Translations under genes and position numbers: made by a program
Notes under the pieces: generated by a model
What the model was told of the DNA's origin: nothing
Database searches by the model: none
Seen by the model: the letters and a program-made list of their open reading frames with translations, nothing else
Origin: Maribacter zhoushanensis
GTDB lineage: Bacteria > Bacteroidota > Bacteroidia > Flavobacteriales > Flavobacteriaceae
NCBI RefSeq assembly: GCF_029350975.1
Contig: NZ_JARKMR010000001.1
Coordinates: 1,364,001 to 1,428,000, forward strand
Length of the DNA: 64,000 nucleotides
Reading direction: 5' to 3'
Shown: in pieces, positions 1 through 64,000 of the stretch
Position numbering within the stretch: the first letter of the stretch is position 1
Layout of the letters: every line of letters begins with the position of its first letter

Positions 1-330
1 ATTTGAATAGGTTTTTATTTTTCCGTCAACGGACCTTAATAAATATCGCACATATTTATCTGGCTTGCTAGGTTTTAAGGGTACTCTATCAATCGAAATC
101 TCGTTTATGAATAAGGTTGTAACGTTTCTAAGAATTTTCTTTTCCTTTATTTTAATTTCGGTTCCGTCTTCTTTCTTGTAAGTTATATTTTTTAGATAGC
201 CCTGTGCTGTTCGTGTATAATTTAAATTTTCACAGTGAATTGTATCTTTTTCGACCACATAATAATCTTGGGAATTACTGAAGTTGAAACTCAAAATTCC
301 AAGTACAAAGAATAGAATTGTTTTTTGCAT
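1..330 (-). CDS. Partial secreted hypothetical protein (3' end outside window)
   Basis: Reading the minus strand from an ATG at 330 gives an open frame of 110 codons that runs off the left edge, so the C-terminus is missing. The protein starts MQKTILFFVLGILSF, a short basic-hydrophobic signal peptide that probably ends near the NSQ at residues 19-21. The exported part is rich in Lys, Ile and Tyr and has no motif I recognise. Small secreted proteins of this type are common and mostly uncharacterised in flavobacteria. The coding call rests on the signal peptide and the lack of stops; no function can be assigned. Confidence 0.6.
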   Translation of the reverse strand, partial: MQKTILFFVLGILSFNFSNSQDYYVVEKDTIHCENLNYTRTAQGYLKNITYKKEDGTEIKIKEKKILRNVTTLFINEISIDRVPLKPSKPDKYVRYLLRSVDGKIKTYSN

Positions 331-420
331 TATTTTTTTAAAATTGGTTAGAGGTTTTTAAAACGAATAAATGAAAATAATGTTGTTCACACTTTTACTT
401 AGTAATTTGTTTTGGAGCTA

Positions 421-551
421 TTGATTACAACGTGTTTGTATAAGATTAACTGTTTGATTTAAGCACTAAACTTAGCAAATAAATCACAGATAGAAAGTTC
501 GCGAGGACTTTCGTAAACAAGCTAAAACCAATAATAAATTTTATACGTTGT
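421..551. repeat. Structured intergenic element bounded by inverted ACAACGT/ACGTTGT
   Basis: ACAACGT at 427-433 and its inverse ACGTTGT at 545-551 bracket about 110 bp. Inside lies a second hairpin, GAAAGT (493-498) / ACTTTC (507-512), around a TCGCGA-containing loop. The right arm overlaps the stop codon of the following membrane-protein gene. From memory, similar AACGTTGT-bounded spacers recur between small accessory genes in flavobacterial genomes, but I see only one copy here. The rest of the 331-540 gap shows nothing else I can name. Confidence 0.4.
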
Positions 552-924
552 TGTGTGTAGTTTGTTTTTTATTGGTAATTGATTTCTTTTTCCCGCGAAA
601 GAATAAAAATAGATTGATAAACAGCATAATTCCCAAGTATATGGAAAAACCTCCAATTTTATAAGTTAGCTTTTCAATTAATTCTTGATAATTATTAGTT
701 GTTAATTGAAGTTCTAAAATAAGAAGAGCAAATCCTATATTTAATAAATAGAACCCTGTTTCAAATAATTTATTTGTTGCAAGTGCAATGTCTTCTCGAC
801 CTTGAAATATGTCTAGCATATATATTCTTCCATTCTTGAATAACGTTTTAGAAACATATAACGTTAGGAGTATTGCTATTGGTAAATAAATTGCATAACC
901 GATTAAAATTTTTGTAGTGGTCAT
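541..924 (-). CDS. Small integral membrane protein, paralogue of the 936-1280 product
   Basis: This 127-residue protein has three hydrophobic segments (about residues 7-24, 56-75 and 91-109) and a basic C-terminal tail. It resembles the neighbouring 114-residue protein: both begin with IGYxIYL, both have an NG(N/R)I segment near residue 30, and both contain an NKLxxxGxYLLNIG motif in the second membrane segment. Only 11 bp separate the two genes, so they form one transcription unit downstream of the GbsR/MarR-type regulator. I do not recognise the family. The context suggests a membrane function controlled by that regulator. Confidence 0.7.
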   Translation of the reverse strand: MTTTKILIGYAIYLPIAILLTLYVSKTLFKNGRIYMLDIFQGREDIALATNKLFETGFYLLNIGFALLILELQLTTNNYQELIEKLTYKIGGFSIYLGIMLFINLFLFFRGKKKSITNKKQTTHNNV

Positions 925-935
925 AATTTTTTAAA

Positions 936-1280
936 TTAAGTTAATTTATGAATGAATTTTTTGATTAGATAAATGTTAGAATAATGGAGTATAGAAATAG
1001 TTAGAATTATTATAGATATTTTTTTTGAAATCGTTTCAATCAGTATCAATTCGGTATTAATTTTATTCCATTGGATAATTGTAATTGCTGAGTAGCCAAT
1101 ATTTAATAGATAATACCCGATTAATAATAGTTTGTTTATTTGAATTGATAATTCAATATCCTTTTTCAATAGGTTCTTAATGAATATGTTACCGTTATTG
1201 TAGCATATGTTTCCAACTCGATATATAATAATCGTAGTTAGGGTTAAGTATATTCCATATCCAATGATATTTAAGTTCAT
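936..1280 (-). CDS. Small integral membrane protein (tandem paralogue)
   Basis: This 114-residue protein has three predicted membrane segments and is homologous to the product of 541-924, most clearly around INKLLLIGYYLLNIG. It is the first structural gene after the regulator. A perfect inverted repeat lies 15 bp upstream of its ATG, between it and the regulator gene, so it probably has its own repressible promoter. The function is unknown. The pairing of two homologous membrane subunits leaves open a heteromeric complex. Confidence 0.7.
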   Translation of the reverse strand: MNLNIIGYGIYLTLTTIIIYRVGNICYNNGNIFIKNLLKKDIELSIQINKLLLIGYYLLNIGYSAITIIQWNKINTELILIETISKKISIIILTISILHYSNIYLIKKFIHKLT

Positions 1281-1295
1281 TCACTTTTATTATTG

Positions 1296-1319
1296 AAGTT
1301 TCAGAAATAATTGAAACTT
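1296..1319 (-). promoter_or_regulatory. Operator candidate for the GbsR/MarR-type regulator (site 1)
   Basis: AAGTTTCA (1296-1303), an 8-bp spacer, then TGAAACTT (1312-1319) form a perfect 8-bp inverted repeat upstream of the 936-1280 gene. A nearly identical sequence lies upstream of the regulator itself. Conservation of both arms and spacer at the two promoters of a regulator locus supports an operator for that regulator. Confidence 0.6.
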
Positions 1320-1337
1320 TGAATTATTTTTTTTTTT

Positions 1338-1841
1338 TTACTTAACAAGTTTTATAATTAATTTACTCAACCAATTTTCCTTGTATTGGGTAACCTTATC
1401 TAAAACATTGTCCGCTTTTAACACAAAGGCATAAAGTTTCTCGGTTTGTTCAATAAATTGTTTTTCAACGTTTGATGAATTCGTTTTAATCGAAGAAACC
1501 TCTTTTAAAATTCTTAATGCAGGTTTAATCTCTCTTTTACTACGTTCTCGCGCAATGGTAACAGCCAATTTATCCAAGTCCTTTTCTGCACTAAAAAACT
1601 CTTTTCTTTCACCAGTTTTTGATTCTTTAAAAACAATACCCCAATCGATAAGAGATCTAATATTCATAGATGCATTTCCTCGTGAAATTTGAAGTTCATC
1701 CATTATCTCTTCTATTGATAATATTTCGGTTGAAATCATTAATAGAGCATGGATTTGTGCCATCGTTTTATTTATTCCCCATTGAGAACCTAGTGCTCCC
1801 CAAGTTTGAATGTATTTTGTTTTAGCTTCTTTAAATTCCAT
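1338..1841 (-). CDS. GbsR/MarR-family winged-helix transcriptional regulator
   Basis: The protein has 167 residues with an N-terminal winged helix-turn-helix. Residues about 40-75 (SIEEIMDELQISRGNASMN) form the recognition helices, and GERKEFFSAE forms the wing. The helical C-terminal half would provide dimerisation. This matches the GbsR/MarR group seen in many Bacteroidota. It precedes the two small membrane-protein genes in the same orientation, and near-identical operators lie at 1296-1319 and 1866-1889, consistent with an autoregulated local repressor. The ligand is unknown; in Bacillus, GbsR senses choline, but that need not apply here. Confidence 0.8.
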   Translation of the reverse strand: MEFKEAKTKYIQTWGALGSQWGINKTMAQIHALLMISTEILSIEEIMDELQISRGNASMNIRSLIDWGIVFKESKTGERKEFFSAEKDLDKLAVTIARERSKREIKPALRILKEVSSIKTNSSNVEKQFIEQTEKLYAFVLKADNVLDKVTQYKENWLSKLIIKLVK

Positions 1842-1865
1842 GATTCAAATATATAAAAATTATTA

Positions 1866-1889
1866 AACTTTCAGAAATTATTGAAACTT
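1866..1889 (-). promoter_or_regulatory. Operator candidate for the GbsR/MarR-type regulator (site 2, autoregulatory)
   Basis: AACTTTCA (1866-1873), an 8-bp spacer and TGAAACTT (1882-1889) match site 1 in arms and spacer, with one mismatch in the left arm and one in the spacer. It ends 24 bp upstream of the regulator's ATG. A TATATTTG hexamer-like -7 candidate lies at 1846-1853 on the minus strand, very close to the start codon, so the transcript may be almost leaderless. Confidence 0.55.
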
Positions 1890-2040
1890 TATTTCGTGAA
1901 ATTACACGTTACTTTACTTATCAATATAAAACAAATAACCATCCTTTATCAGTCATGGTTTTACATGTCAAATAAATTTCAGAACTAAATTCTACCTTTT
2001 AAGTTTGATTAAGAATTCAATATTTAGAAGCGATGTTGTA

Positions 2041-3261
2041 TTAAGCAACGGGAGATAATTGTTGCTTAATTTCTTGAAACTTGATAATATAATTAGTTCC
2101 TTTCTTAGAATTATCACGTTCTATAGTTCCACGTAATTGTCGCGTAAGATTGTGAATTAATTTTAAACCTAAAGACTTTGTATTCTTATGGTTAATAGTT
2201 TCAGGGAAGCCTATGCCATTATCACCAATTTCCAAAATATAGCAATTTTCCTGTTCAGTATCTTTTTGAAGTTTAATACTGATTTCACCTACGTTATCAC
2301 TCTCAATGCCATATTTTAAAGCATTGGTCAAAGTTTCGTTAATTAAAAGACCTAAAGGAATTGCAGTATCTATACCCAATTTTATATCAGGAATATCAAT
2401 TTTTAAACTGACATTGTTTTCATTCCCTTTTATTGATTTAATTAAATATTCACCTAATTCTAATACATATGATTTGTATTCAATATGGCTGATATCATTA
2501 CGCATGTACAACATTTCATGCACCATGGCCATTGCAATTACCCTATTTTGGGTACCTTTCAATAAACCTTTCATTGGTCCTGTTTCTATATTTCTAGATT
2601 GTAAGCTTAATAAACTAGAAACTGTCTGAAGGTTGTTTTTTACTCTATGGTGAACTTCTTTTAAAAGATTTTCTTTTTCGTGTACTTGATTTGCCAATGC
2701 CCTTTTAGATTTGTACATGGCGTTATATGTTTTAAGCAGTGTTTTGCCTAAGGTGTTCCCTAAAATGAATACAGCAAATAAAATGGATACTAAACTAAAT
2801 ACAGAGCTTGTTTCTTCAGGAACTAAATTCTCCGTGATACGTAACTCAGGTATAGATTGAGTGAAAACTAAAAGAATAAGTATAGTTATGATATTAAAAT
2901 ATACTCTACCATATCTTGTACTGTTTATAAATCCGCCAAAGGCAATTAACGGGATCATGAATATAAACGGACTATGAATTCCACCACTATAAACCGTCAC
3001 CACCACAGCGGTAATTAAACCAATAATTGATGAAAAATTAAAAGTGGGTACTATATTTTTATGGGATCTGAAATAAAGTAAATTGATAATATTTAAAATA
3101 GCAAAGCCGGTAAGTGCAAAGGGTATGATTTCAGTTATGTTCAAAAAGAAATAGCATAAAGCTCCAAATAGGATGGAGATAATGCTTGTGGTATAATTTA
3201 CCCTTAAAAATAGTTTGGTTTTATCCTGAAGACGTTCTTTGTCAATGGTAAATCCGGGCAT
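2041..3261 (-). CDS. Membrane sensor histidine kinase, HisKA_2 type (orphan)
   Basis: This is a 406-residue kinase. Residues about 20-175 contain roughly six hydrophobic membrane segments. A short coiled linker leads to the HisKA_2 dimerisation box EVHHRVKNNLQ, with His205 the likely phosphoacceptor. The HATPase_c domain follows, with an N-box (LINETLTNALKYG), G1 box (DNGIGF) and SLGLKLI. No response regulator lies next to it, so it is an orphan here, and the signal is unknown because the sensor part is essentially all membrane. Gaps of about 200 and 310 bp isolate it from its neighbours, suggesting single-gene transcription. Confidence 0.88.
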   Translation of the reverse strand: MPGFTIDKERLQDKTKLFLRVNYTTSIISILFGALCYFFLNITEIIPFALTGFAILNIINLLYFRSHKNIVPTFNFSSIIGLITAVVVTVYSGGIHSPFIFMIPLIAFGGFINSTRYGRVYFNIITILILLVFTQSIPELRITENLVPEETSSVFSLVSILFAVFILGNTLGKTLLKTYNAMYKSKRALANQVHEKENLLKEVHHRVKNNLQTVSSLLSLQSRNIETGPMKGLLKGTQNRVIAMAMVHEMLYMRNDISHIEYKSYVLELGEYLIKSIKGNENNVSLKIDIPDIKLGIDTAIPLGLLINETLTNALKYGIESDNVGEISIKLQKDTEQENCYILEIGDNGIGFPETINHKNTKSLGLKLIHNLTRQLRGTIERDNSKKGTNYIIKFQEIKQQLSPVA

Positions 3262-3523
3262 AGATATTGTTTAGGTACTAGAAAATATACAAATTACGTA
3301 TTGTAAATCTAATTATGTTTTTATCATTATGCTAGTATTTTCTAGATAAGTATGAAAAATACAATTAAAATTTTTCTGAATTATATATTTTTTTGCCATA
3401 AATAATGGTTAAAAATATTAAATCATTTGTTAATGAATCTATTTTGTGAATATTCTTAAAAATTTATTAAGAATTTAATTAGCTTCTATTTCGTTAATTA
3501 ATAGATTGTTAGATGTTATGAAT
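3262..3523. other. Non-coding gap upstream of the orphan kinase
   Basis: This AT-rich stretch separates the kinase start from the secA terminator. I see no ORF, repeat or full promoter consensus in it. It presumably carries the promoter of the kinase gene. Confidence 0.4.
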
Positions 3524-3555
3524 AAAAAAGGCATCTGTTAAGATGCCTTTTTTTT
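3524..3555 (-). terminator. Intrinsic terminator after secA
   Basis: AGGCATCT (3529-3536), a 4-nt loop, and AGATGCCT (3541-3548) form a hairpin flanked by A and T tracts. It lies about 20 bp beyond the secA stop codon and would also work on the other strand. Confidence 0.8.
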
Positions 3556-3574
3556 AAATGATATAAACTTTGTT

Positions 3575-6500
3575 TTAGTCTTGAGTTAAAACCCATGAGC
3601 CATTTTGTAAAAGTGGTTCGGCTTGTTTAAACTTTACCGTTTTACTTTCTCCACTCATTACATTTTTAATGGTAACGCGTTCGTTTCTTCCAATTTTTGG
3701 CTGTTCTCTGGTAATTGTTTCAGTGACCGCAGGGCGTTCAGCTTGATTTTGACTTACTGCTCTACTACGAGCCGCCAACTCATCGCTATTAGGAATTTCT
3801 TCTTTTGTTGTCTGTAAATTCTCTTTACGTTGAACATTTCTTTCTTCTTGAATAGCATTAGGGTTCTCTGAAGGTAATTCACCTTTGAACAAGAAAGAGA
3901 CAACATCTTTGTTCACTTTCTCAATCATAGATTTGAAAAGCTCAAATGCCTCGAACTTATAAATTAATAAAGGATCTTTTTGCTCGTGAACCGCTAATTG
4001 TACTGATTGCTTCAACTCATCCATTTTACGTAAATGTGTTTTCCACGAATCATCTATAATAGCCAATGAGATGTTTTTCTCAAAATCGGTAATCAATTGC
4101 TTACCGTTACTATCATAAGCTTCTTGAAGGTTTGTTACTACATTCAAGCTTTTTATTCCGTCAGTAAAAGGAACTACAATACGCTCAAAGTTATTGGCAT
4201 TATCTTCATGTACCTTTTTAATTACCGGGAATGCCGCTGCAGCATTACGCTCCATCTTATCATTATAATGCTCGTATGCAGCTTTGTAAATTTTGCCGGT
4301 AATTTCTTGAGCAGATAATTTACCAAACTCAGCTTCATCCACAGGAGCAGTGATAGAGAAGTATTTGATCAATTCAAATTCTAAATTCTTATAGTCACTG
4401 GCAGCTTTATTGCTTTCTACGATAACCTCACAGGTATCATAGACCATATTGGCGATATCTAGCTTTAAACGCTCGCCTTGTAATGCATGGCGTCTTCTTT
4501 TGTATACAACTTCACGTTGTGCGTTCATAACATCATCATACTCCAGTAAACGCTTACGTACACCAAAATTGTTCTCTTCAACTTTTTTCTGAGCACGTTC
4601 AATAGATTTTGTCATCATGCTATGCTGAATAACTTCACCGTCTTCCAAGCCCATTTTATCCATCATCTTAGCAACCCTGTCAGAACCGAATAAACGCATT
4701 AGGTTATCTTCCAAAGAAACATAGAATTGAGAACTACCTGGATCTCCTTGACGACCAGAACGACCACGTAATTGTCTATCTACACGACGAGAATCATGTC
4801 TTTCTGTACCAATAATTGCTAGTCCGCCAGTTTTCTTAACAGCATCAGACAATTTAATATCCGTACCACGACCTGCCATGTTCGTTGCAATGGTTACAAC
4901 ACCGGCATTACCGGCTTCAGCAACTACATCTGCTTCTTTCTTATGAAGTTTTGCATTCAGTACGTTGTGTGGTACTTTACGAACACTCAATAATTTAGAT
5001 AACAATTCTGATATTTCTACAGAAGTAGTACCAATCAATACAGGTCTACCTGCTTGACTTATTTTGGTAACTTCTTCTATAATGGCATTGTACTTTTCTC
5101 TTTTTGTTTTATAGATAAGATCATTTTTATCTTCTCTAGCGATTGGTCTGTTAGTAGGAATTTCCATAACATCTAACTTATAGATTTCCCAGAATTCACC
5201 AGCTTCTGTAACAGCTGTACCTGTCATACCCGCAAGTTTGCTGTACATTCTAAAGTAGTTCTGTAAAGTAACCGTTGCAAAAGTTTGTGTCAATGCTTCG
5301 ATTTTTACATTCTCTTTCGCTTCTATTGCCTGGTGCAATCCATCAGAATATCTACGACCATCCATAATACGACCGGTCTGCTCATCTACAATCATTACCT
5401 TATTATCCATTACCACATACTCGGTATCCTTTTCAAATAAGGTATATGCCTTTAATAATTGGCTCATGGTATGAATACGCTCACTCTTAATCGTGAAATC
5501 TTTAAAAAGCTCTTCTTTAAGTTCTGCTTCTTTTTCAATTTCAAGATTTTGATTTTCAATTTTGGCAATTTCTCCACCAATATCTGGCATCACAAAGAAG
5601 TCTTTGTCATTTTCGCCAGAAATATAATTAACCCCTTTATCGGTCAATTCAATTTGATTGTTCTTCTCATCGATTACAAACAATAGATCTTCATCAACAA
5701 CTGGCATTTCCCTGTTGTTGTCTTGCATGTAATAATTCTCTGTTTTTTGAAGCAGTTGTTTTACTCCTTCTTCACTTAAGAATTTAATTAATGCTTTATT
5801 TTTAGGTAAACCTCTATATACTCTTAATAATAAGAAGCCACCTTCTTTAGTGTCACCTTCTGCTATTAGTTTTTTAGCCTCTGCTAAAACTCCCGTTAAA
5901 TGCTGACGTTGCTTTCTTACGATTTCGTCAACCTTTGGTTTTAACTCATTAAACTCATGACGATCCCCTTCTGGAACCGGACCTGAAATGATTAATGGTG
6001 TACGGGCATCATCGACCAAAACAGAATCGACCTCATCAACCATGGCATAGTTATGTGGGCGTTGTACCAAATCTTTTGGTGTGTGCGCCATATTATCCCT
6101 TAGGTAATCAAAACCGAATTCATTATTTGTTCCGTATGTAATATCTGCATTGTAAGCAGCACGTCTACCATCAGAATTTGGTCTGTGGTAATCTATACAA
6201 TCTACTGTTAAACCATGAAATTGAAAAATAGGTGCCATCCAAGCACTATCCCTTTTTGCCAAGTAATCATTTACGGTTACCAAATGTGCACCGTTACCAC
6301 TTAATGCATTTAAGTATAAGGGTAGTGTTGCAACTAGGGTTTTACCTTCACCTGTTTGCATCTCTGCAATTTTACCTTGGTGCATGGCAATACCACCAAT
6401 AAGTTGTACATCATAATGTACCATGTCCCAAGTAACTTCCTTGCCGGCAGCATCCCAAGAATTTTTCCAAATGGCATTGGTGCCTTCAAGAGTAACATAG

Positions 6501-6934
6501 TCTTTAGTACCTGACAAAGTTCTGTCATATTCAGATGCTGTCACTTGTAAGGTTTCGTTATTTGCAAAACGCTTGGCAGTTTCTTTTACAACGGCAAATG
6601 CTTCTGGAAGTATTTTGTTCAACGTATCTTCAGATATAGTATATGCTTCTTCTTTTAGCTTATCTATTTCTGTATAAATATCTTCGTTTTTGTCTATATC
6701 TGTAGAGTTTTTAACCTCTTCTTCTAAAGCACTGATTTGGTCAGTTTTTTCTTTGATAGATTCTTTGATAGCCTTTTTGAACTCTATTGTTTTCTGCCTA
6801 AGTTCATCATGACTAAGGTTTTCCAATTTAGATTCGAAAGATTTTATTTGATCTACTAAAGGCTGCAATTCCTTTACATCTTTTTGCGATTTATCACCAA
6901 CAAATGCCTTTAGGATGGAATTAATGAAACTCAT
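3575..6934 (-). CDS. secA: Preprotein translocase ATPase SecA
   Basis: SecA drives protein export through SecYEG. This one has 1119 residues against about 900 in E. coli. The Walker A motif [14 protein letters not shown], the DEVDS box, the preprotein-crosslinking region and the second helicase domain ([28 protein letters not shown]) are all visible. Two additions stand out: an insertion of roughly 100-150 residues after the first DEAD motifs (from about residue 330, starting near [10 protein letters not shown]), and an extended C-terminus ending SWVLTQD. The CxC-x8-C(H/C) zinc motif used for SecB binding in proteobacteria is absent. Both traits are typical of Bacteroidota. A terminator follows the gene. 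Confidence 0.98.
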
Positions 6935-7086
6935 ATATTTTAATCTATTAGAATTGAAGCTTTTCTGTCAGATATGATGATCAAAATAGCTTTCAAAATA
7001 TTTTATTATCGATGCTGTTAAAGAGCAAAAGGTATTCCAGTCTTGATTTTTCGACCAAATTACCTAAGAACCTGTCAAAATTACAT

Positions 7087-7114
7087 AAAAAAAAAGCCTC
7101 CGAAGAGACTTTTT
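7087..7114 (-). terminator. Intrinsic terminator with UUCG-type loop after the DUF2795 gene
   Basis: On the minus strand AGTCTC-TTCG-GAGGCT forms a 6-bp stem with one G-T pair, followed by a long T tract. It lies 24 bp past the stop codon of the DUF2795 gene and upstream of secA. Confidence 0.75.
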
Positions 7115-7137
7115 AGTAGATATTATGATATCGAATA

Positions 7138-7362
7138 TTAATATTCGTCCTCGTTCCAGAGGTAGTCTTCTTCCGTTGGATAGTCGGGCCAGATCTCTTC
7201 TATAGATTCATATATTTCGCCACCTTCTTCTTCCATAGATTGTAAATTTTCAACAACCTCTAGAGGGGCTCCAGTTCTGATGGAGTAATCTATTAACTCA
7301 TCTTTACTTGCCGGCCAAGGTGCATCACTTAAATAAGATGCTAATTCTAATGTCCAATACAT
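7138..7362 (-). CDS. DUF2795 domain small acidic protein
   Basis: This 74-residue acidic protein resembles the DUF2795 family: MYWTLELASYLSDAPWPASK, then a helical region with IRTGAPLEVVENLQSM and an acidic tail ending NEDEY. It has no signal peptide, so it should be cytosolic. It sits between the cobalamin adenosyltransferase gene and secA on the same strand, with its own terminator. I recall the same neighbourhood next to secA in other flavobacteria. The biochemical role is unknown. Confidence 0.8.
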   Translation of the reverse strand: MYWTLELASYLSDAPWPASKDELIDYSIRTGAPLEVVENLQSMEEEGGEIYESIEEIWPDYPTEEDYLWNEDEY

Positions 7363-7495
7363 AGTAATTTTTTGATTTTAATTTTTTGCAAAAGTAATTT
7401 TTAAATTGAGACAGCAAAGAAATTAGTAATAAATTTCAGCTTATCAATACGTTTTTTTGCATTTGTTAATTGATAACGAATAAATTACGGATTTA

Positions 7496-8071
7496 TTAGT
7501 CCTTTTTTTTAGGAACCCATTTTATTTCATTTGCTTGTAAATCAAATGACAATTTTCGTGCCAATACAAAGAGATAATCTGAAAGCCTATTTATAAAAGA
7601 TAATACATTTTTGTCAAACGGCTCATTTTGGTGTAATAAAGTTGAAATGCGTTCTGCTCTTCTGCACACGGTACGGGCAATATGACAGTATGACACTGTT
7701 GTGTGCCCGCCAGGTAAAATAAAATGGGTCATTTGTGGTAATTGCGAATCCATTTGATCAATGGCTTCTTCTAAAAAGTTGATTTCGGTAGTACCTACTT
7801 TCGTTATTTTTAAACGCTCTGTACCATTTTTAAGCATCTCTTTTTCTGGGTTGGTAGCTAAAATAGCACCAACTGTAAATAAATGTTCCTGTATTGCAAT
7901 GAGCTGATGTTGGTAAATAGGGTCAATATCTTGATCTCTTATGAGTCCAATCCAAGAATTAAGTTCATCTACAGTACCATAACTGTCAATGCGTATATGA
8001 TGTTTAGGAACACGTGTGCCTCCAAAGAGTCCGGTTGTGCCATCATCACCTGTTTTAGTATATATTTTCAT
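7496..8071 (-). CDS. ATP:cob(I)alamin adenosyltransferase (PduO type)
   Basis: This enzyme transfers the 5'-deoxyadenosyl group of ATP to cob(I)alamin to make adenosylcobalamin. The 191-residue length is normal. The N-terminal ATP-binding signature IYTKTGDDGTTGLFGG and the later RTVCRRAERI helix with its conserved arginines are present, as is GTVDELNSWIG. The cofactor would serve AdoCbl-dependent enzymes and, notably, the CarH-like regulator at 51299-52198. The gene lies upstream of the DUF2795 gene on the same strand. Confidence 0.93.
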   Translation of the reverse strand: MKIYTKTGDDGTTGLFGGTRVPKHHIRIDSYGTVDELNSWIGLIRDQDIDPIYQHQLIAIQEHLFTVGAILATNPEKEMLKNGTERLKITKVGTTEINFLEEAIDQMDSQLPQMTHFILPGGHTTVSYCHIARTVCRRAERISTLLHQNEPFDKNVLSFINRLSDYLFVLARKLSFDLQANEIKWVPKKKD

Positions 8072-8143
8072 CTTAATGAATGTTAGAAAGTAGTAAAGGT
8101 AAAACTGTGGTTAACATGAATGTTTAAAATAATGGCTTGGCTT

Positions 8144-8293
8144 TTATTCCTTATTACCTTTATTTTTTCTTTCATAATCACCCATGAATTTTTGTGATTT
8201 TCGGTCTTTGGATTTTCCTTTACTGGTAATGCGAATAGCTAAATATATAGCGAATACGACCCCAAGGGTAATGTAAATGGTATTACTGCTCAT
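8144..8293 (-). CDS. Short single-pass membrane protein (49 aa)
   Basis: An ATG at 8293 on the minus strand opens a 49-codon frame ending in TAA at 8144. It encodes one N-terminal hydrophobic helix (residues about 5-21, IYITLGVVFAIYLAIRI) and a very basic tail rich in Lys, Arg and Asp. The hydrophobic-then-basic pattern argues against a chance ORF. It sits between the methyltransferase-like gene and the adenosyltransferase gene on the same strand. Similar 45-60 residue one-helix proteins are common in flavobacteria; the function is unknown. Confidence 0.55.
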   Translation of the reverse strand: MSSNTIYITLGVVFAIYLAIRITSKGKSKDRKSQKFMGDYERKNKGNKE

Positions 8294-8323
8294 TAAGATT
8301 TGCTTTAGTCTAAAATTACTGGT

Positions 8324-8818
8324 TTATATCCGTATTTTAAAATGTTCCTTTACTTGTTCTTTTCTAAAAAATACAGCTCCACAATAAAACATATCTATAG
8401 TAACCCTAACATGTTCATGAGTTTTAAGATATTCCCAAATTACTTTATTGTTTTTGTTTTGATGTATTCCGTCTAAAAGTAGCATGCAGTCGTTTGGTAG
8501 TTTACTGAAGTCTATATTTATTTTATCTAGTTCATTAATATGAGCTAAGATGATATCGGCATTGTTTTCAACGAAGGTTATATTATTACAATGTTGCTTT
8601 ATAATTTCTTGGGATGTTTTATAATTGTCCACAAGAAAAACTGATTTGTACTCAAAGTAGCCTATACTTTTTATGATAACCTTTAAGGTTGCCGGAAGCT
8701 TTAATTCTTTTTTTAGATAGAGACACTTAGTAATGTAATCATACACAAATGGAGAATGAACACCGTGCTGATTATTTGAGGTTAATAGAAATTTAATAAA
8801 AGATATAAAACGAAACAC
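8324..8818 (-). CDS. Methyltransferase-like protein, shortened and probably non-catalytic
   Basis: The protein has 164 residues. Its N-terminus (QHGVHSPFVYDYI, residues about 17-29) and C-terminus (VTIDMFYCGAVFFRKEQVKEHF) match what I recall of a flavobacterial class I SAM-dependent methyltransferase family of roughly 240 residues. The central part, where the glycine-rich SAM loop should be, is short and lacks a clear GxGxG motif. This suggests an internal deletion or divergence to a non-enzymatic role. The frame is intact, so it is probably expressed. The family assignment is moderate and the loss-of-function reading is an inference. Confidence 0.6.
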   Translation of the reverse strand: MFRFISFIKFLLTSNNQHGVHSPFVYDYITKCLYLKKELKLPATLKVIIKSIGYFEYKSVFLVDNYKTSQEIIKQHCNNITFVENNADIILAHINELDKINIDFSKLPNDCMLLLDGIHQNKNNKVIWEYLKTHEHVRVTIDMFYCGAVFFRKEQVKEHFKIRI

Positions 8819-8964
8819 TGGTTACTTTTTCAATTTTATATCAAAAGTAAAGATTGTCTGTGAACTTAAGTTTGATTTTTGAATTTGACTTTGTGTTTAA
8901 AAGTAAGTATGGTAAGTAATGTGGTAGGTAAAATGTGGGGCGAAAAGGGAAATGATTTACTGTA

Positions 8965-9225
8965 TTAAGAAAGTTTAGTGTTGTTCATTTTAGTTGAGAA
9001 TTTTAAAGCTTTGATAACTCTGTTGTTTTTGTTCTTGTATAATCTAGCAACCTCAATTGTGTTTTTAGTTTCAATTGTAGGAACAACGATATCATTACTT
9101 TCAATTGTCTGAACCATCTCTACTTGTGCAGTTTCGATCTCTACAGAAACATTCTCATTGTTAGCTTGTGCCTGAGCGAAGAAACATGTGAAGATAAGAG
9201 CGGTTAAAAGAATAATTGATTTCAT
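8965..9225 (-). CDS. Small secreted protein, duplicated (copy 1)
   Basis: This 86-residue protein has a clear signal peptide (MKSIILLTALIFTCFFAQAQ, cleavage probably after AQA). The mature part of about 66 residues has an acidic first half and a very basic second half (ARLYKNKNNRVIKALKFSTK). It is identical to the 9593-9853 product at 80 of 86 positions. The charge split could suit binding to a polymer or surface, but I do not recognise the family. Its promoter carries the two-part direct-repeat operator also found before the response regulator at 58473. Confidence 0.7.
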   Translation of the reverse strand: MKSIILLTALIFTCFFAQAQANNENVSVEIETAQVEMVQTIESNDIVVPTIETKNTIEVARLYKNKNNRVIKALKFSTKMNNTKLS

Positions 9226-9592
9226 AATATTTGTTTTACACTGCTAAAGTACAGGTAAGGTCAAACATATTTGAGCACTAGTCGGTGGGCGTCATTTAAC
9301 TGTAGACGAATGGTAAATAGGTTTCGGTTTTTAAAATGAGATAAGATGAAAAATTAATTAGATTCGGAATCCGGTAGGTAGCTCAATAACCGTAAGTATT
9401 GGTGTTGACAGCTTTAGTTAAAGTGATAAGCTAGCTATTGATAGCATGTGGGTTATAGGGTTGAATAGTTTTTTGAATTGAATTTGACTTTTGAGTTTGT
9501 ATTTGATTCCTGAACTTGAACTTAAAAAGTAGGTAATGGTAAGAAAGTGGGGTAGGTAAGATGTGGGGCGAAAAGGGAATTGAATTATTGTA
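9226..9592. other. Non-coding gap between the duplicated peptide genes
   Basis: The right-hand end of this stretch relative to copy 1 (9226-9316) is its promoter and operator. The middle (about 9320-9470) is unduplicated spacer with no ORF. The part near 9475-9592 is the 3' flank of copy 2. I see no RNA gene. Confidence 0.5.
9244..9316 (-). promoter_or_regulatory. Activator-type promoter with 21-bp direct-repeat operator (peptide copy 1)
   Basis: Reading the minus strand, half-site CCATTCGTCTAC, 9 nt, and half-site ACGCCCACCGAC (spanning 9313 down to 9281) form a direct repeat with a 21-bp period. Exactly 29 nt later comes a -7 candidate TACTTTAG (9251-9244). A -33 box is lacking. The same half-sites, period and 29-nt spacing occur at 58383-58452. 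Confidence 0.55.
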
Positions 9593-9853
9593 TTAAGAAA
9601 GTTTAGCGCTGTTCATTTTAGTTGAGAATTTTAAAGCTTTGATTACTCTGTTGTTTTTGTTCTTGTATAATCTAGCAACTTCGATTGTGTTTTTAGTTTC
9701 AATTGTTGGAACAATAATATCATTACTTTCAATTGACTGAACCATCTCTACTTGTGCAGTTTCTATTTTTACAGAAACATTCTCATTGTTAGCTTGTGCC
9801 TGAGCGAAGAAACATGTGAAGAAAAGAGCGGTTAAAAGAATAATTGATTTCAT
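9593..9853 (-). CDS. Small secreted protein, duplicated (copy 2)
   Basis: This protein has 86 residues. It differs from copy 1 at six positions (residues 11, 29, 40, 47, 82 and 83). All are substitutions and the frame is intact. The signal peptide and basic C-terminal segment are preserved. Both copies keep their promoters, so a dosage benefit is possible. No family is recognised. Confidence 0.7.
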   Translation of the reverse strand: MKSIILLTALFFTCFFAQAQANNENVSVKIETAQVEMVQSIESNDIIVPTIETKNTIEVARLYKNKNNRVIKALKFSTKMNSAKLS

Positions 9854-9871
9854 ACTATTTGTTTTACACTG

Positions 9872-9944
9872 CTAAAGTACAGGCAAGACCAAACATATTT
9901 TGTCGCTCGTCGTTGGGCGTCATTTAACTATAGACGAATGGTAA
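9872..9944 (-). promoter_or_regulatory. Activator-type promoter with 21-bp direct-repeat operator (peptide copy 2)
   Basis: This is the copy 2 equivalent of 9244-9316. The direct-repeat operator spans 9909-9941 with one change in the distal half-site. A -7 candidate TACTTTAG lies at 9879-9872, again 29 nt away. Confidence 0.5.
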
Positions 9945-9958
9945 AAATCATTCGTCTA
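9931..9958. repeat. Perfect 10-bp inverted repeat downstream of the ABC-F gene
   Basis: TAGACGAATG (9931-9940), an 8-nt loop, and CATTCGTCTA (9949-9958). One arm coincides with the first operator half-site of peptide copy 2; the other arm is missing from copy 1. It could act as a weak terminator for the ABC-F gene or place a second operator half-site in inverse orientation. Confidence 0.45.
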
Positions 9959-10007
9959 TTATTTTTATGAATCTTAAAATTGTGAAGTGTGTATGCTGTA
10001 ATGAGGG

Positions 10008-11879
10008 TTAACCTTCCATAAGGGCAGACAGTTCAAACCAACGTTCTGTTTTGGTTTCAATGGCATCTGTAATCTCTTTAAGCTCAATGGAAAGCTTTTT
10101 AATATCATCGCCACTTAAAGAACTATCAGTGAATTTCTCTTGTAGTGTTATTTTAGATTTTTCCAATTTCTGAATCTCTCTTTCCAGTTTTTTGTACTCT
10201 TGCTGCTCTGCGTAAGATATTTTTGGTGAAGCATCTGGTTCTTTCCAATTGGTCTTGGTGGTAGTTTGTGCTTCTTTTTGCTCTCTTTTTTCTAAAATCT
10301 GACTATCTTCATAAGCTCTGTAGTCAGAATAGTTACCAGGAAAATCTTCTACCACAGCATCACCTCTAAATACAAATAGGTGATCTACGATTTTATCCAT
10401 AAAGTAACGGTCGTGAGAAACCACCATTAAACATCCTTGAAAATCCATTAAGAAACTTTCCAATACGTTTAGTGTAACAATATCTAGATCATTGGTAGGT
10501 TCATCTAATATTAAGAAATTAGGATTCTGTATTAATATGGTACACAAATAAAGTCGCTTGCGCTCACCACCACTTAATTTATCTACAAAATCATATTGCT
10601 TTTTTCTATCGAATAGAAAACGCTCCAATAATTGCTGTGCAGAAATCTGTCTGCCTTTCATTAATGGAATGTAGTCACCGAACTCGCGAATTACATCTAT
10701 TACTTTTTGTCCTTCTTTTATTTCAATACCTTTCTGTGTATAGTACCCAAACTTGATAGTTTCCCCCACAACAACTTTACCGCTGTCAGGCTGGTCACGA
10801 CCACTTAATATATTCAAAAAAGTTGATTTACCTGTTCCGTTCTTTCCTATAATACCAATACGCTCTCCTTTTTGAAATACATACTCAAATTTGTCAAGAA
10901 TTGGTTTGTTGGGGAAAGCTTTTGAAATTTTATGTAGTTCAAGAATTTTGCTACCCATACGCTCCATGTTCAGTTCTAACTGAACTTGGTGGTCTTTTCT
11001 GCGTTGGCTTGCCTTATCTTTTATGACAGCGAAATCATCTATTCTAGATTTAGATTTGGTAGTACGCGCTTTTGGTTGTCTGCGCATCCAATCTAATTCC
11101 TTTTTAAATAATAATTCTGTTTTATGCTGTTCTACCGCTTCTTGCTCTATACGGGCTTCTTTCTTTTCTAAATAGTAAGAATAGTTTCCTTTATAAGGAT
11201 ATAACTTCCCGTTTTCTAGTTCTATAATTTCATTACAAACACGCTCTAAAAAGTAACGATCGTGTGTTACCATGAATAAGGTCATGTTCTCTTTGGCAAA
11301 AAACTCTTCTAACCACTCAATCATTTCTAAATCTAAATGGTTGGTAGGTTCATCTAAGACCAAAAGATCTGGTTTGTTGATAAGGGCATTTGCCAATGCT
11401 AAACGCTTTTTTTGCCCGCCAGAAAGTTTACCCACCTTGGCATTTAGATCATCTAACTTTAGTTTATATAGAATTTGCTTGTATTGCGTTTCAAAATCCC
11501 AAGCTTCAAAACGGTCCATTGCTTCAAATGCTTTTTGATAGGCATCTGCCTCTTCTATATTTAAAAGTGCCTTTTCATAGTTTTTGATGACTTGTAAAAC
11601 TTCGTTGTCAGATGCAAAAATGGTTTCCTCAACAGTTAAGTTAGGGTCCATTTTAGGCTCTTGTGCCAAGAAGGATACACGTATAGATTTACGGTAATTT
11701 ACTTGCCCGCTATCTGGTGTATCTGCACCAGACAGAATATTAAGAATAGATGTTTTTCCTGTACCGTTTTTAGCGATCAAGGCAATTTTTTGATCTTTAT
11801 TGATACCAAAAGAGAGGTTGTCAAAAAGAACATGTTCGCCATAGGCTTTCGAAATATTTTCAACGGTAAGTAAATTCAT
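10008..11879 (-). CDS. ABC-F family ATPase (Uup-like)
   Basis: This 623-residue soluble protein carries two ATP-binding cassettes and no membrane segments. Walker A motifs are AKNGTGKTS and GKNGTGKST. Signature motifs are LSGGQKKRLALANAL and LSGGERKRLYL. Both Walker B/H-loop regions (LDEPTNHLD and LDEPTNDLD) are intact. The last 80 residues form a coiled-coil C-terminal domain as in Uup. ABC-F proteins act on ribosomes or, for Uup, also in DNA-structure processing. The C-terminal domain favours the Uup branch over a resistance factor. It starts 15 bp after the stop of the upstream DUF4105/Lnb gene, so the two are probably co-transcribed. Confidence 0.9.
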   Translation of the reverse strand: MNLLTVENISKAYGEHVLFDNLSFGINKDQKIALIAKNGTGKTSILNILSGADTPDSGQVNYRKSIRVSFLAQEPKMDPNLTVEETIFASDNEVLQVIKNYEKALLNIEEADAYQKAFEAMDRFEAWDFETQYKQILYKLKLDDLNAKVGKLSGGQKKRLALANALINKPDLLVLDEPTNHLDLEMIEWLEEFFAKENMTLFMVTHDRYFLERVCNEIIELENGKLYPYKGNYSYYLEKKEARIEQEAVEQHKTELLFKKELDWMRRQPKARTTKSKSRIDDFAVIKDKASQRRKDHQVQLELNMERMGSKILELHKISKAFPNKPILDKFEYVFQKGERIGIIGKNGTGKSTFLNILSGRDQPDSGKVVVGETIKFGYYTQKGIEIKEGQKVIDVIREFGDYIPLMKGRQISAQQLLERFLFDRKKQYDFVDKLSGGERKRLYLCTILIQNPNFLILDEPTNDLDIVTLNVLESFLMDFQGCLMVVSHDRYFMDKIVDHLFVFRGDAVVEDFPGNYSDYRAYEDSQILEKREQKEAQTTTKTNWKEPDASPKISYAEQQEYKKLEREIQKLEKSKITLQEKFTDSSLSGDDIKKLSIELKEITDAIETKTERWFELSALMEG

Positions 11880-11894
11880 GTAGGGTAACTTATT

Positions 11895-13079
11895 TTATTT
11901 ATCGGTTATTTTTTTACTCTTAAAATAATATATGAGATACAAATAACGAATAGCTAATGCTAGTAAAACGATGATTAATAATATGGAAAACACTTGAATT
12001 TTAAATATCCACAGCATACAAGTGATACCAAGTAATATGGTTAAGAATATGATGTAAGTTATCATCCATGCCGGAATCTGCCTCTTAATCATCATAAATG
12101 CGATTATTATATTTGGAGCAAATGCCCAAAGTGAATTAAAATTGGCTTTGGTAGCTAAGTGATCTGTTGCAAACCATAGGAATAATATAAGTACACCTGC
12201 TAACCCGGTGACAGCAAAAAGCCCAAAGTCTAACCATTTATTTCTACGTAAATTTTTGTAATCGTTATAGGTGATATAACAGACGAATAGCAATATTATA
12301 CTAAGCCAAAATAACGGAGTTAAAAATAGTAATGACCTGTCCTCTTGTTCTGGTATGTCTAATAATACCGTCTCTTTTTTAACTATCGGTTTGCCATCTA
12401 AAGTGGTATGTTTCATTTGTTCATACACATAAATGGGTAAGAATAAATGCTCATATGGAGATGCTTCTCTGTCTATTACAGAGCCTAGCGCAAGGTCAAT
12501 ACCAAAATTGGACCATGAATTCGGATTCAGTTTTAACCGAATTAACTCCCTAAACGTTAATTGCTCTTTTAAATGGCTGTAATCGAATTTGAATGTGTTC
12601 CCCAAAGTTTTTTCGAACACCGTTGGTATTCTTGTGGCGCAATTATCGAACAGAAAATCATACTTGTACTTCTTGTTCTCAGGTAACAAGTTGTTTTCTA
12701 AGTAGGTGACAATACTATTACGTTGTTCTAAATTGACGTCTAATACTTGTTCTCTTATCCACCGTTTTTCTTGTTGGTAAGAGTATTCAAAATATTTGAA
12801 CGGAATTCTAGAAATGGTATAGGATAGTTTACCGCGGGTGAAATTCAAGTAGAAGTTCGGGTCTTCAAAATCATAGGTGCCGTAGCCGTATACTTCATCA
12901 ATGCCTAATGTTGGGTCTTGTAAGCGAATGGCACTATGCCCAAATTTGGCTGCTAAATCTTCACCTGTACCAACAGTAAGTAAACTGATTTTTGATAATG
13001 GCGAAAGTTGTGCATTTTGAGCGTGAGCCAAAAATGCAGTGAAAAGGAGTACTAAAAGAAATGTGATTTTTCTGAACAT
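11895..13079 (-). CDS. DUF4105 / Lnb-type N-terminal periplasmic domain membrane protein
   Basis: The protein has 394 residues. A signal peptide (ending AHA-Q, residue 20) is followed by a periplasmic domain of about 230 residues and then about five membrane helices (from roughly residue 250). The periplasmic domain matches DUF4105, related to the catalytic domain of Lnb, a lipoprotein N-acyltransferase with NlpC-like Cys/His chemistry. His48 in FGHSAIRL and Cys147 in DNCATRIP fit the catalytic pair. An acyl transfer or lipoprotein-maturation role is therefore plausible but not shown. It sits directly upstream of the ABC-F gene. Confidence 0.8.
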   Translation of the reverse strand: MFRKITFLLVLLFTAFLAHAQNAQLSPLSKISLLTVGTGEDLAAKFGHSAIRLQDPTLGIDEVYGYGTYDFEDPNFYLNFTRGKLSYTISRIPFKYFEYSYQQEKRWIREQVLDVNLEQRNSIVTYLENNLLPENKKYKYDFLFDNCATRIPTVFEKTLGNTFKFDYSHLKEQLTFRELIRLKLNPNSWSNFGIDLALGSVIDREASPYEHLFLPIYVYEQMKHTTLDGKPIVKKETVLLDIPEQEDRSLLFLTPLFWLSIILLFVCYITYNDYKNLRRNKWLDFGLFAVTGLAGVLILFLWFATDHLATKANFNSLWAFAPNIIIAFMMIKRQIPAWMITYIIFLTILLGITCMLWIFKIQVFSILLIIVLLALAIRYLYLIYYFKSKKITDK

Positions 13080-13199
13080 ATCTTTACTAGTTCATAGCAG
13101 CTGCAAAGATGCGAATAATAACAGACTTGAAGCAGGTTGGATTTTTTAAATTTTTTGTAAAAGATGGTGATTTGGTTGTACTACAGGTCAAATAAAACA

Positions 13200-13224
13200 A
13201 AAGCCACCTAAATTAGGTGGCTTT
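13200..13224 (-). terminator. Intrinsic terminator after pyruvate carboxylase
   Basis: AAAGCCACCTAA and TTAGGTGGCTTT are perfect inverse arms around one base. In practice this gives a stem of about 10 bp with an A/T loop. It lies 30 bp beyond the pyc stop codon. Confidence 0.8.
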
Positions 13225-13254
13225 ATGAATATGTGATAAAAAGAAATTTAGAAT

Positions 13255-16200
13255 TTATGAAATGGTGACAACCAAATCATCTTGCTTTACCATACTACCT
13301 TCTTTTAAGCTAATTGAGTCTACTTTACCAGACTTAAAAGCGGTTACCGTAGTTTCCATTTTCATGGCTTCAATAACAAATAAAGGGTCGTTTTCTTTTA
13401 CCTCTTGACCTTTTTTGACTAAAACCTTATATAAAGAACCTTGTAATGGCGCTCCAATCTGATCATCGTTTGCCGGATCAATCTTTTCGTTTTCTTCAAT
13501 TTTTAGATTTAAAGAAGTATCTAAAACATTTACGAATCTATTCTCCCCGTTTACCTGAAAGAAAACGGTTCTCATACCTAATTCATTTGGTATCCCTACA
13601 GAAAGTAGCCTTACAATTACCGTTTTACCCGGTTCTAATTCTATTAAGGTTTCTTCACGTAGTTTCATACCGTAGAAGAAATGCTTTGTTTGTACCAAAG
13701 CTAAGTTTCCGTAAAGTTTATAATTCTCATGTGCTTGCTCAAATACTTTAGGGTATAGCGTATATGAAAGGAAATCTTCCATTTCTATGGCACGTGTAAA
13801 TCCTTTTTGAAACTTCTTTTTAAAGGCTTTAAATTCTTTGTCAAAATCTGTTGGTGCTAAATGTGCATTTGGTCTGTTCGTGTACGGCTTTTTGTTTTTA
13901 AGAATGATTTTTTGAAGCTTTTTAGGGAATCCGCCAACGGGCTGACCTAAATCTCCCATGAAGAAGCTAATAACAGAATCAGGAAAAGATATTTCCTCTC
14001 CACGTGTCATTATATCTTCTGTGGTAAGTTCATTGGTTACCATAAAAATTGCCATGTCGCCAACTACTTTAGAACTCGGGGTTACTTTGATCAGGTTTCC
14101 AAAAAGTTTATTGACATCGGCATACATTTTCTTAACTTCATCAAATCGGTCACCAAGACCCAATGCTGTTGCTTGCGGACGCAGATTAGAATACTGTCCG
14201 CCCGGAATTTCATGACCATATACTTCTGCAGTACCAGATTTTAATCCGGATTCAAACGGGTAATACAACTCTCTAGTATCTTCCCAGTAGTTAGAAAATT
14301 GATTCAGCTTTGGCATATCAAACTCATGTGCTCTTGGCTGTCCCTTCATCATTTCTACAACCGAATTAAAATTGGGTTGTGACGTTAATCCAGATAATCC
14401 GCCTAATGCTACATCTACCACATCTACACCGGCTTCAATTGCCTTTAAGTAAGTTGTTGTCTGTAATGATGAGGTGTCATGCGTATGCAAATGAATAGGT
14501 AGCTTTACCGTGTCTTTTAATGCTGTGACCAATTCTGTGGCGGCATAAGGCTTTAAAAGACCTGCCATATCTTTGATGGCAATCATATGTGCACCGGCAT
14601 TTTCTAAGTCTTTTGCAAGCTGAGTGTAGTATTTTAGGTTGTACTTGGTTTTGTTTACATCTAGAATATCTCCCGTATAGCTCAAAGCTGCTTCTGCAAT
14701 ACCACCAGTTTTATTACGTACATAATTAATACTAGGTTCCATTGCTTTTACCCAGTTGAGCGAATCAAAAATTCTGAAGATATCTACGCCGTTCTCCCAA
14801 GATTTCTCAACGAATTTTTCAATTAAGTTATCAGGGTATGCTTTGTAACCTACTCCGTTTGATCCACGAAGTAGCATTTGAAATAATATATTGGGTACCG
14901 CTTTTCTAAGTTCACGTAATCGCGTCCACGGACTCTCGTGCAAAAAGCGCATACTAACGTCAAAAGTAGCACCTCCCCAAACTTCCATACTAAAAGTGTT
15001 TGGGTGATTTTTAGCATAACTTTCGGCAACACGTAACATGTCATACGTACGCATTCTCGTAGCTAAAAGAGATTGATGCGCATCGCGCATGGTGGTGTCT
15101 GTATAATGAATTTTCTTTTCATCCATTAACCAAGCACAAAATTTCTCTGGACCCATTTCGGTCAGCATATCTTTTGTTCCCTTGGTATGTGGTTCTAGCG
15201 GATTGAATTTTGGTACTTTGGCATTTCTGAAAACTTTACTTTCATCAATATGCTTTACATCAGAATTACCGTTTACGATAACTTCGGCAAGAAAATTCAC
15301 CACCTTTGAGGTTCTGTCTTGCGAAAGTTTTATATCAAATAGGGCAGGAGTGTTCTGTATAAAATTCACCGTTACCTTTCCATCTTTGAACGTAGGATGC
15401 TGAATGACATTCTGCAAGAAATGAATATTGGTTTCAACACCTCTAATTCTAAACTCTTTTAATGCACGTACCATTTTACGAGTGGCACCGTCAAGTGTTC
15501 TACCGTGAGATGATACTTTTACCAACATAGAATCAAAGAACGGACTCACTTGATACCCTTGGTATATACTACCGGCATCTAAACGAATTCCCATACCTGA
15601 TGCACTTCTATATGTAGTTACCGTACCGTAATCTGGGGTAAAATTGTTACCTGGATCTTCTGTAGTTAAACGACATTGTAATGCAAAACCATAGGTAGCA
15701 ATCGTTTCTTGACCAAATATTTTAATCTGCTGACTGTCTAATTTATAATTTCCTGCGACGAATATTTGAGTTTTTACCAAGTCAATACCGGTAACCATTT
15801 CAGTAACCGTATGTTCTACTTGTATTCTTGGGTTTACTTCAATAAAGTAAATGTTGTCATTAGGGTCTACTAAAAATTCTACCGTTCCAATATTGTTATA
15901 GTTTACCTCTTTGGCAATGTCAACGGCATATTTGTAAAGATTCTGTTTTACTTCTTCACTAACATTATGTGAAGGCGCTATTTCTACCACCTTTTGGTGA
16001 CGGCGTTGTACAGAACAGTCGCGCTCATGTAAATGGCGAATGTTACCGTGATTATCCGCCACAATTTGTACTTCAATGTGCTTTGGGTCTTCTACATATT
16101 TCTCAAGAAACATAGTGTCATCGCCAAAAGCATTTAATGCTTCGTTTCTAGCAGAATCAAAATTCATTTCAAGATCTTCATCTTTTCTAATGATTCGCAT

Positions 16201-16707
16201 ACCACGACCGCCACCACCTGAGGCAGCTTTTAGCATTATTGGGTAACCTATGCTTGCCGCTTCGGTCAGGGCAACTTTAAGCGAAGTCAATTTTTTCTTA
16301 TTGCTTTCAATAATAGGAACGTTACATTTTACCGCAACTTTCTTAGCGGTAATCTTATCTCCTAGAGCGTCCATCACTTTTGGATCTGGACCAATGAAAA
16401 TGATATCGTTAGCAGCACATTGTCTTGCGAATTCAGAATTTTCAGATAAGAAACCGTAGCCTGGGTGTATGGCATCTACATTTTTAGCCTTCGCCAAAGC
16501 TATAATTTGCGGAATGTCTAAATAAGGTTTTAATGGCTGATTATCTTCACCAATTTGGTAAGATTCATCGGCTTTGTTTCGGTGTTGAGAATAGCGATCT
16601 TCATAAGTGTAAATAGCAACTGTTTTTATGTTTAGCTCTGTACAGGCACGTAATACACGAATTGCAATTTCACTTCTGTTGGCTACTAAAACCTTTTTAA
16701 TCTTCAT
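13255..16707 (-). CDS. pyc: Pyruvate carboxylase
   Basis: This biotin enzyme carboxylates pyruvate to oxaloacetate to refill the TCA cycle. The 1150-residue single chain has the full domain order. First comes biotin carboxylase (ATP-grasp, residues about 1-460, with KAASGGGGRGMR and EVNPRIQVEHTVTE). Next is the carboxyltransferase domain (about 530-800, with DTTMRDAHQSLLATRMR). The biotin carrier domain is at the C-terminus, with the biotinyl lysine in EAMKMET. The length is normal for the single-chain type. The gene has its own terminator and starts opposite pssA. The aconitases elsewhere in the window act downstream of its product. Confidence 0.98.
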   Translation of the reverse strand: MKIKKVLVANRSEIAIRVLRACTELNIKTVAIYTYEDRYSQHRNKADESYQIGEDNQPLKPYLDIPQIIALAKAKNVDAIHPGYGFLSENSEFARQCAANDIIFIGPDPKVMDALGDKITAKKVAVKCNVPIIESNKKKLTSLKVALTEAASIGYPIMLKAASGGGGRGMRIIRKDEDLEMNFDSARNEALNAFGDDTMFLEKYVEDPKHIEVQIVADNHGNIRHLHERDCSVQRRHQKVVEIAPSHNVSEEVKQNLYKYAVDIAKEVNYNNIGTVEFLVDPNDNIYFIEVNPRIQVEHTVTEMVTGIDLVKTQIFVAGNYKLDSQQIKIFGQETIATYGFALQCRLTTEDPGNNFTPDYGTVTTYRSASGMGIRLDAGSIYQGYQVSPFFDSMLVKVSSHGRTLDGATRKMVRALKEFRIRGVETNIHFLQNVIQHPTFKDGKVTVNFIQNTPALFDIKLSQDRTSKVVNFLAEVIVNGNSDVKHIDESKVFRNAKVPKFNPLEPHTKGTKDMLTEMGPEKFCAWLMDEKKIHYTDTTMRDAHQSLLATRMRTYDMLRVAESYAKNHPNTFSMEVWGGATFDVSMRFLHESPWTRLRELRKAVPNILFQMLLRGSNGVGYKAYPDNLIEKFVEKSWENGVDIFRIFDSLNWVKAMEPSINYVRNKTGGIAEAALSYTGDILDVNKTKYNLKYYTQLAKDLENAGAHMIAIKDMAGLLKPYAATELVTALKDTVKLPIHLHTHDTSSLQTTTYLKAIEAGVDVVDVALGGLSGLTSQPNFNSVVEMMKGQPRAHEFDMPKLNQFSNYWEDTRELYYPFESGLKSGTAEVYGHEIPGGQYSNLRPQATALGLGDRFDEVKKMYADVNKLFGNLIKVTPSSKVVGDMAIFMVTNELTTEDIMTRGEEISFPDSVISFFMGDLGQPVGGFPKKLQKIILKNKKPYTNRPNAHLAPTDFDKEFKAFKKKFQKGFTRAIEMEDFLSYTLYPKVFEQAHENYKLYGNLALVQTKHFFYGMKLREETLIELEPGKTVIVRLLSVGIPNELGMRTVFFQVNGENRFVNVLDTSLNLKIEENEKIDPANDDQIGAPLQGSLYKVLVKKGQEVKENDPLFVIEAMKMETTVTAFKSGKVDSISLKEGSMVKQDDLVVTIS

Positions 16708-17100
16708 TTTTTGGCAATGTATTTAATGGTTAGTATTTATGACTATTTGTTATAAAACTTTAATTTTTATCTGAAATTGTTACAAAGGCTATAATTTAAT
16801 TCTAAAATATCAACTAAACAATACTATGCATGCATAATATTTTTCATTTAAGAACTAATTTGTGATATGACCCTCTAAAAGGTAGTTTATATTTCAATAC
16901 CATATACTTAAGTGGTTGTAATTTTGATTGTTGTACTCCGCTAATTTCAATGGATAACTTCTAGCGGTTTAAAGAATATAGATGGTCTAAGCGCTTTTTA
17001 GGTCAGAATACCACCAGCACCATATAATTATATTAATTTAGAGCAATAATTGAGATGAGGTATTTTTCCTTTTTGAAATTATGATTTTAGACCGACTATT
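16708..17100. other. Divergent promoter region between pyc and pssA
   Basis: This AT-rich 393-bp gap has no ORF. A -7-like TAATTTTG lies at 16919-16926 on the plus strand but without a good -33 partner, and 175 bp from the pssA start. An ATGCATGCAT palindrome at 16825-16834 is the only other visible symmetry. It must hold both promoters, which I cannot place with confidence. Confidence 0.35.
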
Positions 17101-17838
17101 ATGAAAAAGCATATTCCTAATTTTATTACTTTATTAAATGTTTTCTGTGGCTGTGTGGCTACCATGTTTGCCGTTATGAACAGGTTAGAACTTGCTGCCA
17201 TATTTGTAGCGTTAGGTATTTTCTTTGATTTTTTTGACGGATTGGCGGCTCGTGTTTTAGATGTTAAAAGTGAATTGGGTTTGCAATTAGACTCTCTGGC
17301 AGATATGATTACTAGTGGGCTTGTGCCTGGTATTGTTATGTTCCAATTATTATCAATGTCACAAACTAGCGGATGGGGAGATGGTTCTCACTTTTTTATG
17401 GAAGCTGGTAAGTTTCAGGTCATACATTTAATTCCGTTTTTAGGGTTTATAATTACAATGGCATCCGGTTATCGTTTGGCGAAATTCAATATAGATGAAA
17501 ATCAGACGTCTTCCTTTATCGGTTTACCGACCCCTGCAAATGCACTTTTAATACTTTCTTTACCTCTCATACTTTTATATCAAAACAATGATTTTCTCAA
17601 TAGCTTAATTCTTAATCAATGGTTCTTGATCATATTAACGTTGGTAAGTGCCTATTTGCTAAATGCCAATTTGCCGCTATTTGCATTAAAATTCAAGAAT
17701 ACTAGTTTTAAGGATAATGCCATGCGTTATATTTTTTTAATTATTAGTCTAGTGCTTATCGTTACCATGAAATTCATGGCGATACCTATAATAATTCTGT
17801 TTTATGTAGTAAGTTCAGTGATACAAGAGAGACTTTAA
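17101..17838 (+). CDS. pssA: CDP-diacylglycerol--serine O-phosphatidyltransferase
   Basis: This integral membrane enzyme of phosphatidylserine and phosphatidylethanolamine synthesis has 245 residues. The CDP-alcohol phosphotransferase signature D-G-x2-A-R-x8-G-x3-D-x3-D is complete (Asp46, Gly47, Ala50, Arg51, Gly60, Asp64, Asp68). About eight hydrophobic helices follow. The N-terminal KKHIPNFITLLNVFCG is typical of the Bacillus-like membrane-bound PssA group. It is followed at short distance by the DinB gene. Confidence 0.93.
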   Translation: MKKHIPNFITLLNVFCGCVATMFAVMNRLELAAIFVALGIFFDFFDGLAARVLDVKSELGLQLDSLADMITSGLVPGIVMFQLLSMSQTSGWGDGSHFFMEAGKFQVIHLIPFLGFIITMASGYRLAKFNIDENQTSSFIGLPTPANALLILSLPLILLYQNNDFLNSLILNQWFLIILTLVSAYLLNANLPLFALKFKNTSFKDNAMRYIFLIISLVLIVTMKFMAIPIIILFYVVSSVIQERL

Positions 17839-17865
17839 ACATAGCATTATTTAGGTAGTACTACT

Positions 17866-18381
17866 ATGAAAAATGAAGAATATGAATTTTGGTTGAGCGG
17901 ACCTATACAAGGTGTTCCAGATTTACTACAACCTGCTGCTCACGCATTATTACAGTCTGAAAAAGAACTTAAAGCGTATACTGCTGATTTTCCTAAAGAA
18001 CTTTTATGGGCAAAAACGTCTGGTAGAGCTTCTGTTGGGTTTCATATGAATCATATTACAGGTGTACTAGATAGAATGTTGACCTATGCTAAGGGTGAAT
18101 CTTTATCAGATGAGCAATTTCAATTCCTAAAAAAGGAAGGTGCTTTTAATTTAAACACCGAAGTGGTCGACTTGCAAAATCAATTCTCGACAAAGGTTGC
18201 CGAAGCTATAGCATACTTTAAAACATTGCCAGAATCTTCGCTTACCGAAAAAAGAGCAGTGGGTAGAAAGAAGTTACCATCTACTGTAATCGGACTTCTA
18301 TTTCATGCGGCAGAGCATAGCCAAAGACATATTGGTCAGTTATTGGTGACGGCTAGCGTACTGCAATCAAAGACTTTATAA
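17866..18381 (+). CDS. DinB family protein
   Basis: This is a 171-residue four-helix-bundle protein. The metal-binding histidines expected of the DinB/YfiT superfamily appear in FHMNHITG (about residue 60) and HAAEHSQRHIGQL near the C-terminus. Members of this superfamily include thiol-dependent transferases; the substrate here is unknown. It lies 28 bp after pssA and 28 bp before the amine oxidase gene, so it is probably in the same operon. Confidence 0.85.
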   Translation: MKNEEYEFWLSGPIQGVPDLLQPAAHALLQSEKELKAYTADFPKELLWAKTSGRASVGFHMNHITGVLDRMLTYAKGESLSDEQFQFLKKEGAFNLNTEVVDLQNQFSTKVAEAIAYFKTLPESSLTEKRAVGRKKLPSTVIGLLFHAAEHSQRHIGQLLVTASVLQSKTL

Positions 18382-18408
18382 TTTTTTTTAATCAGTATTT
18401 ATTAGCGT

Positions 18409-19473
18409 ATGAATACATCGGTAGTTATTATCGGCGCAGGATTAACGGGTTTATTATCCGCATATCGTTTACAAGAATTAGGTTTTGATGTCAAAGTGTT
18501 AGAGGCACGTGATAGAATTGGTGGTAGAATACATACTTTACGATCGGGTAACGCTAAAGTTGAAATGGGCGCTACATGGTTTAATGATAATCATTTTCAT
18601 TTATTGGATATCGTAGAAGAATTCAAGGTTCCTTATTTTGAACAATTTATGACCGGTACCACTTATTTTCAAACATTTTCAAATGTGTCACCTCAAGAAA
18701 TTACAGTGCCAAACAATAGCCCTAGCTATCGCTTTAAAAATGGTACGGTAGATTTACTAAATTCTATCGCTGCTAAATTAAAACCAAATACTATCTTTTT
18801 AAACGAAGTGGTTAACGAGGTAAATGTGCTTAATAACAATACTGAGGTAAAAACCAATTCACGCAAATTAAATGCCGATATTGTTATTACGACATTGCCA
18901 CCTGCAGCATTAATAGACCAAATAGAATTTTCTCCGGCGTTACCAAATGATTTCATTGCATTGGCAGAACAAACCTACACTTGGATGCAAGACTCCATAA
19001 AAGTTGCCTTAACATACGGGAAGCCATTTTGGAGAGATCAAGGAAAGTCAGGTACCATATTTAGCAATGTTGGTCCGTTGACAGAATTCTATGATCAATC
19101 TAATTTGGATAATGAGTCGTACGCACTTGTCGGATTTGCATCTGGTAGTTGTGCTCGTTTTACCAAAGAACAACGCATAGAGAAGATTGAAGCGCAATTG
19201 AAAATGGTTTTTGGAGAAGAAGCTTTGCAATATGAATCATATCATGAAACAACTTGGTATGATGAAGAGTTTACAAAATCTAACAGGCAGGTAGCTAATT
19301 TGTTTCCGCATCAAAATGGCGGGCATGCATTATATCAAGAGCCTTTGTTTGCTAATAAATTGTTTATTTCTGGTGCAGAAACATCAAAACATCACTCTGG
19401 TTACATGGAAGGCGCTATTTTTGCAGCTGAATCTGTTGTTGCAAAATTGAAAAGTTTGCACCTAACGCAGTAA
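18409..19473 (+). CDS. Flavin-dependent amine oxidase family protein
   Basis: This 354-residue FAD protein of the monoamine oxidase/protoporphyrinogen oxidase type begins with the dinucleotide motif VVIIGAGLTGLLSAYRLQ and continues with EARDRIGGRI. The C-terminal FAD-contact segment reads LFISGAETSKHHSGYMEGAI. It is on the short side for this family (usually 400-500). No signal peptide is visible, so it is cytosolic. The substrate cannot be told from sequence. It is followed after 7 bp by the dihydrouridine synthase gene. Confidence 0.85.
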   Translation: MNTSVVIIGAGLTGLLSAYRLQELGFDVKVLEARDRIGGRIHTLRSGNAKVEMGATWFNDNHFHLLDIVEEFKVPYFEQFMTGTTYFQTFSNVSPQEITVPNNSPSYRFKNGTVDLLNSIAAKLKPNTIFLNEVVNEVNVLNNNTEVKTNSRKLNADIVITTLPPAALIDQIEFSPALPNDFIALAEQTYTWMQDSIKVALTYGKPFWRDQGKSGTIFSNVGPLTEFYDQSNLDNESYALVGFASGSCARFTKEQRIEKIEAQLKMVFGEEALQYESYHETTWYDEEFTKSNRQVANLFPHQNGGHALYQEPLFANKLFISGAETSKHHSGYMEGAIFAAESVVAKLKSLHLTQ

Positions 19474-19480
19474 AACATAC

Positions 19481-20425
19481 ATGTCAGTTACCTTATTATC
19501 ATCCCCATTACAGGGTTTTACCGATTTTAGATTTCGAAATGCATTCCATAAATATTTTGGAGGTATTGATACATTCTATGCGCCATACATTCGTTTGAAT
19601 GGAAAAATGGTTATTAAAAACTCGTACCAGAAAGATTTACAGCCAGAGAATAATACCACTTTAGAAGTGATACCGCAGGTAATGACCGGCGATGCTGATG
19701 AGTTCTTATTTGTTGTAAAGTATATTCAGAGTTTAGGCTACAAAGAGCTGAACTGGAATTTAGGTTGTCCTTACCCAATGGTAACGAAGCAGGGTATGGG
19801 TAGCGGACTCATTTGTAATCCAGAAAAAATTGACCATATTTTAAAACGAGCTCACGATGAAACAGATGCGGTGATTTCTATGAAAATGCGAATGGGTTAT
19901 GAAAATGCAGAAGAAATATTAGATGTTTTCCCTATTCTAGATAAATACCCGTTAAAGAATATAGCTATTCATGCACGTATTGGCAAACAATTATATAAAG
20001 GGGGAGTAGATTTAGATGCATTCCAAAAATGTATAGAGAGTACTAAGCATACTTTGTTCTATAATGGCGATATAACAACCGTTGCTAAGTTTAAGGAAAT
20101 GAAGGAGCGTTTTCCTAGTATTGATCATTTTATGATGGGTAGAGGATTAATTGCCGACCCATTTCTACCTAGTATGATTAAGAATAATACTACTGAATAC
20201 CCAAAAGACCGTTGGAAAATTTTCTCGGAATTTCATGATACTATCTATCAGCAATATGACGAGGCATTATCTGGACCCACACCTATAAAAATGAAAATGC
20301 GTGGTTTTTGGGAGTATTTTGCATTGTCTACTTCCAATCCGCATAAGGCATTTAAGAAAATAAAAAAAGCTAACAATCCTAGGGCTTATCAACAAGCGGT
20401 GCGTGAGATATTGAATAACAAGTGA
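19481..20425 (+). CDS. tRNA-dihydrouridine synthase
   Basis: This FMN enzyme reduces specific uridines in tRNA. It has 314 residues in a TIM barrel and the catalytic cysteine Cys96 in NWNLGCPYPMVTKQGMGSGL. FMN-phosphate contacts lie in the HARIGKQLYKGG and GDITT...MMGRGLIADP segments. It belongs to the DusA/B/C superfamily, nearest to DusC-like proteins by feel. The last codons (AVREILNNK) lie in a 23-bp sequence that occurs again at 20965-20987, where the same frame would encode AVREILNNE and a stop. This suggests the 3' end was duplicated by an insertion. Confidence 0.9.
   Translation: MSVTLLSSPLQGFTDFRFRNAFHKYFGGIDTFYAPYIRLNGKMVIKNSYQKDLQPENNTTLEVIPQVMTGDADEFLFVVKYIQSLGYKELNWNLGCPYPMVTKQGMGSGLICNPEKIDHILKRAHDETDAVISMKMRMGYENAEEILDVFPILDKYPLKNIAIHARIGKQLYKGGVDLDAFQKCIESTKHTLFYNGDITTVAKFKEMKERFPSIDHFMMGRGLIADPFLPSMIKNNTTEYPKDRWKIFSEFHDTIYQQYDEALSGPTPIKMKMRGFWEYFALSTSNPHKAFKKIKKANNPRAYQQAVREILNNK
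20396..20418 (+). repeat. 23-bp direct repeat, left copy (3' end of dus)
   Basis: This sequence is identical to 20965-20987. It covers the codons for AVREILN at the end of the dihydrouridine synthase gene. The distance between copies is 569 bp, and the interval holds exactly one small gene. Confidence 0.9.
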
Positions 20426-20465
20426 GATTTTTCTTATATTAGTATAATTCATTTAATATTCTGAT

Positions 20466-20975
20466 ATGCAAAACAAAACCACCAAGTTTTTATTAAAAAT
20501 GTTCATGTTTTTTCCATTTTGTTTGGCTTTTGGAATCTTAAGTAGTCAATTTAATCTCGATGATTGGATTTTTTTCCTGATTGTGGGGTTTGTGGGAGCA
20601 TTCGGTCTTACTTTTTGGCAACTTTTTGATTATGAAAAGTTTAATGATATTGCTTATGAAGATTTTTTAGAATCTAAGCACAGTTTGAAATTAGAGAACA
20701 CTAAGGAAAATTGGAATCAATTTTATGAAATGATTAAAAATCCATTATTGGACTTGGAAATTATTGAGAATACGGAGAATAAATTGAAGGTTCAATTTGA
20801 ACGAAAATTTTCAGATTCTATTCTGACAGTTAATAAAACACCAGATGCTATTATAGTAAGTATTGAAAAAAAGTTTTTTTCATTTTTACCGGATCGTGCA
20901 GAAAATTATCGCACTTTACAGAAGTTTGCAAAAAGTATACAGAAATCAACTAACATAGTAACAGGCGGTGCGTGA
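20466..20975 (+). CDS. Hypothetical membrane-anchored protein inside a 569-bp insertion
   Basis: The 169 residues comprise two N-terminal hydrophobic helices (about 9-26 and 32-50) and a cytosolic domain of about 115 residues with alternating strands and Lys/Glu-rich stretches. No family is recognised. The gene occupies nearly all of the segment between two identical 23-bp repeats. Its own stop codon lies in the right repeat, read in a different frame from dus. It therefore looks like an acquired gene that landed in the dus 3' end rather than part of the original operon. Confidence 0.65.
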   Translation: MQNKTTKFLLKMFMFFPFCLAFGILSSQFNLDDWIFFLIVGFVGAFGLTFWQLFDYEKFNDIAYEDFLESKHSLKLENTKENWNQFYEMIKNPLLDLEIIENTENKLKVQFERKFSDSILTVNKTPDAIIVSIEKKFFSFLPDRAENYRTLQKFAKSIQKSTNIVTGGA

Positions 20976-20987
20976 GATATTGAATAA
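20965..20987 (+). repeat. 23-bp direct repeat, right copy (remnant of original dus 3' end)
   Basis: This is identical to 20396-20418. Read in the dus frame it continues to AVREILNNE followed by TAG, so it looks like the ancestral end of dus, now separated from it by the inserted gene. Confidence 0.85.
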
Positions 20988-21011
20988 TGAATAGGGGAAC
21001 AGTTATCTTTG
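20980..21011 (+). promoter_or_regulatory. Promoter of the radical SAM gene
   Basis: TTG at 20980-20982, 21 nt, then TATCTTTG (21004-21011) fits the Bacteroidota pattern TTG / TAnnTTTG. The start codon follows 23 nt later. The -33 part lies in the right 23-bp repeat, consistent with it having originally been in the tail of dus. Confidence 0.6.
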
Positions 21012-21034
21012 CAGCATTGTTCTAAAACACCCGT

Positions 21035-23215
21035 GTGAAAGACCTTCTTTTAATAACTCCACCTTTTACCCAATTAAATACGCCGTATCCCGCAACGGCC
21101 TATATTAAAGGGTTTTTGAATACAAAAGATATTTCCTCATTTCAGTCCGATTTAGGGATTGAGGTTATTTTATCACTTTTTACTAAAAATACGTTTCAGC
21201 AACTTTTTGATATGGCTTTTTCTGCAGATGCTATAGTGTCTGAAAATTGCCAAAGAATTTATGCCCTTCGTAATGATTACTTAAAAACGTTAGATGCTGT
21301 TATTCTTTTTTTACAAGGGAAAAATGACACCTTGGCAAGGCAATTGTGTACTGATAATTTTTTGCCACAAGCTTCTCGTTTTGAGCAGTTAGATGATTTA
21401 GAATGGGCTTTTGGGAATATGGGTATGCAAGATAAAGCCAAGCATTTGGCAACTTTGTATCTTGAAGATTTGTCAGATTTTATAATAGAATGTATTGATC
21501 CCAATTTTGGGTTTAGTAGATATGCAGAAAGACTTGGACGTAGTGCAAATTCATTTGATGAATTGTATAATCACTTGAATGAAGAACCTACGTTTATTGA
21601 TGAATTAACACTAGAGATTTTACAAGAACAACTAGAAGAAATACAACCTAAATTGGTGTGTTTTTCAGTGCCTTTTCCTGGTAATTTATATAGTGCTTTT
21701 CGCTGTGCCCAGTTTATAAAGGCTAATTATCCTGAAGTGAAAATTGCCATGGGTGGCGGATTCCCAAATACGGAACTACGAAGTCTTACAGATGTTCGCG
21801 TCTTTGAATTCTTTGATTTTATTACCCTTGATGATGGTGAGCTTCCGTTAGAATTAGTGCATCAGTATGTTATGAATGGGGAAGGGGAGTTAAAACGTGC
21901 TTTTATCTTAGAGGATAATAAAGTCGTTTATAAGAATGATAGTATTAGACCAGATTACAAGCAGCAAGATGTTGGTACGCCAGATTATTCTGATTTGCAA
22001 TTAACCAACTACATTTCTGTTATTGAAATTGCCAACCCAATGCATAGCTTGTGGAGCGATGGTCGTTGGAATAAGCTCACCATGGCTCATGGTTGTTATT
22101 GGGGTAAATGTACTTTTTGCGATATCTCTTTAGATTATATAAAAATATATGAACCTGTAACCGCTAGTTTGTTGGTAGATCGTGTAGAAACGTTGATGGA
22201 ACAAACAGGAGAATCAGGATTTCATTTTGTAGATGAAGCTGCACCGCCATCATTAATGAAGGCATTTGCCCTAGAAGTTTTGAAAAGAAATTTAACCATT
22301 ACGTGGTGGACGAATATTCGTTTCGAGAAAAATTTTACGCAAGACTTATGTTTCTTATTAAAGGCATCAGGCTGTATTGCGGTTTCTGGCGGATTGGAAG
22401 TGGCATCAGACCGATTGCTAAAATTAATTGATAAAGGGGTAACAGTAGAACAAGTTGCACAAGTAACGCGAAATTTTACCGAAGCTAATATCATGGTGCA
22501 TTCGTATTTAATGTACGGCTACCCAACACAGACGGTTCAAGAAACAGTTGATAGTTTAGAAATGGTGCGTCAGTTGTTTGAGTTGGGAATCATACAATCT
22601 GGGTTTTGGCATCAATTCGCATTAACGGCTCACAGTCCGGTTGGGTTACAACCTGAGGAATACGGAGTAATGCCAGATTTAAAAGATATTACCTTTGCAA
22701 ACAATGATATTGATTTTAAAGATAAAACGGGAGTTGATCATAGTAAGTTCAGCTTCGGATTAAAGAAATCGCTCTTCAATTTTATGCACGGTATCGGTTT
22801 TGATATGAGTTTGCAAGAATGGTTCGATTTTAAGATTCCGCCATCAACCATATCCGCAGACTATATATACAATTGCCTACAACAAGAGTTGGTATTGAGT
22901 ACAAAGTCAACCGCTAAAATTGCATGGATTGGCCCTATGCCATTGACAAATGAACGTGTTAAGAAGAAAAAAGGTATGACTTGGCAGCAACTAGAACTGG
23001 GTTTTCATACCAATACTGATTTGTATGAGATAACAGTAGAAAAGGATAAAGGAGAATGGTTGTTATCTATACTAGAACAATTAAAACCTGAGAATAAACC
23101 CTTAAGTTACGGTCAGTTAAAAAAAGATTATGAATCCCAGTTAGCAGATTTTGAGCTTTTTTGGTATTCTAAGCAAGTAACGGGTTTGCGTGACTACGGA
23201 CTGTTAGTGCTATAA
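21035..23215 (+). CDS. B12-binding-type radical SAM protein with CX4CX2C cluster motif
   Basis: This 726-residue protein starts at GTG (MKDLLLITPPF). The N-terminal LLITPP and the region around residues 205-260 (KLVCFSVPFPGNLYSAF, then MGGGFPN) resemble the cobalamin-binding Rossmann fold, but the DxHxxG histidine motif is not visible. The [4Fe-4S] cysteines are Cys354, Cys359 and Cys362 in GCYWGKCTFC, giving CX4CX2C rather than the usual CX3CX2C. The SAM-fold continues with SGGLEVASDRLLKLIDKG and YLMYGYPTQT. The last 150 residues form an unassigned C-terminal domain. The reaction is unknown; methylation or rearrangement are usual for the class. It stands alone with its own promoter and terminator. 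Confidence 0.8.
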   Translation: MKDLLLITPPFTQLNTPYPATAYIKGFLNTKDISSFQSDLGIEVILSLFTKNTFQQLFDMAFSADAIVSENCQRIYALRNDYLKTLDAVILFLQGKNDTLARQLCTDNFLPQASRFEQLDDLEWAFGNMGMQDKAKHLATLYLEDLSDFIIECIDPNFGFSRYAERLGRSANSFDELYNHLNEEPTFIDELTLEILQEQLEEIQPKLVCFSVPFPGNLYSAFRCAQFIKANYPEVKIAMGGGFPNTELRSLTDVRVFEFFDFITLDDGELPLELVHQYVMNGEGELKRAFILEDNKVVYKNDSIRPDYKQQDVGTPDYSDLQLTNYISVIEIANPMHSLWSDGRWNKLTMAHGCYWGKCTFCDISLDYIKIYEPVTASLLVDRVETLMEQTGESGFHFVDEAAPPSLMKAFALEVLKRNLTITWWTNIRFEKNFTQDLCFLLKASGCIAVSGGLEVASDRLLKLIDKGVTVEQVAQVTRNFTEANIMVHSYLMYGYPTQTVQETVDSLEMVRQLFELGIIQSGFWHQFALTAHSPVGLQPEEYGVMPDLKDITFANNDIDFKDKTGVDHSKFSFGLKKSLFNFMHGIGFDMSLQEWFDFKIPPSTISADYIYNCLQQELVLSTKSTAKIAWIGPMPLTNERVKKKKGMTWQQLELGFHTNTDLYEITVEKDKGEWLLSILEQLKPENKPLSYGQLKKDYESQLADFELFWYSKQVTGLRDYGLLVL

Positions 23216-23220
23216 AAAAA

Positions 23221-23252
23221 AACTCGCGATGAAATATCCTACGCGAGCTTTT
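23221..23252. terminator. Bidirectional terminator between radical SAM and phoD genes
   Basis: CTCGCG (23223-23228) and CGCGAG (23242-23247) form a GC-rich stem with a 13-nt loop, flanked by A and T tracts. It sits between two convergent stop codons. Confidence 0.75.
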
Positions 23253-23271
23253 AATTTAACTAAACCATTAT

Positions 23272-24969
23272 TTAAGAATAGCTTAAAGAATACCCTATTT
23301 CAGTAGAGTAACTTTCTGATAATAATGTGTCTACAAAAATCCATTCAGAAGTTACATCTGTAGTAGTGAACGTTGTCATCATATAGCCTCTTCTTGATGC
23401 ATCAAAATAATTTAATCCGTCTATTAATGCCACTAATGCTTCTTGAAATCCTGCAATTAATTCTGGTGAAGAATTTGCGCCAAGATATGTTTCAAAACCA
23501 GGTGAGCTAATAGAGGATGTTGCCAGTTCTATTCCTACTTCCGTTCCATTTTCTGAAGTCAAGGTATTCTGCCATGCATTATGGGTGTCGCCTGCAAAGG
23601 TTACTATCTTTTTACCGTTCAATGCATTATAAATAATTTCCCTATCCATTGGGTAACCGTCCCAAGCATCTAAATTATAAGGGATAACGGTATTTACTCT
23701 TGCAATCTCCGCTGCACTTAGGCTAGGATCGTTATTTAATGATCTTAACTTAATAGTTACAAGTTCTGTTAGAATGGTGCCAAAATCTTCAGAGCCAAAT
23801 GCCGTTAATAATTCTAAAGGTATGTTCATTTTACCCATGAGTACTTGTTGCCCTAAAACTTGCCATTTGGCTGAGCTACTATTTAGTTCAGATATAATCC
23901 AATCTCTTTGGGTTACTCCTACAATAGAGCGGTTGGGGTCGCTCAATGCAGACTGAAATGCTTGAGCATCAAAGCCGATTGCGGTATAGTAATCGCCAAT
24001 ATTTAATTGCTTATCTCTACCTATAAGGCGAGTGTCCATTAAAATAAGATTGACAAGGTTGCCAATATTTACAGAACGGTAGATAATGCTATTGTCATCT
24101 GCAGCTATTCTTGAAAACGGTAAAAACTCGCTGTATGCTTGTAGTGCATTTTGTTTTCTAACTTCAAAACTACCCTCTGTTGCTTCATCATGATTTTCTG
24201 CGCCTTCTATATAAGTGTCGTTGGCAATTTCATGATCGTCCCATACACAAATGAACGGCTTCTTTTGGTGGGCCAGTTGTAAAGAAGTGTCAGACCTGTA
24301 TTGCTTGTACCTAGTTCTATAATCATCTAAAGAAATGATTTCTCCGGCAGGTTCATGAAATCGATTTAAAAAAGCATTTTCTTCTGTAGATCCGTATCCG
24401 CCAGCGCCATATTCATAAAAATAATCGCCTAAATGTACAATGATATCAGCGTCAGAGTTTGCCATAGCATCGTAAACATTGAATAAGCCAGCTTGGAAAT
24501 TAGAGCAAGAACAAACTGCTAATTTTGCTTGTGTGGCGTCTATTGGTAAAGTTATGGTTTCACCAATTACAGAAACGGAATTATCGGTTGTGCTTATAAA
24601 TCGATAATATAATTTTTGGTCAGCTTCCAATTCTGTCAACTCTATTGCTAAAGTATTATCTCTTGAGCTCTCAGTTGTGATTTTTCCTGTTCGTAATATG
24701 TTGTTGAAGTCATTTTTTGTAGAAACTTCCCAGATAATTTCAACGTCAGTATTAACAAATCGTGTCCAAATTATTACGCTTGTGCTACTTGGGTCAAAAC
24801 TAGCTACACCGTAATTGAAATTTTGAACATTAAGTGTAGATTCATCGTAATCTACTTTTAAATCGTTATCATCACTACAGCTTATAAAATTGGGCGCTAG
24901 TATTAGTCCGCCCGAAGCCATTATTGCTTTTTGAATAAAATTTCTTCTTGTATTTTTCTTCGTTTTCAT
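23272..24969 (-). CDS. PhoD-type alkaline phosphatase, Tat-exported (probable lipoprotein)
   Basis: This calcium/iron-dependent phosphodiesterase/phosphatase family member (565 residues from the chosen start) probably releases phosphate outside the cytoplasm. I chose the ATG at 24969 because it places the twin-arginine signal NTRRNFIQKA at residues 6-15. The longer frame from 25011 would bury it. A Cys at residue 31 (NFISC-SDD) makes a Tat lipoprotein likely. The metallophosphatase motifs SCSNFQAG, HLGDYFYEYG, CVWDDHEIANDTY and FAGDTHNAW are all present. The TatC gene at 28399 encodes the needed export path. Confidence 0.92.
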   Translation of the reverse strand: MKTKKNTRRNFIQKAIMASGGLILAPNFISCSDDNDLKVDYDESTLNVQNFNYGVASFDPSSTSVIIWTRFVNTDVEIIWEVSTKNDFNNILRTGKITTESSRDNTLAIELTELEADQKLYYRFISTTDNSVSVIGETITLPIDATQAKLAVCSCSNFQAGLFNVYDAMANSDADIIVHLGDYFYEYGAGGYGSTEENAFLNRFHEPAGEIISLDDYRTRYKQYRSDTSLQLAHQKKPFICVWDDHEIANDTYIEGAENHDEATEGSFEVRKQNALQAYSEFLPFSRIAADDNSIIYRSVNIGNLVNLILMDTRLIGRDKQLNIGDYYTAIGFDAQAFQSALSDPNRSIVGVTQRDWIISELNSSSAKWQVLGQQVLMGKMNIPLELLTAFGSEDFGTILTELVTIKLRSLNNDPSLSAAEIARVNTVIPYNLDAWDGYPMDREIIYNALNGKKIVTFAGDTHNAWQNTLTSENGTEVGIELATSSISSPGFETYLGANSSPELIAGFQEALVALIDGLNYFDASRRGYMMTTFTTTDVTSEWIFVDTLLSESYSTEIGYSLSYS

Positions 24970-25137
24970 GAGGTAATTTAGTTTCCTCAAAATTGTTTTA
25001 ATTCCCGCCAAAGCATGTTAGTTGAACTTTATGTTTAGGTTATTGAAACTATTGATGATAATAATTGATATTTGGCGTTAGTCAGTTTTCTAGGTTCTGA
25101 ATGAATTCCTTAAGTTTGATAATTAGCAAATACATCT

Positions 25138-25617
25138 ATGACCCCAAAAATTGTTACTCTAGAAGAGAAAAATTTAGTAGGATTTTCTACCGAAATGAGT
25201 TTATTGGATAATAAAACACCAGAACTTTGGAAAGCTTTTAGGCAAAGAAGTAAGGAAATCACCAATAGGTCGTCTGATGATTTTATCTCTCTTCAGGTTT
25301 ATCCTTTGGATTATTTCCAGGAGTTTTCTCCCGTTAAAAAGTATATAAAATGGGCTTGTGTTGAGGTTGAAGATTTTGATGCCGTTCCTGAAGAAATGAA
25401 TAGTTTAGTTTTAAAAGGTGGTTTATATGCAGTATTCAGTTATAAGGGAACCGCGCAAAACGCTCAGGCATTTTTTCAATATATTTATGGAGAATGGATT
25501 CCTAGGTCTAATTATAATTTAGATGACCGTCCGCATTTTGAGGTGCTGGGTGCCAAATACAAAAACAACGATCCAGATTCAGAAGAAGAAGCTTGGATTC
25601 CTATTAAAGCAAAATGA
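25138..25617 (+). CDS. GyrI-like / AraC effector-binding domain protein
   Basis: This stand-alone 159-residue protein has the GyrI-like small-molecule-binding fold (MTPKIVTLEEKNLVGFS at the start, and GGLYAVFSYKGT plus YIYGEWIPRSNYNLDDRPHFEV in the second half). Such proteins bind hydrophobic ligands or DNA gyrase. It overlaps the start of the MFS transporter by ATGA, so the two are translationally coupled and may share a substrate. Confidence 0.85.
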   Translation: MTPKIVTLEEKNLVGFSTEMSLLDNKTPELWKAFRQRSKEITNRSSDDFISLQVYPLDYFQEFSPVKKYIKWACVEVEDFDAVPEEMNSLVLKGGLYAVFSYKGTAQNAQAFFQYIYGEWIPRSNYNLDDRPHFEVLGAKYKNNDPDSEEEAWIPIKAK

Positions 25618-26897
25618 AAGACCCGGAAAAAGCGCCTTGGTATTATTTGTTGTTACTGATTTTGGCAGGGGAGAGCGTCTTTATTTTACCTTTTGTATTG
25701 CAACGTGTTTTTAGACCAACGGTCTTAAAAGTGTTTGAACTTGATAATGTTTCACTTGGACTCTGTTTTTCGGTTTATGGATTTGTTGCTTTGGTTTCAT
25801 ATTTATTAGGTGGTCCTTTAGCCGATAAATTTCAACCCCGAAAATTAATTGCCATAGCGCTGTGGATGACCGCAATAGGTGGATTGGTATTTTCCACTTT
25901 CCCCGATTACTTCACATTACAAGTACTTTACGGTTTCTGGGGATTTACGACTATATTTCTTTTTTGGTCACCTATGATTAAAGCTACACGAGTATGGGGC
26001 GGTCAAAGCTCTCAAGGCAAAGCTTTTGGTTTTTTAGATGGCGGTAGGGGACTGGTAGGGGCACTATTTGGAACATTGGGTGTACTTGTCTTTTCTCATT
26101 TTATGTCTGCAGATTTAGAAGTTGCCACCTTAGAAGAAAGTAGGTTTGCATTTAGATATGTGATATTGACTTCGTCTGGTATAGTTACTATTATAGGCGT
26201 TCTAGTTTGGTTTTTTATGCGATTACCAGAAAGTCTAGAAAAGGATATTGTTCTTGAAAGAATTACGGTTGATCAAATTAAAGAAGTACTTCGCTTACCT
26301 TCTGTTTTACTTCTAATGATTATAATTCTGTGCGCCTATGTAGGGTATAAAATCACCGATATATTTTCTCTTTATGCACAAGATGTTATGTTGTATAATG
26401 AGGTGGAATCTGCAGAAGTAGGTACTTTTTTATTATTTGCAAGACCTATAATAGGTGTTTTTATAGGAGTCATTGCAGATCGCTCAAGACCAAGTTTATT
26501 TTTGTTATTAGGTTTTGTAATAGCGCTAATTGGCTCGTTGATTTTTGCTTCAGGAGTTGTTTCAGATGTTTCTTATTTTATATTCCTATTCTCCATTATG
26601 ATTGTGGCATTAGGGGTGTATGCTATACGTTCTCTATACTTTGCGGTGATGCAAAGCGGTAAAATTCCGTTAGTACTTACCGGTACTGCAGTTGGCCTAA
26701 TTTCATTAATAGGCTATACTCCAGATATTTTTGCTGGACCGGCAATGGGCTATTTATTAGATGCGTCACCTGGGTTGAAAGGGCATCAACATGTGTTCAC
26801 TATGCTGGCTGTTTTTTCCTTTATCGGTGGTATAGCAGCATTTAGATATTTTCAACTTTATGGTAGACCATTCAATGACAACAGCAAAAAATCTTAA
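25614..26897 (+). CDS. Major facilitator superfamily transporter
   Basis: The protein has 427 residues with about 12 membrane helices. The loop 2-3 motif reads GGPLADKFQPRKL, the typical MFS GxLaDrfGrrk pattern, and GVIADRSRP repeats it between helices 8 and 9. It starts within the stop codon of the GyrI-like gene and overlaps the following DUF4345 gene. The substrate is not evident. The three genes look like a single small-molecule transport operon. Confidence 0.88.
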   Translation: MKDPEKAPWYYLLLLILAGESVFILPFVLQRVFRPTVLKVFELDNVSLGLCFSVYGFVALVSYLLGGPLADKFQPRKLIAIALWMTAIGGLVFSTFPDYFTLQVLYGFWGFTTIFLFWSPMIKATRVWGGQSSQGKAFGFLDGGRGLVGALFGTLGVLVFSHFMSADLEVATLEESRFAFRYVILTSSGIVTIIGVLVWFFMRLPESLEKDIVLERITVDQIKEVLRLPSVLLLMIIILCAYVGYKITDIFSLYAQDVMLYNEVESAEVGTFLLFARPIIGVFIGVIADRSRPSLFLLLGFVIALIGSLIFASGVVSDVSYFIFLFSIMIVALGVYAIRSLYFAVMQSGKIPLVLTGTAVGLISLIGYTPDIFAGPAMGYLLDASPGLKGHQHVFTMLAVFSFIGGIAAFRYFQLYGRPFNDNSKKS

Positions 26898-27261
26898 TCT
26901 ATTTTTATCGGGAATTATCGTTATCATAGCTGGTGTGGTTTATGGGGGGCATCCTGCTTATGTTATGCCAGAACTCTTAGGTTTTGAAGTAGTAGATTTG
27001 GAATTAAAGAATATGCTCCGTGCTGTAATGGGTATTTATATGGGAGTAGGGCTATTCTGGATTTTAGGCTCTTTTAAAGCGAATCTTTGGTATGCTGCAA
27101 CCCTATGTAATATGCTTTTTATGGGTGGTATAAGTTTTGGTAGAATAGTAAGTACCGCTATAGATGGAGTATCGCCATTATTTACACCAGCACTGTTTCT
27201 AGAACTTTTGTTCTTCGGTTGGGGATTGTATAATCTTAAAAAGTATAAAGAGTTGGACTAG
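26875..27261 (+). CDS. DUF4345 family membrane protein
   Basis: This is a 128-residue protein with four hydrophobic helices and the conserved NMLRAVMGIYMGVGLFW segment of DUF4345. The ATG at 26875 (MTTAKNLN) is preferred over 26860 because it leads straight into the first helix and gives the usual family length. It overlaps the 3' end of the MFS gene by 23 bp. The function is unknown. Confidence 0.75.
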   Translation: MTTAKNLNLFLSGIIVIIAGVVYGGHPAYVMPELLGFEVVDLELKNMLRAVMGIYMGVGLFWILGSFKANLWYAATLCNMLFMGGISFGRIVSTAIDGVSPLFTPALFLELLFFGWGLYNLKKYKELD

Positions 27262-27272
27262 ATTTATAGTAT

Positions 27273-28013
27273 TTAAAAATCAAGTTTCTTTTTACGTAAC
27301 TCAAAATTCTGACCTAGATATACCTTTCTTACCATTTCATCTGCAGCCAGTTCTTCTGGTTCTCCAGACTTTAAAATACCACCTTCAAACATTAGGTAAG
27401 AGCGTTCTGTAATAGCAAGCGTTTCTTGAACGTTGTGGTCGGTAATGAGTATACCAATGTTTTTATCTTTTAACTGCGCTACAATACGCTGTATGTCTTC
27501 TACGGCTACAGGATCAACCCCTGCAAAAGGTTCATCTAGAAGAATAAATTTTGGGTCGGTGGCCAAGGCACGTGCAATTTCTGTCCTTCTTCGTTCACCA
27601 CCAGATAATAAGTCGCCACGACTTTTACGAATATGACCTAATCCAAACTCTTCAATAAGCGACTCCATTTTCATGTGTTGCTCTTTTTTGCTCAACTTGG
27701 TCAATTGAAGAACACTTAAAATATTTTTTTCGATACTTAACTTTCTAAAGACAGATGCTTCTTGAGCTAGGTAACCAATGCCGTTTTGCGCTCTTTTGTA
27801 CATGGGAAATTTGGTAATCTCCATGTCATCTAAATAGATGCTACCGCCATTGGGTTTTACAAGCCCTACGATCATATAAAAAGAAGTGGTCTTACCGGCG
27901 CCATTAGGTCCCAATAACCCTACAATTTCACCTTGGTTTACCTCAAGGGAAATTCCTTTAACCACCCTACGGCCTCTGTAGGACTTCATTATATTGTCGG
28001 CACGTAACTTCAT
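27273..28013 (-). CDS. lptB: LPS export ABC transporter ATPase LptB
   Basis: LptB powers extraction of lipopolysaccharide from the inner membrane with LptFG. The 246 residues include GPNGAGKTT, signature [15 protein letters not shown], Walker [14 protein letters not shown] and H-loop [10 protein letters not shown]. LptB-specific features such as the [14 protein letters not shown]-loop are clear. It ends a run of kdsD-tatC-ahpD-lptB genes on one strand, linking LPS core sugar supply and export. Confidence 0.96.
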
Positions 28014-28064
28014 GTTTTCAAATCTATTGGTTATTGGTCTTTTAGAAAAGTAATTGGCGATTTT

Positions 28065-28415
28065 TTAACCTTGTTGGTTTTCTAATTCTTCCCAATATTC
28101 ATACGCTTTTCGTAAATGTGGAATTACAATGGTACCGCCCACTAAGGTAGCTATACTTAACGTCTCCATGACCTCTTCTTTAGAAACGCCCTCATTATAA
28201 GAACTCTCTAAATGATACTTTACACAATCGTCGCAACGTAATACGGTAGATGCTACAAGACCTAACAATTCTTTGGTCTTAACGTCTAAAGCGCCTGCGG
28301 CAAATGCATTGGTATCTAAATTAAATATACGTTTTACTACTTTATTATTATCAGCCAGTAACTTATCGTTCATCTTAGAACGATAGGCATTAAATTCTTC
28401 AATTTGATTTGACAT
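28065..28415 (-). CDS. Carboxymuconolactone decarboxylase family protein (AhpD-like)
   Basis: The 116-residue protein carries the AhpD-type redox motif Cys61-Asp-Asp-Cys64 followed by HLESS (CxxC-x3-H). This fits a peroxidase or disulfide reductase function rather than true carboxymuconolactone chemistry. It overlaps the end of tatC by 17 bp, so the two are translationally coupled. The same neighbourhood is familiar from other flavobacteria. Confidence 0.9.
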   Translation of the reverse strand: MSNQIEEFNAYRSKMNDKLLADNNKVVKRIFNLDTNAFAAGALDVKTKELLGLVASTVLRCDDCVKYHLESSYNEGVSKEEVMETLSIATLVGGTIVIPHLRKAYEYWEELENQQG

Positions 28416-29280
28416 TTCTATTTGCTTTTTTTTCTTTTTCAGCTTTTTTTCTTTCTTTTCTCAATACCATCGCAGAAATAAATATACTTATCTGGTATAA
28501 TACAATGACCGGTATAGCAACTATAATCTGGCTTGTAACGTCTGGTGGTGTAATTACCGCAGAAAGTATTAAAACAACTACCAAGGCAATTTTACGGTAC
28601 TTCTTCATCAATTCTGGCGTTACCAAACCAACTTTGGTCAAAAAGAAAATGATGATAGGTAACTCAAACAAAATACCACAAGCAAGTACTGAAATTTTTA
28701 ATGTTCCTATATATGAATCTAAATCGAACTCATTTAAAACAGAGTCACTAACTACATACGATCCTAAGAAGTTAATAGAAAGTGGTGCTACAATGTAATA
28801 CCCAAATAAAACCCCTATAAAGAATAAAATAGAAGCAATTAAAATAAATCCGCGGGAGTTTTTACGCTCATTGGCATGTAGTCCAGGACTAATGAATTTC
28901 CACATTTCATATAAAATATAGGGAAATCCAAGAATAACTCCAGCCCAAATGGAGGTCCATATGTGTGCAGAAAACTGTCCGCCCATTTCACGACTTTGAA
29001 TGGTAAACGGAAATTCATCGGCACAGAAAGAAGAATCTATTACCGTAAAAGATTGAATTTTATTTAACCAAGTAGCGACATCACAAAAGAAGCGATACGT
29101 GGGGAAATTCATGTTCTTTGGTCCGAATATAATTGTGTCAAATATGAAACCTTTCATTAAAAAGGCAACACTTCCAATGATGACAACAGCCAATACGGAT
29201 CTTATTAAATGCCATCTTAATTCTTCTAAATGGTCAAGAAAAGACATTTCGTTTGGTGGCGTGGTAGTTTTGGAACTCAT
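28399..29280 (-). CDS. tatC: Twin-arginine translocase subunit TatC
   Basis: This integral membrane receptor for twin-arginine signal peptides has 293 residues and about six membrane helices. The N-terminal hallmark MSFLDHLEELRWHLIRS and the conserved FPYILYEMWKFISPGL segment are present. A roughly 50-residue periplasmic insertion follows helix 1, a variation I associate with Bacteroidota TatC. It starts at the stop codon of kdsD and overlaps the AhpD-like gene. PhoD in this window is one likely client. Confidence 0.95.
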   Translation of the reverse strand: MSSKTTTPPNEMSFLDHLEELRWHLIRSVLAVVIIGSVAFLMKGFIFDTIIFGPKNMNFPTYRFFCDVATWLNKIQSFTVIDSSFCADEFPFTIQSREMGGQFSAHIWTSIWAGVILGFPYILYEMWKFISPGLHANERKNSRGFILIASILFFIGVLFGYYIVAPLSINFLGSYVVSDSVLNEFDLDSYIGTLKISVLACGILFELPIIIFFLTKVGLVTPELMKKYRKIALVVVLILSAVITPPDVTSQIIVAIPVIVLYQISIFISAMVLRKERKKAEKEKKANRNVKSN

Positions 29281-30245
29281 TATAAAATACCTTCGTTAAT
29301 TAAATTATGTAAATGGATTACGCCAACGTACGTATCTTCATCCATGGCTAACAATTGTGATATTCCCTTTTTTTGCATATGCTCCAAAGCTTTGATAGCC
29401 AAAGTATTTGCAGGAATCGTTTTAGGGTTTTTAGTCATGATATCTTCAGCAGTCAACCCTTTTATATTGTCATGTTTGTTCAACATGCGTCTAATATCGC
29501 CATCGGTTACAATACCTACAACTTTTTCGCCATCAAGTACTGCAGTAACACCCAACATTTTTTTAGAGATTTCAACAATTACTTTTTTGACCTCTTCGCT
29601 TTTTTGAACTTGTGGCACTTGATTTTTGCTGACCAAATCTGCAACTCTTAAATATAATCTCTTACCTAAGGATCCGCCTGGGTGATATTTTGCAAAATCT
29701 GAACTACTAAAACCTTTGATTTCTAAAAGCACAATTGCAAGGGCATCTCCCATAACTAATTGAGCTGTAGTACTTGTTGTAGGTGCCAGTCCGTTAGGGC
29801 AAGCTTCCTTCTCAACATGTGTATTTAGAATAAAATCTGCTTGTTTTGCCAAAAAAGAATCGGTGTTCCCTGTCATGGCAATTAGCTTATTAGAACCTCT
29901 TTTTATGAGCGGTACCAGCATCTTTATTTCTGGTGTATTTCCGCTGTTAGAAATACAGATAACCACGTCATTATCTTGCACGGTTCCTAAGTCTCCATGT
30001 ATGGCATCGCCAGCATGCATAAAAATTGCGGGAGTACCCGTAGAATTCAGGGTAGCTACAATTTTGGTGGCAATGATTGCGCTCTTTCCAATACCTGAAA
30101 TTATAACGCGTCCTTTTGCTTCAATAATGCAGTTTACGATACTAGCAAAATCATCGGTTAAAAGTGAGGAAAGTTGTGCTATAGCATCACGCTCAGTTTC
30201 AATGGTTTTTCTCGCTAAGCCAATAATGGTGTCCGTTGCAATCAA
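29280..30245 (-). CDS. kdsD: Arabinose-5-phosphate isomerase (KpsF/GutQ/KdsD family)
   Basis: This enzyme converts ribulose-5-phosphate to arabinose-5-phosphate for Kdo and lipid A core synthesis. It has a SIS domain (ISGIGKSAIIATKIVATLNSTG; CISNSGNTPEI) followed by two CBS repeats. There is no ATG at the N-terminus. The frame is open from a TTG at 30314, but a -7 box (TAATTTTG, minus strand, 30309-30302) would place the transcript start near 30295. I therefore prefer the TTG at 30245 (MIATDTIIGLARK; 321 residues), with TTG 30257 as an alternative. It is first in the kdsD-tatC-ahpD-lptB run. Confidence 0.88.
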   Translation of the reverse strand: MIATDTIIGLARKTIETERDAIAQLSSLLTDDFASIVNCIIEAKGRVIISGIGKSAIIATKIVATLNSTGTPAIFMHAGDAIHGDLGTVQDNDVVICISNSGNTPEIKMLVPLIKRGSNKLIAMTGNTDSFLAKQADFILNTHVEKEACPNGLAPTTSTTAQLVMGDALAIVLLEIKGFSSSDFAKYHPGGSLGKRLYLRVADLVSKNQVPQVQKSEEVKKVIVEISKKMLGVTAVLDGEKVVGIVTDGDIRRMLNKHDNIKGLTAEDIMTKNPKTIPANTLAIKALEHMQKKGISQLLAMDEDTYVGVIHLHNLINEGIL

Positions 30246-30301
30246 TCTATTATTCAAATTATGGATTGTATTCCTAAAAGAATGTATTATCTTTAAGATG
30301 A

Positions 30302-30309
30302 CAAAATTA
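30302..30309 (-). promoter_or_regulatory. Candidate -7 box of the kdsD operon
   Basis: TAATTTTG on the minus strand matches TAnnTTTG and lies about 57 bp upstream of the chosen kdsD start. A matching -33 element is not evident. It argues against the longer kdsD frame starting at 30314. Confidence 0.4.
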
Positions 30310-30429
30310 AACAAACTTAATTTTAAATGCCGATTATCGCATAATAATTTAGAAACGCCTAGCTAGGCAATTTGTATTTTTGTTCGCTTATAAAATTTAA
30401 AGTAAGTAGTGTCCCCTTAAATGTAAAAT

Positions 30430-32640
30430 GTGACAGACAGTAAAGAATTTGACAATATCGATTTACATTCCTCATTAAAAAAATATTTTGGTTTTTCTCA
30501 GTTTAAAGGACTTCAGGAAGAAGTAATTAAAAATGTTTTAAAACAGAATAATACGTTTGTGATCATGCCAACAGGTGGTGGTAAATCTATGTGTTACCAA
30601 TTACCTGCCCTTATGCAAGTTGGTACGGCAATTATCGTTTCTCCGTTGATTGCTTTAATGAAAAATCAGGTAGATGCCATACGTGGTGTTTCTTCTGAAA
30701 TAGGAATTGCCCATGTATTAAATTCCTCATTGAATAAAGGGGAAATAAAACAGGTGAAACAAGATATAACAGATGGTGTAACTAAACTGTTGTATGTTGC
30801 TCCAGAGTCTTTGACAAAAGAAGAGAATGTAGAATTTTTACGCTCGGTCAAAGTTTCTTTTGTAGCGGTAGATGAAGCGCATTGTATTTCTGAATGGGGT
30901 CATGATTTTAGACCTGAGTATAGAAATTTGAAATCTATAGTAGCACGTTTAGGAGATGATATTCCTATTATTGGGCTTACAGCTACGGCAACGCCTAAGG
31001 TTCAAGAGGATATTATTAAGAATTTAGGTATAGGTGGTGCCAAACTTTTTAAGGCGTCTTTTAACCGACCTAATCTATTCTACGAAGTACGTACCAAAAC
31101 AGAAAATATTGAAGCGGATATCATTCGTTTCGTGAAACAAAATTCTGGTAAATCAGGAATTATATACTGCCTTAGCCGTAAAAAGGTAGAGGAGTTAGCT
31201 CAAGTATTGCAGGTAAACGGGGTAAGTGCCGTACCATACCATGCAGGTTTTGATGCTAAGACAAGATCAAAATATCAAGATATGTTCTTGATGGAAGATG
31301 TAGATGTGGTAGTTGCAACCATTGCCTTTGGTATGGGGATCGATAAACCAGATGTACGTTTTGTAATTCATCATGATATTCCAAAAAGTATTGAAAGTTA
31401 CTATCAAGAAACCGGTAGAGCCGGTCGTGATGGTGGCGAAGGTCATTGTTTAGCCTATTACTCTTACAAGGATATAGAAAAGCTAGAGAAGTTCATGTCC
31501 GGTAAACCGGTAGCTGAACAAGAAATAGGAAATGCTTTATTGCAAGAGGTGGTAGCGTATGCAGAAACCTCTATGTCTAGACGTAAGTTTATGCTTCATT
31601 ATTTTGGAGAGGAATTTGACGACGTTAACGGTGAAGGTGCCGAAATGGATGATAATACCCGAAACCCGAAAGAGAAAGAAGAAGCGAAAGACAACGTTGA
31701 AAAGTTGCTTAAGGTTGTTACCGGTACAAGCGAAAAGTTTAAATCTAAAGAGATTGTAAATGCATTGCGTGGAAAAACCAATGCCATAATTTCTTCACAT
31801 AAAACCAATGAAAAAGAGTTTTTTGGAATTGGTTCCGATAAAGATAAAAGCTATTGGATGGCACTTATTCGTCAGACATTGGTTGCCGGATTGCTACGAA
31901 AAGAGATAGAACAATACGGCGTGTTACATGTAACGGATAATGGTAAGGAGTTTTTAGTGAATCCTTCATCTTTTATGATGACCAAAGATCACGTTTATAA
32001 TGCTGAAAATGACAATGCTATTGTTGGTGCCGCTAAATCTGGTGGTATAGCAGATGAGAAATTACTGAAGCAGTTAAAGGACTTACGAAAAGCACAGGCT
32101 AAGAAAATAGGTGTTCCGCCATTTGTAGTTTTTCAGGATCCTTCATTAGAAGATATGGCATTGAAATATCCTATATCGCATGAAGAGCTGCTAAATGTTC
32201 ATGGTGTAGGTGAGGGTAAGGCAAAAAAATATGGTAAGCCGTTTATTGCATTCATTAGTACCTATGTTGAAGAAAACGAAATTATTAGACCAGATGACCT
32301 TGTAGTTAAAAGTACGGGAGCAAATTCTGCGTTGAAATTATATGTAATACAGAATGTCGATAGAAAATTACCATTGACTGATATTGCTTCTTCTAAAGGC
32401 TTGGAAATTCCTGACCTTATTAAAGAAATGGAACAAATAGTCTATAGTGGTACCAAGTTAAACCTGAATTATTGGATCGATGATATTCTAGATGAAGATC
32501 AACAAGAAGAAATTCATGAGTATTTCTTGGAATCTGAATCAGATGATTTAGAAGAGGCGATGAGCGAATTTGATGGCGAGTATGAAGAAGAAGAGCTGCG
32601 TTTGTATAGATTAAAATTTATTAGTGAAGTAGCAAACTAA
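30430..32640 (+). CDS. recQ: ATP-dependent DNA helicase RecQ
   Basis: This 3'-5' helicase of recombination and fork repair starts at GTG (MTDSKEF). The 736 residues include Walker [17 protein letters not shown], Walker [17 protein letters not shown], motif [14 protein letters not shown] and motif [13 protein letters not shown]. The RQC region starts near residue 382 with [14 protein letters not shown], but none of the four zinc-ligand cysteines of E. coli RecQ is present there. An HRDC domain ([24 protein letters not shown]) follows near residue 545, then a unique C-terminal segment ending with an acidic stretch. It is divergent from kdsD and has a strong terminator. Confidence 0.95.
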
Positions 32641-32664
32641 ACCAAGTATCTATAATTTATTTAT

Positions 32665-32706
32665 AAATCCATTAACCAACATAAATTGGTTAATGGATTT
32701 TTTTAT
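32665..32706 (+). terminator. Intrinsic terminator after recQ
   Basis: The 15-bp arms 32665-32679 and 32686-32700 are perfect inverses around a 6-nt loop, followed by a T tract. The stem is AT-rich but long. Confidence 0.85.
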
Positions 32707-32932
32707 TAGAGCTATACGGGTAATTTATGTTGTCCGTTTTATGTGGTTTGTAAAGCTTTTAAATGATAAATAGCAGGGTAAAGTAAATTTTACTCCATAT
32801 TTTTTGCTTTTAAATAATTGATATACAGGTTATTGTATTTTGTTTAATAAATAATTTAAAACTTTAAACAAAATTTAAGACTATTGCTCGTGGTTCCGTT
32901 ATACTTTTACAGAAATCTAAAAAAAAAGAACT

Positions 32933-33445
32933 ATGAAAATTTTAAAAATTACATTATTAAGTGCAATTACATTATTTGTAACGAATATTTCTGCTCAGTC
33001 AGAAACTATTGTAGGTGTTGCAGCGGGAAATGACAATTTTACAACCTTGGTTGCTGCAGTAAAAGCGGCTGATTTGGTGGAAACGTTGAGTAGTGAAGGT
33101 CCGTTTACTGTTTTTGCGCCGGTAAACACAGCTTTTGAAGCATTACCAGCTGGCACGGTAGATACGTTATTAAAGCCTGAAAGTAAAGATGCATTAACGG
33201 GTATTTTAACTTACCATGTAGTAGCCGGTAAGTTTATGGCTGCAGATGTTATTAAGGCAATCAATGACAATGATGGTATGTTTTTAGTAAAAACAGTACA
33301 AGGAGGAACAATCACATTATCACTTAGCGGCAACAAAGTAATGTTGAAAGATGAAAAAGGAAATATGGCAACCGTAGTTATGGCAGATGTAGCTGCTAGC
33401 AATGGTGTAATTCATGCGATAGATGCAGTAGTGATGCCAGAATAA
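32933..33445 (+). CDS. Secreted fasciclin (FAS1) domain protein
   Basis: This 170-residue protein has a signal peptide (MKILKITLLSAITLFVTNISAQ) and one FAS1 domain. The H1 motif TVFAPVNTAFEALP and the H2 motif NGVIHAIDAVVMP are complete. FAS1 proteins mediate adhesion or act at the cell surface. Here no lipobox or anchor is seen, so it is probably periplasmic or released. It is a single-gene unit between two strong terminators. Confidence 0.92.
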   Translation: MKILKITLLSAITLFVTNISAQSETIVGVAAGNDNFTTLVAAVKAADLVETLSSEGPFTVFAPVNTAFEALPAGTVDTLLKPESKDALTGILTYHVVAGKFMAADVIKAINDNDGMFLVKTVQGGTITLSLSGNKVMLKDEKGNMATVVMADVAASNGVIHAIDAVVMPE

Positions 33446-33466
33446 GTTTAAAAGTCTACTAATAAT

Positions 33467-33514
33467 AAAAATCCCTTTGTAATTCTATTATAGAATAGCA
33501 AAGGGATTTTTTTT
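33467..33514. terminator. Terminator after the fasciclin gene, bidirectional
   Basis: AAATCCCTTTG and CAAAGGGATTT pair around an inner inverted repeat (ATTCTA-TTA-TAGAAT). A tracts and T tracts flank it, and it lies between convergent genes. Confidence 0.85.
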
Positions 33515-33533
33515 AAACACTACTTAAAGTTGT

Positions 33534-34844
33534 CTAGCGTGCAGCAGTACCACTTATAGGTTTGCCTTTTCGCAATTGTCTTTGAATCTTTTTAATAGCG
33601 GATTCTATGGATTTTTCAGGTTCAATAATATTGTATTCTCCCCAAAAATCTGGATCGGCAAAACCTATGGCTTCGTCACTTAATATAATTGATGACTTCA
33701 TTCTGTCCTTATACTTAGGAAAAGTGTTATCTATATTCTTTTCCCAATCTGTGATAGCCATTTCACAATTCATGCTGTATACTGAATTGAATAAACGTTT
33801 GTCCCAATCTATTTTGAACTCTAATAGAACATTGCTATAACCATAATACCATTTACCATCTTTTTCTCTGTAGTCTACACGGTAAGATACTTCGGTTGGC
33901 CATACGTCTGCATTCTTAGGTTTTCTTCTTACGAACATTTGAGAAGCCAATCTTTTATCAGTGATGTTAAGGGAGTAAATGGCGCTTGTCAATATTTTAT
34001 TTTCAGCATCAATGTATAGTTTACCATTATATAACGGATCTATAATTTCAGGTTTTTGCTTGAAATCAATGACATAAATAAGTTGGTCATTTACACGAGT
34101 AGAGGTATCAAAAGAAAAATCATAATATGCTAAAGTCTCTGGTGTAAAGATGTAGTTTGGGTATTTTACCATGTCCACAAATAAGGTGTTGAATGGTCCG
34201 CCCTGAAGTTTTAGGGCAACAGTGTCTAACTTATTGTAATCAGTGCTCTTACGAGCTTTGTAAAGTTCTAGCGCATCCGTCTTTTTAGAAGAATATGGAG
34301 TTTTGTAAATATTCACTACCGCTTCTGAAAGACTTACGTTGGTTCTTCTTTTTTTAATAGTTTCTCTGTAAAAGGCAGTCATTACGGTACTTTCATTTAA
34401 ATAATTATCCCCCTTTTTGTTCAGCGTTTCTTTTACTAACGACTCAGCATCATTTGGGGCATCTATACTTGCCTCTGATAAGGCCATAACAAATTCGGTC
34501 ATGAAGATTTTATTCTTCTTTTCCTCTAATTCTGAAATAGCAATTTGTTTGGTTTTGTAACCTAAGAATGCAATAGTTAATTTGTTTTCAGTGTACTCAC
34601 TTGGAACTTTCAATGAAAATTGCCCCTCTGAGTTGGTAATCGTGGTTACATTGGTGTTGTCTACCGTAAGTGTAGCAAAAATTAAAGGTTTTTTGGTGTC
34701 GGCATCTAAAACTTCACCGGTGTATTCCGTATAATTAATGGCTTGTGCCATCATTGCGTTGGTTCCTAATCCTATGGAAACAAGAAATATCAATATATAC
34801 TTGATAAAATGATGACTTGTTGAAAAATTGTACTCTTGTGACAT
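33534..34844 (-). CDS. CarboxypepD_reg-like domain secreted protein
   Basis: The 436 residues begin with a signal region (hydrophobic residues about 14-33). A beta-sandwich CarboxypepD_reg-like domain follows (residues about 38-120; YTGEVLDADTKKPLIFATLTV, NSEGQFSLKVP). The roughly 300-residue remainder, rich in beta-strand patterns (RLASQMFVRRKP, YRVDYREKDGKWYYGY), resembles what often follows this domain in Bacteroidota outer-membrane-associated proteins. No beta-barrel TonB plug is seen. It is likely periplasmic or outer-membrane-associated; the function is unknown. Confidence 0.8.
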   Translation of the reverse strand: MSQEYNFSTSHHFIKYILIFLVSIGLGTNAMMAQAINYTEYTGEVLDADTKKPLIFATLTVDNTNVTTITNSEGQFSLKVPSEYTENKLTIAFLGYKTKQIAISELEEKKNKIFMTEFVMALSEASIDAPNDAESLVKETLNKKGDNYLNESTVMTAFYRETIKKRRTNVSLSEAVVNIYKTPYSSKKTDALELYKARKSTDYNKLDTVALKLQGGPFNTLFVDMVKYPNYIFTPETLAYYDFSFDTSTRVNDQLIYVIDFKQKPEIIDPLYNGKLYIDAENKILTSAIYSLNITDKRLASQMFVRRKPKNADVWPTEVSYRVDYREKDGKWYYGYSNVLLEFKIDWDKRLFNSVYSMNCEMAITDWEKNIDNTFPKYKDRMKSSIILSDEAIGFADPDFWGEYNIIEPEKSIESAIKKIQRQLRKGKPISGTAAR

Positions 34845-34940
34845 AACGTATCTTTTCTTTATAAGGTAGTGATTAATAACGAATTATATCGATATTTTCT
34901 GTTAAATCGTTAGTGTTCTGAAAGCAATGATAGGGCGAAA

Positions 34941-35684
34941 TTACTTTTTGCCGTCGAATGTTTTTGATGAGGTACTAACAAGCCTATTAATTTCCTTTAA
35001 TTCTTCTTCGGTAAGATCGCGCCATTTTCCAACGGGTACATCTAATTGTACGTTCATAATTCTAATACGCTTCAATTTCTTTACCCTATAATCTAGGTAT
35101 TCGCACATTCTACGAATTTGTCTGTTTAGACCTTGAGTTAGAATTATTCTGAATTGATATGTACTTACTTCAAAAACCTCACATTCTCTGGTGACTTGGT
35201 CAAGAATAGGAATTCCTTTGCGCATCCTATTTAAGAAATCAATGGTAATTGGCTTATCTACGGTTACCAAATATTCTTTTTCGTGGTTGTTACGTGCACG
35301 AAGTATCTTATTTACAATATCTCCATCATCGGTTAGGAATATGAGTCCCTCACTTGGTTTATCCAATCTGCCAATCGGGAAAATTCGTTTTGGGTAGTTT
35401 ATAAAATCAATAATATTGTCTTTTTCAACACCCGTATCTGTAGTGCAAACAATACCTACGGGTTTATTAAATGCCAAGTACGTAGATTTTCCTTTGGATT
35501 CCTTAATAAGTTCTCCATCAACTTTAACGACATCACCAGCAGATATTTTAGTGCCCATTTCCGGCACTTCTCCGTTAATGGTTACTCTACCTTGGTCAAT
35601 CAATTTATCTGCAGCTCTACGTGAGCAATAACCAGCTTCGCTTAAGTATTTATTTATTCTTGTTTTATTGGTATTGTCTTGCAT
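34941..35684 (-). CDS. rluF: 23S rRNA pseudouridine synthase, RluF type
   Basis: This 247-residue RNA-modifying enzyme has an N-terminal S4 domain ([20 protein letters not shown]) and a RsuA/RluF-class catalytic domain. The catalytic aspartate is Asp108 in [19 protein letters not shown], where the K-P-S variation is typical of RluF. Further motifs are [18 protein letters not shown] and KRIRIMNV. By homology it should modify 23S rRNA near position 2604. It is 16 bp downstream of the serine hydrolase gene. Confidence 0.9.
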
Positions 35685-35700
35685 ATTCAGCGTGCTGTTT

Positions 35701-36834
35701 CTAATGTTGATTTCGATTTAATTCTTGTTGGTAGATTTCTCTACCTAATTGTGCCAAAAACGGAATTCCTATTTCGTCATAGTCATAGGCGTCATCATTA
35801 AAGATACCGTCTTTGTTCACCAAAATAGTTGCCGTCAATAAAAAATCGATATTATTTTTAGTGTCCTTTATATAGGCACAATCAGTTAACGTGCCGTAAG
35901 CGAACCCTACTTTATTATATATTTCTATATACTCAGGTATGTTCTTTTTAGTATCGCCAAACATGAAAAACTTACAGTAGCCATCATAATATGTAGCCTG
36001 ATCATAGCCTGCTTTTTGCGGAGTAGTATGCATTGCATTAATTAAATATGCTCTTTGCTCGCTACTAAGGTCAAACTGTTCTGTTGCTTTATAGTTTTGT
36101 GGAAATATTACTCTTTTTAAAAGGTTGTGTTGCGCAGAAATAGGATAATAGTTTTTTTGACTAAAATCAAAAGCTTCTTCAATGAGTTCGCCATCTTCAT
36201 AATACCCAATTCCCTTTTCAATTTTAAAGAGTTCTAGACGTTCCGGTGTCTTGTTTAAGATTGATTGCGTAATTCCGGTAGTAGAATCGTTCAAGTAAAT
36301 GATTAGGGGCTTTGTTCTTAGATCATCTGAATGATAGCCTAATCTATGACTTAACCTAACAGGTGCAATCCCTTTGTTCTTTAAACTTTCATTGATTGCT
36401 TCAAATCCTAAGAACTCTACCAACCTATTGTTTGCCAAATTATCACTGACTGCAAAAATTTCAGATATATCCTTTGCAGCGGTACTTTCAAGAGTATCGC
36501 CTTCTATATAGTATCTTGTGTTAATAGATAAGGTGTCTGTTTTATTTAGTTTTTCTAATGCTAAAACAGCAGTGGGGAATTTAGCCGTACTCGCAGGATA
36601 AAAATACATGCTATCATTTACCTGGAAATCATAGTCTGTAAATACAACACTATCATTTCTTCTATCTATTTGTGTATATCTTATTTGAACCTGATAGCTA
36701 TCAATACTATCCATTACCCTTTTTATTTTAGGGTTATTTGATGATAGGGCAACTTCAAGAAAATTTAAATTTTGTTTTTTGTGAGCGCAACCAGTCAAAA
36801 AAACACAACATATGAAAAGAAGGAAGTACTTCAT
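35701..36834 (-). CDS. Class A beta-lactamase-like serine hydrolase, lipoprotein
   Basis: The 377-residue protein has a lipoprotein signal (lipobox LTGC, Cys16) and the three serine-active-site motifs of the penicillin-recognising fold: Ser82-x-x-Lys85 (ASTAKFP), Ser130-Asp-Asn (AVSDNLANN) and KVG (about residue 311). The usual omega-loop Glu of class A lactamases is not obvious. It may therefore be a peptidase or esterase of the beta-lactamase-related family rather than an antibiotic-degrading enzyme. It is lipid-anchored on the periplasmic side and co-directional with the 79-residue gene upstream and rluF downstream. Confidence 0.82.
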
Positions 36835-36845
36835 GGTATTATGTT

Positions 36846-37085
36846 TTATGGAGTGTAGACTTCGCCACGGTGCGGTTTTAGCAAATCTCTTACGGTAATC
36901 ATTTCTTTTTCTTCCACGACCATAAATGCAATACTGTACATGTCATTTATTTCATTGAAACCCGTAATGTTCAAAGCTGTTTTTTCAGAAGCTATAAATT
37001 CATTTAGGTGCTTAACATGATGTTCGGCAGTTTTTAATGCAGCAGGACCTCTAAAATCCCATATTAGTTTTATCTGTCGGTTCAA
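36846..37085 (-). CDS. Conserved small hypothetical protein (79 aa)
   Basis: This cytosolic protein is mixed alpha/beta, starts with IKLIWDFRGPAALKTAEHHV and ends HRGEVYTP. It is 11 bp upstream of the serine hydrolase gene on the same strand. The beta-alpha-beta pattern could be ferredoxin-like, and I recall similar short proteins in other flavobacteria. No function is known to me. Confidence 0.7.
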   Translation of the reverse strand: MNRQIKLIWDFRGPAALKTAEHHVKHLNEFIASEKTALNITGFNEINDMYSIAFMVVEEKEMITVRDLLKPHRGEVYTP

Positions 37086-37255
37086 GAATATATAGTGTTA
37101 GGTTATAAAAATAGTAGCAAATTTACCTAAAAAATGGCAGTTTATAGTCAGTATGTAATGAGATAAAAAGGTAGTGACCGGCTATTTTTAATTGATTATT
37201 AGCTATTTGTTATATCTTGTAAGCCCTAAAAACGTGTTAAGTAAATCATTAAGCA

Positions 37256-37286
37256 TTTGCACACGATTTGGTTATTGCTATTTTTG
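37256..37286 (+). promoter_or_regulatory. Full-consensus Bacteroidota promoter of the parvulin operon
   Basis: TTTG (37256-37259), exactly 19 nt, then TATTTTTG (37279-37286) is a perfect match to the TTTG-N19-TAnnTTTG consensus. The predicted transcript start near 37291-37293 decides the start codon of the next gene, because it excludes the upstream candidate at 37192 and makes 37291 nearly leaderless. Confidence 0.8.
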
Positions 37287-37308
37287 CTCGATGTTTTTTA
37301 AGAAATCA

Positions 37309-38190
37309 ATGTTTTTACTCCGTAAAATTTATCCTATTGTGATGATAGGGTTAGTAGCTGTTACATTTACCTCATGTGATGGTCTTTTTAAGAAAGATGA
37401 AGAAAAGAAGGTCATTGCAAGGGTAGGCGAGTCTTTTTTGTATGAAGATGACCTAGCGCCGTTAATCACGGAAAATATGACAAAGGGTGACAGTGCTTCT
37501 TTTGCTGTCAACTACATAAATAATTGGGCCTCTAAACAATTGTTACTTTCTAAAGCCAAAATTAATTTGTCTGAAGAGAAACTGGCGGAATACAATGCCT
37601 TGGTAGATGATTATAGAACTGAGTTGTATACAAGTGTTTATAAAGAGGCATTGGTTGCACAAGCTACAGATTCGGTAATTACTGATGAGCAATTGAATGC
37701 ATTCTATGAGAACGCCAAAGAGAATTTTAAATTAAAAGAACAGATTGCAAGAATTCGTTTTGTTGCCCTTCCAAAAGGATTTTTAAATCAAGATGAAGTA
37801 GGTAAGCGTTTAAAAAGATTTAAAAAAGATGATGTTAGGTATTTAGATTCTGTTGGTATTCAGTTTACTAAATTGAACTTTAATGACTCTATTTGGGTAC
37901 GCTACACTAGAATATTTGAAGAAATACCTCCAATTACCCCAGACAATGCCAATAAGTACTTAAAAAATTCACAATTTTTTGAATTAGAGGATTCAATCGG
38001 GGTATATTTGGGAAAAATAGAGGAAACTAAAGATGTTAACGATGTTGCGCCTTTGTCCTTTATTAAACCTACAATTGAACAAGTTTTATTAAGTCGTAGA
38101 AAAATGGACTACCTACGCAAATTAGAAACTGAATTATTAGATGAAGCAATCAAGGATAATGAATTTGAAGTTTTCGAAAACAAAAAATAG
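37309..38190 (+). CDS. Lipoprotein of the PpiC/SurA-like foldase family
   Basis: From the ATG at 37309 the 293-residue protein has a lipoprotein signal (lipobox TFTSC, Cys23) and a SurA_N-like helical region (YEDDLAPLI, NNWASKQLLLSKAKINL). The C-terminal half lacks an obvious parvulin core, so it is more likely a chaperone partner than an active isomerase. The open frame extends upstream to 37192, but a perfect promoter at 37256-37286 rules that start out. Its 3' end overlaps the next, SurA-like gene, so the two are coupled, probably for outer-membrane protein folding. Confidence 0.8.
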   Translation: MFLLRKIYPIVMIGLVAVTFTSCDGLFKKDEEKKVIARVGESFLYEDDLAPLITENMTKGDSASFAVNYINNWASKQLLLSKAKINLSEEKLAEYNALVDDYRTELYTSVYKEALVAQATDSVITDEQLNAFYENAKENFKLKEQIARIRFVALPKGFLNQDEVGKRLKRFKKDDVRYLDSVGIQFTKLNFNDSIWVRYTRIFEEIPPITPDNANKYLKNSQFFELEDSIGVYLGKIEETKDVNDVAPLSFIKPTIEQVLLSRRKMDYLRKLETELLDEAIKDNEFEVFENKK

Positions 38191-39622
38191 TATTTACATA
38201 GGTGCAGTTTTACTATTCTCAGGTATAGCAACCGCACAAGATTCTATACCAAATGTTACGGCTAATGAAGCTGAGCCAATGGAAGTTATAGCAGAAGCTA
38301 GCCCAATTAAAAACGACTCCTCTATTAATTTCAAAAAAATTAAGCTTGATGGTATTGCCGCTGTTGTTGGTGATTACGTAATCTTGGATTCTGATATAGA
38401 GAAAACATTGATTGATCTTAAAAGTCAAGGTGCAGCTACAGAAGATATTACCCATTGCGGACTTTTAGGTAAGTTGATGGAAGATCGTTTGTATGCTAAC
38501 CAGGCTGTTCAAGATAGTATTTTGGTTTCGGATGATGAGGTAAACGCAACCGGTGACCGCCAACTACAATCTTTGGTACAACAGATCGGTTCTATGGAAA
38601 AGGTATTGAAATACTATAAGAAAACCGACGAAGCTAGTTTTCGAGACGAACTTTATAAAATTAATAAATTACGTATGCTTTCTGAGCGTATGCAACAAGA
38701 CATAATTAAAGAGATTGAAATTACACCTGAAGAGGTTCGTCAGTTCTTTAATAAGATTCCAGAAGATGAGCGTCCGGTATTTGGTGCTGAATTAGAGATT
38801 GCACAGATTACCAAAGAGCCAGAACCATCTGAAGAAGAAAAACAAAAGGTTATTGATAAGCTGAATCAGATCAAGGCAGATGTTGAGGATAACGACTCTA
38901 GCTTTAGTGTAAAGGCAATTCTATATTCTCAAGATCCGGGATCTAAATCTAAAGGTGGTTTTTATAGCATTACAAAAGACACTGGTTTTGATAAGAAGTT
39001 TAAAGATGTAGCCTTCAGTTTAAGAGAGGGTGAAGTTTCTGAACCTTTTGAAACTATTTTCGGTTTCCATATCATCTACATTGAAAAGATTAGAGGTCAA
39101 GAGCTAGATTTGAGACATATATTGATACAGCCAGAAATATCTCAAAACGTAATGGACGAGGCTAAAGCCGAGTTGGATAGTATTCGTAAGAAAATTATTA
39201 ATGGTGAATTTACTTTTGCCGAGGCTGCTTTAAATTTCTCTGATGAGAAAGAAACGAAATTTGATGGCGGATTGCTACGTAACCCGGTAAACTTCGATTC
39301 TAAATTTGAGTTGACCAAAATGGATCCTACATTATACAATCAAGTACAGAACTTGAAGGATAATGAGATTACATATCCTGTGTTAGAAGAAGATCCAAGA
39401 GGTGGAGCACCTAAATATAAAATTTTAAAGATTACAAATAGGTATGACGAGCATGTTGCCGATTTCTCTAAAGATTATACGAAGATTCAAGAATTGGCGC
39501 TTACGGAAAAGAAATACAATGCCATTAAAAAATGGATGGATGAGCATATAGAAGATACTTATATTAGTGTTAACGATGAGAACAAAGATTGTGAGTTCGC
39601 TAATAACTGGGTAAAAGAATAA
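38159..39622 (+). CDS. Periplasmic peptidylprolyl isomerase (SurA-like)
   Basis: The 487-residue protein has a signal peptide (YIGAVLLFSGIATAQ), a SurA_N region and two parvulin domains. The first is around residues 215-320 (YSQDPGSKSKGGFYSI; FGFHIIYIEKIRG) and the second around 325-430 (LRHILIQPEIS; NFSDEKETKFDGGLL). I chose ATG 38159 because it leads directly into the signal peptide; the frame also contains an earlier ATG at 38141. The role is folding of outer-membrane proteins. It overlaps the preceding gene by 32 bp and precedes the moxR gene by 4 bp. Confidence 0.88.
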   Translation: MNLKFSKTKNSIYIGAVLLFSGIATAQDSIPNVTANEAEPMEVIAEASPIKNDSSINFKKIKLDGIAAVVGDYVILDSDIEKTLIDLKSQGAATEDITHCGLLGKLMEDRLYANQAVQDSILVSDDEVNATGDRQLQSLVQQIGSMEKVLKYYKKTDEASFRDELYKINKLRMLSERMQQDIIKEIEITPEEVRQFFNKIPEDERPVFGAELEIAQITKEPEPSEEEKQKVIDKLNQIKADVEDNDSSFSVKAILYSQDPGSKSKGGFYSITKDTGFDKKFKDVAFSLREGEVSEPFETIFGFHIIYIEKIRGQELDLRHILIQPEISQNVMDEAKAELDSIRKKIINGEFTFAEAALNFSDEKETKFDGGLLRNPVNFDSKFELTKMDPTLYNQVQNLKDNEITYPVLEEDPRGGAPKYKILKITNRYDEHVADFSKDYTKIQELALTEKKYNAIKKWMDEHIEDTYISVNDENKDCEFANNWVKE

Positions 39623-39626
39623 ATAT

Positions 39627-40580
39627 ATGTCAGACGTTGCAGCAATAGAACGCCTAGTAGTAAAACATGCTGAGCTTAAAAAGGAAATAGCCAAAATCAT
39701 TGTAGGTCAAGATGAGGTTATTGAACAGATTTTGCTTTCTATTTATTCAGGTGGTCATTCATTGCTGATCGGTGTGCCGGGCTTGGCAAAAACCTTAATG
39801 GTAAATACCATTGCCCAAGCTTTGGGTCTAGAGTTTAAAAGAATACAGTTTACACCAGATTTAATGCCAAGTGATATTCTTGGTAGTGAGGTTTTAGATC
39901 AGAATAGGAATTTTAAGTTTATAAAAGGTCCTATATTCTCTAATATAATTTTGGCAGATGAAATTAATAGAACTCCGCCAAAAACTCAGGCAGCACTTTT
40001 AGAGGCTATGCAAGAGAGAGCGGTTACTATTGCCGGGCATCAACATAAATTAGATTTGCCATATTTTGTTTTGGCAACTCAAAACCCAATTGAACAAGAA
40101 GGAACATACCCGTTGCCTGAGGCTCAGTTAGACCGTTTTATGTTTGCCATAGAATTGAAGTACCCATCTATAGCTGAAGAAATTCAGGTGGTTAAAAATA
40201 CTACTGCAGATAGAAAACAGGTAATCAATCCTTTATTTAATGCTCAAGACATAATTGATATTCAAGACCTGGTACGTAGAGTACCGGTAGCAGGTAATGT
40301 TGTTGAGTATACCGTAAAATTGGTGAATAGTACAAGGCCTAATTTAGACTCTGCTTCAGATTATGTTAAGCAATACTTAGATTGGGGAGCAGGACCAAGG
40401 GCATCACAAAACCTTATTTTGGCAGCTAAGGCAAATGCTGCCGTTCATGGAAAATTTTCTCCAGATATTGAAGATGTACATGCCGTAGTAAAAGGTATAC
40501 TCCGTCATCGTATCATTAAAAACTACAAAGCTGAGGCAGAAGGTATCAGTGAAGAGGATATTATTGATAGGTTACTTTAA
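39627..40580 (+). CDS. MoxR-family AAA+ ATPase
   Basis: The 317-residue AAA+ protein has Walker A GVPGLAKTLM, Walker B LADEINRTPPKTQAALLEAM, sensor 1 ATQNPIEQEGTYPLPEAQLDRF and an intact arginine-finger region. MoxR proteins act as chaperones maturing partner complexes, often with DUF58 and von Willebrand proteins. Those partners are not adjacent here. Instead the gene ends an operon with two foldase-like proteins, which suggests a role in envelope-protein maturation. Confidence 0.92.
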   Translation: MSDVAAIERLVVKHAELKKEIAKIIVGQDEVIEQILLSIYSGGHSLLIGVPGLAKTLMVNTIAQALGLEFKRIQFTPDLMPSDILGSEVLDQNRNFKFIKGPIFSNIILADEINRTPPKTQAALLEAMQERAVTIAGHQHKLDLPYFVLATQNPIEQEGTYPLPEAQLDRFMFAIELKYPSIAEEIQVVKNTTADRKQVINPLFNAQDIIDIQDLVRRVPVAGNVVEYTVKLVNSTRPNLDSASDYVKQYLDWGAGPRASQNLILAAKANAAVHGKFSPDIEDVHAVVKGILRHRIIKNYKAEAEGISEEDIIDRLL

Positions 40581-40949
40581 AAAACTACCACTTTTCTACA
40601 TTTTTCGAAGAAATTAAACAAAATGGCTATCATTATTGTTTGATATCTATCTACTTTATCCCTCATTTGAGAAAAAGTAACTAATCATACTTATTTAATT
40701 TTAAATGCGTTCTATATTACGTAATTTTACGAAATTGCGTTAACTTAATATTAATTAACAGATGACATTTGACATTGGTAAGTTTAGAGGAATATATAAT
40801 GTTCTAATTCAATAGCATATATTCTAAAAATCCTTTCAATCTGTTAATTTGTAGATATAATGATTCTCATTTCATAAACAAGTCTTCAGAGAGAAATTAG
40901 AAATCTAACTACATGTCTGCATCCAAATTAACAAACAAATTACTTTTTA
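40581..40949. other. Non-coding gap upstream of acnB with an inverted repeat
   Basis: The 369-bp gap contains no ORF. The only strong feature is the imperfect palindrome ACGTAATTT-TACG-AAATTGCGT at 40719-40740 (8 of 9 positions pair), about 210 bp upstream of acnB. It could be an operator. No full promoter consensus is visible. Confidence 0.45.
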
Positions 40950-43724
40950 ATGAGCATTTATAAAGATTACCTTAAGGAGATCGAAGAGCGTAAAAGTCAA
41001 GGTCTTCATCCAAAGCCAATTGATGGTGCTGAATTACTTAGCAAAATCATTGAGCAAATTAAAGATGTAGATAATGAGTATAGAGAAGATTCTCTAAACT
41101 TTTTTATCTATAATGTTTTACCGGGTACCACAAGTGCCGCAGAGGTAAAAGCAGTATTCTTAAAAGAAATCATTCTTGGTGAGTCAGTCTTAGAGGAGAT
41201 TACTCCAACTTTTGCTTTTGAACAATTGTCTCATATGAAGGGTGGTCCTTCTGTAAGGGTGTTGTTAGATATTGCCTTAGGTTCTAACGAGGCTTTGGCA
41301 AAACAGGCAGCTGAGGTTTTAAAGACTCAAGTATTCCTTTATGAAGCAGATACATCTCGTTTAGAAGAAGCTTTTAAAAGTGGAAATGCCATTGCTAAGG
41401 ATATTATTGAAAGTTACGCACAAGCGGAATTCTTTACTAAACTACCAGAGGTAGAAGAAGAAATAGAAGTAGTAACATATATTGCCGGTGTTGGCGATAT
41501 TTCTACAGATTTATTATCACCAGGTGGTGATGCACACTCTAGATCGGATCGTGAATTACATGGTCAATGTATGTTTGAGCATAACAAAGACATGCAAAAT
41601 GAATTATTGGCTTTAAAGGAAGAACATCCTGATAAGCGTGTTATGCTTATTGCCGAAAAAGGAACTATGGGTGTTGGTTCTTCTAGAATGTCTGGTGTAA
41701 ACAACGTGGCATTATGGACGGGTATTTCATCTAGTCCGTACGTACCTTTTATCAATATTGCACCAGTAATTGCCGGTACAAACGGTATTGCTCCAATATT
41801 CTTGACTACGGTTGGTGTAACCGGTGGTATAGGTTTGGACCTTAAAAACTGGGTAAAGCAAAAAGATGAAGCGGGTAACACAATAGTTGATGAAGATGGT
41901 GAGCCAATTCTAAAACAAATGTATTCTGTTGCAACAGGTACGGTGCTTACTATTAATACAAAAGAGAAAAAGCTTTATCACGGTAAAGTTGAATTAAAAG
42001 ATATTTCTGCAGCATTTACTCCACAGAAAATGGAGTTTATGAAAGCAGGTGGTTCTTATGCTGTTGTTTTTGGTAAAAAACTACAAACATTTGCAGCTAA
42101 GACCTTAGGTATAGATGTACCTCAAGTATATGCAACTTCTAAAGAAGTTTCTATTGAAGGGCAAGGGTTAACGGCTGTAGAGAAAATTTTCAATAGAAAT
42201 GCAGTTGGTACTTCCGGAGCTACGTTACACGCAGGATCTTATGTTCGTGCTGAGGTTAATATTGTAGGTTCTCAAGATACTACAGGTTTAATGACCTCTC
42301 AAGAATTAGAGATGATGGCCGCAACGGTTATTTCTCCAATTGTAGATGGTGCATACCAATCTGGTTGTCATACGGCATCAGTTTGGGATGATAAGTCTAA
42401 AGCTAATATTCCAAGATTAATGAGCTTTATGAACGACTTTGGTTTAATTACCGGTCGTGATCCAAAAGGGAAATATTTCCCAATGACGGATGTTATCCAT
42501 AAGGTACTTAATGATATTACGGTAGGGGATTGGGACATCATTATTGGTGGAGATTCTCATACACGTATGTCTAAAGGTGTTGCTTTTGGTGCAGATTCAG
42601 GTACTGTTGCCTTGGCGTTAGCTACAGGTGAGGCTTCTATGCCAATTCCAGAATCGGTTAAAGTGACCTTTAAAGGACAAATGAAATCTTATATGGATTT
42701 CCGTGATGTGGTACATGCTACACAACAGCAAATGTTACAACAATTTGGAGGCGAAAACGTATTCCAAGGTCGTGTAATCGAGGTTCATATTGGTACGTTG
42801 ACTTCTGATGAAGCATTTACGTTTACGGATTGGACGGCAGAAATGAAAGCGAAGGCATCTATCTGTATTTCAGAAGATGATACCTTAATTGAATCTTTAG
42901 AGATTGCAAAAGGTCGTATCCAAATCATGATAGAAAAGGGTATGGATAATGCAAAAGGTGTACTTAAGGGACTTGTTGATAAGGCAGAGACTAGAATTAC
43001 GGAACTTAAAACAGGAATTAAGCCTTCTTTAAGACCAGATGCAGATGCTAAATACCATGCAGAAGTAGTTATTGATTTAGATGAAATCGCTGAGCCAATG
43101 ATTGCAGATCCAGATGTAAATAATGAAGATGTTTCTAAACGTTATACGCATGATAATATTCGTCCATTATCTTACTATGGTGGTACTAAAAAAGTAGATT
43201 TAGGTTTCGTTGGATCTTGTATGGTTCACAAAGGGGATATGAAAATATTGGCTCAAATGTTGAAAAACGTTGAAGCGCAAAACGGAAAGGTTGAGTTTAA
43301 AGCTCCTTTAGTTGTTGCTCCACCTACTTACAATATTGTTGATGAGTTGAAAGCTGAAGGAGACTGGGATGTACTTGTAAAGTACTCAGGCTTTGAATTC
43401 GACGATAGCGCACCAAAAGGTTTGGCACGTACCAAGTACGAAAACATGCTATACTTAGAGCGTCCAGGTTGTAACCTGTGTATGGGTAACCAAGAAAAGG
43501 CAGAACCAGGAGATACGGTAATGGCAACATCAACTCGTTTATTTCAAGGTCGTGTTGTAAAAGATACTGGCGAGAAAAAAGGTGAATCATTATTATCATC
43601 AACTCCGGTTGTAGTATTATCTACAATTTTAGGAAGAACACCAACAATGGCAGAATATGAAGCAGCTGTTGATGGCATCGTTTTAACGAAGTTTAAGCCT
43701 TCTACAAAACAATTGGTGAGATAA
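40950..43724 (+). CDS. acnB: Aconitate hydratase B (bifunctional aconitase/2-methylisocitrate dehydratase)
   Basis: This TCA-cycle [4Fe-4S] enzyme of 924 residues shows the AcnB domain order. A HEAT-like N-terminal domain (about 1-160) is followed by the swivel domain (AGVGDISTDLLSPGGDAHSR) and the catalytic core (GGDSHTRMSKGVAFG; GSCMVHKGDM; GCNLCMGNQ with the cluster cysteines). The cluster ligands are intact. It has its own terminator. A second, unrelated-class aconitase lies 1.9 kb downstream. Confidence 0.97.
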   Translation: MSIYKDYLKEIEERKSQGLHPKPIDGAELLSKIIEQIKDVDNEYREDSLNFFIYNVLPGTTSAAEVKAVFLKEIILGESVLEEITPTFAFEQLSHMKGGPSVRVLLDIALGSNEALAKQAAEVLKTQVFLYEADTSRLEEAFKSGNAIAKDIIESYAQAEFFTKLPEVEEEIEVVTYIAGVGDISTDLLSPGGDAHSRSDRELHGQCMFEHNKDMQNELLALKEEHPDKRVMLIAEKGTMGVGSSRMSGVNNVALWTGISSSPYVPFINIAPVIAGTNGIAPIFLTTVGVTGGIGLDLKNWVKQKDEAGNTIVDEDGEPILKQMYSVATGTVLTINTKEKKLYHGKVELKDISAAFTPQKMEFMKAGGSYAVVFGKKLQTFAAKTLGIDVPQVYATSKEVSIEGQGLTAVEKIFNRNAVGTSGATLHAGSYVRAEVNIVGSQDTTGLMTSQELEMMAATVISPIVDGAYQSGCHTASVWDDKSKANIPRLMSFMNDFGLITGRDPKGKYFPMTDVIHKVLNDITVGDWDIIIGGDSHTRMSKGVAFGADSGTVALALATGEASMPIPESVKVTFKGQMKSYMDFRDVVHATQQQMLQQFGGENVFQGRVIEVHIGTLTSDEAFTFTDWTAEMKAKASICISEDDTLIESLEIAKGRIQIMIEKGMDNAKGVLKGLVDKAETRITELKTGIKPSLRPDADAKYHAEVVIDLDEIAEPMIADPDVNNEDVSKRYTHDNIRPLSYYGGTKKVDLGFVGSCMVHKGDMKILAQMLKNVEAQNGKVEFKAPLVVAPPTYNIVDELKAEGDWDVLVKYSGFEFDDSAPKGLARTKYENMLYLERPGCNLCMGNQEKAEPGDTVMATSTRLFQGRVVKDTGEKKGESLLSSTPVVVLSTILGRTPTMAEYEAAVDGIVLTKFKPSTKQLVR

Positions 43725-43749
43725 TCATTTAGCTTCTTTATAATATATT

Positions 43750-43781
43750 AAAAGTCCGAGTTTTTAGCTCGGACTTTTTTA
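43750..43781. terminator. Terminator after acnB, bidirectional
   Basis: AAAGTCCGAG (43751-43760) and CTCGGACTTT (43768-43777) pair around a 7-nt loop, flanked by A and T tracts. It lies between convergent acnB and the decarboxylase gene. Confidence 0.88.
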
Positions 43782-43829
43782 TTTTAAAATTTACTGACTA
43801 CTTAGTGTACTGGCAATTTTGCTTGTATA

Positions 43830-45272
43830 TCAAGCCTTCAATTTCCAATCTAAAAGAATCTCCTTTGCGAATGTTTCGCATTGGTTTAAGGTGTCTTTGA
43901 TATGTTTTAAAGTTGTATCCGGATTAATTAGACACATTCTAATGACTACTTGGTTTTGTAATATAGTGGTTACTAAAAGTGCTTCTTTAGAAGCCACGAC
44001 CCTTGCTGAAATTTCTTGATTTAACGTATCTAGTTCAGTTTCGGATAATTTTAATTCTAACGGATTGTATCTAAAATTAATAATAGCCAAAGTTGCTAAC
44101 GAAACAATTTCCCAGTTTGCACTTTCTCTTAATATATCTTCCGTCTTATCAGCTAGATCAATATTATACGTTACTGCCTGTTTAAAAGCATTTAGACCAT
44201 AAGTTTTTATAGACATATAAAATTTTAAGGCTCTAAACCTTCTAGTAAGCTGAATACCATAATCGTAAAAATTAATTTCAGACTCATTGCCTTCTATATC
44301 TCTTAAGTATTCTGGTTTTTCGCTAAAGGTATTGCTTAGCCAAGAGGAATCCTTTACTAATAAGCAACCGATTTCATAGGGTTGAAAAAACCATTTATGA
44401 GGATCTACAGTTAAAGAATCTGCACGTTCAATACCTTGTAATAGTTTACTGCCTTTTTTGGATAAAATTGCAGCGCCACCATAGGCGCCATCAATATGAA
44501 ACCAAAGTTTTTCCTTTTCACAAATATCTGCTAAGGTGTCTATAGGGTCTACGGTTCCTGTATTTGTAGTGCCTGCAGAAGCTATAATGCAAAAAGGTTT
44601 CTTGCCTTCTATTTTATCTTTAGCAATTTCATTTTTAAGTTTATTGATGCTTATTTTGAACTCTAGATCTGTGGGGACAATTTTAATTTGTTCTTTTTTG
44701 AATCCTAAAACCCTAATAGCTTTGATGTTGGACGAATGGGCTTGGTCAGACAAATAAATAATAGCATTAGAAAAGTCATCACCGCATTTTACTCTTCTTG
44801 CGGTAACTAAAGCTGTTAAATTAGCCATAGAGCCACCGCTTGTAAAAATTCCTCCGCCTTTCTTTATCGGGAAATTAAACATCTTTAAAAGCCAATTTAA
44901 GGTAACTATCTCTAGCTCGGCGGCAGCAGGAGAAACAATCCATCCGCCAGAAAAAATATTAAAACCTGTTGCTAGAGAATCGGAAATTGCGCTTATAAAA
45001 TTACTTGGTCCTGGTACAAATGAAAATGATTTTGGGTGACCGGAAATATTGGAGTTTGGTATTACATTGTCCATAACAAAGTTTAAAACTTCATCTGCAG
45101 GCATTCCCTCGTCCGGAGCTTCTTGTAAAAAAAGAGAATCCATTTCTTTTCTTGTAGCAATACTTACCGGGTTTTTATTTTCAATTTCTGTATAATGCTC
45201 AACAATGAAGTCTACAATTTTATAGCCGTAGGATTGCATTTCTTCTTTTGATAAATGGAATGGTGATGTCAT
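43830..45272 (-). CDS. PLP-dependent group II decarboxylase (aromatic-L-amino-acid type)
   Basis: The 480-residue pyridoxal-phosphate protein has the group II decarboxylase fold. The cofactor lysine sits in DPHKWFFQP, the substrate/PLP motif is HIDGAYGGAA, and the N-terminal segments SNISGHPKSFSFVPGP and GIFTSGGSMANLTAL are conserved. Relatives include aromatic amino acid, tyrosine/DOPA and diaminobutyrate decarboxylases, and I cannot pick the substrate. It sits alone between acnB and the second aconitase, on the opposite strand. Confidence 0.88.
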   Translation of the reverse strand: MTSPFHLSKEEMQSYGYKIVDFIVEHYTEIENKNPVSIATRKEMDSLFLQEAPDEGMPADEVLNFVMDNVIPNSNISGHPKSFSFVPGPSNFISAISDSLATGFNIFSGGWIVSPAAAELEIVTLNWLLKMFNFPIKKGGGIFTSGGSMANLTALVTARRVKCGDDFSNAIIYLSDQAHSSNIKAIRVLGFKKEQIKIVPTDLEFKISINKLKNEIAKDKIEGKKPFCIIASAGTTNTGTVDPIDTLADICEKEKLWFHIDGAYGGAAILSKKGSKLLQGIERADSLTVDPHKWFFQPYEIGCLLVKDSSWLSNTFSEKPEYLRDIEGNESEINFYDYGIQLTRRFRALKFYMSIKTYGLNAFKQAVTYNIDLADKTEDILRESANWEIVSLATLAIINFRYNPLELKLSETELDTLNQEISARVVASKEALLVTTILQNQVVIRMCLINPDTTLKHIKDTLNQCETFAKEILLDWKLKA

Positions 45273-45603
45273 GGAAATTTTTAATTTTTTGTAAAGTACA
45301 TGAAGTTTAAATCTTATAAAAGTTTGTAGAGGTTAAGATGAAAATTAGGGCTAATAAATATCCTTTTGATAAAAATAAACTCCATTAGTATGTGAAAAAC
45401 TAAGCTTGATATAAAGGTTTCAATATAAGTGTTTAGATAAATGAATTTTAATAGGTACTATTTTACGGCTAATTAGAGACGCTTTAGAACTTATATGTTT
45501 ACTTTTTATAATCATTCTTAATTTCATATGCGCTCTTAAAATCACCTTACATTTTGTATCTTGTACAGATAAGAAAGATTAACAATTTTTATAAATAGAT
45601 TTT
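45273..45603. other. Divergent promoter region between decarboxylase and second aconitase
   Basis: This AT-rich 331-bp gap has no ORF and no strong inverted repeat. A TATCTTG-like element near 45560 may be the aconitase -7 box but deviates from the consensus, so I do not call it. Confidence 0.3.
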
Positions 45604-47877
45604 ATGGCTTTTGACATAGATATGATTAAAAAAGTTTACGCTTCCATGTCGGAACGTGTAGACAAGGCAAGAGAGATAGTAGGTAAACCACTTACACTAT
45701 CAGAAAAGATTTTATATTCTCATTTATGGGATGGTAGCCCGACCAAAGCATTCACCCGAGGAAAGGATTATGTTGATTTTGCTCCGGATCGTATTGCTTG
45801 TCAAGATGCTACTGCTCAAATGGCTTTATTGCAATTTATGCAAGCCGGTAAGCCAAAAGTTGCGGTGCCGACTACAGTTCACTGTGATCACTTAATTCAA
45901 GCTAAAAGCGGTGCTACGGCAGATTTAAAATCAGCAAATACTACAAGTGCAGAGGTTTTTGATTTCTTGGAGTCTGTTTCAAATAAATACGGAATTGGTT
46001 TTTGGAAACCAGGTGCAGGTATTATTCACCAAGTGGTATTGGAGAATTATGCTTTTCCAGGTGGTATGATGATCGGTACCGATTCTCATACTGTTAATGC
46101 AGGAGGATTGGGTATGGTTGCTATTGGTGTTGGTGGTGCAGATGCTGTTGATGTAATGGCAGGCATGGCTTGGGAGCTTAAATTTCCAAAATTAATAGGT
46201 GTTAAATTAACCGGAACTATTTCTGGATGGACAGCACCAAAAGATGTGATATTAAAAGTTGCCGAAATTCTTACCGTTAAAGGTGGAACAGGGGCCATAG
46301 TTGAATACTTTGGTTCAGGTGCAAAATCTTTATCATGTACAGGTAAAGGTACCATTTGTAATATGGGTGCAGAAATAGGGGCAACAACTTCTACATTTGG
46401 TTATGATGAGTCTATGGAGCGCTATTTAAGAGCTACAGATAGAGCGGATATCGCCGATGCTGCAAACGAGGTGAAAGAGCATTTAACTGCAGATGCTGAG
46501 GTATATGCAAATCCAGAGCAATATTTTGATGAGGTTATTGAGATAGACCTTTCTAAATTAACGCCATTATTAAATGGTCCTTTTACTCCAGATTTATCTA
46601 CAAAGGTAGGTGATGACATGACAGAAAAGGCTACTTCTCATGAATGGCCGTTAATGGTTGAATGGGGATTGATCGGTTCTTGTACTAACTCTTCTTATGA
46701 GGATTTGTCAAGAGCTTCTTCAATTGCACAACAGGCAATAGATAAAGGAATTAAAATGAAAGCTGAACTTGGTATTAACCCTGGTTCTGAGCAAGTGCGT
46801 TATACAGCTGATCGTGATGGTATTCTTGGAATATTTGAAAAACTAGATGCCAAAATTTTTACCAACGCATGCGGACCATGTATAGGTCAATGGGCACGTT
46901 ATAGTGACCCTAAAAATGCACCTAAGAACAGTATAGTCCATTCTTTCAATAGAAACTTTGCCAAGCGTGCAGATGGGAACCCAAATACTCATGCCTTTGT
47001 AGCTTCACCAGAAATTACTGCGGCTATTGCTATCTCAGGTAGATTGGACTTTAATCCGATGACGGATAAGTTGATTAACGAGAAAGGTGAAGAGGTTATG
47101 TTTGACGAACCTACAGGATGGGAACTGCCTCCTAAAGGTTTTGAAGTGGAAGATGCAGGTTACCTTGCCCCAGATGAGGATGGTTCAGGTGTAGAGGTTA
47201 AAGTTTCTCCGGAATCTGAAAGGTTACAATTATTAGAGCCTTTTACCCCTATAAAGGACGAAAGTTTAATGGGAGCTAAATTGTTAATTAAAGCATATGG
47301 TAAATGTACTACGGATCATATTTCTATGGCAGGACCATGGTTACGATTTAGAGGGCACTTAGATAATATCTCTAACAACTGTTTAATTGGTGCAGTCAAT
47401 GCATTTGGTAAGAAAACCAACATGGTCAAGAATCAATTGAACGGAGAGTTTGGCGGTGTGCCAGATACGGCGCGTGCATATAAGGCAGCAGGTATAAGAA
47501 GTATAGTTGTGGGTGATCATAATTATGGTGAAGGTTCTTCACGTGAGCACGCGGCAATGGAGCCTCGTCATTTAGGTGTTGCTGCGGTTATTGTAAAATC
47601 TTTTGCACGTATTCACGAAACAAACCTTAAAAAGCAAGGTATGCTTGGGTTAACTTTTGACAACGAAAGTGACTATGACCTAATACAAGAAGATGATACT
47701 TTTAACTTTTTAGATATAGCGGAATTTGCTCCTGATAAACAATTGACCGTTGAGGTTGTTCATGCAGATGGTAGTAAAGATGTAATTAAAGTGAATCACA
47801 CATATAACGCCGCTCAAATTGGATGGTATAGAGAAGGTTCAGCTTTAAATGTTATAAAAAGAGAAAATGCCTCATAA
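45604..47877 (+). CDS. Aconitate hydratase, mitochondrial/Aco2-like class
   Basis: This is a 757-residue [4Fe-4S] aconitase of the class found in mitochondria and many Bacteroidota. Cluster-cysteine motifs [13 protein letters not shown] and [12 protein letters not shown], the [15 protein letters not shown] core and the swivel-domain motif [22 protein letters not shown] are intact. Only distant homology exists to AcnB. Having both in one locus suggests different conditions of use, for example oxidative stress or methylcitrate metabolism. A strong terminator follows. Confidence 0.96.
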
Positions 47878-47901
47878 TTCAACAACTTAAAATTTGTGAG
47901 G

Positions 47902-47931
47902 AAAACTCCTGATATTAATCAGGAGTTTTTT
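47902..47931 (+). terminator. Intrinsic terminator after the second aconitase
   Basis: AAAACTCCTGAT (47902-47913) and ATCAGGAGTTTT (47918-47929) form a perfect 12-bp stem with a 4-nt loop and T tract. The hairpin covers the apparent GTG start at 47896 of the following frame, which argues for the later ATG. Confidence 0.88.
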
Positions 47932-47955
47932 AGTTTTGACCCCTATAAAACTTTT

Positions 47956-48510
47956 ATGAAGAGACAAACGGTTTTTACCTTATTGATCATTGCTTTTGTG
48001 CTTTCTTTTTTTGTTACCCCTTTGGGTGATTACAGCAAGATTATTCTCAACAGGGTTTTTGCCACTTCCCCAACAATTATACAACCTGAAAACCGAGGTA
48101 AGATAACTGACTACGACTGGAAGTTAAAAGATGCTAATTGGAAATTTTTCAATTTTGATGAAGCAAAAGGTCAGGTTGCCTTCATTACTTTTTGGACTTC
48201 TTGGCATATGCCTTCTCAGGCTCAATTAAAAGACATACAGTACCTGTATGATACTTATGGTGATAAGATGAAGTTCTATATAATTACCAATGAAGAAAGA
48301 GCACCTGTGGAGCTATTTATGCAAGAACAGGAATATACTTTTCCTGTAACCTATCAAATTATTGGTGAGCCAAGTCCATTATCATTATTAAAACCGCCTG
48401 GGTCTTATGTCATCGATAAAAATGGAGCTATTGTAATTCACCAAAATGCCATTGCTGATTGGGACAATGAAAAGGTAGATAAGCTTCTTATTCAACTTAT
48501 CTCTGAATAA
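47956..48510 (+). CDS. Membrane-anchored thioredoxin-fold protein lacking active-site cysteines
   Basis: The protein has 184 residues from the ATG at 47956. The open frame extends to a GTG at 47896, but that region is the aconitase terminator, and a -7-like TAGTTTTG at 47931-47938 suits the later start. An N-terminal membrane anchor (residues about 6-22) is followed by a TlpA/ResA-like thioredoxin domain. Where the family has W-C-x-P-C, this protein has Trp83-His-Met-Pro-Ser87. Both redox cysteines are gone, so dithiol chemistry is not possible. A binding, metal or chaperone function is more plausible. Confidence 0.8.
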   Translation: MKRQTVFTLLIIAFVLSFFVTPLGDYSKIILNRVFATSPTIIQPENRGKITDYDWKLKDANWKFFNFDEAKGQVAFITFWTSWHMPSQAQLKDIQYLYDTYGDKMKFYIITNEERAPVELFMQEQEYTFPVTYQIIGEPSPLSLLKPPGSYVIDKNGAIVIHQNAIADWDNEKVDKLLIQLISE

Positions 48511-48534
48511 CTTAAGAGATTGCTTCTTTGAATC

Positions 48535-48981
48535 TTATTTTTTAAAATATTTAAACGGTACAAATAGCATTCCAAAGCATTCGCCATCACCTTTGCCAAT
48601 GTGTTTATGGTGCATTTTATGTGCTCTTCTTACACCTCTGCTATACCAGTTGTTAGCGTTTCTAAAAAGCTTAAAGCGTTGGTGAATGAAAATATCGTGT
48701 ACTAAGAAGTAGGCTATTCCGTAAGCCAAAATTCCGAACCCTAATGGGTAGCCATACCAGAAACCGGTAGTACCTGCATAGAATAAAGACATACTAACAA
48801 TTGCGTAAAAAATAAAGAATGCATCATTTCTTTCAAACCATGAGTCGTGATCTTTTTTATGGTGATCTTTATGAAGACTCCACAGAAAACCATGCATTAC
48901 ATACTTGTGCGTAAACCACGCCATAAATTCCATGAACAAGAATGTTCCTAGAAAAATCAATATCCAAATTACTATATTCAT
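48535..48981 (-). CDS. crtZ: Beta-carotene hydroxylase CrtZ
   Basis: This membrane di-iron hydroxylase converts beta-carotene to zeaxanthin. The 148-residue length is normal for the bacterial fatty-acid-hydroxylase-superfamily type. The histidine clusters HKYVMHG, HKDHHKKDH, HDIFIH and HKMHHKH are complete, and about four membrane helices are seen. Its ATG overlaps the crtB stop by one base (TAATG), so it is translationally coupled. It is the last gene of the operon. Confidence 0.92.
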   Translation of the reverse strand: MNIVIWILIFLGTFLFMEFMAWFTHKYVMHGFLWSLHKDHHKKDHDSWFERNDAFFIFYAIVSMSLFYAGTTGFWYGYPLGFGILAYGIAYFLVHDIFIHQRFKLFRNANNWYSRGVRRAHKMHHKHIGKGDGECFGMLFVPFKYFKK

Positions 48982-49820
48982 TATACCAAATTCATTTTAA
49001 ATTTTACATAAGAACGTGCCAATAGCCCAAATTTTTGATAATTAGGAACTCGTATTCTTGCGTTCTTTATTTCTAAAGACGGTGTGCTCTGCAATTTATT
49101 GAGCAACTTGTAATAATATTTATACGCGGTGTAAACTCCAAATTTTGCATCTGTAGGTAGGGCAACGATTCCTTCATATCCTTTTTTGAAATCAGCCTTT
49201 ATCTCGTCAACTATTCTTTTCTTAGAATCTTCATCTAACTCCTTAAGGTTTGTGTTTGGAAAATAAGATCTGTTTAATTCTTCAAAATCAGCTTTCACAT
49301 CTCTCAAGAAGTTTACTTTTTGAAAGGCAGAACCTAATGCCATGGCAGATTCTTTTAATTTACTGTATTCTTCTACGTCACCTTTTACAAATACTTGTAG
49401 GCACATTAAACCAACTACATCAGCAGATCCATAGATGTATTCTTTATACTCTGCATCTGTTCTATATATATTCTTGACTAGGTCCATACGCATACTCTTC
49501 ATGAAAGAGTCTACCAAATGCTTTGGTATTTTGTATTTATGGTACGTGTACTGAAAAGAGTTTAAGATTGGGTTAAGGCTTATTTTATCCTTCAATGATG
49601 CTTCAAGTTCTTGTTCAAACTTATCAAAAAGTACTTCTTTGTCATAATCATGAAAGGTATCTACAATTTCATCGGCAAAGCGTACAAAACCATAAATATT
49701 ATAAATATGACTACGAATAGAGGGGTGTAGCATCTTTGTTGCTAAAGCAAAAGATGTACTGTATCTTTTGGTAACGATTTTACTACACTGGTACGAGACT
49801 TGATCAAAAGTATCTTTCAT
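48981..49820 (-). CDS. crtB: Phytoene synthase CrtB
   Basis: CrtB condenses two geranylgeranyl diphosphates to phytoene. The 279 residues carry both aspartate-rich motifs, RFADEIVDTFHD and NFLRDVKADFEE, and the YCYYVAG-equivalent helix is YGSADVVGLMCL. It lies 6 bp downstream of crtI and overlaps crtZ. The length and motifs are normal. Confidence 0.95.
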   Translation of the reverse strand: MKDTFDQVSYQCSKIVTKRYSTSFALATKMLHPSIRSHIYNIYGFVRFADEIVDTFHDYDKEVLFDKFEQELEASLKDKISLNPILNSFQYTYHKYKIPKHLVDSFMKSMRMDLVKNIYRTDAEYKEYIYGSADVVGLMCLQVFVKGDVEEYSKLKESAMALGSAFQKVNFLRDVKADFEELNRSYFPNTNLKELDEDSKKRIVDEIKADFKKGYEGIVALPTDAKFGVYTAYKYYYKLLNKLQSTPSLEIKNARIRVPNYQKFGLLARSYVKFKMNLV

Positions 49821-49826
49821 AAATCA

Positions 49827-51284
49827 CTAGTTATCCTTAATAATTAATTCTGACACTAATTTTCCAGATATTAAAGCTGGTGGTACTCCTGGTCCAGGTA
49901 CTGTCAGTTGTCCTGTAAAGTAAAGGTCAGTTACCTTCTTACTTCTTAAATTTGGTCTTAAAAAAGCGGTCTGTGTCAATGTGTTTGCCATACCATAGGC
50001 ATTTCCTTTGTATGAATTGTATCGTTCTACAAAATCATTTACACAGAATGTTTCTTTGAATATAATATTATTTCTGATGTTTTGGCCGGTTCTTTCTTGA
50101 AAACGGTCCATAATGATATCAAAATATTGGTTTCTAAGCCCTTCGGTATCTTCTAAAGCTGTAGCGATTGGAACTAGAAAAAATCCTGTTTCACAACCTT
50201 TAGGTGCCATGCTCAAATCTGTTATAGAAGGAAAATTAGCATAAAATAACGGGTTTGATGGCCATTTAGGATTGTCATAAATTTCTTTGGCATGTAGTTC
50301 AAAATCGGTATCAAAAAATAAATTGTGATGCTCTACATTATTTAATTTTGTGTCAAAACCTATATAGAATAACAATGAAGAAGGTGCAAACACCTTTTTC
50401 TCCCAATAACTTTTGCTGTACTGCTGGTGTTTTTCGTCTAATAAGCTCTCAGAATGCTGGTAATCTGCACCGCTAAGAACTTTATCAGTCTTATAGGTTT
50501 TACCGTTACAGGAAACACCGGAAGCTTTGCCATTTGTAACAATAATTTTATCTATGGGAGAATCTGTGTGTATAGTAACACCTAATTCTACCGCCAAATT
50601 TTTCATAGCCTTTATTACTTCATACATACCACCTTTTGGATGCCATGTACCTAATCCAAAATCTGCAAAATTCATGAAATTGTAGAATGACGGAGTATTG
50701 CTTGGCTTTGCCCCAAGGAATAATACAGGAAATTCTAGTGTTGATATCAATTTAGGATTTTTAAAAGACTTACGAACTTGTGAGCTAATAGTTTTAAAAA
50801 ACTGGTCAACTTTTAATATCGTTTCTTTTGTTACCAATTCTAAAGGTGAAAGTCCTGGTCTTAGAACAACCTTATTGATGGCAATGTCATAATTTTCTTG
50901 CGCTTTATCAATAAACTTTTTTAGCGCTTTAGAGCTACCTGGTTCTATTCGTTCAAACTCCTCACAAATTTTATCCATACTATCACCAATAGTAATAATA
51001 TCATCTGAAAAGAAAATTTTGTAAGCTGGACTCAACTTGTCTAATTGATAGTAATCTGATGTTTGTTTATCGAAATCAGCAAAAAACTTATCAAAGATGT
51101 CTGGCATCCAATACCAACTTGGACCCATGTCAAAAGTGAACCCCTCTTTTTTAAATTGTGATGCACGACCACCAACAGATTCATTTTTTTCGAATATGGT
51201 CACGTCCCACCCAGCTTTTGCCAAGTAACATGCTGCTGATAATGATGAAAAACCAGAACCGATTACTATGCAATTTTTATTCAT
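49827..51284 (-). CDS. crtI: Phytoene desaturase CrtI
   Basis: This FAD-dependent desaturase converts phytoene to lycopene. The 485 residues begin with the dinucleotide-binding motif CIVIGSGFSSLSAACYLAK and NESVGGRASQF. The C-terminal CrtI signature FTGQLTVPGPGVPPALISG is intact. It starts 14 bp after the regulator gene and is the first biosynthetic gene of the crt operon. Confidence 0.95.
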   Translation of the reverse strand: MNKNCIVIGSGFSSLSAACYLAKAGWDVTIFEKNESVGGRASQFKKEGFTFDMGPSWYWMPDIFDKFFADFDKQTSDYYQLDKLSPAYKIFFSDDIITIGDSMDKICEEFERIEPGSSKALKKFIDKAQENYDIAINKVVLRPGLSPLELVTKETILKVDQFFKTISSQVRKSFKNPKLISTLEFPVLFLGAKPSNTPSFYNFMNFADFGLGTWHPKGGMYEVIKAMKNLAVELGVTIHTDSPIDKIIVTNGKASGVSCNGKTYKTDKVLSGADYQHSESLLDEKHQQYSKSYWEKKVFAPSSLLFYIGFDTKLNNVEHHNLFFDTDFELHAKEIYDNPKWPSNPLFYANFPSITDLSMAPKGCETGFFLVPIATALEDTEGLRNQYFDIIMDRFQERTGQNIRNNIIFKETFCVNDFVERYNSYKGNAYGMANTLTQTAFLRPNLRSKKVTDLYFTGQLTVPGPGVPPALISGKLVSELIIKDN

Positions 51285-51298
51285 TTAGTTCTGGGAGA

Positions 51299-52198
51299 TT
51301 ATAGGTTGTTTACTAGGTTGTCAATTGAAGTGAATGTTCTACAGAATTTTGGTTTTGTAGCATCTTCAATGAAATTGGTTTGTCTTCCTAAAATCCAAAA
51401 ATTTGGGTTGTTGTAGGCTGAAACCAATTTGGTGAAATCCTCTAAATACTTATTTACTTTATCTTTTTCTGGAAAAACTGTAAAGTAGGATACAAAATAG
51501 ATGTCATCAAAATATTTAAGAACATCTTCAAGGTTTTCCATTGGTATAGTTGGTCCTAAATAGATGCACTTATATCCTTTTAAAATAATTTCATAATTAA
51601 TATAAAGTAACCCTATATCATGAATTTCATTTTCAGGCAGAAAAGCCACGAAGACTTTGTCTTTCTTTGTGGGTTCTAAATGTTGAAGCTTTTCAGTATT
51701 TAATAGAATTTTTTGTTTGATAAGACTACTCATAAAATGCTCATGAGCAGGACTAATGGTATCTGTTTGCCAAAGTAACCCTAGTTCATTTAATAAAGGA
51801 ACAAATGTCTCTTTAAAAATCTCCCTAAAAGAGTTTTCACTCAATAGGGCATTGTATGTGTTAAAGAACATAGTCTGATCAAAATTGACCATCGCTAATT
51901 TAAAAGCATTAATAGCCTGACTCTTATGACTGTGTTTTGCTACAATTTCACGCACTACATACGGAATGTCTTTATCAGAAATTTTAGCAATTTTTGAAAT
52001 TTTGTGTCCGTTGTTGTAGAGTAAAGTAACATTAAGTAACTTTTGTAAGCTAGAAAGGCTATACGTTCTAATGTTTGTGTCTGTGCGTTCAGGAGATAAA
52101 AGATTATATCTTTTTTCCCAAATTCTAATGGTGTGTGCCTTAATACCAGAGAGGTTTTCAAGGTCTCTAATACTGAATTGCTTTTTTACATTGTTCAT
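51299..52198 (-). CDS. CarH/LitR-type MerR regulator with B12-binding domain (probable light sensor)
   Basis: The 299-residue regulator has a MerR helix-turn-helix at residues about 7-75 (FSIRDLENLSGIKAHTIRIW). The C-terminal part is laid out like the cobalamin photoreceptor CarH. The W-x9-EH motif is complete (Trp143, Glu153, His154), as is ExHxxG (Glu191, His193, Gly196), whose histidine ligates cobalt in CarH. CarH tetramers repress crt genes in the dark with adenosylcobalamin and dissociate in light. I chose ATG 52198 because the -7 box lies at 52220-52227, upstream of it. It heads the crt operon, so it probably controls both itself and crtIBZ. Confidence 0.88.
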   Translation of the reverse strand: MNNVKKQFSIRDLENLSGIKAHTIRIWEKRYNLLSPERTDTNIRTYSLSSLQKLLNVTLLYNNGHKISKIAKISDKDIPYVVREIVAKHSHKSQAINAFKLAMVNFDQTMFFNTYNALLSENSFREIFKETFVPLLNELGLLWQTDTISPAHEHFMSSLIKQKILLNTEKLQHLEPTKKDKVFVAFLPENEIHDIGLLYINYEIILKGYKCIYLGPTIPMENLEDVLKYFDDIYFVSYFTVFPEKDKVNKYLEDFTKLVSAYNNPNFWILGRQTNFIEDATKPKFCRTFTSIDNLVNNL

Positions 52199-52219
52199 AC
52201 TTTCTGAAAAAGGATTAAA

Positions 52220-52244
52220 CAAATCTACAATTTATTAAAATGTA
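52220..52244 (-). promoter_or_regulatory. crt operon promoter with palindrome in the -33/-7 spacer
   Basis: On the minus strand a -7 box TAGATTTG (52227-52220) is preceded by the near-palindrome TACA-N11-TGTA (52244-52226; 17 of 19 positions symmetric). A MerR-family operator within the promoter spacer is the expected position. No clear -33 box is visible. Confidence 0.55.
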
Positions 52245-52278
52245 TTAGGATACTTTGTAGTTAAAATTATCAAAATAA

Positions 52279-52306
52279 AAAAGGTTAGACCTAAATCTAA
52301 CCTTTT
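52279..52306 (-). terminator. Terminator after tRNA-Leu
   Basis: AAAAGGTTAGA (52279-52289) and TCTAACCTTTT (52296-52306) pair around a 6-nt loop. On the minus strand a T tract follows, directly behind the tRNA 3' end. Confidence 0.85.
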
Positions 52307-52307
52307 G

Positions 52308-52391
52308 TGCCCACGACTAGATTCGAACTAGCACGTCCTTGCGAACACTACCCCCTCAAGGTAGCGTGTCTACCAATTTCACCACGTGGGC
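52308..52391 (-). tRNA. tRNA-Leu (anticodon GAG)
   Basis: On the minus strand an 84-nt gene folds into a cloverleaf. The acceptor stem is GCCCACG / CGTGGGC with discriminator A. The D-arm contains AATTGGTAGAC. The anticodon stem CTACC / GGTAG carries loop TTGAGGG, so the anticodon is GAG (reads CUC and CUU). A long variable arm of class II and a T-loop GTTCGAATC complete it. CCA is not encoded. A terminator follows immediately. Confidence 0.95.
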
Positions 52392-52465
52392 ATAAATTGA
52401 ATGGCAAATATAGAAAGCTATATTTCAATTTGAAATATAATATTGATATAAATAGAAGAACCTGC

Positions 52466-53317
52466 TTAAGACAGTAAAGTCTGTTGGTATTGTGTAGGTG
52501 TTATTCCTTTTATTTTTTTAAACTTTTTATTAAAATTTGAGATAGAGTTGAATCCAGAACGTTCCGCTACCATATTAATATTCAGTTCTTTATTGGAAAT
52601 TAATAATTGGCAGGCATGTGCAACACGTAACTCTATTAAAAATTGAAAAAACGTTTTGTCCGTTCGTTGTTTAAAAAAACGACAGAAGGCATTTGGTGTC
52701 ATATATGCCATTTTTGCTATCTCATCTAATGAAATAGGTTGCTGAAAATTTTTAAATACAAAATCAAAAATATCTTGTAATCGCTCTCCATCAGTAGAAC
52801 TAAGGGTTTTAGAGTAAATAAATTTACTTAAGGGTTCTTTGGTTGCCTTACTAAGTTCTTCTAATAACTCTAAAAAGGAAATAAAAAGTTTTAGTTTTTG
52901 TTGAGATTGTATCTCTAGTAATTGCTGAGCAATGTGTTTTTTATTAGATGTTACTTTGAATCCGCCTGAAGAACTTATAATTAAAGAGTTTAAATTTTTA
53001 AGGTATGGAAGTTTAAAGAAGTTGGTGCCAAAGGAGTTTTTTGTAAAAAATACAGAAAGCATATGTGCATCTTGCTGCTCTTGTATACTTTTAAAAACGT
53101 GTGGCAAGTTACTGGCAATAACAAAAATATCTCCCGTAGAAAATTGATGAATACTATCACCAACCAATAATTTTCCTTTTCCATTAATAATGTAGCTTAT
53201 CTGTATTTCTTCATGCTGATGAAGTCTGTTGTAAAATACGGGTTCTTTATCTACCTGAACTATTAAATGCTCATCTAAAGGTTTTGGTATTTTAAAAGGA
53301 AATATTTTCATATACAT
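52466..53317 (-). CDS. AraC-family transcriptional regulator of the hydroxyproline genes
   Basis: The 283-residue regulator has an N-terminal cupin-like ligand domain (residues about 15-110; HQHEEIQISYIINGKGKLL, GDIFVIASNLPHVF). The C-terminal AraC double helix-turn-helix is at about 180-280 (SLDEIAKMAYMTPNAFCRFF; VAERSGFNSISNFNKKFK). It is transcribed divergently from the 4-hydroxyproline genes across a 127-bp gap that contains an inverted repeat. It is therefore probably their activator, with hydroxyproline or a catabolite as inducer. That role is inferred from position. Confidence 0.85.
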   Translation of the reverse strand: MYMKIFPFKIPKPLDEHLIVQVDKEPVFYNRLHQHEEIQISYIINGKGKLLVGDSIHQFSTGDIFVIASNLPHVFKSIQEQQDAHMLSVFFTKNSFGTNFFKLPYLKNLNSLIISSSGGFKVTSNKKHIAQQLLEIQSQQKLKLFISFLELLEELSKATKEPLSKFIYSKTLSSTDGERLQDIFDFVFKNFQQPISLDEIAKMAYMTPNAFCRFFKQRTDKTFFQFLIELRVAHACQLLISNKELNINMVAERSGFNSISNFNKKFKKIKGITPTQYQQTLLS

Positions 53318-53354
53318 CTAATTTATCACTATAAATTGAATATGTATAGATAAG

Positions 53355-53372
53355 ATGGTAGAATAGTACCAT
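53355..53372. promoter_or_regulatory. Inverted repeat in the AraC/hydroxyproline intergenic region
   Basis: ATGGTA (53355-53360), a 6-nt spacer and TACCAT (53367-53372) are a perfect inverted repeat. It lies about 42 bp upstream of a -7 box (TAATTTTG, 53414-53421) that lacks a -33 partner. This is the arrangement expected for an activator-dependent promoter. Confidence 0.5.
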
Positions 53373-53413
53373 GTCTGGATAATATGTCAACACATTTTCA
53401 AGGCTACTATCTC

Positions 53414-53421
53414 TAATTTTG
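53414..53421 (+). promoter_or_regulatory. Candidate -7 box of the hydroxyproline operon
   Basis: TAATTTTG matches TAnnTTTG, lies 23 bp upstream of the ATG, and has no TTG at the -33 position. A second -7-like box (TACTTTTG, 54449-54456) precedes the aldehyde dehydrogenase gene, so that gene may also have its own promoter. Confidence 0.45.
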
Positions 53422-53444
53422 GGAATCAACTAAAAGAGAGACAA

Positions 53445-54362
53445 ATGAGTATTTCATGGACAGGGGTAATGCCAGCGGTTACCACAAAATTCACAGATAA
53501 AGATGAACTTGACTTAGACATGTTCTCTGTCAATATTAAAGCGCAGTTAGAAGCAGGTGTTAGTGGAATAATATTAGGTGGTACTTTGGGCGAGGCAAGT
53601 ACATTGACCTATGACGAGAAAAAGGTTTTAATGAAAGAGACCGTAAAACTTGTAGATGGTAGCGTACCTGTAATTATAAATATTGCTGAGCAAACTACTA
53701 AAGGAGCCATACATGCAGCTGAAGTTGCTAAAGAATGTGGGGCTACAGGTTTAATGATGTTGCCACCAATGCGTTATAAGGCAAATGACCATGAAACCGT
53801 TACTTACTTTAAAGAAACCGCCAATAGTACAGATTTACCGATCATGATTTATAACAATCCTATAGATTATGGAATTATGGTAACTCTTGATATGTTAGAT
53901 GAGCTAATGGTTTGTGATAATATACAGGCGGTAAAAGAATCTACTAGAGATATATCTAATATAACCCGTATAAAAACCAGATTTGGAAACCGATTAAACG
54001 TATTAACCGGTGTAGATACCTTAGGTCTTGAAAGTACTTTAATGGGAGCAGATGGTTGGGTAGCCGGCTTGGTTTGTGCTTTTCCTGCAGAAACATGTGC
54101 TGTTTTTGAGTTGGCTAGGGCAGGCAGAATTAAAGAAGCTTTAGAAATCTACCGATGGTTCTTGCCATTGTTAGAATTAGATATAAGTCCGCAATTGGTA
54201 CAGAATATTAAAATGGCAGAAGTTGCTACAGGTATTGGTACTGAAAACGTACGTGCACCTAGACTACCTTTAACGGGTGTAGAACGTGAAAGAGTAGCAG
54301 CAATTATAAAACAAGGTATAACTACCAGACCAACATTGCCAGACTATAAGGTTGTTAGTTAA
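53445..54362 (+). CDS. DapA-family lyase, probable 1-pyrroline-4-hydroxy-2-carboxylate deaminase
   Basis: The 305 residues form a DHDPS-family TIM barrel. The Schiff-base lysine is Lys164 (AVKESTRDI), the proton-relay tyrosine is Tyr136 (IYNNP), and the GGTLGEAST loop lies at residues 45-53. Next to a 4-hydroxyproline epimerase, a D-amino acid dehydrogenase and an aldehyde dehydrogenase, the most likely reaction is deamination of pyrroline-4-hydroxy-2-carboxylate to 2-oxoglutarate semialdehyde. The function is assigned from the gene set; the family alone covers several aldolases and lyases. Confidence 0.85.
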   Translation: MSISWTGVMPAVTTKFTDKDELDLDMFSVNIKAQLEAGVSGIILGGTLGEASTLTYDEKKVLMKETVKLVDGSVPVIINIAEQTTKGAIHAAEVAKECGATGLMMLPPMRYKANDHETVTYFKETANSTDLPIMIYNNPIDYGIMVTLDMLDELMVCDNIQAVKESTRDISNITRIKTRFGNRLNVLTGVDTLGLESTLMGADGWVAGLVCAFPAETCAVFELARAGRIKEALEIYRWFLPLLELDISPQLVQNIKMAEVATGIGTENVRAPRLPLTGVERERVAAIIKQGITTRPTLPDYKVVS

Positions 54363-54478
54363 TTAGGAATGTGCATGTAAAATATGTTGTATTTAAAACT
54401 TTAATAAAATGTAAGGTTAGAATGGAATTTTCTTTCTAGTACTTTCTTTACTTTTGAGTAACACCATAAAAATATAAA

Positions 54479-56056
54479 ATGATCAGCGGTACAAATGCAA
54501 TAGGCACTAAGTCTTCTAAGCAAGGAAATACAATTTTTAAAACGTTTAACCCAAAAGAAAATAGAGATACGGAGTGGACATTCTATGAAGCATCTTCTAA
54601 CGAAATTGATGAAGCTGTTGAATTGGCAACAGATGCTTTTAAAACATATAAAGATTTTTCAGGTATCAAAAAAGCAGCTTTCCTAGAGGCTATTGCAAAT
54701 GAGATAGAAGCTTTAGGTGATGAGTTGATCAATACGTATTGTGAAGAATCTGGTCTGCCCGAAGGTAGGGCAAGAGGTGAGCGTGGTCGTACCATGGGGC
54801 AATTACGTGCTTTTGCAAATGTATTAAGAGAAGGTTCTTGGGTAGAGGCTGTTATTGAAAAAGCACAACCTAATAGGGAACCTATGCCAAAATCAGATAT
54901 TAGAAAAATGCTATTTCCTTTGGGTCCGGTAGTGGTTTTTGGGGCAAGTAACTTCCCTCTAGCCTTTTCGACAGCCGGTGGCGATACCGCTAGCGCTCTT
55001 GCAGCAGGTTGCCCTGTGATTGTTAAAAGTCACCCAATGCACGCAGGTACTGGCGAGCTGGTATCTTCTGCTATTACTAAGGCAGCTGAGAAAACAAATA
55101 TGCCCAATGGTGTGTTTTCAAATTTGAACAGTAGTGGTATAGAAGTAGGTCAGCAGTTGGTAAAGCATCCAAAAGTAAAAGCAGTTGGCTTTACGGGCAG
55201 TATCAAAGGTGGTACGGCATTGTATAAATTGGCAAATGAAAGAGATGAACCTATTCCTGTTTTTGCAGAAATGGGGAGTATAAACCCTGTAGTGGTGTTA
55301 CCGTCAGCTTTAGAAAATGATGCTGATGCTTGGGCAACTAAATATGCATCTTCAATAACTTTGGGCGCTGGTCAGTTTTGCACCAACCCAGGTTTAGTGA
55401 TGGCCGTTAAAGGAGATAAATTAGATGGTTTCATCAATACGTTATCAAAAGAATTATTAAAATTAGAGCCTACTTGCATGCTTCACCCTAATATTTATGC
55501 AAAATATAATGAAGGTAAAAAAGAATTGTCTACACAAAGCGGAGTGACGATTACTGCCGATTATACGGAGGATACTAACGCTAATACCGCAAAACCAGCT
55601 ATCTTAAAAGTAAGTGGTGCAGATTTTTTAGCGAATACAAAATTACACACCGAGGTTTTTGGACCTTTTTCCGTTGTGGTTGAATGTGAGAATATGAGTG
55701 AATTAGAAACTATCTTAAATGGTTTAGAAGGTCAGTTAACCGGTACTATTTTGGGTTCTGAACAAGATTTAGAGAATAATTCAGGACTTGTAGATGCATT
55801 AAAAAGTAGAGTAGGGCGTATATTGTTCAATGGTGTGCCAACTGGCGTAGAGGTAAATTCTTCTATGGTTCATGGTGGTCCGTTCCCCGCTACTACAGAC
55901 CCCCGTTTTACATCTGTTGGTACATCGGCTATAAAAAGATGGGTCCGTCCTGTTTCTTTTCAAGACTGGCCTAATAAATTATTACCAAAGGCTTTACAAA
56001 ATGAAAACCCTCTTAACATTACCCGATTGGTAGAAGGCGAGTACACCAAAAACTGA
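54479..56056 (+). CDS. 2-oxoglutarate semialdehyde dehydrogenase (NADP-dependent ALDH)
   Basis: The 525-residue aldehyde dehydrogenase has the catalytic Cys301 in GAGQFCTNPG and Glu264 in FAEMGSINP. The cofactor-binding region is FGASNFPLAFSTAGGDTASA. The length and the N-terminal extension match the ketoglutarate semialdehyde dehydrogenase class of pentose and hydroxyproline routes. It would make 2-oxoglutarate, the end product that enters the TCA cycle. A gap of 116 bp with a -7-like box separates it from the deaminase gene. Confidence 0.88.
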   Translation: MISGTNAIGTKSSKQGNTIFKTFNPKENRDTEWTFYEASSNEIDEAVELATDAFKTYKDFSGIKKAAFLEAIANEIEALGDELINTYCEESGLPEGRARGERGRTMGQLRAFANVLREGSWVEAVIEKAQPNREPMPKSDIRKMLFPLGPVVVFGASNFPLAFSTAGGDTASALAAGCPVIVKSHPMHAGTGELVSSAITKAAEKTNMPNGVFSNLNSSGIEVGQQLVKHPKVKAVGFTGSIKGGTALYKLANERDEPIPVFAEMGSINPVVVLPSALENDADAWATKYASSITLGAGQFCTNPGLVMAVKGDKLDGFINTLSKELLKLEPTCMLHPNIYAKYNEGKKELSTQSGVTITADYTEDTNANTAKPAILKVSGADFLANTKLHTEVFGPFSVVVECENMSELETILNGLEGQLTGTILGSEQDLENNSGLVDALKSRVGRILFNGVPTGVEVNSSMVHGGPFPATTDPRFTSVGTSAIKRWVRPVSFQDWPNKLLPKALQNENPLNITRLVEGEYTKN

Positions 56057-56077
56057 AACAAATAATATCCTATTAAT

Positions 56078-57085
56078 ATGGCCAGTAGCACTTTTGTTTG
56101 TATTGACGCCCATACTTGTGGCAATCCTGTTAGGGTTATAAAACAGGGTGGTCCAGATTTAATTGGTGCTACAATGAGTGAAAAACGTCAGCATTTTCTG
56201 AAAGAATATGATTGGATAAGAAAGGGATTGATGTTTGAACCACGAGGTCATGACATGATGAGTGGTAGCATTTTTTATCCGCCTAACGACCCAAACAATG
56301 ACTTCGGTATTTTATTTATTGAGACCAGCGGATGTCTACCTATGTGCGGACACGGAACAATTGGAGCCATTACTATTGGGATTGAAGAAGGGTTGATACA
56401 TCCAAAAATACCAGGTAAAGTCCGTATGGAAACTCCCGCGGGCTTGGTAGATATTACTTATCAACAAACAGGTAAAAAAGTAGATTGGGTAAAATTGACT
56501 AATGTAAAGGCTTATCTAGCAGCTTCAGATTTAACAATTGATTCTAAGGCTTTAGGTGAGCTGACTTTTGATGTATCCTACGGTGGAAATTTTTATGCCA
56601 TCATTGATACACAGAAAAATTTTAGCGGTATACAAGATTATACTGCAAATGAGCTTATTCAATTCAGTCAAGAAATTCGGGAGAAAATCAATTATAAATA
56701 CCCGGATATGTTTATTCATCCAGAAGATGCAACCATCAAAAATGTGAGTCATATTTTGTGGACTGGGAAAACAATTTCTGAAACGGCTACTGCTAGAAAT
56801 GCCGTTTTTTATGGTGATAAGGGAATAGACCGTTCACCATGTGGTACAGGTACATCTGCCCGTATGGCGCAATGGCATGCTAAAGGGAAATTAAAAGTGG
56901 GCGAAGATTTTATCCATGAAAGTTATATAGGTTCTCAGTTTATAGGCAGAATAGAAGAAGAAACCTCTTTATCAGGCAAGACTGCAGTTATACCCAGTAT
57001 AAAGGGATGGGCAAAGATATACGGTCAAAATTCCATAACCATAGATGATGATGATCCCTACGCGCATGGGTTTCAGGTAATTTAA
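56078..57085 (+). CDS. 4-hydroxyproline 2-epimerase (proline racemase family)
   Basis: The 335-residue protein converts trans-4-hydroxy-L-proline to cis-4-hydroxy-D-proline, the first step of the route. Both catalytic cysteines are present: Cys90 (GCLPMCGHGTIG) and Cys255 (DRSPCGTGTSARMA). Dehydratase members of the family have replaced the second cysteine, so an epimerase is favoured. The gene lies 21 bp after the dehydrogenase gene and 16 bp before the FAD gene. Confidence 0.92.
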   Translation: MASSTFVCIDAHTCGNPVRVIKQGGPDLIGATMSEKRQHFLKEYDWIRKGLMFEPRGHDMMSGSIFYPPNDPNNDFGILFIETSGCLPMCGHGTIGAITIGIEEGLIHPKIPGKVRMETPAGLVDITYQQTGKKVDWVKLTNVKAYLAASDLTIDSKALGELTFDVSYGGNFYAIIDTQKNFSGIQDYTANELIQFSQEIREKINYKYPDMFIHPEDATIKNVSHILWTGKTISETATARNAVFYGDKGIDRSPCGTGTSARMAQWHAKGKLKVGEDFIHESYIGSQFIGRIEEETSLSGKTAVIPSIKGWAKIYGQNSITIDDDDPYAHGFQVI

Positions 57086-57101
57086 TATTAATACTGGTAA
57101 G

Positions 57102-58349
57102 ATGAAAAGTGTTTTGGTTATTGGTGGTGGTATTGTTGGTCTAAGTACAGCTTATTATTTAGAGAAAGAAGGTTTTGACGTAACGGTAGTGGATAAAGGG
57201 GATATTACTTCTGGCGCATCTTTTGTTAATGCTGGCTATATAACCCCAAGTCACATTATACCACTGGCATCACCTGGCATGATCGCTAAAGGAATTAAAA
57301 TGATGTTCAATTCTGCTAGCCCTTTTTACATGAAACCCAGATTAGATGTGGATTTCTTAAAGTGGTCTTGGTATTTTCATAAGTCTTCTACTCTTGCAAA
57401 AGTTGAAAAGGCAATACCGGTAATTAAAGAGATTAACCTAATAAGTAGGGAGTTGTTTACGGATATAAAAAACTCTGGAGATTTGGGCGATTTTCAGCTA
57501 GAACGCAAAGGTCTTTTAATGCTTTATAAAACCGATGCAACCTATTTACATGAAAAACAAGTTGCAGAAAGAGTAGCTTTTGAGGGGTTAGAGGTATCAG
57601 ATTTAAGCAAAGCAGAGCTACAAAAGTTAGAGCCTAACGTAAATATAGATGCCGAAGGGGCTATTCATTATGAATGTGATGGCCATACAACACCCACTGA
57701 AATAATGCCGAAGCTATTGGCTTATTTAAAGAAACAAGGGGTGCAAATAAAAACGAAAGAAGAGGTTCTGGATATTAAAACTAGCGGACATAAAATTACC
57801 GAGGTTATTACAACTAAGGATAGTTATAAACCAGATGAAGTTGTTTTGGCAGCAGGTTCGTGGAGCGGAGAGCTTGCCAAAAAATTGCAATTAAAATTAC
57901 CATTACAGGGAGGTAAAGGATATCGTATTAATGTGGAACGTGATACCGGAATTACAATACCGGCTATATTAATGGAATCTAAAATGGCGGTTACGCCTAT
58001 GAACGGTTTTACAAGATTTGCCGGTACTATGGAGTTTTCGGGTAATAACAGTATTGTTAGAAATGAGCGTGTAATGGCAATTGCCAATGGAGCCCATTCC
58101 TTTTATCCAGATTTAAGAATTACCGAAACTGAGATAAAGAATGTAAAAACAGGATTAAGACCTGTCTCACCAGATGGGCTACCGTACATAGGTAAATCAA
58201 CGAAAATCAAGAATTTAACCATAGGTACTGGCCACGCAATGATGGGGTGGAGTTTAGGGCCTGCTACAGGTAAACTGATTACCGAGTTATTGTCTGATAA
58301 TAAGACATCTATGGGGTTAGAAGCCTTTGGTCCTGAACGTAGTTTTTAA
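57102..58349 (+). CDS. FAD-dependent D-amino acid dehydrogenase, probable cis-4-hydroxy-D-proline dehydrogenase
   Basis: The 415-residue DadA/DAO-family protein starts with VIGGGIVGLSTAYYLEKEGF and VVDKGDITSGAS. The C-terminal FAD segment is GLRPVSPDGLPYIGKS, followed by TGHAMMGWSLGPATGK. With the epimerase next door, the likely substrate is cis-4-hydroxy-D-proline, oxidised to pyrroline-4-hydroxy-2-carboxylate. It is a single-chain type rather than the three-subunit enzyme of Pseudomonas. No hydroxyproline transporter is seen nearby. Confidence 0.88.
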   Translation: MKSVLVIGGGIVGLSTAYYLEKEGFDVTVVDKGDITSGASFVNAGYITPSHIIPLASPGMIAKGIKMMFNSASPFYMKPRLDVDFLKWSWYFHKSSTLAKVEKAIPVIKEINLISRELFTDIKNSGDLGDFQLERKGLLMLYKTDATYLHEKQVAERVAFEGLEVSDLSKAELQKLEPNVNIDAEGAIHYECDGHTTPTEIMPKLLAYLKKQGVQIKTKEEVLDIKTSGHKITEVITTKDSYKPDEVVLAAGSWSGELAKKLQLKLPLQGGKGYRINVERDTGITIPAILMESKMAVTPMNGFTRFAGTMEFSGNNSIVRNERVMAIANGAHSFYPDLRITETEIKNVKTGLRPVSPDGLPYIGKSTKIKNLTIGTGHAMMGWSLGPATGKLITELLSDNKTSMGLEAFGPERSF

Positions 58350-58382
58350 GTGCGTTGTTAAACCCTAAACGCCACATAATTA

Positions 58383-58452
58383 CCATTCACCGACACTAAA
58401 TTGCCACCCGTCTACACTGGTCAAAAAATTTGTAACTTATCCCTCATCTTTG
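58383..58452 (+). promoter_or_regulatory. Activator-type promoter with 21-bp direct-repeat operator (response regulator)
   Basis: Half-site CCATTCACCGAC (58383-58394), 9 nt, and half-site CCACCCGTCTAC (58404-58415) form a direct repeat with a 21-bp period. After 29 nt comes a -7 candidate CATCTTTG (58445-58452). Half-sites, period and 29-nt spacing match the two secreted-peptide promoters at 9244-9316 and 9872-9944. Confidence 0.6.
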
Positions 58453-58472
58453 TAGCATCAAAATAAACCACA

Positions 58473-58874
58473 ATGGACATCCTACTTATAGAAGACGATT
58501 TAATAGAAGTAATGAAGTTGAAACGTACAGTTTCTAAACTGAATTTGAAGCATAACATAATAGAAGCTAAAAATGGGGAATCTGCATTAACCCATCTAAG
58601 GTCAGGTGAAAAATTACCAGATATTATTCTGTTAGATTTGAATATGCCTAGAATGAACGGTATAGAATTTCTTACTATTTTAAAAGAAGATGATCGCTTA
58701 AGATATTTGCCAACAGTTATTTTAACCACATCTGAAAATAGAGCAGATTTATTAAAATGTTATGAAGTTGGTATTGCCGGTTATGTAATCAAACCATTAA
58801 AATATGAAGATTACGAATACAAATTAAATGCTGTTTTAGAGTACTGGACCGTTAACCAACTAGTAAAAGGCTAA
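58473..58874 (+). CDS. Single-domain response regulator (Rcp1-like)
   Basis: The 133 residues form one receiver domain with no output domain. The phosphoacceptor is Asp55 (ILLDLNMPRMNG), the acidic pair is in LIEDDL, and the signalling Thr/Lys are in ILTTSE and VIKPLKYEDY. Such CheY/Rcp1-type proteins act as phosphate shuttles. It sits just upstream of the H-NOX/kinase operon on the same strand, with a separate promoter before each. It may therefore be the shuttle or sink for those kinases. Confidence 0.9.
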   Translation: MDILLIEDDLIEVMKLKRTVSKLNLKHNIIEAKNGESALTHLRSGEKLPDIILLDLNMPRMNGIEFLTILKEDDRLRYLPTVILTTSENRADLLKCYEVGIAGYVIKPLKYEDYEYKLNAVLEYWTVNQLVKG

Positions 58875-58924
58875 CAAAAAAGCTCATTTCACAACATTTT
58901 TCAGATTATCTGTATTAAATTTCC

Positions 58925-58932
58925 TACGTTTG
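58925..58932 (+). promoter_or_regulatory. Candidate -7 box of the H-NOX/kinase operon
   Basis: TACGTTTG matches TAnnTTTG and ends 21 bp before the H-NOX ATG. No good -33 box is seen. It implies that the operon can be transcribed separately from the response regulator gene. Confidence 0.5.
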
Positions 58933-58953
58933 AATATGTTATAAAAAATTCAA

Positions 58954-59496
58954 ATGAAAGGAATAGTATTTACCGAGTTTTTAGAAATGGTCGAATCTGA
59001 ATTCGGATTAGAGACCGTTGATAATATTATTGAAAAATCAGATTTGCCATCTCAAGGCATATATACATCTGTTGCCACCTATGAATTTAACGAAATGGTG
59101 GCATTGATCACCCAGTTAAGTGAAGAGGTAGATTTACCCGCCGGTGATTTAATCTATGCATTTGGACTATATTTATTTTCTAGCCTAAAAAATGCACACC
59201 CAGAGGTTATTCAAAGTTATAGATCCCCCATTGGTCTTTTATATTCTATAGAAGATCATATTCATGTACATGTAAAGAAACTTTATCCAGAAGCGGAGTT
59301 GCCTACATTTAAGATTCTTGAAAAAACAGATAATTCTATATCAATGATATATTCTTCTACTAGAGGATTATACAGATTAGCTCATGGTCTTATAGAAAAA
59401 GCTTTTGAGCATTTTAATGGAAAAGCCGATATAACTTACGAACTTCTTAAAGAAGATGGTACAGAGGTTAAATTTGACGTTGTACAGCATGGATAG
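58954..59496 (+). CDS. H-NOX domain heme sensor protein
   Basis: The stand-alone 180-residue H-NOX (HNOB) protein should bind heme and sense nitric oxide. Key residues are intact. The proximal histidine is His104 in the HxxVxKLYP pattern (HVHVKKLYP), and the heme-propionate motif YxSxR is Tyr133-Ser135-Arg137 (YSSTR). The length matches bacterial stand-alone H-NOX proteins that regulate a partner kinase. Its last codons overlap the start of the PAS kinase gene by 8 bp, which fits a sensor-kinase pair. No distal-pocket tyrosine can be judged from sequence alone, so NO is favoured over O2 by analogy only. Confidence 0.92.
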   Translation: MKGIVFTEFLEMVESEFGLETVDNIIEKSDLPSQGIYTSVATYEFNEMVALITQLSEEVDLPAGDLIYAFGLYLFSSLKNAHPEVIQSYRSPIGLLYSIEDHIHVHVKKLYPEAELPTFKILEKTDNSISMIYSSTRGLYRLAHGLIEKAFEHFNGKADITYELLKEDGTEVKFDVVQHG

Positions 59497-61465
59497 TAAA
59501 GAAGTTACTCTTCTTAAAAAAGCCCTAGAAAGGCAAAAAATGGCTCGCCAACAAGCCGAAAGAATATTAGAGGAAAAATCTAATGAGCTTTATGAAGAGG
59601 CACGTCATCTGCGGGAATCTAATAATAAACTTGAAAATTTATTAAGTGAAAAAACCTCTGAGCTAGATGGTGTTTTTATTAATATTATAGATCCTTACGT
59701 AGTTATGGACTTATCATTTAACGTGGTAAGTATGAACCAATCTGCAAAAAACTTCTTAGGGTTTGATAACAATAAAGAAGAAATCAACCTTTGGAAATTG
59801 GTACACAAAGATTTTATGGAGTATACCATAGAATCTTTTAGTAGTTTAAAAGAGGTTGGTTTATTAAAAAATTATAGGGCTAAAATATTTATAAAAGGTG
59901 GCGAAGAAAAATGGGTTGAAATAAACGCCAGTTTAATTTTTAATAAAGAAAAACAACCAATTGCCGCACAGGGAATTGTTAGGGATATAACTCAAGAAAT
60001 GGAAGTTAGAGAGTTATTGTCAGAACAAAAGCGCCAATTAGATATTATAGTTAACAGTTCTCCCTTAGGTATTATTCTAGTTGATGTCAATAAAATTATC
60101 AAGGTCAATTATTCCATGACCTCTTTGTTAGGATATTCCTATGATGAGTTTATGAAAATGAAGGTTAAAGATTTCACTGATGCCGAAAGCTTAAACGAAG
60201 CCGATAAATTACAGCATAAACTCAATAAAGGTGAAATTGATAAATATACCATTCACCAAAAGTTTCTAAAAAATAACGGCGAAACGTTACAAGTAAAGCT
60301 GTCAGTAAGTGCAGTACGTAATATTTACAAAGAAATCAGCTACATGGTAATGATGGTTGAAGATATTACCAAACAGTTAGAAGCTGAAGAGCGTTTAAAG
60401 ACTGAAAGAGAAAAGTATAGTGGTATAATAGCCAATATGAATCTTGGGTTGTTAGAATCTGACAGAGATGGTATAATTCAAATGGTCAATCAGAGTTTCT
60501 GTGATATGATCGGTTATGAAGAAAGTGAATTGCTTGGCACAAACGCTAAACATTTTGTAAGTCTTGAAGATAGAGATAAGGTTTCTGACCACATTAAAAC
60601 CCGTGCAAATGGTAAATCAGACTCATATGACGTTCATGTTGTTACTAAAACAGGAGAAACAAGGCATTGGTTAGTAAGTGTAGCACCTCTTTTCAACAAT
60701 GACCATGAGGTAATAGGCTCTATTGGTATAACATTAGATATTACCGAACAGAAAAAATTAGAACTGCAAAAAGAACAATTGGTTAAAGATCTTGAAAACA
60801 GTAACCAAGGGCTACAAGAATATGCTCATATTGTTTCGCATGATCTAAAATCGCCATTAAGAAGTATAAGTGCTTTGGCAACTTGGTTAAGCGATGATTA
60901 TAAAGATGTTTTAGATGAAGGTGGTAAACAGAATCTTGAGCTTATGCAAGAGAAAGTTGCTTCAATGGATAAGTTAATTCATGGTATTCTAGAATATTCT
61001 ACGGCCAACAGTTCTGCCTTAGATGATTCTAAAGTAGATTTAAACGGTGTTATTTCAGATATTGGAGAGACAATTTTTATTCCTGAACATGTAAAATTGG
61101 TGGTTCCTAGAACACTACCTACTATTATGGCAGACAGAATAAAAGTACATCAAGTTTTTCAAAATATTATTGGTAACGCCGTAGTTCATATTGAAAGAAA
61201 GGCTGGTCTTGTAGAGGTATTATATAAAGACGATGGTGAATTTTGGCAATTTACAATTAGCGACAATGGGGTAGGTATACCAGAAGAATATCATAAAAAG
61301 ATTTTTGAAATATTTCAATCTATAGGAAATAACGAAAGATCTACAGGTATAGGGCTATCAATAGTCAAGAAAATTATAGATCGCTACCAAGGTAGGGTAT
61401 GGATCGATAGTGTAGTTGGTGAAGGAACCCAATTTCATTTTACAATAAAAAAAGACCATAACTAA
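59489..61465 (+). CDS. Soluble multi-PAS sensor histidine kinase
   Basis: The 658-residue cytosolic kinase has a short N-terminal coiled coil (about 5-60), three PAS domains (about 65-180, 190-300 and 315-430), and HisKA with His451 (IVSHDLKSPLR). The HATPase_c domain has N-box NIIGNAVVH, G1 box DNGVGIPEEYHKKIFEIF and G2 box STGIGLSIVKKI. The ATG at 59489 is preferred over 59456 because it starts just before the coiled coil and gives the usual short overlap with H-NOX. It probably takes input from H-NOX and has additional PAS inputs. No receiver domain is attached, so it needs separate regulators. Confidence 0.9.
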   Translation: MDSKEVTLLKKALERQKMARQQAERILEEKSNELYEEARHLRESNNKLENLLSEKTSELDGVFINIIDPYVVMDLSFNVVSMNQSAKNFLGFDNNKEEINLWKLVHKDFMEYTIESFSSLKEVGLLKNYRAKIFIKGGEEKWVEINASLIFNKEKQPIAAQGIVRDITQEMEVRELLSEQKRQLDIIVNSSPLGIILVDVNKIIKVNYSMTSLLGYSYDEFMKMKVKDFTDAESLNEADKLQHKLNKGEIDKYTIHQKFLKNNGETLQVKLSVSAVRNIYKEISYMVMMVEDITKQLEAEERLKTEREKYSGIIANMNLGLLESDRDGIIQMVNQSFCDMIGYEESELLGTNAKHFVSLEDRDKVSDHIKTRANGKSDSYDVHVVTKTGETRHWLVSVAPLFNNDHEVIGSIGITLDITEQKKLELQKEQLVKDLENSNQGLQEYAHIVSHDLKSPLRSISALATWLSDDYKDVLDEGGKQNLELMQEKVASMDKLIHGILEYSTANSSALDDSKVDLNGVISDIGETIFIPEHVKLVVPRTLPTIMADRIKVHQVFQNIIGNAVVHIERKAGLVEVLYKDDGEFWQFTISDNGVGIPEEYHKKIFEIFQSIGNNERSTGIGLSIVKKIIDRYQGRVWIDSVVGEGTQFHFTIKKDHN

Positions 61466-61476
61466 TACAACAATAG

Positions 61477-62607
61477 ATGAAAACCGTACAAGCAATTAAA
61501 AAACCAAATGAGTCTTTTGTTCTGCAAAATTCTGTTCAATTAAATGAACCTTTGGTATTAGTTTTTGGTAATAGATATATGCTAGAGAGTGATCAAATTT
61601 ATGATGAGGTTAGGGCTTTGTTTCCTAATGGTCATATTGTATTTGGTACAACGTCTGGTGAAATTATAGATGATAAAGTTTTGGACGGTACCGTTGTTTT
61701 AACGGCTATAGAGTTTGAAAAAAGTTCGGTATTAGTTAAAAGAAGCAATGTAGATGACTTTAATAATGATGATGAAAAGTTGGGCGAGAGTCTAATAGCA
61801 GAATTTCCAAAAGAGAATCTTAAACATTTGTTCGTCATATCTGAAGGCAGTACTGTAAACGGTAGCGCCCTAATAGAAGGTCTTGAACAAATAAAAAATA
61901 CGACCTATGGTTTATCTGGCGGTCTCTGTGGAGATGATGATCGTTTTGAACGAACCTTGGCATCATACAACGAAAACCCTAAAGAAGGCGAAATTATAGC
62001 TATTGGTTTTTATGGGGATACCTTAGAAATTACAAGCTCTAATTATGGCGGGTGGACCAATTTTGGACCAGAAAGAATTATTACAAAATCTAACGGAAAT
62101 ATTCTTCATGAACTAGATGGTAAACCAGCATTGGATCTTTACAAAACGTATTTAGGTGAAAAAGCTAAAGAATTGCCTAAATCAGCATTGCTTTATCCTT
62201 TAAGTGTAAAAGCCACTGAAGATGCAGAACCTCTGGTACGTACTATTTTAAATATAGATGAAAAGGATAACACTATGATTCTTGCAGGTGATGTGCCTGA
62301 GGGGTCTAGGGTGCAATTAATGATGTCATCTGTAGATGATATAGCAAATGGTGCTTTTCATGCAGCAGAGCTAGCTATGAACGGTAGAAAGAAGGATCCA
62401 GAATTAGCATTGTTGATTAGCTGTATTGGTAGAAAACTGGTAATGGACCAACGTACCGAAGAAGAAATAGAAGAGGTAAAGGCTGTAATTGGCAATAATA
62501 CGGTTATAAGCGGGTTTTATTCTTACGGTGAAATGGCTCCGTTCAGTGGTCAAGATAGTTGTAAGTTACATAACCAGACTATGACACTAACTTTATTTAG
62601 CGAATAA
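61477..62607 (+). CDS. FIST domain sensor protein (NosP class candidate)
   Basis: The 376-residue protein has a FIST N domain (about 25-215; LVFGNRYMLESD, FGTTSGEIID, GLSGGLCGDDDRF). The FIST_C domain (about 225-370) includes LLISCIGRKLVM, SGFYSYGEMAPF and CKLHNQTMTL. In Pseudomonas and others, FIST proteins named NosP bind heme and NO and regulate a co-encoded kinase. Here it lies between two kinases, 11 bp after the first and overlapping the second by one base. Heme binding is an analogy; small-molecule binding is the alternative. Confidence 0.88.
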   Translation: MKTVQAIKKPNESFVLQNSVQLNEPLVLVFGNRYMLESDQIYDEVRALFPNGHIVFGTTSGEIIDDKVLDGTVVLTAIEFEKSSVLVKRSNVDDFNNDDEKLGESLIAEFPKENLKHLFVISEGSTVNGSALIEGLEQIKNTTYGLSGGLCGDDDRFERTLASYNENPKEGEIIAIGFYGDTLEITSSNYGGWTNFGPERIITKSNGNILHELDGKPALDLYKTYLGEKAKELPKSALLYPLSVKATEDAEPLVRTILNIDEKDNTMILAGDVPEGSRVQLMMSSVDDIANGAFHAAELAMNGRKKDPELALLISCIGRKLVMDQRTEEEIEEVKAVIGNNTVISGFYSYGEMAPFSGQDSCKLHNQTMTLTLFSE

Positions 62608-63671
62608 TGCATTCCCTTTTAAAAAGACAAATAAGAAAATATTTACCTGCCGATTTAGAATCGCATCCAGAAATGGAACACTTTTTAGAGGCAATAGAAA
62701 AATCATATGAAAATTATGATGATAAATTTTCTATGCTGCATAGAGCTTCCACAATAAGTTCAGATGAACTGTTTGAAGCAAATAAGAAACTACAGAACGA
62801 AGCTAAACAGCAGAAAAAGATTCTGGTTTCATTAGAAGATGCCATTCGTAGTTTAACAGATAATCTTAATGAAGATCAATTATTTGGTCAGAATATTGAA
62901 GATGAATTTAATGCAGAGCAGCTAGCGATCAATATTAGTAACTTGGCATCACAGGTATCTGAAATGTCTGTAGAAAAAGATAAGTTACTACGAAGTTTAG
63001 AAATCCAGAACCAGTCACTAAACAATTATGCGCAAATGGTGTCGCATGATTTAAGGTCGCCGATAAGAAATATTAGCGCATTAATGGATTGGATATCTGA
63101 GGATGAAAAAAAGAATTTTTCAGATAGCAGTAAAGAGAACTGCAAATTGGTTTCTGAGAATCTTGCTAAAATGGATAAACTTGTTACCGGTATTTTAAGC
63201 CATGCCACTATGGGTGAAACCAAAGAGCAACGTGTTACATTTCAATTAGAGGAAAGTTTAAGAGATATAGAAAAAACCATTTTTGTTCCGGAAAACGTAA
63301 CTTTTGAATATGCGGAAAATTTGCCGGAAATGGCATTTGAAAGGGCAAGGTTAGAACAATTGTTCATGAACTTGTTTTTAAATGCTATAACCGCTACTGA
63401 GCATATAGAAAACGGAGTTATTAAAATTGGGTATGAACCAGATGATGAATATTGGAAATTTAGTGTTTCCGATAATGGAAAAGGGATACCTGCAAAACAC
63501 CAGCAAGGTATATTTCAAATGTTCAAAAAACTAGAAACAACCAATAATGCCACAGGTATAGGGCTTGCGATTGTAAAGAAAATTACGGTACTTTATGAAG
63601 GTTCTGTTTGGTTAGATTCTGAAGAGAATGTAGGCACTACATTTTTTATAACTTTAAAGAAGAATTTATGA
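62607..63671 (+). CDS. Soluble sensor histidine kinase with coiled-coil input
   Basis: The 354-residue kinase has no membrane segment or PAS domain. The helical N-terminal 130 residues, largely coiled coil, lead to HisKA with His147 (MVSHDLRSPIRN) and HATPase_c (NLFLNAITATE, DNGKGIPAKHQQGIFQMF, ATGIGLAIVKKI). Its catalytic part resembles the upstream PAS kinase, suggesting duplication. The lack of its own sensor and the TAATG overlap with the FIST gene suggest that the FIST protein regulates it. Overlap with the Hpt gene by four bases continues the coupling. Confidence 0.88.
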   Translation: MHSLLKRQIRKYLPADLESHPEMEHFLEAIEKSYENYDDKFSMLHRASTISSDELFEANKKLQNEAKQQKKILVSLEDAIRSLTDNLNEDQLFGQNIEDEFNAEQLAINISNLASQVSEMSVEKDKLLRSLEIQNQSLNNYAQMVSHDLRSPIRNISALMDWISEDEKKNFSDSSKENCKLVSENLAKMDKLVTGILSHATMGETKEQRVTFQLEESLRDIEKTIFVPENVTFEYAENLPEMAFERARLEQLFMNLFLNAITATEHIENGVIKIGYEPDDEYWKFSVSDNGKGIPAKHQQGIFQMFKKLETTNNATGIGLAIVKKITVLYEGSVWLDSEENVGTTFFITLKKNL

Positions 63672-63988
63672 TAGAGCAACCAAACCTTAATTATGTAGAT
63701 GAGCTTGCGGGAGATGATGTTGAGTTTAGAGGTCAATTTATAGATATTATAAAGAATGAATTTCCTTTAGAGAAAGAAGAGTATTTTGGTCATGTTAATA
63801 ATACAAGAACCAAAGAGGCTGCCGAGATGGTTCATAAACTAAAACATAAATTCAATATTTTAGGGATGGAGAATTCTTATAAGCTAGCGGTAGCTTATGA
63901 AATGGAATTATTGGACGGAAAGCACGATAGTCAATCTAAATTCGTTGAAGTATTGGATACTATTGAAGAATACATTAAAACAATCTAA
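63668..63988 (+). CDS. Histidine phosphotransfer (Hpt) protein
   Basis: The 106-residue all-helical protein carries an Hpt motif around His56 (MVHKLKHKFNILGM), the phospho-receiving histidine of phosphorelays. No kinase or receiver is fused to it. Its ATG overlaps the kinase stop (ATGA). It would pass phosphate between receiver domains, so a relay of kinase, receiver, Hpt and output regulator is likely. The small receiver at 58473 and the gene starting at 63989 are natural partners. Confidence 0.88.
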   Translation: MIEQPNLNYVDELAGDDVEFRGQFIDIIKNEFPLEKEEYFGHVNNTRTKEAAEMVHKLKHKFNILGMENSYKLAVAYEMELLDGKHDSQSKFVEVLDTIEEYIKTI

Positions 63989-64000
63989 ATGAACTGTATT
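63989..64000 (+). CDS. Start of a further gene cut by the window edge (possible response regulator)
   Basis: Immediately after the Hpt stop an ATG opens a frame reading MNCI before the sequence ends. Many response regulators start with MNCI or MKCI followed by a di-acidic DDE. The position behind an Hpt gene would suit one, but four residues cannot prove it. Confidence 0.3.

Follow-up and report, generated by a model that had tools for sequence, protein, structure and literature searches.

The window analysed here, a stretch of 64,000 nucleotides from Maribacter zhoushanensis, ends in a compact sensor-kinase operon of six genes, all on the plus strand and at the positions given for them in the preliminary description. 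The first encodes a single-domain receiver of 133 aa, REC0 (58473–58874; Pfam Response_reg 73 bits), and is followed by genes for an H-NOX protein of 180 aa (58954–59496; Pfam HNOB 134 bits) and for HK1 (59456–61465), a cytosolic PAS histidine kinase of 669 aa with three PAS_9 stretches, HisKA (35.8 bits) and HATPase_c (85.8 bits). HK1 may start at 59489 instead, where an in-frame Met would give an 8-bp overlap with H-NOX. Next come two genes that we refer to together as the cassette, namely a FIST protein of 376 aa (61477–62607; FIST 142 bits, FIST_C 124 bits) and HK2 (62607–63671), a PAS-less histidine kinase of 354 aa with HATPase_c at 77 bits and HisKA at 18 bits, the latter below the cut-off. 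The sixth gene encodes a phosphotransfer protein of 106 aa, Hpt (63668–63988). Extension past 64000 identified the gene cut by the window edge as a LytTR response regulator of 236 aa (plus strand; LytTR 68 bits, Response_reg 66 bits), which begins right after the Hpt stop codon and has 12 bp, 63989–64000, in the window and 699 bp beyond it (L002:7989-8699). With LytTR the operon includes a DNA-binding regulator, and neither GGDEF nor EAL appeared in the Pfam scan of its proteins.

The H-NOX protein scores 134 bits against a curated HNOB cut-off of 25.5, and its best solved relative is 6bde (204 bits). Alignment with the solved 6ocv places the proximal His at H104, and H104, Y133, S135 and R137, the last three forming what we take to be the YxSxR motif, are each conserved in at least 93% of 107 H-NOX proteins of the family, so the earlier statement that His104 and YxSxR are intact is borne out. 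With these residues, the protein is likely a heme NO sensor. FIST had been proposed as a second sensor of NO or heme, and FIST plus FIST_C is indeed the domain combination of NosP. It scores, however, only 53.2 bits with the NosP equivalog model (NCBIfam NF041558; cut-off 450), is 22.5–23.6% identical to four annotated Azospirillum NosPs, compared with 39–41% to another Azospirillum FIST, and has the invariant C-terminal motif CxLHNQTM versus MHVNQTF in the two annotated NosPs aligned. On these grounds we rejected FIST as a member of NosP, and the "dual NO sensor" is unproven because score, identity and motif do not fit NosP. A structure model of FIST (pLDDT 92) matched the FIST domain of FBXO22 with probability 1.00 in a fold search, whereas phmmer against solved structures returned no FIST match. 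That FIST is all the same a NosP-like heme sensor of NO, with an affinity different from that of H-NOX, seems rather unlikely to us. FIST-FIST_C proteins binding heme or NO are described (PMC12570481, PMC8846402), and all 54 typical FIST proteins of the family have H365, C316 and C362, among which a heme ligand could lie; against it, besides the three points above, the swapped cassettes introduced below have F or Y at the H365 position and L at C362. No heme ligand of FIST was found in the literature searched. FIST may instead sense a ligand other than NO, alongside H-NOX for NO.

Among 299 genomes of Flavobacteriaceae, a FIST gene lies within 6 kb and on the same strand for 58 of 109 H-NOX matches, which is above chance. 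Thus the view that the two sensors usually occupy separate loci does not apply to this family, and their pairing is no rarity here; FIST near H-NOX is already in print (PMC8738867). Two weak or partial H-NOX matches (G112 and G076:C2) were left out, and 107 loci were analysed. The order REC, H-NOX, PAS kinase, FIST, kinase, Hpt and LytTR is conserved, with all seven genes in 52 loci and exactly five, FIST and its kinase being absent, in 38, and with median intergenic gaps of −4 to 9 bp; the genes are not scattered in relatives. Since loci of both kinds exist, the FIST-kinase pair can be regarded as an optional cassette that brings in a further input and keeps to one slot: of the 57 FIST loci with a kinase observed after FIST, 56 have the pair between HK1 and Hpt. 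The content of the slot varies: two genomes (G267 and G118) have swapped cassettes, the FIST being of another type and its kinase having a different N-terminus on a retained core; in two others (G506 and G544) the slot houses a third kinase of the same core; and Aquimarina acroporae has two FIST-kinase cassettes. Outside the family, the operon is present in one of 12 H-NOX genomes. FIST distances track those of the core genes (r 0.73–0.82, Mantel 0/999 permutations, 49 loci), which fits long joint inheritance, and we therefore rejected repeated horizontal gain as the main mode. On a FastTree core tree of 91 loci, cassette presence needs 17 changes, at least 10 of them forced by starred branches, against a shuffled mean of 29.6. 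Old presence of the cassette with many losses fits better than repeated gain, although these counts alone cannot separate gain from loss.

The pairing of each sensor with a kinase, previously read from gene order, now has further support. The N-terminus of HK2 recurs on an Azospirillum kinase whose gene adjoins that of a FIST of the same type (E 5e-7), and no match was found to the kinase beside an annotated NosP. HK1 lengths among relatives cluster near 400, 530–575, 650–705 and 780–835 aa. Of the 32 matches to HK2 in the genome, HK2's own counted, HK1 is the closest other kinase at 197 bits, ahead of one at 100, and the two cores are mutually nearest; the kinase tree gave long-branch warnings and took in 15 of the 28 other kinases of the genome. 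In the same locus, HK1 and HK2 are 61% identical in the phospho-acceptor helix, 47% in the ATPase part and 35% in the second helix (53 loci). The helices of the window's own pair share 19 of 36 residues, only a little more than the best of the 14 of 28 other kinases compared, with 16 to HK1 and 12 to HK2. The second DHp helix also contributes to partner choice of kinases, and its low identity would suit two largely separate branches sharing an operon, with REC0 as the partner of HK1, Hpt or a receiver encoded elsewhere as that of HK2, and the cassette as a hitchhiker. HK2 is dispensable to the relay, since 38 loci have the full core and no cassette. We nevertheless consider this arrangement unlikely, given that the cassette keeps one slot, that no core is nearer to that of HK1 than the core of HK2, and vice versa, that the third kinases of G506 and G544 share both slot and core group, and that FIST and the core genes appear to have been inherited together. 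The data support an operon with two pairs of cytosolic sensor and kinase that converge on one relay.

For the relay, kinase, receiver, Hpt and second receiver of a His-Asp-His-Asp phosphorelay are all present with their acceptor residues. REC0 precedes H-NOX in 102 of the 107 loci, and its D8, D9, D55, T85 and K107 are conserved in 93% or more of 102 members of the family. The small protein encoded by the sixth gene scores 14.9 bits with Pfam Hpt, under the cut-off of 24.6. The predicted structure (mean pLDDT 95) is most similar to solved Hpt domains (3myf, probability 1.00, TM 0.75), none of the fold matches having an E-value of 0.001 or less, and the predicted helical bundle with a conserved His indicates an Hpt protein. 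H56, K57 and K61 are invariant across 60 aligned members, and H56 is the likely phospho-His. The preliminary description had both kinases converge on Hpt; convergence on one relay stands, and direct entry at Hpt is less likely than entry at REC0, because HK1 and HK2 lack a receiver domain and because in four H-NOX loci of other families (L175, L176, L179 and L180) a single polypeptide encoded after H-NOX combines the kinase domains HisKA and HATPase_c with Response_reg and Hpt at its C-terminus. In L180, the LytTR regulator follows this fused kinase directly, with a 4-bp overlap. The phosphate thus likely passes from kinase to REC to Hpt to LytTR, as judged from the domain order of these fused relatives.

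Before REC0 lies a paired tandem direct-repeat box (58383–58416, plus strand), a candidate LytTR site, with 0 mismatches to the pattern CCRYYCRYCKACA-N8-CCRYYCRYCKACA, that is, two 13-bp copies with a 21-bp period. A second paired box in the window (9280–9313, minus strand, 2 mismatches) stands 55 bp before the gene of a small secreted-looking protein (8965–9225, minus strand), and a single box (9929–9941, minus strand, 1 mismatch) precedes the tandem duplicate of this gene (9593–9853, minus strand). The whole genome (4.26 Mb) holds four paired matches at up to 3 mismatches and none to the reversed pattern; those before a flippase and a glycosyltransferase gene have 3 mismatches each. Boxes past the operon stand at L002:13358-13391 and L002:14872-14905. 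Among the family loci, 89 of 107 have at least one single copy upstream of REC and, at the threshold used, 18 have none; with shuffled upstream sequence the number was 11 of 107. Pairs upstream of REC number 48 at 21 bp and 5 at 22 bp. As a caution against over-reading, a single box also turned up in 226 of 2099 random windows of the same loci, with 30 pairs at 21 bp among them, since a random window may include a genuine upstream region or another real site. The paired box occurs in 66 of 105 H-NOX genomes (39 have none at the threshold used) versus 7 of 194 genomes without H-NOX; the Fisher p of 2e-30 overstates the significance, since genomes of one family are not independent.

In total, the 299 genomes hold 104 paired matches against 2 control matches; 79 of the 104 share a contig with H-NOX at a distance of up to 30 kb, and all 79 are on the H-NOX strand. 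Boxes precede REC, polysaccharide and secreted-protein genes, and on reading by hand 7 of 49 paired matches had no clear target gene. Two genomes without an H-NOX match, G073 and G128, contain no paired box. Three operons without LytTR (G227, G011 and G172) have no box at the operon; in these genomes a LytTR regulator 73–75% identical is encoded elsewhere, with a box before its adjacent REC. Direct repeats of about 21-bp period before target genes are what a LytTR regulon shows, the published spacing of 9-bp repeats with a 12-bp spacer having the same period (PMC6193735), and a single base separates the core CCATTCGTC from that of AlgR, CCGTTCGTC (PMC4064291). We propose that the operon's LytTR regulator binds this box. 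Established H-NOX and NosP pathways mostly act on c-di-GMP (PMC8738867), and in Maribacter the polysaccharide cluster simply adjoins the operon; an output mainly through c-di-GMP or motility, with the polysaccharide link as a by-product of neighbourhood, is very unlikely, however, given the absence of GGDEF and EAL from the operon and the positions of the boxes, which lie right before polysaccharide genes, also 8–25 kb off, and before secreted-protein genes on another contig.

From the gene content and order, the optional cassette, the phosphorelay residues and the distribution of the box we infer a split multi-input phosphorelay, to which we give a probability of about 0.6. First, H-NOX, probably on binding NO, would set the activity of HK1, and FIST that of HK2. 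Second, both kinases would hand phosphate to free REC0 as first acceptor, from which it would pass through the free Hpt to LytTR. Third, LytTR would bind the 21-bp repeats before its own operon, giving feedback, and also before neighbouring polysaccharide and secreted-protein genes; the direction of the response and an exopolysaccharide output are likewise presumed. The FIST-HK2 cassette is optional, and with REC and Hpt as proteins of their own, a kinase new to the system could join the relay if its phosphorylation-site helix fits. More generally, with REC and Hpt split from the H-NOX kinase, any sensor-kinase pair with a fitting phospho-acceptor helix might be insertable between HK1 and Hpt. 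It is about an even bet that this split serves as an open port, through which inputs (FIST type B, FIST type A, a GAF kinase, a membrane kinase) have been added to, dropped from and swapped within a single LytTR circuit that responds to NO and governs surface polysaccharide.

In the literature searched, we found no account of the relay, the cassette or the box, and no study of how NO might control surface polysaccharides in Flavobacteriaceae that live with algae or particles; the proposal predicts such control there. With the proposed relay, a list of candidate NO sensors becomes a testable circuit of presumed inputs, relay and DNA target in a large marine family, with the box as a promoter readout. 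The natural series of no, one, swapped and two cassettes and a third kinase amounts to an experiment on gaining inputs without cross-talk.

The Spo0 phosphorelay of Bacillus (kinases, Spo0F, Spo0B and Spo0A) likewise has several kinase inputs, a free single-domain receiver, a free phosphotransferase and a free DNA-binding regulator, but its genes are unlinked, Spo0B is not an Hpt, and unlike in Maribacter no sensor-kinase cassettes lie within a relay operon. The Vibrio LuxU relay, with H-NOX/HqsK or NosP/VpsS as input, shares a sensor-less cytosolic kinase under a separate H-NOX or NosP protein, and several kinases feeding one free Hpt (LuxU) and one regulator; it has hybrid kinases with their own receiver, scattered inputs and LuxO as regulator (PMC6769237), whereas Maribacter has receiver-less kinases, a free REC, inputs in one operon slot and LytTR. 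In Shewanella and Vibrio HnoX-HnoK, H-NOX is also encoded directly 5' of a cytosolic histidine kinase and the pathway acts on c-di-GMP enzymes (PMC8738867), while the Maribacter path would lead to LytTR and DNA boxes. The NosP-NosK-NosR and NosP-NahK operons (PMC12570481, PMC8846402) similarly encode a FIST protein beside the kinase that it controls; the Maribacter FIST lies outside the range of the NosP model, the HK2 N-terminus is unlike that of the NahK-type kinase compared, and the output would be LytTR. Besides the repeat period and core, the AlgR and LytTR systems (PMC4064291, PMC6193735) share autoregulation of the regulator's own operon and a link to exopolysaccharide, both predicted from sequence in Maribacter, where the input would be a phosphorelay from gas-sensor kinases and the box is longer (ACCATTCGTCKACA).

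All six genes that the preliminary description had recognized at 58473..64000 (plus strand) of the Maribacter zhoushanensis window are present as described, and extending the sequence past position 64000 revealed that the gene cut by the edge encodes a LytTR response regulator. The full order is a single-domain receiver (REC0), H-NOX, a PAS histidine kinase (HK1), FIST, a PAS-less kinase (HK2), Hpt and LytTR. Judging from sequence, the operon appears to be an H-NOX system in the form of a split phosphorelay whose second input is optional and exchangeable and whose LytTR regulator has a predicted regulon; it is this combination that would be new. The original observation is thereby confirmed, while its interpretation as one relay integrating two sensors is supported in part.

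H-NOX occurs in 105 and FIST in 87 of the 299 genomes of our Flavobacteriaceae sample. FIST lies within 6 kb of H-NOX on the same strand for 58 of 109 H-NOX matches, 57 of the 58 being downstream. We compiled 107 loci (106 fetched H-NOX loci and the own locus) and found all seven genes in 52 and five genes, without FIST-HK2, in 38; the gene order is conserved within this family. Three of the 17 deviating loci stop at Hpt, four have only REC0, H-NOX and a kinase, and the remainder are short, cut or odd. Intergenic gaps across the set have medians of -4 to 9 bp. H-NOX-to-FIST distances group near 1350, 1730, 2116 and 2500 bp, and HK1 lengths group in increments of approximately 125–130 aa, each corresponding to one PAS domain. 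Among 80 named loci, which are the best 80 of 132 and were selected for encoding a close FIST, the seven-gene order was recognized in 71 by script and in three by eye, and two carry the seven genes plus an extra gene or cassette. The remaining four include two short of sequence (L218, L248), one without detected Hpt (L261) and one with kinase-FIST-kinase only (L255). The last, from Saccharicrinis aurantiacus, has a PAS kinase, a FIST 60% identical to that of M. zhoushanensis and a kinase at 6093-10174; H-NOX, REC0, Hpt and LytTR were not found nearby, and it is a moved part of the operon. Of 395 genomes drawn from the phylum, 27 have H-NOX; 12 of these 27 belong to other families, and only one of the 12 (G448) has the seven genes.

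A domain search found no receiver or Hpt domain in HK1 or HK2. The acidic pair, D55, T85 and K107 of REC0 and H56 of Hpt are kept in nearly all relatives. Four loci from other families (L175, L176, L179, L180) encode, next to H-NOX, a single PAS-HisKA-HATPase-REC-Hpt chain, and in L180 a LytTR gene comes next with a 4-bp overlap; these are the parts of the operon in fused form, arranged in relay order. Within the own genome, HK1 and HK2 are each other's nearest kinase. Their best-kept shared segment is the phospho-acceptor helix (61%, 53 loci), an advantage that is modest in the window proteins alone. In a kinase tree, which gave long-branch warnings, the HK1 and HK2 cores form two groups separate from other kinases, with few exceptions.

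The FIST protein had been proposed as a second NO sensor. Its fold is FIST (best structural match FBXO22) and its best named relatives, at 87–91% identity, are in Maribacter species, in agreement with the genus, but it stays below the cut-off of the model of NosP, the FIST-type NO sensor family. Its pairing with HK2, previously drawn from gene order, is supported by an Azospirillum FIST (39–41% identical) that sits beside a PAS kinase with an HK2-like N-terminus (E 5e-7), whereas the kinase beside an annotated NosP showed no match to the HK2 N-terminus, which also argues that this FIST type is distinct from NosP. Ten genomes of the family, all without an H-NOX match, carry two to four FIST genes in tandem.

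The FIST-HK2 cassette is located between HK1 and Hpt. Its presence requires 17 changes on the core-gene tree, and the divergence of FIST tracks that of the core genes, so the cassette was probably mostly inherited and often lost. This slot seems open to other inputs as well. In G267 and G118 it holds a different FIST, without H365 and C362, and a kinase whose core belongs to the same type (36.8–48% identical to that of HK1 or HK2) and whose different first ~150 residues matched no Pfam family. In genus g127, G506 and G544 each encode a third kinase 3' of HK2; it has a GAF domain in one of them and a hydrophobic N-terminus in the other. Aquimarina acroporae carries one FIST-kinase pair of the divergent kind and one of the usual kind in succession, and G057 has an HK2-type kinase in an operon without FIST.

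Upstream of REC0 lies the sequence ACCATTCGTCKACA, a predicted LytTR site ("box") that is often doubled at 21 bp. Published LytTR sites consist of 9-bp repeats separated by a 12-bp spacer, and the published AlgR core is CCGTTCGTC (PMC6193735, PMC4064291). At least one copy with at most three mismatches precedes REC0 in 89/107 loci, against 11/107 after shuffling and 226 of 2099 random windows from the same loci. With at most two mismatches, the paired box gave 104 matches in 73 of the 299 family genomes (reversed pattern: 2), namely in 66/105 genomes with H-NOX versus 7/194 without. Within 30 kb of H-NOX lie 79 of the 104, all 79 on the H-NOX strand and 47 directly preceding REC0. Allowing three mismatches, a further comparison gave 49 pairs in 22 genomes versus 2 controls; when assigned by hand, REC0 or REC0-like genes account for 20 of them, polysaccharide genes for 14 and genes of secreted-looking proteins for 8, and 7 have no clear target. 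Among the 80 named loci, the pair precedes REC0 in 57 of the 74 with REC0 placed, and the reversed pattern had no match. Their 29 further pairs stand before REC0 (four), flippase, glycosyltransferase or STAS-like genes (13), secreted-looking proteins (6) or no assigned gene (6).

Three operons without LytTR (G227, G011, G172) are also without the box. Their LytTR, 73–75% identical to that of M. zhoushanensis (376–384 bits; next regulator at most 149), is located elsewhere, behind a REC0-like gene preceded by the box. The box therefore travels with the LytTR gene and not with H-NOX. As the three look related, the displacements may be one event.

The own genome has four pairs: one upstream of REC0, one at 9280-9313 upstream of the gene for a small secreted-looking protein, one upstream of a flippase and one upstream of a glycosyltransferase. 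Tandem duplicate genes of the secreted-looking 86-aa protein occupy 8965-9225 and 9593-9853 on the minus strand, with a box upstream of each. Directly after LytTR follow, convergently, a receiver and a Cache-type membrane kinase (8717-10921 of L002, the extended own locus, minus strand), then a polysaccharide-type cluster (L002:11186-19998) that includes a TPR outer-membrane-like protein (18.8 bits for BCSC_C, under its cut-off), a flippase, a glycosyltransferase and a receiver-glycosyltransferase fusion, with two flippases and two glycosyltransferases in all; boxes precede the first of each. Just 5' of the operon, 54479-58349 holds what we take by eye to be aldehyde dehydrogenase, proline-racemase-like and amino-acid-oxidase-like genes, probably unrelated to the operon.

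A literature search, with subscription papers mostly outside its scope, recognized no account of this operon; two papers contained both H-NOX and LytTR. FIST has been shown as a gene neighbour for one group of H-NOX sequences (PMC8738867), exemplified by Cellulophaga and Runella in the underlying paper (PMC7108781), and in Vibrio, kinases controlled by H-NOX or NosP are known to converge on one Hpt (PMC6769237).

Some minor observations concern neighbouring genes. The convergent receiver and Cache-type kinase recur in two same-genus loci (G075, G286). At L244:11294-11944, LytTR is followed by a STAS-domain gene and by another member of this Hpt family (130 bits). G108 (L308) has a tandem pair of 99-aa ORFs with boxes that looks similar to the 86-aa pair.
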